Assembly: GCA_020850535.1 (NCBI GenBank)
Contig: JADZEM010000221.1
Coordinates: 1-33,929, forward strand
Direction of reading: 5' to 3'
Source of the DNA: Chloroflexota bacterium
GTDB lineage: Bacteria; Chloroflexota; UBA6077; JACCZL01
DNA length: 33,929 bases
A program made the position numbers and the translations under genes. Numbering within the stretch: the first letter of the stretch is position 1; each line of letters opens with the position of its first letter. The notes under the pieces were generated by a model. The model was given only the letters and a program-made list of their open reading frames with translations, made no database searches and was not told the DNA's origin. Shown one piece after another: positions 1 through 33,929 of this stretch.

Positions 1-150
1 CGCCTACACGCATGCCGTCGCTGCGCGACGGACACCGGGCACGGACAGGGACTGGTGAGACTACAGCGTCGCGCAGCGACTGCAGGATCGTAGGCGGGGC
101 TTTCAAGCCCCGACGCGGCGGCACGACGACATCAACATGCAATCGCCCTG
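1..150. mobile_element. MITE-like palindromic element, right part (left end outside window)
   Basis: This stretch matches the right two thirds of the complete element at 31116-31332. It contains CGCCTAC and GTCGCTGCGCGAC near its start and their inverted partners GTCGCGCAGCGAC and GTAGGCG at about 70-100. These are followed by a GGGGCTTTCAAGCCCC palindrome and the terminal sequence CATGCAATCGCCCTG at 136-150. No open reading frame in it looks real, so it would be a non-autonomous element moved by a transposase elsewhere. The family name is unknown; the call rests on the two copies in this window. Confidence 0.6.
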
Positions 151-175
151 GTTCGTGACTCAGGGCGATTGCATG
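136..175. repeat. Perfect 15-bp inverted repeat, 10-nt loop
   Basis: CATGCAATCGCCCTG (136-150) is the exact reverse complement of CAGGGCGATTGCATG (161-175), with a 10-nt spacer. The left arm is the right terminus of the MITE-like element. The right arm is identical to the left terminus of another copy (17582-17596), so this may be the junction of two elements placed end to end, the second being reduced to its tip. Confidence 0.75.
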
Positions 176-281
176 AGTACCTTTGACTGGCCAACCGACT
201 GGCGGAAGTACGAGTTGCTGATGGCAGAGGCCACCACGAGATCGACCGGCTGCTCGCGTGTCAGGCTTGGAGAAACCGATC
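173..281 (+). pseudogene. Possible N-terminal gene remnant with frameshift
   Basis: A short reading frame starting at ATG 173 reads MSTFDWPTDWRKYELLMAE. It then makes sense only if the frame shifts at about 221-224, continuing as GHHEIDRLLACQAW before running into the 3' end of the hicA remnant. The amphipathic, charged composition looks protein-like, but there is no Shine-Dalgarno site, no recognised family and no downstream continuation. It could equally be chance. Confidence 0.2.
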
Positions 282-457
282 CCAGCCGATATCGAGGTCG
301 CGAACGGCTGCCCGCAAATCCTTGCTTCCCCAGTCAGGAACCACGGTAGCTCCACCGGTCGTGGGATTGTGCCATTTCCGGTGCGAGCCGCCGCTGCGAC
401 GGGAAGTTCTTCGCAGCCAAGTGCTCGGAGTTTCCGTGCAACCTCCCGATAGGTCAC
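261..457 (-). pseudogene. hicA: HicA-family mRNA interferase toxin, frameshifted
   Basis: HicA toxins are about 60-residue double-stranded-RNA-binding-fold ribonucleases with a catalytic His. Here the GTG start at 457 overlaps the hicB stop (GTGA) and gives MTYREVARKLRALGCEELP. The rest of the protein is in another frame: RRSGGSHRKWHNPTTG, then VVPDWGSKDLRAAVRDLDI. Joining the two across the CCC/GGG run at about 400-404, by adding one base, restores a full-length HicA with the conserved GSH(R)KW catalytic-His motif. As read, the toxin is broken, either through genuine inactivation or a sequencing error. The hicB-then-hicA order with coupled translation is common for this family outside the classical E. 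coli layout. Confidence 0.75.
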
Positions 458-705
458 GACGTGGGGACGAGCAGGTCAAACTGGATCGAACCGGCATCCG
501 GGTCCTGGACCAAACCTCGGGGGACAGGACGGCCGGTGTCTTCATACAACTCCAGGGTGGCCCGCAGGGCATCTTCGACGTGCTCCAGCGCCTGTTCGAG
601 CGAGTCACCTTCAGTAACCAGTCCTGGCAGCGCCGGCGAGGTCACGGTGTGGCCGCCTTCTGGTTGTGGCGTCAGGACGAGCGGAACCCGGTAGACGTTC
701 GCCAC
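454..705 (-). CDS. hicB: HicB-family antitoxin
   Basis: This 83-residue protein has the HicB partial-RNase-H-like fold: an N-terminal VYRVPLVLTPQPEGGHTVT strand pair, then SPALPGLVTEGDSLEQAL and the helix EHVEDALRATLELYEDTG. These are typical of antitoxins that bind HicA directly. The GTG start at 705 was chosen because a perfect AGGAGG lies 8 nt upstream; a longer in-frame reading to 915 has no supporting similarity. There is no C-terminal DNA-binding (RHH or HTH) domain, so this is the short type of HicB, and autoregulation would need another factor. It is coupled by a GTGA overlap to the damaged hicA; an antitoxin kept next to a dead toxin is consistent with recent toxin loss. Confidence 0.82.
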   Translation of the reverse strand: MANVYRVPLVLTPQPEGGHTVTSPALPGLVTEGDSLEQALEHVEDALRATLELYEDTGRPVPRGLVQDPDAGSIQFDLLVPTS

Positions 706-886
706 AATGAGAGCCTCCTGACCGCGAAAGACCGCTGCTGAAGGATACAAGACGCAAAAGATGGGGGGTGCGACTGCGATGGCCGCAGTGCAGGATGCTG
801 CGGGCACCCCTGCGTGAGCGGCGGCGAGCGCGGGGAGCGCACGCCCGGTACACTGACCGAAGAGACTCGTGAAGGACACACCGCCG

Positions 887-2314
887 ATGCAGAACGTCGC
901 CGCCGGGCGGCTCACCCTGCCGCTCGCCCGTCAGCGCGACGGGACCACGACCACCAGTCCGCGCGGCACCATCGTCACGGTGGGCATCGGCGAGATCCTG
1001 ATTCAGCTCGGGCTGACGCCGCTGACGGCTGTCGTGCCGAGCGTCTCGGCGGCGCTGGGCGTCTCGGCGCTGGACGGCGCCTGGCTGATGACGGTGTACA
1101 TCCTGGCCCTGGCCGGCACGCTGCTCGTCTCGGGGCGGCTCGGGGATCTGCTCGGGCACCGACGGATGTTCGGGGCTGGCGCGCTGACGTTCGCGGCGGC
1201 CACGGCGCTGGCCGGCCTTGCCCCCACCTTCGAGGTCTTGCTGGCGGCGCGCATCGGGCAGGGCATCGGCGGCGCGATGATCTCCGGCAACAACCTGGCG
1301 ATCATCGCCCGGGCTGTCCCCACCACCGGGCGCGCCCGCGCCATCGCGATCGTCGCGACGGCCTCCTCGCTGGCGGCGGTGATCGGGTCAGCGCTGGGGA
1401 CGCTAGCCGTGCAGGCCGGGGTCTGGCCGCTGCTGTTCCTGGGGCCGCTGCCGCTGGCGCTGCTGGCGGCCGTCCGCGCGCGCAGCCTGCCGGGCAGCGA
1501 GCGGAGCGGCGGCACGGTGGACTGGGCCGGCGCCGCGCTGCTCGTCGTGACGATGACGGTGCTGGCGTTCGCGCTGAACCATCCACACGGCGCCACGTCC
1601 GAGGTCGTGATGCCCGTGTTCCACGTCTGGCTGCCGCTGCTGGCGATTGCCACGGGGACGGCGTTCATCGTGGTGGAGCGGCGCGTCCGCGTGCCGTTGA
1701 TGGACTGGCGACAACTGCACAACGCCCAGTTCGGCGCGGCTGTCGGGGTGAACGCCATCCTGCACCTGACGATGATGGGCGCGATGTTCCTCGGGCCGCT
1801 GCTGGTGGTGCAGGGGCTTGCCATGAGCATCCTGTCGGGCGGCGCGCTGATGGTCGTCGTGCAGGCCAGCATCACGGCCACCGCCTATCTTGGCGGCTGG
1901 TTCTATGATCGCGCCCGCGCATGGTGGCTGCGGCCGGCTGGCGCGTCGCTGCTGACCCTCGGGCTGGCCGCGTGGGCCGTCTCAGGCTGGTACGAGAGCT
2001 ACGCCGGGCTGATCCTGGCCGGGCTGGTGGCAGGATTGGGGAGTGGCGTCCTGCTGGCCGTCAACAACACGGTCATCATGAGCACGCTGCCGTCAAGCTC
2101 GCGCGGGGTGGCCTCGGGGATGCTGGAGACGACGCGCCACTTCGGGCATGCGTTCGGCGTGACGATCCCCTCGGCGATCCTGGCGACGGTCGTCAGTGGG
2201 TTCGGCGGCGAGCTGACCTCGGATGCGATCCGCTGGGGCTTCGTGCTGGGCTGCATCGCGATGGCCGGGCTGGCGGGAGCGGCGGTCGGCCTGGGGGTCT
2301 GGAAGCGCGGGTAG
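887..2314 (+). CDS. MFS transporter, DHA2-like (14-TM drug exporter type)
   Basis: An integral membrane protein of about 475 residues, probably a proton-coupled exporter of drugs or other small molecules. The protein has repeated hydrophobic spans. The MFS signature loop between TM2 and TM3 is seen as GRLGDLLGHRRMF. The helix-5 antiporter-type region (SSLAAVIGSALGTLAVQAG) supports the DHA2 group, as does an extra central pair of helices and the late GVASGMLETTRHFGHAFGV segment. Start: ATG 887 has GAAGGA 10 nt upstream; an in-frame GTG at 869 would add six residues. It runs divergently from hicB across about 180 bp in which I see no clear promoter or operator. No regulator gene is adjacent, so the substrate cannot be guessed from context. 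Confidence 0.88.
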   Translation: MQNVAAGRLTLPLARQRDGTTTTSPRGTIVTVGIGEILIQLGLTPLTAVVPSVSAALGVSALDGAWLMTVYILALAGTLLVSGRLGDLLGHRRMFGAGALTFAAATALAGLAPTFEVLLAARIGQGIGGAMISGNNLAIIARAVPTTGRARAIAIVATASSLAAVIGSALGTLAVQAGVWPLLFLGPLPLALLAAVRARSLPGSERSGGTVDWAGAALLVVTMTVLAFALNHPHGATSEVVMPVFHVWLPLLAIATGTAFIVVERRVRVPLMDWRQLHNAQFGAAVGVNAILHLTMMGAMFLGPLLVVQGLAMSILSGGALMVVVQASITATAYLGGWFYDRARAWWLRPAGASLLTLGLAAWAVSGWYESYAGLILAGLVAGLGSGVLLAVNNTVIMSTLPSSSRGVASGMLETTRHFGHAFGVTIPSAILATVVSGFGGELTSDAIRWGFVLGCIAMAGLAGAAVGLGVWKRG

Positions 2315-2709
2315 TGGCTCGTCAGGCGTCAGTCGCAGGGGCGCTCAGTGCCCGTCGTCATCCCGACGCCATTCGGCAAGCTCAGGGCAAGCTACGCGAG
2401 GAACGAGCACACCCGTCCGTCATCCCGACCGCGGCGAGGCACGAGCGGAGTGGAGAGGGATCTACCTCGTTGTGGCTACGTGAGGAAGATCCCTCGACTG
2501 CGTTCGCACGCTCACTCCGCTCGGGATGGCGGTGAAGGGAGCAGCCTCACGCCGCGCGGGATGACGGGGTGGAGGGTCGTCAGGCTTGCCTTGTGCTCGG
2601 CCGAATGGGTCATGTTGCTCGGGATGACGGAGAAGCATCGGCAGTGGCCCAACCGGGTCGTTCACGATTGACAGGCGGGTAGCCGCCACACTGCCACCGG
2701 CGCTCCCGT
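2315..2709. other. Non-coding gap with dispersed GTCATCCCGA-type repeats
   Basis: There is no convincing gene in these 395 bases. The sequence GTCATCCCGAC occurs twice (about 2356 and 2419), and CGGGATG(A)CGG-type reverse copies occur at about 2521, 2559 and 2618. It looks like a pile-up of short intergenic repeat units separating two convergent genes. Confidence 0.6.
2421..2528. repeat. Long imperfect inverted repeat (about 108 bp)
   Basis: CATCCCGA at 2421 pairs with TCGGGATG at 2521-2528; CGAGCGGAGTG pairs with CACTCCGCTCG; AGGGATCT pairs with AGATCCCT. The right arm carries about 15 extra bases. Folded, it would make a long interrupted hairpin between two convergent genes. This resembles the short palindromic intergenic repeats common in high-GC genomes. 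Confidence 0.65.
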
Positions 2710-3240
2710 TCAACCCTCGCTGCCGGTCGGGATCGAGGCGAGGTCGGCCAGAAAGACGTCGCGGTCCTCCTGCCGCGCGATCTGCCGGCCAGCCTGCCGG
2801 GCCAGTTGCAGGTAGCTGTTCGTCGCCTCGTGCTGCCCGGCCGTGGCGTGCGCGCGGGCCATCGCCTCGTAGGCAAACGCCAGGTCAAAGTCGCCGATGC
2901 CGTTCTGCTGGCACAATTCCAGGCAGCGGCGCGCGTGCCAGAGGGCCGGCTCCGGACGCTTCAGCGTGGCGTAGACACGGGAGATCTGCCACTCGCCACG
3001 GGCGAAGTTGACGGGCGTCCCGACCTCGCCCCAGTGAAAACGCGAGGCGTGCGCGGCGTGCAGCATCGTGTCGTCGTCGGCCTGCGTCCGGTCAGCTTGC
3101 CCCAGCAGGCTCCAGACGCGGTTGAACAGGTCGGCGGCCAGCCGGCGGTGGGTCTGGGCATCGTCGGGCGCGGCGGTCCCTGGCTGCGCGTGCTCTCCAG
3201 GTGCTCCCTCGGTCCCAGCGGGCGCCGTCTCAGCGTCCAC
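2710..3240 (-). CDS. Conserved hypothetical protein, TPR-like helical
   Basis: A predicted soluble protein of 176 residues with no named function. It is nearly all helical: an HRRLAADLFNRVWSLL helix, a middle section with SRFHWGEVGTPVNFARGEWQ, then repeat-like pairs RVYATLKRPEPALWHARRCL and GDFDLAFAYEAMARAHATAG followed by NSYLQLARQAGRQI. These pairs read as two to three tetratricopeptide-like units. The N-terminal 30 residues are low-complexity (Ala/Pro/Gly/Glu). GTG at 3240 is preferred because AGGAGG ends 7 nt upstream; ATG at 3246 would lie only 1 nt from it. It is divergent from the methyltransferase at 3289, and the two could share a promoter region of under 50 bp. Confidence 0.75.
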   Translation of the reverse strand: MDAETAPAGTEGAPGEHAQPGTAAPDDAQTHRRLAADLFNRVWSLLGQADRTQADDDTMLHAAHASRFHWGEVGTPVNFARGEWQISRVYATLKRPEPALWHARRCLELCQQNGIGDFDLAFAYEAMARAHATAGQHEATNSYLQLARQAGRQIARQEDRDVFLADLASIPTGSEG

Positions 3241-3288
3241 AGCCATACCTCCTTTGCGTGTCGCGCACCGCGCTGACCGCACACGGTG

Positions 3289-4047
3289 ATGATGATGACT
3301 TCAGACCAGCGACCGCAGAACATCTACGACGATGCCCGGTTCTTCGCCGGGTACGCCAGACTGGAACGGTTCGGCGAGGGGTGGACCGGCGCGTACGAGC
3401 ATACTGCGTTCAAGGCGCTCCTGCCGGATCTGACCGGCCGGCGGGCGCTCGATCTGGGCTGCGGCACCGGCCAGTGGACTGCGTATCTTGCCGAGTGCGG
3501 GGCGGCCGAGGTCGTCGGCGTGGACCTCTCCGAGCGGATGCTGGCGGTCGCCCGGCGCGACCGCGCGCATCCGCGTGTGACGTACCAGCGGGCGTCGATG
3601 GAGGAGGCGGCTTTCCCGCCCGAGTGCTTCGAGGTGGTCATCAGTTCCCTGGCGTTCCACTACGTCGAGGATTTTGCCGCGCTGGCCCGACGCATCGCGT
3701 CCTGGCTGACGCCCGGCGGCCACCTGGTGTTCTCGAACGAGCACCCGGTCTACTTGAGCCGCGCCACGCCCGAGGGCTGGGTCCGGGACGCGGCTGGCAC
3801 GGTCACGCACTGGGCGCTGAGCCGCTACGGCGAGGAGGGCCTGCGCGAAGAGAGCTGGATCATGGACGGCGTCCGGAAGTACCACCGGATGGTCTCGACG
3901 ATCCTCAACGACCTGACCGACGCGGGGTTGATCGTGGAGCGGGTCGAGGAGCCGATGCCGGACGCCGAGATGCTGCTGCGGCGGCCCGACTGGATCGTGG
4001 AGCGGGGGCGGCCGTTCTGCCTGCTGGTGCGAGCCCGCAAGCCGTAG
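3289..4047 (+). CDS. Class I SAM-dependent methyltransferase
   Basis: A cytosolic methyltransferase of about 252 residues. The Rossmann-fold SAM-binding motif I is LDLGCGTGQW (about residues 55-64), followed by the acidic motif VVGVDLSERML that holds the ribose. The motif IV region reads FEVVISSLAFHYVED, and the post-motif helix is WLTPGGHLVFSNEHPV. This is the Methyltransf_11/UbiE-like layout, with a C-terminal half (EESWIMDGVRKYHRMV) resembling small-molecule methyltransferases. The substrate is unknown. The start is ambiguous: GTG 3286 is followed by ATG codons at 3289, 3292 and 3295, with no clear ribosome-binding site. The downstream flavoprotein has its own strong ribosome-binding site. 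Confidence 0.88.
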   Translation: MMMTSDQRPQNIYDDARFFAGYARLERFGEGWTGAYEHTAFKALLPDLTGRRALDLGCGTGQWTAYLAECGAAEVVGVDLSERMLAVARRDRAHPRVTYQRASMEEAAFPPECFEVVISSLAFHYVEDFAALARRIASWLTPGGHLVFSNEHPVYLSRATPEGWVRDAAGTVTHWALSRYGEEGLREESWIMDGVRKYHRMVSTILNDLTDAGLIVERVEEPMPDAEMLLRRPDWIVERGRPFCLLVRARKP

Positions 4048-4139
4048 GGCGCTGGCGGGCGTCGCGGCGGGGGGACGCTCCGCTATCGTTATCTCGACAC
4101 GGGCGCGACACGGAAAAGAGGATGCTGGGGAGGTCAGAC

Positions 4140-5183
4140 ATGGAGATCGGCGTCGGGCTGGATATGCAGCTCGGGCTGTCGTGGGCGCAGCACCGCGAGC
4201 TGTCGCGGCACGCTGCGCACCTGGGGTACGCAAGCATCTGGACGAACGCCGGCAATGCCCGCGACGCCATGCACGTCTGCGCGCAGTGGTCCGTCGCGAG
4301 CGCTGAGGTGGCGGATGGCGGCCTGGGCACCGGCATCTCGGTGATCCCCGCGCCGCTGTGGTCGGCTCCGTCGCTGGCGTCCTGCGCCGCGACCGTCGGG
4401 GAGGTCAGCGGGGGGCGGTTCACGCTCGGCATTGGCTCAGGCGCGCTGCACAACCCGGCCTATCGGCAGTCGCTGGGGTTGCCGGATCTCAAGCCGATCG
4501 GCACCATGCGCGACTACCTGGTGACGGTGCGCGGCCTGCTGGCCGGCGAGGCTGTCGAGTACGAGGGCAAGGCGATCAGCCTGCACGGCTTCCAGCTCGG
4601 CATCAACGCGCCGAAGGTGCCGGTGGTGCTGGGGGCGCTCGGCCCGAACATGCTGAAGCTGGCTGGCGAGGCCTCGGACGGCGCAGCGCTGAACTGGTGT
4701 ACGCCCGAGCAGATCGCCTGGAGCCGCGAGATCGTGGCCGAGGGGGCGCAGGCGGCCGGCCGCGACCCGCGCGCGGTCGCGATGGTGGAGTACATCCGCA
4801 TCTGCGTGGACGAGGATGAGGAAGCGGCTCGGCGGGCGTTCACGCGGGCGCTGATGGGGTACGCGATGGCCCGTCCGGGCGTCTCGAAGGCGCTCGGGTA
4901 TCGGGGGCACTTCGGGCGGATGGGCTTCGACGAGGCGCTGACGGAGCTTGAGGAGCGCCGCGACCGTGGTGCCAGCGAGGCTGAGCTGATCGACGCGTTC
5001 CCCATCGAGCTGGCGCGGCTGGTCGGCTACTTCGGGCCGGCGGCCGGGGCGGCGGCGGCGTTCCGTCGGCTGGCCGAGGGGCTGGACACGGCGATTGTGC
5101 GGGTGGTGGCCTCGCGGCCGGGCGACGAGTCGTCGGTGCGGGCGGTGATGGAAGCGTGCCAGCCGTCGCGGCTGCCGAAGTGA
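4140..5183 (+). CDS. LLM-class flavin-dependent oxidoreductase (luciferase-like)
   Basis: A 347-residue TIM-barrel protein of the bacterial luciferase/F420-dependent monooxygenase superfamily. Visible family features are the N-terminal GVGLDMQLGLSWAQHRELS strand-helix, a GISVIPAPLWSAPSLA section, GRFTLGIGSG (about residue 95, cofactor phosphate region), PKVPVVLGALGPNMLKLAGE, and the late GLDTAIVRVVASRPGD strand. The cofactor (FMN or F420) cannot be told from sequence alone. The length is normal for the mer-like subgroup, which includes tetrahydromethanopterin reductase homologues acting in ordinary redox chemistry. ATG 4140 has GGGGAGG 6 nt upstream. It follows the methyltransferase by about 90 bp, so co-transcription is plausible but not shown. 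Confidence 0.87.
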   Translation: MEIGVGLDMQLGLSWAQHRELSRHAAHLGYASIWTNAGNARDAMHVCAQWSVASAEVADGGLGTGISVIPAPLWSAPSLASCAATVGEVSGGRFTLGIGSGALHNPAYRQSLGLPDLKPIGTMRDYLVTVRGLLAGEAVEYEGKAISLHGFQLGINAPKVPVVLGALGPNMLKLAGEASDGAALNWCTPEQIAWSREIVAEGAQAAGRDPRAVAMVEYIRICVDEDEEAARRAFTRALMGYAMARPGVSKALGYRGHFGRMGFDEALTELEERRDRGASEAELIDAFPIELARLVGYFGPAAGAAAAFRRLAEGLDTAIVRVVASRPGDESSVRAVMEACQPSRLPK

Positions 5184-5249
5184 GAGTCTCCGGGCTGCTG
5201 CATTCCGTAGCGGATTGGCGAAAGCGCGGTAAGCTTTCCTGAAGCGATG

Positions 5250-5273
5250 CGGGCCGCTCTGCCGGGCGGCCCG
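5250..5273 (+). terminator. GC-rich hairpin between flavoprotein gene and msrB
   Basis: CGGGCCGC (5250-5257) pairs with GCGGCCCG (5266-5273) around an 8-nt loop. There is no T-run after it. It lies 66 nt past the flavoprotein stop codon and 41 nt before msrB, so it may be a factor-assisted terminator or simply a leader hairpin. Confidence 0.35.
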
Positions 5274-5314
5274 CCGATCCTGCCTGATCTTCCTGCCCAT
5301 CCTGGAGGAGCACC

Positions 5315-5755
5315 ATGAGCGTCGAACGTCCGGACGGGGCGAACGCGGCCTCCCCGCCAGCCGACCTGCCGAAGACGGATGCGGAGTGGCGCGAGCGCCT
5401 GACCCCGGAGCGGTACTACGTCCTGCGCCAGAAGGGGACCGAGCGTCCCTGGACCGGCGAGTACAACATGACCAAGATCGACGGCATGTATCACTGCGCC
5501 GGGTGCGGGGCCGAGCTGTTCACCTCCGACACCAAGTTTGACTCGCACTGTGGCTGGCCGAGCTTCACCTCGCCCGTCGCGCAGCAGAACGTCGAGCTGA
5601 CCGCCGACTACAGCCACGGGATGACCCGCACCGAGGTGACCTGCAAGCGCTGCGGCGGCCACCTGGGGCACGTCTTCGAAGACGGCCCGGCCCCGACCGG
5701 GCTGCGCTACTGCATCAACTCGCTCTCGCTGCAGCTGGAGCCGGACGGGAAGTAG
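5315..5755 (+). CDS. msrB: Peptide-methionine (R)-S-oxide reductase MsrB
   Basis: It reduces the R-epimer of methionine sulfoxide in oxidised proteins, using thioredoxin. The 146-residue protein has a complete SelR domain. Zinc ligands are the CAGC pair (Cys61, Cys64) and the CKRC pair (Cys110, Cys113). The catalytic Cys133 lies in RYCINS, and Cys79 in the SHCGWPSF motif is the likely resolving cysteine. His and Gly residues of GGHLGHVF are conserved. The first 20 residues are an unconserved Ala/Pro-rich extension with no signal peptide, so it acts in the cytosol. The start has GGAGGAG 6 nt upstream. A stand-alone MsrB with no MsrA nearby fits a general oxidative-repair role. Confidence 0.95.
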
Positions 5756-5765
5756 GTCAGCCAGC

Positions 5766-6164
5766 ATGGACCTGGGCGAGGGCACGCGTGAGATGGCCGG
5801 CGCGCCGCCCGAGGAGCCTATCCGGTGCGGGCGCTGGAAGCTCAAGCCGTTTGAGCTGCCGCGCCCGGTCCTGCTGCGACCTGACGGGCCAGTGACGCTC
5901 CGAGCGTTTCTGGCTCAGCCCGATCCGCGTGTCCTGGACGAGCTGAACGCGCTCGACCTGGAAGGCTTGCAGGCGCTGACGCTGGCACGGCTGGCCGGCG
6001 CGCCGCCGGAGATGCGGCTCTCGCTGTTCGGGGAGCCGGGCTACACCATCCGCGAGGTGGTGCGGCAGGTCGCAGAGGGGACGCCGCTGGGGGTGCGGGT
6101 GATCGAGGCCGAGCGGAAACTGGTGGGGTTGCTGCTGACCGAGGCGCTGCGCTCCGCTGGATGA
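5766..6164 (+). CDS. Hypothetical protein downstream of msrB
   Basis: A 132-residue protein I do not recognise. It starts 10 nt after the msrB stop, suggesting co-transcription, but the ribosome-binding site is poor (GTAGGTCAGCC). It appears soluble, with no signal or membrane segment. Visible blocks are CGRWKLKPFELPRPVLL, a leucine-rich helix pair ending LEGLQALTLARLAG, and a C-terminal TIREVVRQVAEGTPLGV then RVIEAERKLVGLLLTEAL helix. The DNA reads as coding (third-position GC, no stops, good composition), so it is probably real. A role connected with MsrB is only a guess from position. Confidence 0.6.
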   Translation: MDLGEGTREMAGAPPEEPIRCGRWKLKPFELPRPVLLRPDGPVTLRAFLAQPDPRVLDELNALDLEGLQALTLARLAGAPPEMRLSLFGEPGYTIREVVRQVAEGTPLGVRVIEAERKLVGLLLTEALRSAG

Positions 6165-6211
6165 GCCGGGGCGCACACGTACCGTTGCGAGTCCGCGGGA
6201 TCGCACGTCGG

Positions 6212-6290
6212 GCGCGTCGTGCACGGTCGTCGGGGCTTTCAACCCCCGACTGCGCGTCTTGCGACGTTGTGGGAACACTAACGAACGTGG
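6212..6290. repeat. Dispersed palindromic repeat, family B copy 1
   Basis: GTCGGGG and CCCCGAC form a hairpin at 6229-6250 around a CTTTCAA-type loop. Flanking GCACGG on the left and TGGGAAC...AACG..CGTG on the right match the copy at 17594-17685. The family shares its core palindrome with the MITE-like element but lacks the CAGGGCGATTGCATG end here. It sits between two convergent genes. Confidence 0.5.
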
Positions 6291-6460
6291 GATGCCTGCG
6301 CGTCGAACGCCTGCTGGGGGCAACCCGCTGGATCCAGCATGAGCGGCCAGGTGAGGTGAACCGGCTGCTGCTACGCGACCTGACGCGCGATGCCACGGAG
6401 GGCGCCGCCAGTGCGCCGACGCATCACGCAGCCGCGCCGCCCCGATGAGGGCCGTGGCGG

Positions 6461-6958
6461 TCAGCCCTGAAAGGCCCGTTTGAAGGCATCCGGGACGTCC
6501 GCGCGGGGCAGGGCCGGCGTCGAGGCGTCGGCGGACGGCTGCTCGGGTGCAGGCAACCGGTCGGCTGCGTCGAAGAGGAGCGCTTCCGACGCCCGCAGGG
6601 GCAATCCCAGCACCACGGCCAGCCCGATCCCCAGGACGATCTCGACGGGCAGGCGGGCCTCGCCGGCCACGCCGCTGACGACCAGCCGCCCGGCCGCCAT
6701 CCCGAACATCGCCGGCACGATCTCGACGGCCACGATCTCGCCGCCGAGGGCATCTGCCACCTGGCCCATCAGGGTGTAGACCGCTGCCCGCAGGGTGATG
6801 TGCCCCTGCAATTCGTGGGTGAGCGTGCAGGCAGCCGCCGAGGAGATCGGCAGGATGAGCCGCCGCCGACAGTTGGTGCCGGCGGTAGGGTCCAGCGAGA
6901 CTTGCGGTACGCCCGTCTCGGGATGACGGTTGACAGCGCCCACACACACGTCGATCAC
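6461..6958 (-). CDS. DUF151/bifunctional-nuclease-like domain protein (divergent)
   Basis: A 165-residue protein whose first 130 residues resemble the DUF151 (bifunctional nuclease) fold. VIDVCVGAVNRHPETGVPQV corresponds to the opening strand pair with its 'DPETG.P.V' turn. The THELQGHITLRAAVYTLMGQ helix and the VADALGGEIVAVEIV strand follow. LPVEIVLGIGLAVVLGLPL corresponds to the usual '(D)ARPSDAIALALR..API' helix, but here the conserved Asp/Ser are missing. The last 30 residues are Pro/Ala-rich. Similarity is distant, so nuclease activity should not be assumed. GTG at 6958 has GGGGAGG 7 nt upstream and was chosen over an upstream frame to 7045. It is divergent from the gene pair at 7158-8539, sharing a roughly 200-bp promoter region. 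Confidence 0.55.
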   Translation of the reverse strand: MIDVCVGAVNRHPETGVPQVSLDPTAGTNCRRRLILPISSAAACTLTHELQGHITLRAAVYTLMGQVADALGGEIVAVEIVPAMFGMAAGRLVVSGVAGEARLPVEIVLGIGLAVVLGLPLRASEALLFDAADRLPAPEQPSADASTPALPRADVPDAFKRAFQG

Positions 6959-7039
6959 GATGCGGCCTCCCCGGCAACGGTGCGGACGGGAATGACGGCA
7001 ACGGCTGCCGCGCATGAGCCAGCCACACCACTCAGGCTT

Positions 7040-7072
7040 GTGCAATGCGAATGCACTAGGTTAGTATGACCT
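7040..7072. promoter_or_regulatory. Candidate operator palindromes in divergent promoter region
   Basis: GTGCA (7040-7044) and TGCAC (7052-7056) form an inverted repeat with a 7-nt spacer. Immediately after, CTAGGTTA (7056-7063) is followed 5 nt later by ACCT (AGGT...ACCT dyad). On the plus strand TTGTGC and TAGTAT lie 18 nt apart and could serve as a weak promoter for the 7158 gene. A similar CTAGGTTA-ACCT arrangement precedes sodN at 33151-33166. Confidence 0.35.
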
Positions 7073-7157
7073 TACTTCAGTTTGCAAGCGAGTGCATCGT
7101 GCGGGGCGTCACCCCCGATGCCCGTGTGGCAGGCTGACTCTTGCTGGGAGCTTCTTC

Positions 7158-7895
7158 GTGCCCTCCGTATCGGCTGCTGGCTTGCCCCCTGATCCATCAA
7201 CCATCGCCCGTCCATTTGCCCTGCTGCACCCGTGCACCAACTTCATCGACGAGCAGCTGGCGGACCCGCTGATCGGCGCGAACTTCGACCCTATCGACAT
7301 GTACGACCTGGAGCGTGCTGATCTGTCGGCGTACCTGGGGCTGGCCGTACCGGGGCTGGTCGATCAGGTGCATCTTGCCCGCCACGCCGAGAAGATTCGC
7401 GCCTACCTGGATACCGGGCGGGTGCTCGTCTTCAGTGGGATGTTGTTCCAGCCGTGGCTGCCGGGCGGCGGTGCGTACCACCCGAAGGCCGTCCGCTCGC
7501 ACCATGACTACGCCGTCCGTGTGGTGACCCCGCACCCGATCCTCGACGGCATCGAGATGGACAACCTGATCTACCGTCGCGGCGTGGCCGGCTTCTTCGC
7601 GCGGGGCCACAACGAGCCGCCGCCGGGGGCCGAGATCCTGCTGGCGCTGCCCGATGGCGAGCCGACGACGTACGTAGACCGTGTCAGCACGCGCGGGACG
7701 ATCCTCTGCCACAGCGGCAACGATCTGCTGGGCTACACCAACGCCGAGGGGACGGGGGCGCGGCTGGTGCCGCAACTGCTGGCCTGGATGCGGCAGGAGG
7801 CCCAGGTCCGGATGGCAGCGGTCAGATCGTCGGCCGCCGGCGAGCCGCAAGCGGCGCGCACGACGGGCGTGGTGGGCGCGGGGGCGGGCGCATGA
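7158..7895 (+). CDS. ThuA/class I glutamine amidotransferase-fold protein, paralogue 1
   Basis: A 245-residue protein of unknown function. The order of segments fits a flavodoxin/GATase1-like fold: FALLHPCTNFID at the start, DLSAYLGLAVPGLVDQ, a helix EKIRAYLDTGRVLVFSG, then HDYAVRVVTPHPILDGIEMD, which resembles the 'HPI..G' segment of ThuA-like proteins. The strand TTYVDRVSTRGTILCHSGND closes the domain, and the last 35 residues are variable. Where amidotransferases carry the nucleophile Cys after the elbow strand, this protein has SGMLFQPWLPGG, so no Cys catalysis is expected. GTG 7158 has GGGAG 7 nt upstream; a longer in-frame start at 7092 is not supported. Its stop overlaps the next gene (ATGA), and the two proteins are paralogues, suggesting a heteromeric pair. 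Confidence 0.65.
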   Translation: MPSVSAAGLPPDPSTIARPFALLHPCTNFIDEQLADPLIGANFDPIDMYDLERADLSAYLGLAVPGLVDQVHLARHAEKIRAYLDTGRVLVFSGMLFQPWLPGGGAYHPKAVRSHHDYAVRVVTPHPILDGIEMDNLIYRRGVAGFFARGHNEPPPGAEILLALPDGEPTTYVDRVSTRGTILCHSGNDLLGYTNAEGTGARLVPQLLAWMRQEAQVRMAAVRSSAAGEPQAARTTGVVGAGAGA

Positions 7896-8539
7896 GCCGG
7901 CTCGGCATGATCTACCTCGGATCGGCGCAGCAGCACATGGTGCTGCAAGATCCCGTCTACCGCCAGCATATCGACGAACTGGTCTACCTGCCCGAGCTGC
8001 CCGCCACCTCGCTGGACGATCTCGACGGGTTGATCGTGCCGTGCCGGGTGCACCAGGGACGGCTCTACGCCAGCGCGGAGCAGGTTCGAGCGGTGCTGGA
8101 TCGGGGCGGCACGGTGGTCCTGTTCGGGGAGCAGCCGCAGGCGTGGCTGCCGGGGTTGCAGTGGGAGCAGCGCCCGGTCAACTTCTGGTGGTGGCGCGAG
8201 GGCGGCAAGAGCGACCTCCGCGCCGCCCTGCCCGAGCACTCCCTGTTCGAGTACCTGACGCTTGCCGATGCGACCTGGCACTATCACGGGGTCTTCACGC
8301 CGCCTGCCGGGGCCGAGCGGATCATTGAGAGCGAGCACGGCGGGACGATCCTTTACGTCGACCGGGTGAGCACCCCGGGGACGCTGATCGTGACCTCGCT
8401 CGATCCGATGTTCCACATCGGGTCGAACTTTATGCCGGCGGCGGCGCGGTTCTTCCAGAAGTTCTTGCCGTGGCTGCGGGAGCGGATGCTGCCGGAGACG
8501 AGCGGGCGACAGCCGACAGTGGCCAGCGGTCAGGCGTGA
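7892..8539 (+). CDS. ThuA/class I glutamine amidotransferase-fold protein, paralogue 2
   Basis: A 215-residue protein of unknown function, translationally coupled to the gene before it by an ATGA overlap. It aligns with that protein through its length: DDLDGLIVPCRVHQG with its AYLGLAVPGLVDQ, RAVLDRGGTVVLFGEQPQAW with RAYLDTGRVLVFSGMLFQPW, and ILYVDRVSTPGTLIVTSLDP with its TTYVDRVSTRGTILCHSGND. The two share the YVDRVST motif exactly. The elbow again lacks Cys (LFGEQPQAWLPG). An aromatic-rich stretch (VNFWWWREGG, then ATWHYHGVF) is specific to this copy and may form a binding surface. The stop lies inside a 14-bp tandem repeat, so the C-terminal tail may be recently altered. Confidence 0.65.
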   Translation: MSRLGMIYLGSAQQHMVLQDPVYRQHIDELVYLPELPATSLDDLDGLIVPCRVHQGRLYASAEQVRAVLDRGGTVVLFGEQPQAWLPGLQWEQRPVNFWWWREGGKSDLRAALPEHSLFEYLTLADATWHYHGVFTPPAGAERIIESEHGGTILYVDRVSTPGTLIVTSLDPMFHIGSNFMPAAARFFQKFLPWLRERMLPETSGRQPTVASGQA

Positions 8540-8598
8540 GCAGCCAGGTGTGAGCAGTCAGGCGTGAGCCGTCAGGCGTGAGCCGTCAGGCGTCAGGT
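8529..8598. repeat. Five tandem copies of a 14-bp unit
   Basis: The unit GTCAGGCGTGAGCC is repeated five times (8529, 8543, 8557, 8571, 8585), with the second and fifth copies diverged. The first copy contains the TGA stop of the preceding gene. The array fills the space between that gene and the convergent helicase gene. A single GTCAGGCGTCAG motif also occurs at about 2321. Confidence 0.85.
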
Positions 8599-8622
8599 AT
8601 CGGGGGCCGACTCCCCGCCGTG

Positions 8623-11082
8623 TCAGACGCCCACGGCGAGGTGGATGGCCCCCTGTTTGCCGCGCTCTCCGACGATGGCGCCCGGGCCGACACAGCTCGG
8701 GCAGCCGCTCTCGCAGAGGCAGCGCTGCGCGAGGTCGGCGGCGGCCTCCAACAGCTCACGCCGCATCGTGAAGAGCCGCTCGGCGAACCCGACGCCGGCC
8801 GGCACCCGCTCGTAGACGTAGACGGTCGGCAGGCCTGTGAACGGCGATTTCACCTGCGGCACCACGCCGACGTCGTGCGGATCGCACATCAGGTAGAGCG
8901 GGGTGATCGCCCCGAGCAGGTTGGCCAGCCCGACCAGCCCGCCTTCGACCTCCTCCTTCGGAAGCCCGGCCGTGCGGGACTCCGGCAGGGTGACCCAGAA
9001 GGCGGTCGTCTGCAGCTCCTCCTCGGGGAGGTGGATCTTGCCCCAGCCGATGTTCTCGTGGGTGTTGAACTTGATCTTCTTGAAGATGGTCGGCTGGTAG
9101 GTGACGGAGACCTCGCCGTGGGCGTACGACAGGTCGTGGATCGAGGGGCGTGGATCGTCGGTGCGAGCGTCGGAGGACGGTAGCGCCGGCTGGGCAGGCG
9201 GGACAGCGCGCGTGGCAGCGTCCGCTCCTGGCTCCTGACTCCTGGCCCCAGCTGCCTCGCCGCGCTCCTGTGCGAAGACGTCCGTCACCTGGAGGTGGAC
9301 GGCCAGCTCGGCGTCGGTGTAGTAGTCCACCGAGACCTGGCGCACGTACGCCTTCTTCTCTTCCCAGTCGAGCCTCTCAACCTGGTGCTGCTGGCCGCCG
9401 TGGATGTAGATCGCCTCTTCGTGGAGGTAGATCGGGGCGGCGTAGCGGTCCATCTCCCCGATGACGCGGGGGGCGCCGGTCTGGGTGGTGTCAATGATGA
9501 CGAAGTTGTCGCTGGCGGCCGTGCGGAGGCTGACGGCCTCGGCGGGGAAGCGCTCGCTGGTCCAGTACCATTTCTTGCTGGTGCTGTTGTAGTGGAGCGC
9601 GCCATCCTCCTCGAAGTAGCGCAGTAATTCGTCGGTGGCCGCGCCGCCGAAGCGCTCGCCAGCCTCGAACGGCAGCTCGAAGGCGGCGCAGCGCAGATGG
9701 TTGGCGCGGATGACGAGGTTGCCCGGGTTGACGAGGCCGCTCTCGGGCGTGCGCCCGAAGAAGTAGTCGGGGTGGCTGGCGATGAACTGGTCCAGCGGCG
9801 ACGACGAGAGGACCAGCGCGGCGATGGACGGCTTGTCGCGCCGCCCGACGCGGCCCATCTGCTGGAGGGTCGAGGCGACGGTGCCGGGGTAGCCGGTCAG
9901 GACGGCCGCTTCGAGGCCGCCGATGTCGATGCCCAGCTCCAGGGCATTGGTGGCGACGACGCCGCGCACGGAGCCGTCGCGGATGCCGGACTCGATGGCG
10001 CGGCGCTCGCGGGGGAGGTAGCCGCCCCGGTACCCCCGGATGGCGTCGGGGTCCAGGTGGCGCTTCTTCGCGGCCTCTTTGAGGTAGTGCAGGAGCACCT
10101 CGACGCTCAGGCGGCTGCGCGCGAAGACGATGGTTTGCAGGCTGTTCGACAGAAAGGCCGTTGCGAGGTTCCGGGCCACCAGCGTGGACGAGCGGCGGAT
10201 GCCGAGCTGCTGGTTGACGACGGGCGGGTTGTAGAACAGCAGGAACTTCTCGGGGCTGGGTGCGCCGCTCTCGTTGACGAGGGCCAGGGGCAGATCGACC
10301 AGGGCTTCGGCGCGCTCGGCCAGCATCTCAGACGGCTCGAACGCGCCCTCGTCGATCAGCGAGCCGTACCCAACGAGGTTGCGGCCCAGCTCGTCGGCGT
10401 TGGCGATGGTGGCCGAGCAGCAGATGAACTGGGGATTGCTGCCGTAGTGGGCGCAGATGCGGCGCAGGCGGCGGATGACGTTCCCGACGTGGCTCCCGAA
10501 GACGCCGCGATAGTGGTGCAGCTCGTCCACCACGACGTACTTGAGGTTCTCGAAGAGGCGGACCCACTTGTCGTGGTGGGGGAGGATGCCGGTGTGGAGC
10601 ATGTCGGGATTGGTGACGACGACGTGGCCGGCCTGTCGGATGGCACGGCGGGCGGTGGCGGGAGTGTCGCCGTCGTAGGTGAACGTCTTGATGTCCGCGC
10701 CGGTGCTCTCGACAAGGCGGTGCAGCTCGGCCTGCTGATCCTGGGCGAGGGCCTTGGTCGGGAAGAGGTAGAGGGCGCGGGCGTTCGGATCTTTGAGGAT
10801 GGCGTCCAGAACGGGCAGGTTGTAGCAGAGGGTCTTGCCGCTGGCCGTCGGCGTGACGACCACGACGTTGCGGCCGTCGAGCACGTGCTGGATCGCCTGG
10901 GCCTGGTGGGTGTAGAGCTGCCCGACGCCGCGCGCCTCGTAGGCGGCTCGGAGGCGGCCGTCCAGTCCGTCGGGCAGGGGGGCATACATCGGCGGCCGGG
11001 CCGGCTGATGCCGGAAGGCGGCGATGTTGCCCTGGTGCTCGCGCGACTTGAGCAGGTGCTCGACCAGCTGGGGGACGTTCAT
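8623..11082 (-). CDS. mrfA: MrfA/YprA-like DEAD-box DNA repair helicase with C-terminal Cys4 zinc site
   Basis: An 819-residue superfamily 2 helicase. Walker A TPTASGKT is at 77-84, the DEAH-type box appears as DELHHY at 186-191, motif III SAT is at 223-225, and motif VI QQMGRVGRR is at about 407-415. The region after the helicase core ends in CLCESGCPSCVGP, whose four cysteines (788, 790, 794, 797) match the metal site of the DUF1998/MrfA C-terminal domain. In Bacillus subtilis MrfA is a 3'-5' helicase working with the exonuclease MrfB in repair of mitomycin-type DNA damage. No mrfB-like gene is visible here. Residues about 625-665 form an unconserved Ala/Pro/Ser linker. ATG 11082 fits the family N-terminus; only a weak AGGA precedes it. 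Confidence 0.88.
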   Translation of the reverse strand: MNVPQLVEHLLKSREHQGNIAAFRHQPARPPMYAPLPDGLDGRLRAAYEARGVGQLYTHQAQAIQHVLDGRNVVVVTPTASGKTLCYNLPVLDAILKDPNARALYLFPTKALAQDQQAELHRLVESTGADIKTFTYDGDTPATARRAIRQAGHVVVTNPDMLHTGILPHHDKWVRLFENLKYVVVDELHHYRGVFGSHVGNVIRRLRRICAHYGSNPQFICCSATIANADELGRNLVGYGSLIDEGAFEPSEMLAERAEALVDLPLALVNESGAPSPEKFLLFYNPPVVNQQLGIRRSSTLVARNLATAFLSNSLQTIVFARSRLSVEVLLHYLKEAAKKRHLDPDAIRGYRGGYLPRERRAIESGIRDGSVRGVVATNALELGIDIGGLEAAVLTGYPGTVASTLQQMGRVGRRDKPSIAALVLSSSPLDQFIASHPDYFFGRTPESGLVNPGNLVIRANHLRCAAFELPFEAGERFGGAATDELLRYFEEDGALHYNSTSKKWYWTSERFPAEAVSLRTAASDNFVIIDTTQTGAPRVIGEMDRYAAPIYLHEEAIYIHGGQQHQVERLDWEEKKAYVRQVSVDYYTDAELAVHLQVTDVFAQERGEAAGARSQEPGADAATRAVPPAQPALPSSDARTDDPRPSIHDLSYAHGEVSVTYQPTIFKKIKFNTHENIGWGKIHLPEEELQTTAFWVTLPESRTAGLPKEEVEGGLVGLANLLGAITPLYLMCDPHDVGVVPQVKSPFTGLPTVYVYERVPAGVGFAERLFTMRRELLEAAADLAQRCLCESGCPSCVGPGAIVGERGKQGAIHLAVGV

Positions 11083-11260
11083 GATCCTGCCACGAACAGG
11101 TGTTCCACCCGGCGATTGTAGACGGCGCGCCAGGGCAGGGGGCAAGCGGAGACCGTTCGGAAGCGAAACTGGCCCATCGTGCTACCCTGCCGGGAGCGTC
11201 CAGCACGGCCGGCAGGCTGGTGACGGACGCCTGACGTACTTTCACATCCGGAGACCGACG

Positions 11261-11584
11261 ATGATCTTCATCACCGCGAAGTTCCTGATCAAGCCGGAGT
11301 TTGCCGACCGCTGGCCGGAGATCAGCCGGACGTTCACCGAGGCGACGCGGGCCGAGCCGGGCTGCCTCTGGTTCGACTGGTCTCGCAGCCTGGACAACCC
11401 GAACGAGTACGTGCTGGTCGAGGCGTTCCGCGATGGCGACGCGGGCGGGGCGCATGTGAACTCGGCCCACTTCAAGACGGCTCAGCAGCACTTGCCGCCG
11501 CACCTGCAGGCCACGCCGAAGATCATCAACTTCGTGGTGCCGCAGGACGACTGGAACGACCTCGGCGAGATGGCGGTCAAGTAG
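11261..11584 (+). CDS. Antibiotic-biosynthesis-monooxygenase (ABM) domain protein, YgiN-like
   Basis: A 107-residue ferredoxin-like-fold protein that normally dimerises. The opening MIFITAKFLIKPEFADRWPE, the centre EPGCLWFDWSRSLDNPNEYVLVEAFRD and the end HVNSAHFKTAQQHL follow the pattern of putative quinol monooxygenases of the YgiN group. These oxidise quinol-like or polycyclic aromatic compounds without a bound cofactor. The true substrate cannot be predicted. ATG 11261 has GGAG 7 nt upstream; the longer upstream reading frame to 11024 overlaps the divergent helicase promoter and is not supported. The gene stands alone and ends 21 nt before a strong hairpin repeat. Confidence 0.85.
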   Translation: MIFITAKFLIKPEFADRWPEISRTFTEATRAEPGCLWFDWSRSLDNPNEYVLVEAFRDGDAGGAHVNSAHFKTAQQHLPPHLQATPKIINFVVPQDDWNDLGEMAVK

Positions 11585-11604
11585 GTCTTGCCCTCACCCC
11601 CCGC

Positions 11605-11631
11605 CCCCTCTCCCTGTGCGCGGGAGAGGGG
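11605..11631 (+). terminator. Fixed-loop hairpin repeat, copy 1 (possible terminator)
   Basis: CCCCTCTCCC (11605-11614) pairs perfectly with GGGAGAGGGG (11622-11631) around the loop TGTGCGC. The same stem and identical loop occur at 29301-29327, 29353-29379 and 33746-33768. There is no T-run, so termination would have to rely on the stem or on Rho. It lies just after the ABM gene and before a convergent remnant. Confidence 0.55.
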
Positions 11632-11671
11632 AGCCGGGCGGGTACCGTCCGGGCGGGATTTTGGGTGACAG

Positions 11672-13502
11672 TCAGGGGCGGATGTCGGTCTGGACGGTAG
11701 CGAGCGGCTCGTCGTCGGCGCGGTCAAAGGACTCCGACGCGGCGTAGACGGCCAGGGTATGCGCCCCTGGCTCGCGCGCCTCGGCAAGCAGCGTCACGGT
11801 CACCGAGGCGCCGGCCTCCAGTCGGCCGGCGTCGCAGATGATTGGGCGGACGCCGTTGCACGGCGCATCGCCGATCCTGGCCGAGACGTGCGTCAGCCCG
11901 TCTGACAGCGTGCCGACCACGACCGCCCCGGCTGCCGCGGTCTCGCCGGTGTTGGTGACTGTGGCGGTGTAGGTGACGCGGTCGCCAACGGCGGCTGACT
12001 CTGTCGACGCCGAGGCCTGCACGAAGAATCGGTTGCCCCACGGCTCGGGGCTGGCCGAAAGCGTCGTTGACCAGCTTCCGCAGTCGTCATCGATGGTCAG
12101 CGGGAGGGTGACGGCCTGTCCAGGCTGGCCGCGGCGGAGGAAGAACGTCGAGCGCGTGACGCGGCCAGTCTCGACATCGAAGACGCCCGTGCGGCCGGCA
12201 GTTCCCGGGCCGCTGCCGTCCAAGCCGTTCGGGGAAATCGAGCAGGGCGTTCGTCGGCGGCACGGTCGTCCCTTCCAGGGCGCCGAAACGTAGCCGGCCG
12301 AGACGGTTCTCCGGGGCGTTGCTATTCGTGGCGGCTTCGACCTGGACGCGGAGACGATTTGGAGCGCCTGGATCGACGCGGACGACGGGAAGGGGGCGAG
12401 AGCCGCAGTCGCGGGGGATGATGGTTGCGGCGATCGTCGGCGATACGTTGTTCGAGAGGTCGGGGTCGCCGGGTGGTGTTGACAGCGATGCTCTGGCTTG
12501 CACGCTGGCGCTCAGATCCATCTGACCGGCGGGGCCAGCCACGATGGCGAGTGCGACCGTCTTGCTCGTTCCAGCTTCGAGCCGCTGCACGGAGCAGCCA
12601 ACCTCGGTCTCGCCGTGCATACCGCAGTCGCGGCGCTCAGACCCCCACATCGACCGGGAGACCTCAGTTCCGGGAGCGAGAGGAACAGTGATCTCCACGC
12701 CCTCCACCGCCGTGTCTGACCGATTCTCGACGGTCACCGAGAACCTGAGTTCGTCGCCGGCCTGGACCGGGCCGGGTGGGCCATTGACGGTCACCGCCAG
12801 GTCAATCGTGGGGTCAACCGTGACGATACTCGATGCGTTCTGGCGCGCGCGGTGACTCCCAGGCTCGTGCGCGAGTGCGGTCACTGTGTACTCATGTCTG
12901 CCTGGCATTGGGGCGACCGCCACCTGGGTGACCACGACGCTCTGGCCCGCCGCCAGATCACCCAGCGGACACTCGCGGGGGCGTACCTGCGTCTCCCCCG
13001 GGCCGTCAGCGCAGCGCGGGTCCGGGCGGACGATCCGCAGACCGTCCAGGTCCGTGTGCTGTCTCAGCGTACGATCCGTCACAGCGCCAGGGCCATTGTT
13101 GGTGACGGTGAACGTGTACGTGATCTCCTCGCCGACAGCGGCCCGCTCGGGAACGGCCTTTGCCGTGACGACGATCTCCGGGGCTGGCGCGATGGTTACC
13201 ACCCGTGCGCCACGGTTGTTGCGTGGCGTCGGGTCGGACTCACGGGCCATGGCCTGGACGCGGTAGCTGCCTTCGCCCGGCGCACCAGGATCGGCAATGC
13301 CGTTGACGCTGACGCGCACCTCGCCGCCGGCCGGGATATCCCCGACGTCACACACGATCAGCGGCTGATACCCACAGTTCCCCTGGCTGGGCGTAAGGCC
13401 GCGCGTCTTGATGCCGTTCGGCAACTGATTGAAGAGGCGGACAGCGGTGGCGTTCGATGAGGCGGCGTATATCGGGGGCGGCGACGATTGGGGCGCTGAA
13501 AT
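11672..13502 (-). pseudogene. DUF11-repeat surface protein gene, 5'-truncated and frameshifted
   Basis: Reading leftward, the sequence encodes a chain of DUF11 (conserved-repeat, Ig-like) domains typical of cell-surface proteins. Domain 1 is only a second half (TAVRLFNQLPNGIKTRGLTP onward). A second begins EIVVTAKAVPERAAVGEEIT with TFTVTNNGPGAV. A third begins TIDLAVTVNGPPGPVQAGDE. After a linker (RPLPVVRVDPGAPNRLRVQV), the frame must shift at about 12218-12224 (DFPERL to DGSGPG) to continue into RSTFFLRRGQPGQAVTLPL and a fourth domain, FVQASASTESAAVGDRVTY. No start codon with a ribosome-binding site, signal peptide or first half-domain is present; homology ends at about 13451, close to the divergent ggt start. 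It appears to be a decaying fragment, although a sequencing error could explain the frameshift alone. Confidence 0.72.
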
Positions 13503-13564
13503 GCCCCTGCTGGATCGTCTACCCTGAGGGCACTCTCGGACCCCGCGACCCTCGGAGGTAGGCG

Positions 13565-15235
13565 ATGGCGATGACAGCAGCCCCGGCAACCATGGGCAGC
13601 ACCATGCAAGGCCCGCACGGAGGCGCGTTCCGTCCGCCGGCCGTCGGCGTGCGCGGGGTCGTCAGCTCGGCGCACAACCTCGCCTCGCAGGCCGGCATCC
13701 GCGCGCTGCAGCAGGGCGGCAACGCCGTCGATGCCGCCGTTGCCGTGGCGGCCACCCTGGCCGTCGTCGAGCCGTTCATGTCCGGGCTGGGCGGTGGCGG
13801 CGGCTACATGCTGATCCGCGAGGGCACGACCGGCCAGATCCACGGCCTCGACTACCTGGGCCGGGCGCCGCGCGCCGCCCAGGGCAACGCCTGGACCGAC
13901 CAGGAAGAGGTCTACAGCGACGTCCGCGCGACCTGTCAGCCGAGCGCCGTGGCCGGCTGGCTGGCGGCCCTGGAGCGCTTCGGGCGGCTCGACCGCGCGG
14001 CCGTCTTCAGCTTCGCCATCGAGGTGGCCGAGCGCGGCTGGCCGATCACGGCGTTCGCGGCCGGCATGCTCGCCAACGCCGAGGCCCGCCTGAGCCGGTT
14101 CGCCTCGTCGCGGGCGGCCTACTTCCCAGACGGCCGCGTGCCGCGCGTGGGCGAGCTGGTGCCACAGCCGGGCATGGCGCGCAGCCTGCGGATGATCGCC
14201 GAGGGCGGCGCGGACGTCTACTACAAGGGCCAGCTTGGCGAGGAGATCACCCGGGCGATCCAGGAGGCCGGCGGCTGGCTGACCATGGACGACCTCGGGG
14301 ACATCCAGCTTCGGTGGCTGGAGCCGCTGGCCATCCAGTATCGCGGGAACACCGTGATGACGATGCCGCCCGAGTGCTCCGGCATCCAGTACCTCGAGTC
14401 GATGCGGATCCTCGAAGCGTTCGACCTCGAAGGCCTCGGCCATAACACGACCGCGTACCTGCACCTGCTGCTGGAGACCGTCAAGCTGGCGAGCGCCGAC
14501 CGCGCCGCCTACACGATGGATCCGTCCGTCCCGGCCACAAGCCTGCTCGCCGACGACTTCGTCGCCGGGCGGCGGGCGCTGATCGACTTCCAGCAGGCCG
14601 CCCAGAGCGAGGGTGAGCGCTACCTCGCCAAGAAGGACGGGCTGGTCGCCCCCGGCGATCCCCTCCGCTACAAGCGCGACCACACCACCCACTTCGAGGC
14701 CGTGGACGACGAGGGCAACCTCGTGTCCGTCACCCAGAGCAACGGCGGCGTCTTCGGAAACGCCTTTGTGGCCGGCGCGACGGGCATCCCGATGAACAAT
14801 TTCCTCTACTGGCAGGACGTCAATCCCGACAGCCCGAACTATCTCCGGCCCGGCCGCCCGATGGAATGCCCGATGGCCCCATGCATCGTCACGCGGGACG
14901 GCGCAGCGGTCCTCGGCATCGGCACACCGGGGTCGTACGGCATCCTGCAGACGACGCTCCAGATGCTGCTCAACCACCTGGATTTCGGGTTCAACGTCCA
15001 AGCGGCCATCGAAGCTCCCCGCTTCCGGGCCTTCGAGCGGACGTTGGTGGACGTGGAAGGGCGCCTGCCGACCGAGACGGTGGACGGCCTGCGGGCGCTC
15101 GGGCACGAGCTGCGGATCCTGGCGCCGTTCACCAACGCCGTCGGCGGAGGACACGGCGTCGCCGTCGATCCGCGGAGCGGCCTGCTGACCGGTGGGGCGG
15201 ACCCCCGTCGGGATGGTGCGTCGCTGGGCTGGTAG
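13565..15235 (+). CDS. ggt: Gamma-glutamyltransferase family protein (Ntn hydrolase)
   Basis: The enzyme cleaves gamma-glutamyl bonds (for example in glutathione) and is made as a proenzyme that cuts itself. In this 556-residue protein the large-subunit start VVSSAHNLASQAGIRALQQG and GNAVDAAVAVAATLAVVEP are followed by the glycine-rich SGLGGGGGYMLI. The self-cleavage site is DHTTHFEAVDDEGN, making Thr374 the likely nucleophile and new N-terminus of the small subunit. The later PMNNFLYW and GTPGSYGILQT segments are also conserved. No signal peptide is visible, unlike the periplasmic E. coli enzyme, so it may be cytosolic or act on another gamma-glutamyl or amide substrate. ATG 13565 has GGAGG 6 nt upstream. 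The sensor kinase follows after 106 bp. Confidence 0.92.
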   Translation: MAMTAAPATMGSTMQGPHGGAFRPPAVGVRGVVSSAHNLASQAGIRALQQGGNAVDAAVAVAATLAVVEPFMSGLGGGGGYMLIREGTTGQIHGLDYLGRAPRAAQGNAWTDQEEVYSDVRATCQPSAVAGWLAALERFGRLDRAAVFSFAIEVAERGWPITAFAAGMLANAEARLSRFASSRAAYFPDGRVPRVGELVPQPGMARSLRMIAEGGADVYYKGQLGEEITRAIQEAGGWLTMDDLGDIQLRWLEPLAIQYRGNTVMTMPPECSGIQYLESMRILEAFDLEGLGHNTTAYLHLLLETVKLASADRAAYTMDPSVPATSLLADDFVAGRRALIDFQQAAQSEGERYLAKKDGLVAPGDPLRYKRDHTTHFEAVDDEGNLVSVTQSNGGVFGNAFVAGATGIPMNNFLYWQDVNPDSPNYLRPGRPMECPMAPCIVTRDGAAVLGIGTPGSYGILQTTLQMLLNHLDFGFNVQAAIEAPRFRAFERTLVDVEGRLPTETVDGLRALGHELRILAPFTNAVGGGHGVAVDPRSGLLTGGADPRRDGASLGW

Positions 15236-15341
15236 CGGGCTGGTACCCTTCGGCGCCGAGCGACCGACTGGCGCTCGGCGCGTACACACAACACCGGGTG
15301 TTGGCGGCCCCTGTCGTAACGGGCCGCCAGTGAGGCGACGC

Positions 15342-17150
15342 GTGCCCTACCGAGATCAGCAGCCGCGGCCCTGGAATGATGACCAGGACGACGCCCGGGA
15401 GAGCCGGCGCACCTGGCTCGACGCCTCGCTGATCCCGCTGCTGCTGCTGCTCGTACTCGCGCCGCCCGTCGTCCATGCCCTCGGTAACGCCCTGGACCGC
15501 CCGATTGTCCACCCGAGCATCGACATGCTCGTGGTGGCGCTCGGGCTGATCTGTCTGGGCCTGCTCTGGGCGCGGCTGCGGGCCTTCAGCCGCCACACCA
15601 GCGATGAGCGGCAGCGTGCCCACGCCGTGCGCGACCGTCTGAGTGTGGCGCTTGGCCGAGAGCGGGCGACGCTTGCCACCGTCATCGCCAACATGGGCGA
15701 GGGGCTGGCCATCCTCGACGCCGACCGCATCGTGCGGTTCGCGAACCGGCCGGCGGCCGAGCTGCTCGGCGTCGAGCCCGGCTCGACCATGGGGATGCAT
15801 GTCGAGCAGGTCATCGGGCGGCTGGCCGAGCGGCTGGCTTCGCCCACCGAGGCGTTCGCCGAGTGGCGGCGCGTCAGCTCCAACCCTGAGGCCCGCGAGG
15901 CGTTCGAGGTCCGCCTGCTGGGCGACGGCGCAACGGTCCCCGCGCGTGACCTCCGCATCCAGGTCTTCCCCGTGCCCACCGACGACGAGACCCGCTCGGG
16001 CGTCGGCCTCACGCTGCGCGACGTGACCCCAGAACGTGACGTGACGCGCCTCAAGGACGAGATCATCTCGGTCGTCAACCACGAGCTGCGAACGCCGCTG
16101 GCGAGCGTCGTCGGGTTTGCCGAGCTGCTCCTGCTGCGCGAGTTCCCGGAAGACCAGCGCCGCCGCTTCCTGACCTCGATGGTGCAGGAGAGCCGCCGGC
16201 TCGCCTCGCTCGTCGACGACCTGCTGGACCTCCAGCGGATGACGGGCGGCGGCGATCCGCTGGCGTTCGAGGCGTGTCTGCCGTATCTGCTGCTCGAACG
16301 GGCGGTCAGCACGGTCGGCCCGGACTCGGCCTGCCCCATCGTCATCGACGCGCCGACGGACCTGCCGCCGGTGCGGGCGGACGCCAACAGCGTTCAGCAA
16401 GTGCTGAGCAACCTGCTCGGGAACGCCCGCAAGTACTCTCCGGGCGGCGGGACTGTCGTGCTGAGCGCGCGCGAGGTGGATGGCGCCGTCGAGATCGCCG
16501 TGACGGACCACGGGCTGGGCATCCCACCCGAGGCCCTGCCTCGCCTGTTCGAGCGGTTCTATCGCGTCGATAATACCGACAGGCGTGAGATCCGGGGGAC
16601 CGGGCTCGGGTTGGCGATCGTTAAGGGGCTGGTGGAGGCGCACGGCGGCCAGGTTCGTGCAGAATCAGCCGGTCTGGGAACGGGGGCGCGGCTGAGTTTC
16701 ACCCTCCCCCTGGCCGATGTGCCCGCTGAGGCTGGTGATGTGTTGATCGTGGAGGACGACGTCGTGTTTGGCCGGCTGCTCGAAGTCGAGCTGGGATCGC
16801 GGGGGCTGACGGCCCGGCGCGTGGAGACGGGCGCGGCAGCCCTGGCCGCCGTGCTCGGCACACCGCCGCAGGCCGTGATGCTCGATCTGATGCTGCCGGA
16901 CACGACCGGCGACGCCCTCCTGCGCGAGCTGCGCGCCCGTGATGTGGGTATCGGCACGGTCTGCATCGTCACGCACCGCGACATCGGAGCGGCAGAGCGC
17001 GCCGAGCTTGAAAGCCTGGGCGTGACGCGGATCATGTCCAAGCGCCCGGGCATCGCCAGCGCCGCGGCGGACGCCGTAGCCGAGGCTCTCAAGGTGTCCG
17101 GCGTCGCCGTGCGCGAGCCCGCGCCGTCCGGCGAGGAGACCGCGTCATGA
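15342..17150 (+). CDS. Membrane hybrid sensor histidine kinase (2 TM-PAS-HisKA-HATPase-REC)
   Basis: A 602-residue hybrid kinase. Two membrane helices are visible (about residues 27-50 and 62-82), with a short extracytoplasmic loop. A PAS domain follows (ATVIANMGEGLAILDADRIV). The phosphorylated histidine is His247 in NHELRTPL. The ATP lid and N-box are seen as NLLGNARKYSPGG, DHGLGIPPE and GTGLGLAIVKGL. A C-terminal receiver begins VLIVEDD and has its phospho-Asp at about residue 515 (MLDLMLPD) and the conserved Lys in MSKRPG. GTG 15342 has TGAGG 6 nt upstream and starts just before the first membrane helix. The stop overlaps the next start (ATGA), so phosphotransfer from His to internal Asp and on to the coupled single-domain regulator is plausible. 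The signal and target genes are not evident. Confidence 0.9.
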   Translation: MPYRDQQPRPWNDDQDDARESRRTWLDASLIPLLLLLVLAPPVVHALGNALDRPIVHPSIDMLVVALGLICLGLLWARLRAFSRHTSDERQRAHAVRDRLSVALGRERATLATVIANMGEGLAILDADRIVRFANRPAAELLGVEPGSTMGMHVEQVIGRLAERLASPTEAFAEWRRVSSNPEAREAFEVRLLGDGATVPARDLRIQVFPVPTDDETRSGVGLTLRDVTPERDVTRLKDEIISVVNHELRTPLASVVGFAELLLLREFPEDQRRRFLTSMVQESRRLASLVDDLLDLQRMTGGGDPLAFEACLPYLLLERAVSTVGPDSACPIVIDAPTDLPPVRADANSVQQVLSNLLGNARKYSPGGGTVVLSAREVDGAVEIAVTDHGLGIPPEALPRLFERFYRVDNTDRREIRGTGLGLAIVKGLVEAHGGQVRAESAGLGTGARLSFTLPLADVPAEAGDVLIVEDDVVFGRLLEVELGSRGLTARRVETGAAALAAVLGTPPQAVMLDLMLPDTTGDALLRELRARDVGIGTVCIVTHRDIGAAERAELESLGVTRIMSKRPGIASAAADAVAEALKVSGVAVREPAPSGEETAS

Positions 17151-17536
17151 GCGGTCCGTCCGCGGCCGGCAAACGGTATGTCCTCATCGCCGACGACGAG
17201 CCGAGCATGCGGCTGCTGGTCAACGCGACCATCGCCTCGGACCAGATCGGCGTCATCGAAGCGGCGGACGGCGACGAGGCCTGGGCGCTGATCCTCCAGC
17301 ACCGGCCGGAGCTGGTGCTGCTGGACGTGCAGATGCCAGGGCAGACGGGGCTGGAGGTGGCGCGGCGGGTGCGCGAGCATCCAGCGCTCACCCACACCAA
17401 GATCGTGATGCTGACCTCGAAGGCCCAGGCGATGGACATCGAGGCCGGGCTGGCGGCCGGCGCGGACCTGTACCTGACGAAGCCGTTCTCGCCGATCTCG
17501 CTGCTGACGTACGTCGAGGGGGCGCTGGGGCTGTAG
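17147..17536 (+). CDS. CheY-like single-domain response regulator
   Basis: A 129-residue receiver domain and nothing else. The acidic pocket is Asp16-Asp17 in ADDEPS, the phosphoacceptor is Asp60 in LLDVQMPG, the switch Thr is Thr90 in MLTSKA, and the conserved Lys is Lys112 in LTKPFS. With no output domain, it probably acts by protein-protein contact or as a phosphorelay intermediate. Its ATG overlaps the stop of the hybrid kinase, which makes that kinase its likely partner. Another receiver protein with a GAF domain is encoded at 29503-30657 and could belong to the same network, but this is speculation. Confidence 0.93.
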   Translation: MSGPSAAGKRYVLIADDEPSMRLLVNATIASDQIGVIEAADGDEAWALILQHRPELVLLDVQMPGQTGLEVARRVREHPALTHTKIVMLTSKAQAMDIEAGLAAGADLYLTKPFSPISLLTYVEGALGL

Positions 17537-17581
17537 GCTGGGTTTCGGGATTCGAGTTTCGGGTTTCGGGCGCTCGCGTCA

Positions 17582-17690
17582 CAGGGCGATTGCATGATGT
17601 GCACGGCTCGTCGTTTCGTCGGGGCTTGAAAGCCCTGACTGCCCGATTCGCGGTGGAATGGGAACGTCACCGATCGTGCGATTGGCCTGG
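17582..17690. repeat. Dispersed palindromic repeat, family B copy 2, with CAGGGCGATTGCATG end
   Basis: It starts with CAGGGCGATTGCATG (17582-17596), identical to the arm at 161-175 and close to the MITE terminus at 31116. It continues through GCACGG and the hairpin GTCGGGG...CCCTGAC (17619-17640), and ends with the TGGGAACGTCACCGATCGTG segment that resembles the 6212-6290 copy. No right terminus is found. It therefore links the two repeat families. Just upstream, at about 17541-17571, is a short GGGTTTCGGG-type repeat. Confidence 0.55.
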
Positions 17691-17707
17691 CTCGCGTCGC
17701 GATTCAG

Positions 17708-17736
17708 TTGACCGGCCGCCGTGGTTACGCTATACC
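17708..17736 (+). promoter_or_regulatory. Sigma70-type promoter candidate for first solute-binding protein
   Basis: TTGACC (17708-17713) and TATACC (17731-17736) are separated by exactly 17 nt. The -10 end lies 89 nt before the ATG at 17826. The second binding-protein gene has a similar pair (TTGACG, 17 nt, TACACC) at nearly the same distance, which strengthens both calls. Confidence 0.55.
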
Positions 17737-17825
17737 TCGCCAGACGCGTCAGCGCTGCTGCTGCGCGGAGATCTCGGCAGGTGACAAGGGCAGTCACCTG
17801 CCGCCCTACCAGTGGGGGTAGCACC

Positions 17826-20066
17826 ATGGCACAATGGCCTGGCATGTCGCGTCGTGCGTTGCTCCAGGGGACGTTCGGGGTCGTCGGAGTGAGCCTGCTT
17901 GCCGCCTGTGCGCCGGCGGCCCCGGCCGCCAAGCCGGCCGAATCGAAGCCAGCCGCGCCCGCTGCCACCACCGCGCCGGCCAAGCCGGCCGAGGCTGCGA
18001 AGCCGGCCGAAGCTGCCAAGCCTGCCGAGGTCGCCAAGCCCGCGGTGCCGGCGGCTGCCGCCCCGCCCGCCGCCAAGCCGGCCGAGGCTGCGAAGCCGGC
18101 CGCTGCCGGCAAGCCCGGCGAGCAGAAGCTCGGCGCGCAGCTCATCGGCAAGTGGGAAGGCCCGGAGATCCTGGCCGAGGCGAAGCGCCCGGCGAAGCTG
18201 GGTGAGGCCCCGATGCTCGCCGAGCTGGTCAAGGCCGGCAAGCTGCCCGCTGTCGAGCAGCGTGTGCCTGAGGAGCCGATGGTCATCAAGCCGGTCCACG
18301 AGATCGGCAAGTACGGCGGGACCTGGCGTAGAGGCTTCACCGGCCCGGGCGATCACGAAAACGGCAACCGGATCATGTCGAACGATAAGCTGGTCTTCTG
18401 GGACTTCCAGGGGATCCAGCAGAAGCCGTCGGTTGCCCGTGGCTGGGAGATCACCGAAGGCGGCCGCGTCATCACCTTCTTCCTGCGGAAGGGCCACAAG
18501 TGGTCTGATGGCACGCCGCTCACCGCCGACGACTTCATGTTCTGGTACGAGGACATCTACGGGGACAAGGAGCTGACGCCCACCCCCACCGCCGACCTGT
18601 CCATCAACGGCAAGGTCGGCAAGATGGAGAAGGTCAACGAGACGACCGTCCGCTTCTCGTTCCCAGACCCGTACCCCGGGTTCCTCGACATCATGGGCGG
18701 CAGCACCTACATCGGCTCGGCCCAGAACCAGGGCTCCGACCCGCAGTTCCGGGGACCGTACGCGCCGGCCCACTACCTGAAGCAGTTCCTGCCCAAGTAT
18801 GCTGGCCAGGCCAAGGTGGAGGAGCTGACCAAGGCGGCCGGCATCGACACCTGGGTCAACTTCTTCCGGAATCGTGCCAACTGGCGGTACAACGTCGATC
18901 TGCCGGTGCTGGCTGCCTGGAAGACGGTGCAGCCGATCAACACGCCGGTCTGGACCCTGGAGCGCAATCCGTTCTTCTTCGGGGTGGACACCGAGGGGAA
19001 CCAGCTTCCGTACTGGGACAAGGTCCAGTTCACCCTGGCTGAGAACCTGGAAGTGCTCAACCTGCGTGCCATCGCCGGCGAGTTCGACTCGCAAGAGCGC
19101 CACATCGACATGGGCAAGCTGCCCGTCTTCCTGGAGAACCAGCAGAAGGGCAACTACACCGTCAAGCTCGACCCTTCCGCCAACGGCTCGGATGCCACCA
19201 TCCAGGTGAACCAGAGCTACTCGGCGGATCCTGAGATCGCCAAGTGGCTGCGGAACCGCGACTTCCGCCACGCCCTCGCGCTCGGGGTGGACCGCGAGCA
19301 GCTCAACGAGGTGTTCTGGCTGGGCACTGGCACGCCCGGCTCGACCGTCCCCGACGAGTCGTTGCCAGCGAACCCTGGCCCTGAGTGGCGGAAGAAGTGG
19401 GCCGTGCTGGATGTCAAGCAGGCGAACGAACTGCTCGACAAGATCGGCCTGACGAAGAAGGATGCCGAGGGGTACCGCCTGCGGACCGACAACGGCCAGC
19501 GACTGCGGCTCCAGATGCCGACCGTTGGCGGCTCGTTCGTGCCGTTCCCGAAGATCGGCGAGATGCTCGCTCAGCAGTGGAAGGCTATCGGCATTCAGCT
19601 CGACGCGCAGGAAGTCGAGCGCAGCCTGAACCAGCGACGGCAGCTCGCCAACGAGAACCAGATCGAGCTGTGGGCCAACGACGGCTCGGAGCTGCTGTAC
19701 GGCTACCCGAACCACGCCCTGCCGATCACGACGGGTGTGCTGATGGGGACGGAGATCGGCAAGTGGTTCGCCTCGAACGGCGCGCAGGGCATGAAGCCGG
19801 AAGACCCCGAGATGGAGAAGGCGCTCGACCTGTTCCGCAAGGGGCCGGGGCTTGAAGCCGAGGCGCGCACCAAGCAGATTCAGGAGATCTGGAAGATCCT
19901 GGCCGAGGGCGCATGGTCCATCGGCACCGTCGGGCTGTCACCGGCGGTCATGGGGGTTCGCATCGTCAGGAACAACGTCGGGAACTCGCCGTCGCGGCAG
20001 TTCAACGGGCAGCACGGTCGCACGCCGACGGCGATGCAGCCGTGCACTATGTACTTCAAGAGCTAG
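17826..20066 (+). CDS. ABC transporter substrate-binding lipoprotein, family 5 (copy 1)
   Basis: A large (746-residue) extracellular binding protein of the SBP_bac_5 (dipeptide/oligopeptide/nickel) family. The N-terminus has a twin-Arg start (SRRALLQG), a hydrophobic core and the lipobox LLAAC, so it is a membrane-anchored lipoprotein, perhaps exported folded by Tat. Residues about 35-100 are a flexible linker of repeated AKPAEAAKP units, a spacer between the anchor and the domain. The binding domain starts at about 110; the family hallmark is seen in ITFFLRKGHKWSDGTPLTADD (one of several conserved blocks), with the late FNGQHGRTPTAMQP at the C-terminus. It is roughly 150-200 residues longer than typical DppA/OppA. 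GGGGG lies 7 nt before the ATG. It is the first of two tandem copies ahead of the permease genes. Confidence 0.92.
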   Translation: MAQWPGMSRRALLQGTFGVVGVSLLAACAPAAPAAKPAESKPAAPAATTAPAKPAEAAKPAEAAKPAEVAKPAVPAAAAPPAAKPAEAAKPAAAGKPGEQKLGAQLIGKWEGPEILAEAKRPAKLGEAPMLAELVKAGKLPAVEQRVPEEPMVIKPVHEIGKYGGTWRRGFTGPGDHENGNRIMSNDKLVFWDFQGIQQKPSVARGWEITEGGRVITFFLRKGHKWSDGTPLTADDFMFWYEDIYGDKELTPTPTADLSINGKVGKMEKVNETTVRFSFPDPYPGFLDIMGGSTYIGSAQNQGSDPQFRGPYAPAHYLKQFLPKYAGQAKVEELTKAAGIDTWVNFFRNRANWRYNVDLPVLAAWKTVQPINTPVWTLERNPFFFGVDTEGNQLPYWDKVQFTLAENLEVLNLRAIAGEFDSQERHIDMGKLPVFLENQQKGNYTVKLDPSANGSDATIQVNQSYSADPEIAKWLRNRDFRHALALGVDREQLNEVFWLGTGTPGSTVPDESLPANPGPEWRKKWAVLDVKQANELLDKIGLTKKDAEGYRLRTDNGQRLRLQMPTVGGSFVPFPKIGEMLAQQWKAIGIQLDAQEVERSLNQRRQLANENQIELWANDGSELLYGYPNHALPITTGVLMGTEIGKWFASNGAQGMKPEDPEMEKALDLFRKGPGLEAEARTKQIQEIWKILAEGAWSIGTVGLSPAVMGVRIVRNNVGNSPSRQFNGQHGRTPTAMQPCTMYFKS

Positions 20067-20179
20067 GTGGAATGGTTGCGGCGGGGAGTCGTCAGCCGCC
20101 CGCCGCAACCAGCGCAAGCGTGTGCATCCTGCGCCGTGGAGCGTGAGCAGCGGTCGTGTCGTGAAAATTGTGTCAGACG

Positions 20180-20213
20180 GCCTGAGCCATATTCTGGCGG
20201 GTATCGCTCAGGC
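20180..20213. promoter_or_regulatory. 8-bp inverted repeat abutting the second SBP promoter
   Basis: GCCTGAGC (20180-20187) is the exact reverse complement of GCTCAGGC (20206-20213), with an 18-nt spacer. The right arm ends directly before the candidate -35 box TTGACG at 20214. It could end the transcript of the first binding-protein gene or be an operator for the second. Confidence 0.45.
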
Positions 20214-20242
20214 TTGACGATCCGGATTTCCCGTGGTACACC
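20214..20242 (+). promoter_or_regulatory. Sigma70-type promoter candidate for second solute-binding protein
   Basis: TTGACG (20214-20219), a 17-nt spacer and TACACC (20237-20242). The -10 end is 92 nt from the ATG at 20335. The spacer ends in CCGTGG(T), a string also found in the spacer of the promoter upstream of copy 1. The -10 match is weak taken alone. Confidence 0.4.
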
Positions 20243-20290
20243 GTCGCCACGTACGCAGTGTGTGGCTTTGACGCCATACAGATCCCCCCG

Positions 20291-20309
20291 ACCGGGGCAC
20301 GGCCCCGGT
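20291..20309 (+). promoter_or_regulatory. Leader hairpin before second SBP gene
   Basis: ACCGGGGC (20291-20298) pairs with GCCCCGGT (20302-20309) around a 3-nt loop. It lies 11 nt before the GGAGG ribosome-binding site of the 20335 gene, so it could protect the mRNA 5' end or shape translation. It has no T-run. Confidence 0.4.
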
Positions 20310-20334
20310 GCTCCACGATGGAGGTTGCACGCGC

Positions 20335-22566
20335 ATGTCAATGATGCATCCGTTCTCTCGCAGGTCGTTCCTGCGTGTCGGCGTCGGCGTCGCCGGCGTG
20401 GGGTTGCTGGCGGCCTGTGCGCCGGCGGCTCCGGCCACGAAGCCGGCAGAGACCAAGCCGGCGGAGACCAAGCCCGCCGAGGCAGCGAAGCCGGCTGCCG
20501 CTGCGCCGACGACGGCTGCTGCCGCGCCGGCCAAGCCGGCCGAGGCTGCGAAGCCGGCCGACGCTGCCAAGCCGGCCGCCGATGCGAAGCCCGCTGCTGG
20601 CGCGCCGGCGGCCAAGCCCGGCGAGGGCGGCCTGGGCTCGCAGTTCATCGGGAAGTGGGAAGGCGGCGAGATCCTGGACAAGGCCGAGCGGCCGGCCAAG
20701 CTCGGCGAGGCCCCGATGCTGGCGGAGCTGGTCAAGGGTGGCAAGCTGCCGGCCGTCGAGCAGCGGCTCCCCGCCGAGCCGCTGGTCATCAAGCCGCTTG
20801 AGGGCATTGGCAAGTACGGCGGCACCTGGCGGCGTGCTTTCACCGGCCCTGGCGACGGTGAGAACGGCAACCGGATCATCTCGCTCGACAAGATCGTGTT
20901 CTGGGATTACCAGGGCGTCAAGCAGCGGCCGGGCGTGGCCAAGAGCTGGGAAGTGAAGGATGGCGGCAAGACCATCACCTTCTTCCTGCGAAAGGGCCAC
21001 AAGTGGTCGGACGGGCAGCCGTTCACCGCTGACGACGTGATGTTCTGGTTCAACGACATCTACGGCAACAAGGATCTCGTCCCGGCGCCGACCGCTGAGC
21101 TGACCATCAATGGCAAGGCCGGCACGCTGGAGAAGGTGGACGAGACGACCGTCCGCTTCACGTTCCCCGAGCCGTACCCTGGCTTCATGGACATCATCGG
21201 CGGCTCGACGTTCCTCGGCTCCTCGCAGAACCAGGGCGACAGCTACCGGGGGATCGTCGCGCCGGCCCACTACCTGAAGCAGTTCCTGCCGAAGTACTCG
21301 GACCAGGCGAAGATCGAGGCCGAGGCGAAGGCTGCCAACTTCGACAGCTGGGTGAGCTACTTCAAGTTCAAGATCAACTGGCGGCTCAACCCGGACCTGC
21401 CGGTCCTGGGGCCGTGGAAGACGGCCACGCCGATCAACACCCCCGCCTGGACCCTTGAGCGGAACCCGTTCTTCTACGCCGTGGACACCGAGGGCAACCA
21501 GCTCCCGTACCTGGACAAGGTCCAGATGACGCTCGGCGAGAACCTCGAGGTCATCAACCTCCGGGCCATCGCCGGCGAGTACGACGAGCAAGAGCGCCAC
21601 ATGGACCTCGGCAAGCTGCCGGTGTTCATCGAGAACCGGCAGAAGGGGAACTACGCGATCCACCTCGACCCGGCCGCCAACGGCGCGGACGCGGCGTGGC
21701 AGATCAACCAGAGCTTCTCAGCCGATCCGGAGATCGCCAAGTGGCTGCGCAACAGAGATTTCCGTCACGCCCTGGCGCTCGGCCTTGACCGCGACCAGCT
21801 CAACGAGACGTTCTGGCTCGGCGTGGGCACGCCTGGATCGTCGGCCCCGGCCGAGACCTCCCCGTACAGCCCGGGCCCCGAGTACCGGAAGAAGTGGGCC
21901 ACGCTGGATGTCAACCAGGCGAATCAGCTGCTGGACAAGATCGGCCTGGATAAGAAGGACGCCGAAGGCTTCCGGCTGCGGACGGACGGCAAGGGCCGGC
22001 TCCGCATCGAGCTGGTGACGGTGGGCGGCTCGTTCGTGCCGTTCCCGAAGATCGGCGAGATGATGAGCCAGCAGCTGAAGAAGATCGGCATCCAGCTCGA
22101 CGCTGTGGAGCACGAGCGGACGCTGGCCGAGCGGCGGCGCGACGGCAACGAGGTCCAGACGGTGATCTGGGCGAACGACGGCTCCGAGCTGTTGTACGCT
22201 TTCCCGGACCACGCCCTGCCCGTGCGGGCCGGCCAGTGCTGGATGGGGCCGGAGATCGGCAAGTGGTACCAGAGCGGCGGATCGGCTGGGATGAAGCCTG
22301 AGGATCCGGAGATGCTCAAGGCGCTCGACCTGTTCAAGGGCGCATTCGGCAAGGAGGAGGCAGACCGCATCAAGACCGCGCAGGAGATCTGGAAGATCAT
22401 CGTCGAGGAGAGCTGGACGGTCGGAACTGTCGGCCTGTCGCCGGCCGTCATGGGCGTCCGGATCGTCAAGAACAACCTCGGCAACATTCCGCAGCGGCAG
22501 TTCAACGGCCAGCACGGGCGAACGCCGTGCGCCGCGCTGCCGGTGACGTGGTTCTTCAAGAGCTAG
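20335..22566 (+). CDS. ABC transporter substrate-binding lipoprotein, family 5 (copy 2)
   Basis: A 743-residue paralogue of the preceding binding protein, very similar along its whole length, for example EIGKWYQSGGSAGMKPEDPEM against EIGKWFASNGAQGMKPEDPEM. It too has a twin-Arg motif (SRRSFLRVG), lipobox LLAAC, an Ala/Lys/Pro/Glu linker (about residues 30-95) and an SBP_bac_5 domain (ITFFLRKGHKWSDGQPFTADD). Differences fall partly in surface loops and partly in the central VNQSYSADPEIA versus INQSFSADPEIA region, so ligands may be related but not identical. ATG 20335 has GGAGG 10 nt upstream; a longer in-frame reading from 20308 lacks a site. A terminator-like hairpin follows, then the permease genes. 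Confidence 0.92.
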   Translation: MSMMHPFSRRSFLRVGVGVAGVGLLAACAPAAPATKPAETKPAETKPAEAAKPAAAAPTTAAAAPAKPAEAAKPADAAKPAADAKPAAGAPAAKPGEGGLGSQFIGKWEGGEILDKAERPAKLGEAPMLAELVKGGKLPAVEQRLPAEPLVIKPLEGIGKYGGTWRRAFTGPGDGENGNRIISLDKIVFWDYQGVKQRPGVAKSWEVKDGGKTITFFLRKGHKWSDGQPFTADDVMFWFNDIYGNKDLVPAPTAELTINGKAGTLEKVDETTVRFTFPEPYPGFMDIIGGSTFLGSSQNQGDSYRGIVAPAHYLKQFLPKYSDQAKIEAEAKAANFDSWVSYFKFKINWRLNPDLPVLGPWKTATPINTPAWTLERNPFFYAVDTEGNQLPYLDKVQMTLGENLEVINLRAIAGEYDEQERHMDLGKLPVFIENRQKGNYAIHLDPAANGADAAWQINQSFSADPEIAKWLRNRDFRHALALGLDRDQLNETFWLGVGTPGSSAPAETSPYSPGPEYRKKWATLDVNQANQLLDKIGLDKKDAEGFRLRTDGKGRLRIELVTVGGSFVPFPKIGEMMSQQLKKIGIQLDAVEHERTLAERRRDGNEVQTVIWANDGSELLYAFPDHALPVRAGQCWMGPEIGKWYQSGGSAGMKPEDPEMLKALDLFKGAFGKEEADRIKTAQEIWKIIVEESWTVGTVGLSPAVMGVRIVKNNLGNIPQRQFNGQHGRTPCAALPVTWFFKS

Positions 22567-22577
22567 GCGCGTGAAAA

Positions 22578-22605
22578 GGGCTGCCCGCACTGGCGCGGGC
22601 AGCCC
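22578..22605 (+). terminator. Strong 11-bp hairpin after second SBP gene
   Basis: GGGCTGCCCGC (22578-22588) pairs perfectly with GCGGGCAGCCC (22595-22605) around a 6-nt loop, 12 nt after the stop codon. No T-run follows. Placed between a binding-protein gene and its permease genes, it fits an attenuator that makes much more binding protein than membrane components. Confidence 0.65.
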
Positions 22606-22745
22606 ATACTGTGCGGGTGGCAACCTGACGCCACCTGCTGACCATCGGCTGACAATCGAGTGACGAGCGTGGGGTAGGGGCGTCGTCCTGGCGCGTTTGC
22701 CCCTCTCCCAGACTCCCCACCCTACACTCGGAGCTGGATAGGACG

Positions 22746-23735
22746 ATGATCGCGTACCTGATTCGCCGACTGATCCTCGCACTGTTTACCGTCGTGGCGA
22801 TCTCGATGTTGTCGTTCGCCATCATTCAGCTGCCGCCTGGAGACTACGTCGACGCGTACATCGCGCAGATGTCGGCGTCGGGCAGCGCGGTCTCCCAGCA
22901 GGAGGCCGAGAACCTCCGAATCCAGTATGGACTCGATCAACCGATCTACGTGCAGTATCTGAAGTGGATGGCCCTCGCCATGCGCGGCAACTTCGGCATG
23001 GCGATGGAATGGGGCCGCCCGGTGACGGAAGTCATCGGTGACCGCCTCGCGCTGACGATGGTCGTCTCGATTGCGGCGGTCATCCTGACGTGGGGGCTGG
23101 CCTTGCCGATTGGCATCTACTCGGCCATGCGCCAGTACTCCATCGGCGACTATGTTTTCACCTTCATTGGTTTCATCGGACTGGCGGTGCCGGGCTTCCT
23201 GCTGGCGCTGCTGATCCTCTACTTTGGTTTCACGCTCTTCGACGCCAACATCGGCGGCCTCTTCAGCGCAGAGTATCTGGACGCGCCCTGGAGCTTCGGC
23301 AAGTTCATGGACCTGCTGAACCACCTGCCGATTCCGGCCTTGATCCTCGGGCTGGCGGGCACCGGGCAGGCCGTCCGCATCATGCGCGCCAACCTGCTGG
23401 ACGAGCTGCGGAAGCCGTACGTGGTGACGGCGCGCGCCAAGGGCCTGTCCGAGACCCGGGCGATCCTCAAGTACCCGGTCCGCGTGGCCCTCAACCCCTT
23501 CGCGAGCACGATCGGCTACACGCTTCCCTACGTGGTCTCGGGCAGCATCATCGTGTCGCTGGTGCTGAGCTTACCGACCGTCGGCCCACTACTACTCAAG
23601 GCGCTGATCGCCCAGGACATGTTCCTCGCCGGCACCATCGTGTTGCTGCTCGGCGTGATGACGGTGATCGGCACGTTCCTCTCTGACCTGATCCTGATGT
23701 GGATCGATCCGCGCATCCGGCTGGAAGGACGGTAA
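22746..23735 (+). CDS. ABC transporter permease, DppB/OppB type
   Basis: A 329-residue inner-membrane permease that forms half of the peptide-type transport channel. The N-terminus MIAYLIRRLILALFTVVAIS is the usual first membrane helix with its RR, and the early QYGLDQPIYVQYLKWM loop is the family hallmark. The EAA loop that contacts the ATPase is seen as ELRKPYVVTARAKGLSETRAI, and the C-terminus ends DLILMWIDPRIRLEGR. Six membrane spans are expected. An AGGA lies close before the ATG. It is the first gene of a tight group: the partner permease starts 3 nt after its stop. Confidence 0.93.
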   Translation: MIAYLIRRLILALFTVVAISMLSFAIIQLPPGDYVDAYIAQMSASGSAVSQQEAENLRIQYGLDQPIYVQYLKWMALAMRGNFGMAMEWGRPVTEVIGDRLALTMVVSIAAVILTWGLALPIGIYSAMRQYSIGDYVFTFIGFIGLAVPGFLLALLILYFGFTLFDANIGGLFSAEYLDAPWSFGKFMDLLNHLPIPALILGLAGTGQAVRIMRANLLDELRKPYVVTARAKGLSETRAILKYPVRVALNPFASTIGYTLPYVVSGSIIVSLVLSLPTVGPLLLKALIAQDMFLAGTIVLLLGVMTVIGTFLSDLILMWIDPRIRLEGR

Positions 23736-23738
23736 GCC

Positions 23739-24923
23739 ATGGCGCAGAACGTTCAGAACACTGACAATGCCGCCGTGGCGGTCGCACCGGGCGCTGATGG
23801 CGAGGTTGCCGTCGCCGTAACCGTTGCCGAAGAGCGCGTCTCCGTTGCCAGCCAGTGGCAGCTCATGTGGTGGCGCTTCCGCAAGCACAAGCTGGCGATG
23901 GTTGGCGCACTCGTCGTCATCCTGTTCTACGTCGGCGTGCTGTTTGCCGACTTCCTGGCCTACGCGGACCCGGAGGCCTCGGACGCGCAGCGCGGCCTGA
24001 TCGCCCCGCAGCCCATCGTCTGGTTCGACCCAGACACGGGCGGCTTCTCCCCGCACGTGCCGGGTCTCGTGGGCAAGCGTGATCCGCTGACCTTCAAGCG
24101 CGTGTACGCTCCGGACCCGAGCGTCAAGGTGCCGGTGACGTTCTTCGCGCCGGGCTTCGAGTACAAGCTGTTCGGGTTCATCCCGGCGAACCGCCACCTG
24201 ATCGGCGTGGGTGACGGGTACACGGCGGAGCAGTCGCTGTTCATCATCGGGACGGACATCCAGGGGCGGGACATGTGGTCGCGCCTGATGTTCGCGACGC
24301 GCATCTCGCTGACCATCGGCCTGGTCAGCGTGGCGGTCAGCCTGGTGTTGGGCGTGGTGCTCGGCGGCGTCTCCGGCTACTTCGGCGGCTGGTCAGACAC
24401 GGTGGTGCAGCGCGTCATCGAGATCCTCCGCTCGATCCCCACGATCCCGCTGTGGATGGGGCTGGCGGCGGCGGTCCCGCAGGACTGGAGCGTGCTCCAG
24501 GTCTACTTCGTCATCACGATCATCATCTCACTCATCGGCTGGACGGAGCTGGCGCGCGTGGTGCGCGGACGGTTCCTCTCGCTGCGTGAGGAAGACTTCG
24601 TGATGGCGGCGGAGCTGTCCGGGTGCAACCAGGCGCGCATCATCTTCATCCACATGGTGCCGCTGTTCCTGAGCCACATCATCGCCGCGACGACGCTGGC
24701 GCTCCCCGCGATGATCATCAGTGAAACGTCGCTGAGCTTCCTCGGCCTGGGCATGCGCCCCCCTGCGATCTCCTGGGGCGTGCTGCTCCAGCAGGCGCAG
24801 AACGTCCAGACCGTCGCGATCTCGCCGTGGCTGCTGCTCCCGGCAGTGCCCGTGATCATCGTGATCCTGGCGTTCAACTTCCTCGGTGACGGCCTGCGGG
24901 ACGCCGCCGACCCGTACAACTGA
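23739..24923 (+). CDS. ABC transporter permease, DppC/OppC type, with enlarged first loop
   Basis: The 394-residue partner permease. After a 45-residue Ala/Val-rich cytoplasmic start comes FRKHKLAMVGALVVILFYV, the normal first helix of the OppC N-terminal domain. The segment between it and the second helix is about 120 residues (with PGFEYKLFGFIPANRHLIG and FIIGTDIQGRDMWSRLM), longer than in typical DppC of about 300 residues. The EAA loop is seen as LREEDFVMAAELSGCNQARII, and the family's SETSLSFLGLGMRPPAISWG and the C-terminal FNFLGDGLRDAADPYN are intact. It starts 3 nt after its partner's stop, indicating translation from one mRNA. The extra outside loop may contact the unusually large binding proteins; this is an inference. 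Confidence 0.93.
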   Translation: MAQNVQNTDNAAVAVAPGADGEVAVAVTVAEERVSVASQWQLMWWRFRKHKLAMVGALVVILFYVGVLFADFLAYADPEASDAQRGLIAPQPIVWFDPDTGGFSPHVPGLVGKRDPLTFKRVYAPDPSVKVPVTFFAPGFEYKLFGFIPANRHLIGVGDGYTAEQSLFIIGTDIQGRDMWSRLMFATRISLTIGLVSVAVSLVLGVVLGGVSGYFGGWSDTVVQRVIEILRSIPTIPLWMGLAAAVPQDWSVLQVYFVITIIISLIGWTELARVVRGRFLSLREEDFVMAAELSGCNQARIIFIHMVPLFLSHIIAATTLALPAMIISETSLSFLGLGMRPPAISWGVLLQQAQNVQTVAISPWLLLPAVPVIIVILAFNFLGDGLRDAADPYN

Positions 24924-24930
24924 CCGGCGA

Positions 24931-24997
24931 GTTCTCAGTCATCAGTTATCAGTCATCAGTGGGCCTCGAGCGCTGCTGACGACTGATGACTGAGAAC
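24931..24997. repeat. Perfect 16-bp inverted repeat inside the transporter operon
   Basis: GTTCTCAGTCATCAGT (24931-24946) is the exact reverse complement of ACTGATGACTGAGAAC (24982-24997). The 35-nt spacer contains a further direct copy of CAGTCATCAGT. It fills the 99-bp gap between the second permease and the first ATPase gene. Its low GC and tract of TCAG units differ from the surrounding genes, suggesting an inserted intergenic repeat. Confidence 0.85.
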
Positions 24998-25022
24998 TGA
25001 CGACTGGGGAGCAAAGCGACCG

Positions 25023-26054
25023 ATGGCTGACGTGCCGCTGATTTCGATCCGAAACCTCCAGACGTACTTCTACCCAGACGAAGGCATCGTCAAAGCGGTA
25101 GATGGCGCAAGCTTCGACATCCCCCGTGGCAAGACCATTGGGGTGGTGGGGGAGAGCGGTTGCGGGAAGAGTGTGACCGCCCGCTCGATCCTGCGTATCG
25201 TGGAGCGCCCGGGCCGCATCGATGGCGGCCAGATCCTCTTCCAGCCGGACGCCAACGGAACCGAGGCTGGCGCGCTCGACCTTGCCAAGATCCCCGCTGA
25301 CGGCCGCCAGATGCGCGAGATTCGTGGCGGGCAGATCTCGCTGGTCTTCCAGGAGCCGATGACCTCGTTCAGCCCGGTCCACACCGTGGGTGACCAGATC
25401 ATCGAGAACATCCGGCTGCACCGGAAGATGAACAAGAAGGACGCGAAGGACCGCGCCATCCAGGTCATGAAACTGGTCGGCATCCCGCGCTCCGAGCAGC
25501 GTGTGGACGAGTACGCCTACCAGCTCTCAGGCGGCCTGCGGCAGCGCGCGATGATCGCGATGGCGCTCTCGGCCGATCCGATCCTGCTCATCGCGGACGA
25601 GCCGACGACGGCGCTGGACGTGACGACGCAGGCGCAGATCCTGGACCTGCTGCGGGAGCTGCAGGCTCAGAACCACATGGCGATCATGCTCATCACGCAC
25701 GACCTGGGCGTCATCGCGGAGATGGCGGATGAGGTGGTCGTGATGTATCTCGGGCGGGTGGTCGAGAAGGGGCCGGTGGACGATATCTTCCACAACCCGC
25801 AGCACCCATACACCAAGGCCCTGCTGGAGTCGATCCCGAGCGTCAACGCCACGCCGCGTGTGAAGCTCCCGACGATCAGCGGCTCGATCCCGCATCCGTA
25901 TGCGCGGCCGCACGGGTGTCCGTTCTACCCGCGCTGCCCCTCCTTCATGCCTGGCACCTGTGACAAGGCCGAGCCAGAGCTTATCCACGTCGGCGACCGG
26001 CAGGATGCGGCGTGCTTCCTGTATGGTGGCGTCCCGGCGGGGGTGGGACGATGA
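25023..26054 (+). CDS. ABC transporter ATP-binding protein, DppD/OppD type
   Basis: A 343-residue ATPase driving uptake through the permease pair. Walker A is GESGCGKS (about residues 43-50), the Q-loop is [13 protein letters not shown], the signature is [12 protein letters not shown], Walker B is [13 protein letters not shown], and the switch His is in [14 protein letters not shown]. The C-terminal oligopeptide-transporter extension starts at about [16 protein letters not shown] and includes the Cys-rich [11 protein letters not shown]...GTCDKAEP and AACFLY, a site found in OppD/OppF/DppD that can hold an iron-sulfur cluster. GGGGAG lies about 11 nt before the ATG. The stop overlaps the next start (ATGA). 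The 99-bp gap before it holds an inverted repeat. Confidence 0.94.
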
Positions 26055-27115
26055 ATCAGGTATCACCGCAGGGCCGCAACGGCTCGAACGGCGCGGTCAA
26101 GGCCGGCCAGACGCTGCTCGAAGTCGAGCACCTGCAGAAGTTCTTCCCGATCAAGCGGGGCTTCTTGCAGAAGACCATCGGGAACGTGCGCGCCGTCGAC
26201 GACGTGAGCTTCAGCATCAAGAAGGGTGAGACGCTCGCGCTGGTGGGCGAGAGCGGCTGCGGCAAGACGACCACCTCGCGGTGCGTCTTGCGGGCCATCG
26301 ACCCAACGGGCGGCTCGATCAAGTTCACCACCGAGACCGGCACGGTGGTGGACGTCGCGAAGATCTCGCGGAACCAGCTGCGCCCGCTGCGGCGGCAGAT
26401 GCAGATGGTGTTCCAGGATCCGTTCTCGTCGCTGAACCCGCGCATGACGATCCTCGACATCATCGGCGAGCCGATGCTGGTCAACGGGGTCAAGAACCGG
26501 CAGGAGCGCATCGACCGCGTCGAGCAGCTGCTGAAGCTGGTGGGCCTGCGGCCGGAGTTCATGCGCCGGTTCCCGCACGCCTTCAGCGGCGGCCAGCGGC
26601 AGCGCGTCGGTATCGCGCGGGCGCTGGCGCTCAACCCCAGCCTCGTGGTGGCGGACGAGCCGGTCTCGGCGCTCGACGTGTCGGTGCAGGCGCAGATCCT
26701 GAACCTGCTGCTCGACCTCCAGAACGACCTGGGCCTGACCTACCTGTTCGTGGCCCACGACCTGAGCGTCGTGAAGCACATCTCGGACCGCGTGGCCGTG
26801 ATGTACGTCGGGCAGATGGTCGAGTTGACGGATCGGGACACGATCTTCGCCGCGCCGAAGCACCCGTACACGTCGGCGCTGCTCTCGGCGGTGCCGCGCC
26901 CGGATCCGCGCTCGCGAGCCAAGCGCATCACGCTGCTCGGCGAGGTGGCGAACCCGGCCGCGCCGCCCAGCGGCTGCTACTTCCACCCACGGTGTCAGTT
27001 CGCCGTGGACAAGTGCAAGGCCGAGACGCCAACCTGGGAGCAGGCCGCGCCCAACCACTGGGTGCGCTGCCACCGCGCCAACGAGCTGACCCTGACGGGT
27101 ATCGACCTAGATTGA
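26051..27115 (+). CDS. ABC transporter ATP-binding protein, DppF/OppF type
   Basis: The second, non-identical ATPase (354 residues) of the heterodimer. The N-terminal 20 residues are an unconserved Gly/Asn/Ser-rich stretch. Next come [19 protein letters not shown], typical for OppF. Walker A is GESGCGKT, the Q-loop is [13 protein letters not shown], the signature is [12 protein letters not shown], Walker B is [12 protein letters not shown], and the switch is [14 protein letters not shown]. The C-terminus has the family [14 protein letters not shown] cluster and ends [13 protein letters not shown] 26051 overlaps the stop of the DppD-type gene; an in-frame upstream start at 26012 would overlap it further. 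The gene is the last of the set; a strong hairpin follows 13 nt after the stop. Confidence 0.94.
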
Positions 27116-27124
27116 TGCTGCTCC

Positions 27125-28231
27125 ATGGGTGAAACGCCTCGGGGCGGTGACCCCGAGGCGTCACAGTGCGCCCCGCCGGCCGGATCGGCGGGGCCGCCGA
27201 CCTCCGCTCTGCCGACAGCCGTGGCAACGGATGTTGGGGCGTGGCGTGTGGTGCTCCCGGTCCTGCGCGAGCTGTCGCGGCGCGGCGTGCCGTACCGCGT
27301 GCTCCTGGCCAACCCGTCGGCGCGCGTCGCCGTGGACGACGGCATCCCGTACGAGACGCTCGCGGCGGCATCCGTCGACGAGCGTGCAGAGGCGGTCCTG
27401 GCGGCCGGGCCGTCCGCGCTGCTGCTCGGGACGTCGGTGCAGGGTGTTGTCGAGCGCGAGCTGGCCGTGCGGGCGCGTGGGCGTGTGCCGACGCTCGGCA
27501 TCCTGGACGCCATGCTGTTCGTGGAGCGGCGCTTCGGGCCGGGGCTGGCCGAGCTGCCGGATGTGCTGGCCTGCCCGGACCCTTCGACCGTCGAGCGGCT
27601 GCGGGCGGCCGGCGCGCCGGCCGCGCGGCTCCACGCGGCCGGCAACCCGACGCTGGAGGAGATCGCGCTGCTGCCGCGCAGCGCGCCGCCCCCGGTGGTC
27701 GCCGACGAGCCGGTTGACGTGCTGTTCGTCTCGTCGCCGGTCGGCGCGATGCGGCTGCGGGGCGCCTTTTTCGAGATCGACGAGCACGAGGCGCTGGCCG
27801 ACCTGTACGACGTGCTGGACACGCTGCGCGCGGAGGCGCCGGCCGGTTTTCGGGTCCGGGTGCGGCTGCACCCGGTCCAGCGCGATGAGGGGCTGCTGGC
27901 ACCGCCGCCGGGCCTGACGGTCCTGCCTGACGACGATCCGGACCGCCTGCGAAGCTGCGGGCAGGCGCGGGTGGTGGTTGGCCTCAGCTCGACGCTGCTC
28001 GGGGAGGCCCGGTTGCTGCCGCGCGCGGCGGTGGCGTACCTGCCGGGGCCGTTCTGGCAGCAGGAGCGGGTCTTCGGCCCTGAGTATGGGGTGACGCTCG
28101 CGCCGGACCGCGACACGCTGCGCGCGGCGATCCTGGCAGCGCTGCTGGCCGATCCCGAGCCGGCCCCGCTGGCCGGTCACCTCGGGGCGGCCGGGCGGAT
28201 CGCCGACCTGCTGGAAGGGCTGGCGCGCTGA
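27125..28231 (+). CDS. GT-B-fold, glycosyltransferase/glycerophosphotransferase-like protein
   Basis: A 368-residue protein I cannot assign exactly. The first domain reads as a Rossmann-like half (VLPVLRELSRRGVPYRVLLAN, ALLLGTSVQGVVERELAV, TLGILDAMLFVERRF, DVLACPDPSTVERLRAAGAP). The second half (DVLFVSSPVGAMR, GFRVRVRLHPVQRDEGLL, DPDRLRSCGQARVVVGLSSTLLGEA) has the HPxQ/..D..L..SxxVVGLSS..L.EA pattern seen in CDP-glycerol glycerophosphotransferase-like and other GT-B enzymes. No signal peptide is present. The start is uncertain: ATG 27125 lies 9 nt after the transporter operon and its first codons are inside a terminator-like hairpin. The in-frame GTG in the AVATDVGAW segment would match the start of the conserved domain. 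The polysaccharide deacetylase gene downstream hints at cell-wall polymer work. Confidence 0.6.
   Translation: MGETPRGGDPEASQCAPPAGSAGPPTSALPTAVATDVGAWRVVLPVLRELSRRGVPYRVLLANPSARVAVDDGIPYETLAAASVDERAEAVLAAGPSALLLGTSVQGVVERELAVRARGRVPTLGILDAMLFVERRFGPGLAELPDVLACPDPSTVERLRAAGAPAARLHAAGNPTLEEIALLPRSAPPPVVADEPVDVLFVSSPVGAMRLRGAFFEIDEHEALADLYDVLDTLRAEAPAGFRVRVRLHPVQRDEGLLAPPPGLTVLPDDDPDRLRSCGQARVVVGLSSTLLGEARLLPRAAVAYLPGPFWQQERVFGPEYGVTLAPDRDTLRAAILAALLADPEPAPLAGHLGAAGRIADLLEGLAR
27129..27164 (+). terminator. Strong hairpin at end of ABC transporter operon
   Basis: CGCCTCGGGG (27135-27144) pairs perfectly with CCCCGAGGCG (27151-27160) around a 6-nt loop. A134/T161 adds a pair, and GTGA (27129-27132) pairs with TCAC (27161-27164) around a small bulge. 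It is the strongest hairpin downstream of the transporter genes. It lacks a T-run and lies over the apparent start of the next gene. Confidence 0.6.
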
Positions 28232-28236
28232 GCGGG

Positions 28237-28274
28237 CCGGGCGGCCAACGCGCAGCCGGGCGCCAAACGCGCAG
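28237..28274. repeat. Two 19-bp direct repeats
   Basis: Two copies of CCGGGCGGCCAACGCGCAG (28237-28255 and 28256-28274, two differences) plus a partial third follow the stop codon at 28231. The array is short and GC-rich, with no visible function. Confidence 0.7.
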
Positions 28275-28292
28275 CCGGGCGGCCGGGGCCTC

Positions 28293-28322
28293 TTGACACG
28301 GTTTGCCCCTGGCCCTGACGAT
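28293..28322 (+). promoter_or_regulatory. Weak promoter candidate before deacetylase gene
   Basis: A perfect -35 box TTGACA (28293-28298) is followed by GACGAT at 28317-28322 with an 18-nt spacer; the -10 match is poor (three of six). It lies 24 nt before the ATG at 28347, giving a short leader. Confidence 0.3.
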
Positions 28323-28346
28323 ACCCGCGGTTCTGGGAGGACGCGG

Positions 28347-29213
28347 ATGCGGGCAGCAATGGTGCGGGTGGTGCGTCGCGGGTCGGAGCGGCCGGTGCGT
28401 CGCGAGCCGGGACGGCCGGCGTGGCGTGGGTGGATGCGGCTCGGGGTGGCGATGACGCTGCTCGTGCTCGTCGGGCTGCCGGCCTCGCCCGCGCTGGGGC
28501 AGGCGTTCGTGCCGCAGCCGCCTGCCGACGCGCCGCAACGGACCGCTCCCTGCCGGCCGGAGGCGCCGGCCGTCGAGAAGACGCCCGGGGCCTCGGTGCG
28601 GGTGGACAAGGGGCCGGCCGAGTGCAACGCCGTCACCCTCACGTTCGACGCCGGCGCCGACCGTGGCTATGCCGAGCAGATCCTCGACATCCTGCGCGAC
28701 GAGAAGGTGCCGGCGACGTTCGGGATGACCGGCCTGTGGGCGCAGCAGAACAGCGACCTGGTGCAGCGGATGGCGGCCGAGGGCCATGAGCTGATGAACC
28801 ACACCTGGAGCCACCGGTCGTTCACCGGGTTCTCGGCGGGGCGAGCGCTGGCCGTTGGCGAGCGGCGGCTGGAGCTGGACCGCACCGAGGAGCTGCTCGT
28901 CGGCCTGACCAACAGGAGCACCCGCCCGCTGTTCCGCCCGCCCTACGGCGATCTCGACAGCGGCGTGATGCGGGATCTCTCAGATGCCGGCTACGACTAC
29001 ACGATCATGTGGACGGTTGACTCGCTGGGGTGGAACAAGCTGCCGGCCCAGGGGATCGTCGACCGCTGCCTGAGCCGGGCCGAGCCGGGTGCGATCTACA
29101 TCTTCCACGTGGGCATCGAGTCGCAGGACGCCGCCGCGCTGACGCCGATCATCGCGGGGCTGCGCGAGCGCGGCTACAGCTTCGTGACGATCACGGACCT
29201 GCTCGGGCTGTAA
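28347..29213 (+). CDS. Secreted polysaccharide deacetylase (NodB/CE4 domain)
   Basis: A 288-residue exported or membrane-tethered enzyme that would remove acetyl groups from cell-wall or extracellular polysaccharide (peptidoglycan or chitin-like). A long charged start is followed by a hydrophobic segment (MRLGVAMTLLVLVGLPASPALG) and an AXA-type cleavage site. The NodB domain starts at about 95. Its motif 1 is TFDAGAD, with the usual second Asp replaced by Ala, as in one subgroup of the family. Motif 2 is HELMNHTWSH (His ligands), motif 3 is FRPPYGD, and the late IFHVG and SFVTITDLL complete it. GGGAGG lies 6 nt before the ATG. A metal-dependent deacetylase role is likely; the substrate is not known. 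The 3' end adjoins an inverted repeat array. Confidence 0.87.
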   Translation: MRAAMVRVVRRGSERPVRREPGRPAWRGWMRLGVAMTLLVLVGLPASPALGQAFVPQPPADAPQRTAPCRPEAPAVEKTPGASVRVDKGPAECNAVTLTFDAGADRGYAEQILDILRDEKVPATFGMTGLWAQQNSDLVQRMAAEGHELMNHTWSHRSFTGFSAGRALAVGERRLELDRTEELLVGLTNRSTRPLFRPPYGDLDSGVMRDLSDAGYDYTIMWTVDSLGWNKLPAQGIVDRCLSRAEPGAIYIFHVGIESQDAAALTPIIAGLRERGYSFVTITDLLGL

Positions 29214-29230
29214 GCAACGACCGCGGTAAA

Positions 29231-29444
29231 GGCCCTCACTCCCCAGATGGCCCTCACCCCCCAGGTGGCCCTCACCCCCAGGTGGCCCTCACCCCCCGGC
29301 CCCCTCTCCCTGTGCGCGGGAGAGGGGGAGACGCACGAGAGTTTCGTTCCTCCCCCTCTCCCTGTGCGCGGGAGAGGGGGTCGGGGGGTGAGGGCCTCCT
29401 CCGGGGGTCGGGGGGTGAGGGCCTCCCGGGGGGTGAGGGCCTCC
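29231..29444. repeat. Inverted array of GGCCCTCACCCCCCAGGT units with two fixed-loop hairpins
   Basis: Three 17-18-bp units starting GGCCCTCAC (29231, 29249, 29267) and a fourth at 29284 face right. Three reverse copies (GGGGGGTGAGGGCC, about 29383, 29410 and 29428) face left. Between them are two copies of CCCCTCTCCC-TGTGCGC-GGGAGAGGGG (29301-29327 and 29353-29379). The region is a large potential cruciform between two convergent genes and is a likely two-way transcription stop. Confidence 0.85.
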
Positions 29445-29502
29445 AGAGTGACAGACGGAATACGGGGGTACCTCGTCAATCCTGGTTAGCGCCTCACCGG
29501 AC

Positions 29503-30657
29503 TCACTGTCCCTGGTGGTTCGTCTGCGCGGAGCGCTCCAGGTCCAGGGCCGGGCCAACGGGCGTCTGCTTGGTTTCGATCCGCACGACCTGCTGGAGCC
29601 GGCGCACGTGCCCGGCCGCTGAGGCGAGGCCCATACTGGCATCGTCCACGATCTGCCGCAGGTGCGGCTCCAGGGAGGGATCTTCGCGGATCAGCTCGAG
29701 CGCGCCAACGGGCAGCGCCAGGTCGTTGTTGAGGACGTGCGCCAGCTCGCGGGCGGCCAGGGCCACGGCGACCAGCTGGGCGCGCTCCAGCCCGACCAGC
29801 GCTGCCGCTGCCACACTGGCGAGCATCTCCAGGCTTTCGACGTTCTCGGCAGTGATCGAACGTCCTGTCTGGCCGACGCCGATCGCCAGCGCGCCCACGA
29901 GTCGTCCATCGTGCAGGAGCGGCGCGACAACCTCGGCCTCCGGCGTGCCGGCGTGCGCGACGACCGGCGTACGCAGCTCGGCCGCCCGCCCGACAGCCCC
30001 CTCACCCAGGTGAAGGTCACGGTTGCCCTGGAACGGGCCGTCCGGATGTGAGCCATCTCGCAATGCGTGCTGAGATGCGGCGACCGGCGTCAGACACTGC
30101 TGCTGCTCATCCCAGCGGTAGAGGGCGCCGCCCTCGCCGCCGATCAGCGCCACGGCCTCCTCAACGACGTTCCGCAACAGGGCGGCCGGATCGCCCTCGG
30201 CGGCGAGGCTGCGCGCGACCCGCAAGACCGCCGCGTGGCGGGCCAGGGAGAGCGCGCGTTCGGCGTCTCGCTGGGCCAGGGCGCGGTGCAGCGTGGTCAC
30301 CCGCTGGGCGGCCACGAGCCGGGCCTGGAGCGCGCCGATGCTGAACGGCTTGGTGAGATAGTCGTCAGCGCCGGCCTGCATGCCTTCGAGCATGCGATCC
30401 TCGCCGTCGAGCGCCGTGAGGATCACAAAGTAGACGTAGGGCACGTCGTCCCTGGCCCGGACGCGGCGGCACAGCTCGGTGCCCTGCATGCGCGGCATGA
30501 GCCAGTCGCTGATGATGACGTCTGCGCCATCCACGAGGAACAGCTCCCACGCCTCCTGGCCGTCGCGGGCGAGGCGCACGGAGTGGCCGAGCGTGAGACA
30601 GGCGATCTCCAGGAGATCTCGGATATCGGCGTCGTCCTCAGCGACGAGTATCTTCAC
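29503..30657 (-). CDS. Response regulator: REC-GAF with DHp-like tail, no ATPase domain
   Basis: A 384-residue signalling protein. Residues 1-120 are a receiver (VKILVAEDD; phospho-Asp51 in IISDWLMP; YLTKPFS). A linker coiled-coil (about 120-160) leads to a GAF domain (about 165-300; LLRNVVEEAVALIGGEGGAL and VVAPLLHDGRLVGALAIG), which may bind a small ligand or serve as a contact. The tail contains ARELAHVLNNDLALPVGALE, resembling the H-box of the dimerisation domain of histidine kinases with a candidate His307, but there is no HATPase domain after it. It may therefore accept phosphate from another kinase, or the tail may be a structural relic. GTG 30657 has AGGGG 6 nt upstream. It has no kinase beside it and is convergent with the deacetylase gene. 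Confidence 0.85.
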   Translation of the reverse strand: MKILVAEDDADIRDLLEIACLTLGHSVRLARDGQEAWELFLVDGADVIISDWLMPRMQGTELCRRVRARDDVPYVYFVILTALDGEDRMLEGMQAGADDYLTKPFSIGALQARLVAAQRVTTLHRALAQRDAERALSLARHAAVLRVARSLAAEGDPAALLRNVVEEAVALIGGEGGALYRWDEQQQCLTPVAASQHALRDGSHPDGPFQGNRDLHLGEGAVGRAAELRTPVVAHAGTPEAEVVAPLLHDGRLVGALAIGVGQTGRSITAENVESLEMLASVAAAALVGLERAQLVAVALAARELAHVLNNDLALPVGALELIREDPSLEPHLRQIVDDASMGLASAAGHVRRLQQVVRIETKQTPVGPALDLERSAQTNHQGQ

Positions 30658-30973
30658 CGTCCACCCCTGGTGCGATCCTGCATCAACGCCCCCCGCCCTA
30701 TTTGAGAACGATGCACTGCGAGGGGCGCCTCGCGCAACCACCGGCGACCCGGCCCGGCCTCTGCGCTGCTGCCACGGCGAGCATCCCAAGGATGCGTTCG
30801 CGCTACGGCAGGTCGCCACATCTCCAGGTGAATCGCGCTCGTGCGAGGCTGCGTTGCGAAGACCTCTGCGCTCCGCACCTCAATGAGGTTGCAGCATGCA
30901 GGATGGCGAAGGAAGCCGCGCTCCCGTAGGAGTGTAGCACCACGGGCGATCTGGTGACGTTCCCGCGGGCGCC

Positions 30974-31003
30974 CCGGGGCTGTCACTTGCATGACAGCCC
31001 CGG
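30974..31003. terminator. Perfect 12-bp hairpin with 6-nt loop
   Basis: CCGGGGCTGTCA (30974-30985) is the exact reverse complement of TGACAGCCCCGG (30992-31003) around CTTGCA. It is isolated, over 300 nt upstream of the leftward regulator's start and far from the dehydrogenase gene, so a terminator role is uncertain. It may belong to an unseen small RNA or mark a lost gene. Confidence 0.4.
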
Positions 31004-31115
31004 AGGCGAGGCGAGTGCCAGGTATGGCGGCGTGAACGCTACGGCGTGGGCGAGCTGGCCGCCGGCGGCGTGTTGCTGCCGGAGGTGCCGGTACCAGCGG
31101 CAGGGGTCGCCGTCG

Positions 31116-31332
31116 CAGGGCGACTGCATGTTCATTGGTGTACCCGAAGGATCATGGAACGGTCGGTCGGGGACTGAAGTCCCCGCCTACACGCATTCAG
31201 TCGCTGCGCGACGGACGCCGGAAACGGCAGGGACTGGTGCGACTGGAGCGTCGCGCAGCGACTGCAGGATGGTAGGCGGGGCTTTCAAGCCCTGACGACG
31301 CTGCGCGACGCGCTCATCATGCAATTGCTCTG
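31116..31332. mobile_element. Complete 217-bp MITE-like element
   Basis: Its ends are CAGGGCGACTGCATG (31116-31130) and CATGCAATTGCTCTG (31318-31332), a 15-bp terminal inverted repeat with 12 matches. Inside are a GGGGACTGAAGTCCCC palindrome, a second pair CGCCTAC...GTCGCTGCGCGAC and its inverse GTCGCGCAGCGAC...GTAGGCG, and GGGGCTTTCAAGCCC. The inner and outer arms nest, so the element folds into a multi-branched structure. There is no transposase. A copy with the same inner parts lies at 1-150. No clear target-site duplication was seen. Confidence 0.6.
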
Positions 31333-31496
31333 CGCGCCGCCGCTGGCGTTGGGCGCGCGCGCAGAAGGGCGTTGCACGAAACGCACGCCTGGGACGCGTG
31401 TGCACTGGCGGCGGCCGGCGTGATGGTGAGCTGAGCGCGCGTTTGAGCGCTCGCGGTGCAGCCTGCCACAATCTGCACGGTACACCCGCACGCCGC

Positions 31497-31547
31497 CATC
31501 TCACCGTCGCCGCCATCTCACCGTCGCCGCCATCTCACCGTCGCCGC
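31497..31547. repeat. Three tandem copies of a 17-bp unit
   Basis: CATCTCACCGTCGCCGC occurs at 31497, 31514 and 31531, identical in all three apart from the last base. It ends 33 nt before the GTG of the dehydrogenase gene. Because 17 is not a multiple of 3, it is not a protein repeat; it may be a variable promoter or leader tract. Confidence 0.85.
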
Positions 31548-31580
31548 CTGGCCTCAGGGCCGGCCGCCGCTGGAGCCGCC

Positions 31581-32552
31581 GTGAGTTCGCCACGATTCCG
31601 CGCCGTCATCACCGATGCCGACTACCCGGACGTTGCCCAGGAGCGCGCCATCCTCGAGGGGATCGGCGCGGAGCTGGTGCGCGAGCATGTCAAAGACGAA
31701 GCGGGGCTGATCCGCGCGCTGGCCGGGGCCGAGGTCATCCTCACGCAGTACGCGCCGCTGACCGCGCGCGTGCTCGCGACGCTCGACCGCTGCAAGGGCA
31801 TCGTCCGATACGGCGTCGGCTTTGACACGGTGGACGTGCCAGCAGCCACGAAGCGTGGGATCTACGTCTGCAACGTCCCTGACTACGGCACCGACGAGGT
31901 CTCGGACCACGCGATCACCCTGCTGCTGGCGATTGCCCGCAAGCTGATCGTGGCGGCCGAGGGCGTGCAGCGCGGCGTCTGGAGCGTCGAACCGCTCAAG
32001 CCAGTCGGTCGGCTGCGCGGCCGGGCGCTCGGCATCATCGGGCTGGGGCGGATCGGCTCGCTGACGGCCGCGAAGGCGCAGGGCTTCGGCATCCGGGTGA
32101 TCGCCCACGATCCGGCCCTGCCGGCCTCGGCGTTCGCCGAGCGGAATGTCACTCCGGTGGGCCTGGACGAGCTGCTCCAGACAGCTGACTACGTCTCGAT
32201 CCACGCGCCGCTCTCCGCCGAGACGCGCCACCTGATCGGCGAGCGGGCGCTGCGCTTGATGAAGCCGAGCGCGTTCCTGATCAACACGGCGCGGGGCGGG
32301 CTGGTGGACGCCGATGCGCTGGCGACGGCGTTGCGGGCGGGGGAGATCGCGGGGGCGGCGCTCGACGTGATGGAGACCGAGCCTATCGCGCGGGACAGCG
32401 CGCTGCTCGGGCTGGAGAACTGCATCATCACGCCGCACGCCGCGTGGTACTCGGACGAGGCGGCGGCGGCGCTCCAGCGGCTGGCCGGCGAGGAGGCGGC
32501 GCGGCTGCTGCTGGGGCAGGCCCCGCGCTGCCCAGTCAACACGCTCAGCTGA
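31581..32552 (+). CDS. D-isomer-specific 2-hydroxyacid dehydrogenase (SerA/CtBP-like)
   Basis: A 323-residue NAD(H)-dependent dehydrogenase that would interconvert a 2-keto acid and a D-2-hydroxyacid. It has the two-domain layout: the start FRAVITDADYPDVAQERAIL, the substrate-site loop KGIVRYGVGFDTVDVPAA, and the inserted nucleotide-binding domain with GIIGLGRIGS. Catalytic Arg is in INTARGGLVD, Glu in LDVMETEP and His in ITPHAAW. The sequence pattern RYGVGFDTVD and PDYGTDEVSDHAI is like the CtBP and phosphoglycerate-dehydrogenase branch, but there is no C-terminal ACT domain, so the serine-pathway function is not certain. GTG 31581 has GGAG 5 nt upstream. An upstream frame to 31398 crosses the 17-bp repeats and is rejected. 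Confidence 0.88.
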   Translation: MSSPRFRAVITDADYPDVAQERAILEGIGAELVREHVKDEAGLIRALAGAEVILTQYAPLTARVLATLDRCKGIVRYGVGFDTVDVPAATKRGIYVCNVPDYGTDEVSDHAITLLLAIARKLIVAAEGVQRGVWSVEPLKPVGRLRGRALGIIGLGRIGSLTAAKAQGFGIRVIAHDPALPASAFAERNVTPVGLDELLQTADYVSIHAPLSAETRHLIGERALRLMKPSAFLINTARGGLVDADALATALRAGEIAGAALDVMETEPIARDSALLGLENCIITPHAAWYSDEAAAALQRLAGEEAARLLLGQAPRCPVNTLS

Positions 32553-32578
32553 TCGCCGGCGCGGGGCGGGGTGAGGGG

Positions 32579-33097
32579 CTACCGACCACCTGAGCGCGCC
32601 AACCAACGCACCTCCGGCCCGTACACCAGCCACGCTCGGCCCCGCAGCTGCGACCGTGTGAACGGGCCGACGTGGCGGCTGTCCGTGCCCACGGCGAGGT
32701 TCTCGCTCAGCAGGAAGTAGTCGTCTGGGCCGAGCGCCCAGGCGCCCGGCGACGATCCGACGACGGCCCGCCCGAGATCGAGCGGCTCGCCGTCGATCAG
32801 CAGCGTATCCCGTGCCAGCGTGACCACCTCGCCCGGCAGCCCGGCGACCCGCTTGAGCAGCAGCGATGGTCCGTCCACCGTCTGCCCGTCGGCCAGGACG
32901 AGGTCGCCGCGTCGGGGGCAGCGGAGGGCCGAGGGCCAGTAGGCCAGCAGATCGACGAGCACCAGCTCGTTCTCGTCGAGCGCGGGGACCATGCTGCGGC
33001 CCCGCACGGACACTCGCCGCTGCCCTGCAAGCCACAGGATCAGGGCCAGCAGCAGGCCGGCGGCGGCCAGGGCCGGCGGGGCAGATCGACGCGCCAC
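32579..33097 (-). CDS. sodX: S26-family signal peptidase, nickel-SOD maturation protease
   Basis: A 172-residue membrane-anchored serine protease of the signal peptidase I family. One membrane helix lies at about residues 8-25. The nucleophile is Ser35 in GRSMVPAL and the general base is Lys82 in LLLKRVAGLPGE. The late GPDDYFLLSENLAVGTDSRHVGPF box with its SRH motif matches the family. Nickel SODs are made with a short leader that must be removed to expose the His1 nickel ligand, and such a peptidase gene is commonly placed beside sodN; here it is divergent with it across 88 bp. GTG 33097 has GGGAG 5 nt upstream. It lacks the longer periplasmic domain of housekeeping LepB, consistent with a dedicated role. 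Confidence 0.85.
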   Translation of the reverse strand: MARRSAPPALAAAGLLLALILWLAGQRRVSVRGRSMVPALDENELVLVDLLAYWPSALRCPRRGDLVLADGQTVDGPSLLLKRVAGLPGEVVTLARDTLLIDGEPLDLGRAVVGSSPGAWALGPDDYFLLSENLAVGTDSRHVGPFTRSQLRGRAWLVYGPEVRWLARSGGR

Positions 33098-33152
33098 AAT
33101 CGCTCCCAGAGGGGAAATTCGCCCGGTGTGCGTTCCCGGGGTACACTTTTCT

Positions 33153-33166
33153 AGGTTACACAACCT
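33153..33166. promoter_or_regulatory. Candidate operator in sodX-sodN intergenic region
   Basis: AGGTT (33153-33157) and AACCT (33162-33166) form a palindrome with a 4-nt centre, 20 nt before the sodN start. GGTACAC and GGTTACAC also repeat about 15 nt apart. A similar CTAGGTTA...ACCT lies at 7056-7072. It may be a site for a nickel- or oxidant-responsive regulator; none is named by the sequence. Confidence 0.35.
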
Positions 33167-33185
33167 GAACCTGGGAGATGGATCG

Positions 33186-33686
33186 ATGAGCCTGGTCGAT
33201 CGAATGATTGCCGCTGGCCTGCGCGCGCTGCCGGCTGAGGATGCTGCCGCACACTGCGACGTTCCCTGCGGCATCTACGATCCGCACACCGCACAGCTCG
33301 CCGCCCACACCATCATCCGCATGGTCGATCTGATCGAAGGCCTCGGGGAACTGAACAGCACCGAGAAGCTGCACACCTTCAGCCGCCACGTCGCGGTCAA
33401 GGAGGAGCACGCGAAGATCGCCGAGCACGAGATCATTGTGCTCTGGTCGGACTACTTCAGGCCCGAGCATCTGGAGAAGGCCCCGAACCTGCACGACATC
33501 GTGTGGAAGACGGCCAAGCTGACCTCGACGGTCAAGCAGCAGATCAACAAGCAGGCGGCGCTCGACCTGCTGGCCGGCACGCAGCAGATCGCCGAGATCT
33601 TCTGGGCGAGCAAGGGCGTGGCGACGAAGCGGGTACCCTCGGGCCAGCCGTCGGGCGGCGAGATCGTCCAGCCGGTCCTGGGCTAG
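33186..33686 (+). CDS. sodN: Nickel superoxide dismutase
   Basis: It converts superoxide to hydrogen peroxide and oxygen using a nickel ion. The nickel hook is HCDVPCGIYDP: His23 becomes residue 1 after removal of a 22-residue leader, with Cys24, Cys28 and Tyr31 corresponding to Cys2, Cys6 and Tyr9 of the Streptomyces enzyme. The helical remainder (HTIIRMVDLIEGL, FSRHVAVKEEHAKIAEHEI, LWSDYFRPEHLEKAPNL, VWKTAKLTSTVKQQ) fits the four-helix bundle. The mature part is about 144 residues, some 27 longer than the Streptomyces 117-residue protein because of a C-terminal Gly/Pro/Ser-rich tail (TKRVPSGQPSGGEIVQ). GGGAG lies 8 nt before the ATG. It is divergent from the maturation peptidase gene. Confidence 0.96.
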   Translation: MSLVDRMIAAGLRALPAEDAAAHCDVPCGIYDPHTAQLAAHTIIRMVDLIEGLGELNSTEKLHTFSRHVAVKEEHAKIAEHEIIVLWSDYFRPEHLEKAPNLHDIVWKTAKLTSTVKQQINKQAALDLLAGTQQIAEIFWASKGVATKRVPSGQPSGGEIVQPVLG

Positions 33687-33929
33687 TCGGGACAGCCCTC
33701 ACCCCCCGACCGCTGCGCGGCGCAACTATCGCCTGCGTCGACATCCCTCTCCCTGTGCGCGGGAGAGGCGCGACGCCTCAGTCTACTCCCCTCTCCCCTG
33801 GAGGCTCAGTACCCGACAGTTTTCCTGGTCAGGTGAAAGGGAGGGAGAGGTGAGGGGAGAGGGGAACGAAGTGGAGGCGTGCGCGGTCGAGCCAGCGGAG
33901 GCCGAGTGAGAAGAGGCTGAGCGTCCGTC
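33687..33929. repeat. Intergenic repeats after sodN with fixed-loop hairpin copy
   Basis: CCCTCACCCCCCGACC begins at about 33698. The hairpin CCTCTCCC-TGTGCGC-GGGAGAGG lies at 33746-33768. G/A-rich tracts of GGGAGAGG(TGAGG) type occur at about 33840-33865. No gene is seen, and the window ends inside this stretch. The hairpin is a possible terminator for sodN. Confidence 0.6.

Follow-up and report, generated by a model that had tools for sequence, protein, structure and literature searches.

The stretch of DNA analysed here (the window) comprises 33,929 nucleotides of a Chloroflexota genome and contains two overlapping genes on the forward strand, gene A (7158 to 7895, 245 aa) and gene B (7892 to 8539, 215 aa). 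Open reading frames, profile matches and AlphaFold2 models identify the products as GATase1-like paralogues, A without the catalytic Cys and B with an invariant set of His and Asp residues. The ORF check places the end of A at 7895 and the ATG of B at 7892, and the two genes share an ATGA stop/start overlap (7892 to 7895, forward strand). The GTG at 7158 is preceded by GGGAG and is a plausible start for gene A, for which the longest ORF opens at 7092. In both genes the GC content by codon position is like that of coding DNA in a GC-rich host genome. The proteins have the 7-mer YVDRVST in common, their VPGLV/VPCRV and LPGG/LPGL blocks run parallel, a tblastn search with B in its own genome retrieves A at E=2.5e-11, and the B profile picks up A copies in other genomes. 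By these sequence comparisons A and B are true paralogues, and the ATGA-coupled paralogue pair claimed in a first-pass annotation of the window is borne out.

Curated family collections have little to say about either protein. Pfam contains no family for A, and for B only DUF4350 (PF14258) at a sub-threshold 14.8 versus 30.4 bits; NCBIfam has nothing matching A or B. ThuA (PF06283) gave no match to A or B of the window up to an E value of 10 and reached 17.4 bits, versus a gathering score of 33.4, in one fused relative. A sequence search of solved structures revealed no relative of A or of B. The first-pass annotation had recognized no described system of this kind, and Pfam, NCBIfam and the literature likewise hold no description of the pair, the literature search having covered the topics FmdE, ThuA, metallophores and Fur, with subscription journals mostly outside its reach. 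A phage origin of the pair was considered and rejected, as phage records and viral contigs gave no match.

Upstream of gene A, on the reverse strand, lies a divergent BFN/DUF151-like gene (6461 to 7045). It had been suggested earlier that a heteromer of A and B is functionally linked to this neighbour. The gene itself is present, albeit with a PF02577 match below the cut-off (21.3 versus 27 bits), and its adjacency and the shared intergenic region in the window speak for such a link; however, a tblastn search over all fetched loci matched this gene only in copies of the window itself, so that the idea of a functional trio was abandoned and the link is now hardly credible. The other neighbours are ordinary: a SelR-type methionine sulfoxide reductase (5315-5755), an MrfA/HRQ1-like helicase (8623-11145), a gamma-glutamyltranspeptidase (13565-15235) and a histidine kinase with response regulator (15192-17536). 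The nearest importer genes in the window start at 17721. They belong to a region at a distance of 9 kb from the pair (17721-27115) that encodes two family-5 binding proteins as well as Opp-type permeases and ATPases.

Fold and invariant residues

A and B were modelled as single chains with AlphaFold2, using family alignments, and the models reached pLDDT values of 84.9 and 88.9, respectively. Foldseek searches of the PDB returned 2gk3 as the best match for A (E 3.6e-6), in addition to PuuD, IFT52 and GH42, and 7bob, 3fij, 2gk3 and 3rht for B. Models and matches agree for the two proteins, indicating that both are GATase1/ThuA-like in fold, as had been proposed from the sequence. TM-scores of only about 0.4-0.6 (E about 1e-6 to 1e-3) indicate that they form a distant branch of this fold.

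The predicted fold is common to A, B and the GATase1 proteins, including class I glutamine amidotransferases, PuuD, STM3548 (2gk3), lin1909 (3fij) and 3rht. However, the nucleophile of the catalytic class I enzymes is absent. The elbow codon of A (7440 to 7442, forward strand) specifies Met and that of B (8129 to 8131, forward strand) Glu, confirming the earlier reading of the two elbows. Among 62 A domains, the residue is H, E, N, Q, M, K or L (His in 30 of the 62), and among 63 B domains it is E, P, A, Q, D, I, V or L, so that Cys occurs in 0 of 125 domains. A and B also differ from the GATase1 proteins in scoring below every Pfam and NCBIfam cut-off and in forming an obligate pair beside importer genes.

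Other positions are nearly or fully invariant. In A, the Asp of a VDQ motif (7362 to 7364, forward strand) is kept in 59/62 domains and replaced by Glu in two, and a GVxGFxxRG motif (7581 to 7607, forward strand) is conserved in the family alignment, with the Gly of its RG in 62/62 and the Arg in 60/62. In B, a WHxHG motif (8276 to 8290, forward strand) has Trp129, His130 and Gly133 in 63/63 domains and His132 in 58/63, and an LDPxxHxG motif (8399 to 8422, forward strand) has Asp171, Pro172 and His175 in 63/63. The window proteins carry all four motifs of this family signature. The aromatic patch FWWWREGG, previously noticed in B of the window, turned out to be family-wide: the segment is present in 59 B domains, all of which keep two of its Trp. 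The conserved His/Asp set of B, in a GATase fold that lacks Cys at the elbow, suggests a binding site for a metal or ligand.

It should be noted that some related domains share part of these features. ThuA-like proteins, DUF4159, DUF4350 and the GATase-like domain of GH42 have the fold and an HP(I/L)F segment in common with A and B. The matches are weak and stay below the curated cut-offs, and A and B are distinguished by the WHxHG plus LDPxxHxG set and the importer context. The C-terminal GATase-like domain of NEW3-domain proteins of about 850 aa from Bacilli (L099 37-2061; L100-L111) is recognized by the B profile with E values of 1e-7 to 1e-10; it has a PEHPLF segment as in B, but these proteins are large and multidomain and do not keep WHxHG. 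Domain III of the large subunit of dimethylformamidase, a ThuA-like domain that hydrolyses an amide with a catalytic Fe(III), is a weak structural match to A, but its Fe is coordinated by two Tyr and one Glu, versus the His/Asp set of B, and the enzyme has a different partner subunit and no importer (PMC7686228).

Pairing and distribution of A and B

In total, 57 loci including the window were examined, drawn from Bacillota, Pseudomonadota, Chloroflexota and one haloarchaeon, some of them near-identical (L024/L026, L124/L125). All 57 have A next to B or fused to it, in either order. Fusions exist both as A-B (L022, L028, L034) and as B-A (L009, L031, L035, L037), which argues that A and B are physical partners. 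Besides the pair in the window, its host genome carries two more on contig C13, which makes three. For L140 the best score of either half is to B, and the tree places one of them as the equivalent of A. Broken or truncated copies occur as well (L030, L032, L038, L132, L146), and the remnants L038 and L146 retain parts of both genes. Probes for A and for B recover nearly the same plasmid records; one apparent A-only plasmid (Ensifer PDNC004) proved to be a deletion remnant that retains the beginning of B along with part of a FecB gene. The paralogues are thus consistently found together, and the expectation that such a tandem pair forms a heteromer is strengthened by obligate pairing and by fusion in both orders; on these genomic grounds, a heterodimer, in which A would contact B, is well supported.

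Apart from the label of L140, the A domains group in a single clade and so do the B domains, and the two clades branch similarly, indicating that the duplication predates the spread of the pair. Profile searches matched 5 of 400 Chloroflexota genomes, about 17 of 399 genomes of Bacilli (at full strength), 6 of 385 genomes of Alphaproteobacteria and 32 plasmid records. The remaining hits in Bacilli are to the C-terminal domain of the NEW3 proteins of about 850 aa. The patchy distribution and the carriage on plasmids are consistent with horizontal transfer. The fused pair of Martelella (L030 4001-11168) is split into two ORFs. A record assigned to Dysgonomonadaceae, CP070277, equals this Martelella record in plasmid length and match values, and one of the two labels may therefore reflect a contaminant.

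Importer genes beside the pair

ABC importer genes adjoin the pair in the other loci, and they belong to at least four families: a FecBCD type (for example, L010, L019, L023 and L124), a Nik/Opp type (L011, L014-L017, L118-L123 and C13 in L012), an SsuABC/NMT1 type (L032, L134, L136) and an Fbp/PhnS-like type in the haloarchaeon Natribaculum (L036). The copies without an adjoining importer are that of the window and a truncated remnant of R. sophoriradicis (L038), and the truncated L132 and L146 have importer fragments only. The window pair is thus an intact orphan copy of the A/B module, and the importer partner had escaped the first-pass annotation because it is visible only in related loci. 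One of these is in the same genome, where parts of a single Nik-type importer have an A/B pair on either side (C13:115001-135000; L012 7603-15823), the first pair being located between the binding-protein and permease genes. Two pairs per importer are also found in L018, L021, L023, L127, L129 and R. etli.

Mapping of the importer class onto the B tree, a quick tree with SH-aLRT as the only branch support, requires 10 changes, and well-supported branches force at least five changes for the Fec label and likewise for the Nik label. Because the importer class switches repeatedly, the pair appears to track the cargo and not one transporter fold; a component that keeps a constant signature across transporter families more likely works on what is transported. 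Alternatively, the pair could regulate the importer by docking on the permease or the ATPase and gating transport in response to cytosolic iron. Importer genes adjoin it constantly, the pair often directly follows the importer ATPase gene, the catalytic Cys of GATases is absent, and there is a precedent in SlyD, a cytosolic metal-binding protein that controls the nickel ABC importer NiuBDE in Helicobacter pylori (PMC7840056). SlyD would share with the pair the place of a cytosolic partner of an ABC metal importer, but it is an unrelated protein with demonstrated permease binding and nickel as cargo (PMC7840056). At least four unrelated importer families with repeated swaps are difficult to reconcile with a single docking surface, and the invariance of a polar His/Asp set speaks for ligand chemistry; regulation of the importer by the pair is therefore unlikely, though worth keeping in mind.

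A role in the biosynthesis of a chelator, for example, in amide-bond formation, would suit the GATase1-like fold and the presence of IucA/IucC-like siderophore biosynthesis genes in one plasmid locus. Nevertheless, no biosynthetic genes were seen at most loci, importers are found nearly everywhere and the glutaminase Cys is absent, all of which makes such a role very improbable.

Further genes accompany the pair and its importers. A third gene of about 170 aa recurs beside many pairs and is FmdE-like, its PF02663 scores being 19.9 and 17.1 bits at a cut-off of 22.9. FmdE proteins have a metal site in their structures, and most FmdE genes adjoin metal-ion transporter genes (PMC2954224); the Cys of the known metal site is not conserved in the alignment of the third gene. 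On methanotroph plasmids, the pair loci adjoin genes for TonB siderophore receptors and for PepSY proteins, and HemP is encoded nearby. In Chloroflexota locus L138, a Nik-type permease-ATPase, a NicO-type protein, an RhtX/FptX-like MFS carrier and two half-transporters are encoded near the pair. Three Paenibacillus-like loci have genes for an FtsE-like ATPase and an FtsX-like permease behind the pair (L118 7618-9161, L121 7625-10119, L021 10603-12119) and, also downstream, a gene whose product, about 320 aa long, has no Pfam match. The plasmid pTHAF187b_d (22.6 kb, typed as conjugative) carries the fused pair, a FecBCD importer, the FmdE-like gene and phnG/phnH consecutively (L034 1-12999), and the gene order in A. 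vitis resembles this arrangement. In L130 a flavodoxin gene (7098-7538) separates the pair from the FmdE-like gene.

Iron regulation and a possible cytosolic role

Regulatory motifs were scanned in 25 Bacillota loci, using assumed consensus motifs of Fur, Zur and PerR; pair-importer blocks included flanks of 350 bp. With the Fur motif TGATAATNATTATCA and up to two mismatches, 45 boxes were found in 171 kb of blocks and 14 in the remaining 249 kb, while Markov controls led to an average expectation of 1.7 in the blocks. Boxes are present in 24 of the 25 blocks, several of them with perfect matches, and in 14 of the 15 Nik-type blocks. The Zur motif (5 inside and 6 outside) and the PerR motif (15 inside and 13 outside) were not comparably enriched in these loci. 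These motif counts provide good support for the view that the pair-importer blocks of Bacillota form an iron regulon, and because Nik-type blocks carry Fur boxes too, this group is likely to be concerned with iron rather than nickel. A pure nickel module was rejected on the grounds that, in these 25 loci, Fur boxes dominate over Zur boxes and are present in Nik-type blocks as well. Riboswitch control was rejected as well, since 19 loci contain no Rfam riboswitch of any kind, nickel-cobalt included.

An iron-regulated module could still have a cargo other than a ferric siderophore, such as heme, nickel, another metal complex or a phosphonate. Several neighbours are in line with this: HemP adjoins one FecBCD set, a hemoglobin/transferrin-type TonB receptor is encoded in another locus, the Nik-type binding proteins are similar to NikA and to the heme-binding HbpA, genes for HupE/UreJ and NicO nickel permeases are present in two loci, and C-P lyase genes adjoin a related importer. 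However, the Fur boxes before Nik-type Bacillota blocks, the lack of Zur enrichment and the lack of riboswitches in the 19 loci all count against it, and a cargo of this kind is regarded as quite unlikely.

Taken together, the reading favoured here, to which we assign an even chance, is that A and B act in the cytosol as an obligate heterodimer, which receives iron or its chelates once they have been imported, or processes them. ABC importers of unrelated families, most of which are apparently induced by iron starvation in the group that was tested, Bacillota, would bring in an iron chelate that is siderophore-like or, possibly, heme; the pair would take over the chelate or the iron on the cytosolic side and help to free the metal or to break the chelator. 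The working site would reside in B, with the WHxHG and LDPxxHxG residues, and A would complete or gate the pocket. We infer the contact of A and B, the binding of iron at this site and the step of release or processing; the cytosolic location would fit the observation that no signal peptide was seen by eye in either protein. SsuABC-like importers are not known to carry iron, and the window copy lacks an adjoining importer; both points count against this reading, as does the difference between the His set and the iron ligands of dimethylformamidase. A more general proposal, which we put forward tentatively, is that the two proteins together act as an enzyme or metallochaperone, with a GATase fold lacking its Cys and a His/Asp metal site of its own, and that imported iron chelates generally pass through this station inside the cell, behind at least four unrelated ABC importer families in Bacteria and Archaea.

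The release of iron from its carrier after import is understood for few chelators only. The cytosolic proteins that act in siderophore-iron release, the Fes esterase and the FhuF and SIP reductases, are each usually tied to one chelator class. As is proposed for the heterodimer, they handle a ferric chelate after ABC import and under iron control, but their folds are unrelated to that of the pair and they are not a two-protein module that moves between importer families. A module that keeps its signature across importer families points to a common cytosolic step, and the pair seems to represent a previously undescribed component of the microbial handling of imported iron. Its context gives the Nik/Opp-type importers of Bacillota a testable role connected with iron and brings within reach the function of a widespread family whose members are labelled hypothetical proteins or left unannotated.

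Iron control might extend to the window itself. A DtxR/IdeR-like operator, CTAGGTTAGTATGACCTTA, precedes A in the intergenic region between the divergent genes (7056 to 7074, forward strand), with five mismatches to an assumed 19-bp DtxR consensus. It is the only DtxR-like site in the window with up to six mismatches, and an equally good match occurs in about one of 20 Markov windows and in 0 of 300 controls of equal length. The site was spotted by eye before the test, and the genome of the window has one DtxR-type regulator and no strict DtxR boxes, so that it can be taken as suggestive only. A similarly suggestive DtxR-like site with four mismatches (0 of 300 controls) is situated just upstream of the operon in the haloarchaeal locus L036.

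Follow-up and report, generated by a model that had tools for sequence, protein, structure and literature searches.

A 217-bp stretch of nested palindromes in the DNA of an uncultured Chloroflexota bacterium raises the question of what kind of element it is, which enzyme moved it and how its family took on its present forms. The window analyzed here is the entire contig C221 (33,929 bases), one of 227 contigs in an assembly of 7,653,396 bases. The initial annotation had read the stretch as one complete member of a mobile, non-autonomous family with no transposase in view. Our comparisons lead us to propose, with a probability of about 0.93, that it is a MITE with 15-bp ends that was moved in trans by an ISAs1-family transposase, and that the family grew from a form of 108 bp through the 217-bp form to dimers.

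Structure and setting of the 217-bp element

The inverted ends, the inner inverted pair and the two hairpins described in the initial annotation were all located within 31116-31332 (Table 1). The central palindromic module of this copy is missing in relatives of 107-109 bp, which possess the same ends as the 217-bp form but only one central hairpin, whereas in the 217-bp form two hairpins flank the module. Folded as single-stranded DNA, the 217-bp strand gave a z score of -4.86, and 0 of 200 shuffles folded as well. The two 10-bp flanks agree at 7 positions, a level that is consistent with an older insertion and that, taken alone, only hints at it. The copy apparently sits between genes: on one side is a response-regulator/GAF gene of the minus strand, and downstream follows a gene for a D-2-hydroxyacid dehydrogenase.

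Table 1. Coordinates of the MITE, its parts and its relatives within the window (contig C221)
Feature	Position	Strand	Detail
Full MITE, 217 bp	31116-31332	+	91% identity to family consensus
Left terminal inverted repeat CAGGGCGACTGCATG	31116-31130	+	In sequence
Right terminal inverted repeat CATGCAATTGCTCTG	31318-31332	-	CAGAGCAATTGCATG on - strand; 2 mismatches vs family end
Central palindromic module	31185-31277	.	GCCTAC / GTAGGC at borders, GTCGCTGCGCGAC / GTCGCGCAGCGAC inside
Inner inverted pair GCCTAC / GTAGGC	31185-31190 / 31272-31277		
Second inner pair GTCGCTGCGCGAC / GTCGCGCAGCGAC	31200-31212 / 31250-31262		
Hairpin 1 GGGGACTGAAGTCCCC	31169-31184	.	Stem covaries across copies
Hairpin 2 GGGGCTTTCAAGCCCT	31278-31293	.	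Stem covaries across copies
Left flank, possible decayed 10-bp target duplication GTCGCCGTCG	31106-31115	.	7/10 identical to right flank
Right flank, possible decayed 10-bp target duplication CGCGCCGCCG	31333-31342	.	7/10 identical to left flank
217-bp MITE copy cut by contig start	1-150	+	Corresponds to consensus 69-217, 93% identity
10-bp linker GTTCGTGACT	151-160	+	Identical linker in other tandem dimers of genome
Second copy's exact 15-bp end, cut off right after end	161-175	+	Sequence match
Older 108-bp single-hairpin member	17582-17689	+	Second, decayed end at 17675-17689
Flanks of the 108-bp member, GCTCGCGTCA / GCTCGCGTCG	17572-17581 / 17690-17699		9/10 target duplication
Decayed relic of 107-108 bp member	about 6215-6286	+	78% over 72 bp

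Exact end motifs occur in the window at 136-150, 161-175 and 17582-17596. The recurrence of the element's parts at 1-150 had been noted from the sequence and holds against the family consensus; this copy is incomplete because the contig begins inside the element. The other two motifs had been described as ends standing alone, and both are exact. The one at 161-175 is a 15-bp stub that belongs to a second copy, joined to the 1-150 copy through the 10-bp linker; the one at 17582 is no lone end but opens a complete 108-bp member whose second end has decayed.

The window holds several further features. Between 17721 and 22566, two tandem copies that are about 75-80% alike encode a family 5 solute-binding protein at a spacing of about 2.5 kb, and an SBP_bac_5 domain was found in the first of them. 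Dense GC-rich repeats in direct and inverted orientation (CCCCCTCTCCCTGTGCGCGGGAGAGGGG and its relatives) occupy 29230-29444 and appear also at 11597 and 33736, while an open reading frame at 32991-33686 encodes a nickel-containing superoxide dismutase domain (PF09055).

Copies, boundaries and target duplications

A genome-wide copy count had been put forward as one way to examine the family's mobility. The end pattern CAGRGCRAYTGCATG occurs 359 times in the genome, versus 0 times for its reversed control, and the boundaries are common to the copies, which mostly measure 217-218 bp. A DNA search with the 217-bp query returned 124 local matches, many of which are the palindromic core matching on the second strand; among the other copies, the best is 92% identical over 217 bases. 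We paired ends in 60 stretches around the first listed motif places, together with the loci from the DNA search and the window. Among the 68 end pairs obtained, 45 span exactly 217 bp, 9 span 218 bp, 6 span 107-109 bp and 8 have other lengths. At the ratio seen in the 60 stretches, 68 elements for 81 ends, the full set of 359 ends corresponds to a family of about 300 elements, a rough estimate since up to 5 mismatches were tolerated in a partner end. Identity to the consensus ranges from 79 to 97% among the 56 full copies.

Target duplications were sought in the 67 end pairs for which both flanks were available. A perfect 10-bp duplication was present in 15 of the 67 pairs versus 0.45 expected when the right flanks were shuffled, and allowing one mismatch raised the count to 19 versus 0.62 expected (maximum of 3 in shuffles). 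Perfect repeats of 5-9 bp were found in none of these 67 pairs. The remaining 48 elements lack a 10-bp duplication even with one mismatch allowed, in part because dimer halves were entered as single elements, which lowers the count, and in part because of decay. The many copies, their single boundary and the 10-bp duplication agree with the mobile, non-autonomous family of the initial annotation, and on these sequence features the 217-bp element is best classed as a MITE, that is, as a transposase-less member of a high-copy, ISAs1-type family.

The two local hairpins offered a different reading, in which the repeat would be a structured non-coding RNA or a regulatory or terminator element that was duplicated and kept for its function. 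In an alignment of 52 of the 56 full copies, 99.2% of the hairpin cells were paired and 31 cells carried changes in both partners, a result that none of 500 shuffles reached, and this covariation, like the strong folding of the strand, is what such an element would display. The same 52 copies gave no covariation signal for the long-range stem, however, and since the covariation of the hairpins involves few allele states, swapping of hairpin modules explains it as well as selection on structure does. Moreover, no Rfam family was matched by the window element, while target duplications and transposase-type ends are present. We therefore regard a functional RNA or regulatory origin as extremely improbable.

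A further candidate was a REPIN/BIME-type repeat, dispersed through the action of a REP-associated Y1 (HUH) transposase. Y1 single-strand transposition is, to our knowledge, not expected to give target duplications and inverted ends, and here the 10-bp duplications are sharp and the ends are 15-bp inverted repeats. A Y1_Tnp (PF01797) search that gave matches in 5 of 14 control genomes returned 0 in the genome of the window. The core does hold GTAG-headed imperfect palindromes (GTAGGCGGGGCTTTCAAGCCCCGAC) in inverted pairs that resemble GTAG REPs, and such GTAG repeats are known from Chloroflexi, according to passages of PMC3733652. Since this search found no Y1 transposase in the genome and the 10-bp duplications largely refute it, we rejected a REP/RAYT origin, which we consider very improbable.

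Outside its own genome, the family left little trace. No substantial match to the 217-bp element turned up in 60 relatives (two short, marginal ones occurred, in G047 and G053), and a 25-mer of the family had 0 matches in genome and viral-contig collections, where its own genome may perhaps be absent. When the flanks of 25 insertions and of two window elements were joined, no clearly interrupted gene emerged among those inspected, and no empty site was found. The joined flanks do give open frames that cross the junction, and the frames inspected resemble those that GC-rich DNA yields by chance; for the longest (L025), the left part had no Pfam match and a CoA-transferase lay only downstream on the right. 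Three loci (L004, L007 and L009) share alike upstream flanks (CGTTCGGCACGC or close to it, followed by CAGGGCAAGCCTG and CTCCCCC), perhaps a second intergenic repeat family that serves as a target. In many contigs, for example C20, C24, C25, C28, C30, C31, C39, C41 and C221 (at position 1), an element lies no more than a few hundred bases from a contig end, and the MITE repeat probably fragments its own assembly.

Tandem pairs and proposed growth of the family

Tandem pairs of the element were recorded at 18 junctions (ends with up to 3 mismatches), 15 of which carry a 10-bp linker. In a wider look, a GTAGCAGCAT-type linker was found at 15 junctions, and 12 of these share one decayed left inner end, CAGTGCAATCGTATG, with 4 mismatches; the located outer ends of the dimers with this inner end have 0-1 mismatches. 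Both outer flanks could be read in 6 of the 15 GTAGCAGCAT-type dimers, revealing 3 perfect 10-bp repeats, 1 repeat at 9/10 and 2 cases with none. Another 5 junctions, among them the one in the window, have the linker GTTCGTGACT, and a perfect duplication encloses 1 of the 2 dimers whose flanks are readable. The duplications around whole dimers differ from each other (AGCGGGTGAG, GTTCCGGGAG, ACCTGCAGCT and GGTGCTGGCC), and the L075 and L089 dimers, the latter with a linker of 17 bp, have the perfect outer duplications GTGTCCTGAA and CCCGGGGGCC.

Such pairs could instead be local duplications, produced by unequal recombination or by repeated insertion at one site, that are immobile as units. In support of this notion, the length of most linkers equals one target duplication, as expected for a dimer formed beside its own duplication, and the dimers L009, L096 and L015 have no matching outer flanks. 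Yet an identical linker and an identical decayed inner end recur at many sites, and various 10-bp duplications enclose entire dimers, so we judge purely local duplication to be unlikely. As read from the sequences, the inner ends of the dimers have decayed, the outer ends are intact and the duplications around the pair are fresh, a pattern which suggests that each pair moves as one unit, by means of its outer ends. In the linker, the target duplication of the founding pair probably survives as a fossil. Dimers of this kind would record the formation of a composite mini-transposon, in which one target duplication supplied the linker and the inner ends were freed from selection.

In the proposed mechanism, an ISAs1-family transposase acting in trans would excise a MITE with CAGGGCGATTGCATG terminal inverted repeats and insert it at a target opened by a staggered cut of 10 bp. 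The family would have started from the single-hairpin form of 107-109 bp, the 217-bp form, with a central palindromic module of roughly 109 bp, would have come next, and dimers (217-10-217) would have followed, with the outer ends transposing the pair while the inner ends decay. By our inference the short form is ancestral; the short copy L098, which matches the modern arms, may be a deletion product. A fuller version, in which the MITE was assembled stepwise from 108 to 217 bp and on to a 444-bp dimer, the pair is the replicating unit, and compensating changes keep the hairpins paired for transposition or host tolerance, is put forward tentatively and strikes us as somewhat doubtful.

The ISAs1 connection and related systems

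The CAGGG ends, together with a duplication length near 8-10 bp, fit the ISAs1 family and pointed to its transposase, which is presumably of the DDE type. As the initial annotation had stated, no transposase is in view, and a profile search of contig C221 gave neither an NF033564 nor a PF01797 match. Elsewhere in the genome, the NF033564 search located ISAs1 pieces on C136 (one copy in three pieces) and a fragment on C187, and the assembly yielded no intact ISAs1 transposase; intact copies may have been lost from a contig set that is broken at repeats. The most complete copy, at C136:21230-27692 (L031, L033 and L034), has an apparent frameshift in its transposase, and its last 37 model positions lie more than 5 kb from the remainder. 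By eye, the DNA next to these pieces resembles part of a group II intron that includes the end of an HNH-type maturase. The ends of the ISAs1 remnants (CAGGGGGATTGCATA, CAGGGCGATTGTATA and CAGGGCGATTGCATC) are 1-2 bases off the MITE end, finishing in ...ATA or ...ATC where the MITE end finishes in ...ATG.

An ISAs1 match (NF033564) is present in 15 of the 29 genomes of the class. For the exact 15-mer of the MITE end, the genome of the window has 337 occurrences, G001, a genome of the same family but another genus, has 2, and the other 27 have 0. In G001, the two 15-mers bound a single ISAs1 element of 1256 bp (C70:1658-2913), whose transposase matches the entire NF033564 model (1-314); by eye, the transposase seems to have a frameshift close to its C-terminus, and the element has no target duplication. 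The transposase with CAGGGCGATTGCATG ends that had been anticipated thus exists as an ISAs1-family element in a genome of the same family, but the genome of the window itself holds only broken copies.

We then compared 81 ISAs1 loci, comprising the G001 copy and 80 named relatives of its transposase. Both ends were located at 75 loci (up to 6 mismatches allowed), and 29 of these have a target duplication of 4-15 bp, which in all 29 cases is exactly 10 bp long, although several come from one genome and are partly non-independent. The ISAs1 copies of Janthinobacterium sp. CG3 carry exactly CAGGGCGATTGCATG at both ends, and in this control genome all 12 exact 15-mers adjoin its 7 ISAs1 transposases. 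For the genome of the window, 72 of 81 sampled ends lie on clear MITE arms and 9 on arms outside the threshold, including several visibly related variants, while IS-like interiors were found at 0 of the 81. The same 15-mer therefore marks an insertion sequence in CG3 and MITEs in the window's genome, a good contrast. By eye, the likeness between the MITE and the ISAs1 element is confined to the 15-bp ends and does not extend into the arms. Judged by these ends and duplications, the 217-bp copies were probably moved by an ISAs1 transposase that exists today or existed in the past.

The transposase family of a high-copy repeat that looks like an orphan could in this way be named from its ends and duplication length alone, and an uncultured Chloroflexota bacterium provides a clean ISAs1-type MITE family. 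It is a mobile family of a known kind, with the ends and target duplications of ISAs1 insertion sequences, and the mobility of its dimers is its most interesting feature; in the open-licence literature, we recognized no description of an ISAs1-driven MITE. With ISAs1 itself (NCBIfam NF033564) the element shares the CAGGGC... ends, down to a 15-mer identical in G001 and Janthinobacterium sp. CG3, as well as the 10-bp duplication, but it has no transposase gene, measures 217 bp rather than about 1.2-1.3 kb and has a palindromic interior that looks unrelated. The inverted, GTAG-headed palindromes of the core recall REPIN/BIME and GTAG REPs as presented in parts of PMC3733652, from which the family differs in its ISAs1-type ends and duplication and in that no Y1 transposase was found.

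MITEPye1, which the sections of PMC11578231 at hand describe as thought to be driven by IS1182-family elements, is likewise small and transposase-less, with IS-like inverted ends, direct repeats and long stem-loops. In those sections it has 1-3 copies per chromosome, as opposed to hundreds here, where the ends are of ISAs1 type and several nested size classes occur. A published parallel to paired mini-elements that act together is offered by the TIMEs, which excerpts of PMC4133298 describe as Tn3-derived, two of them (TIME-COMP) acting like a composite transposon that moves the DNA between them. The dimers described here differ from that arrangement in their ISAs1-type ends and in being direct tandem pairs with only a 10-bp linker.
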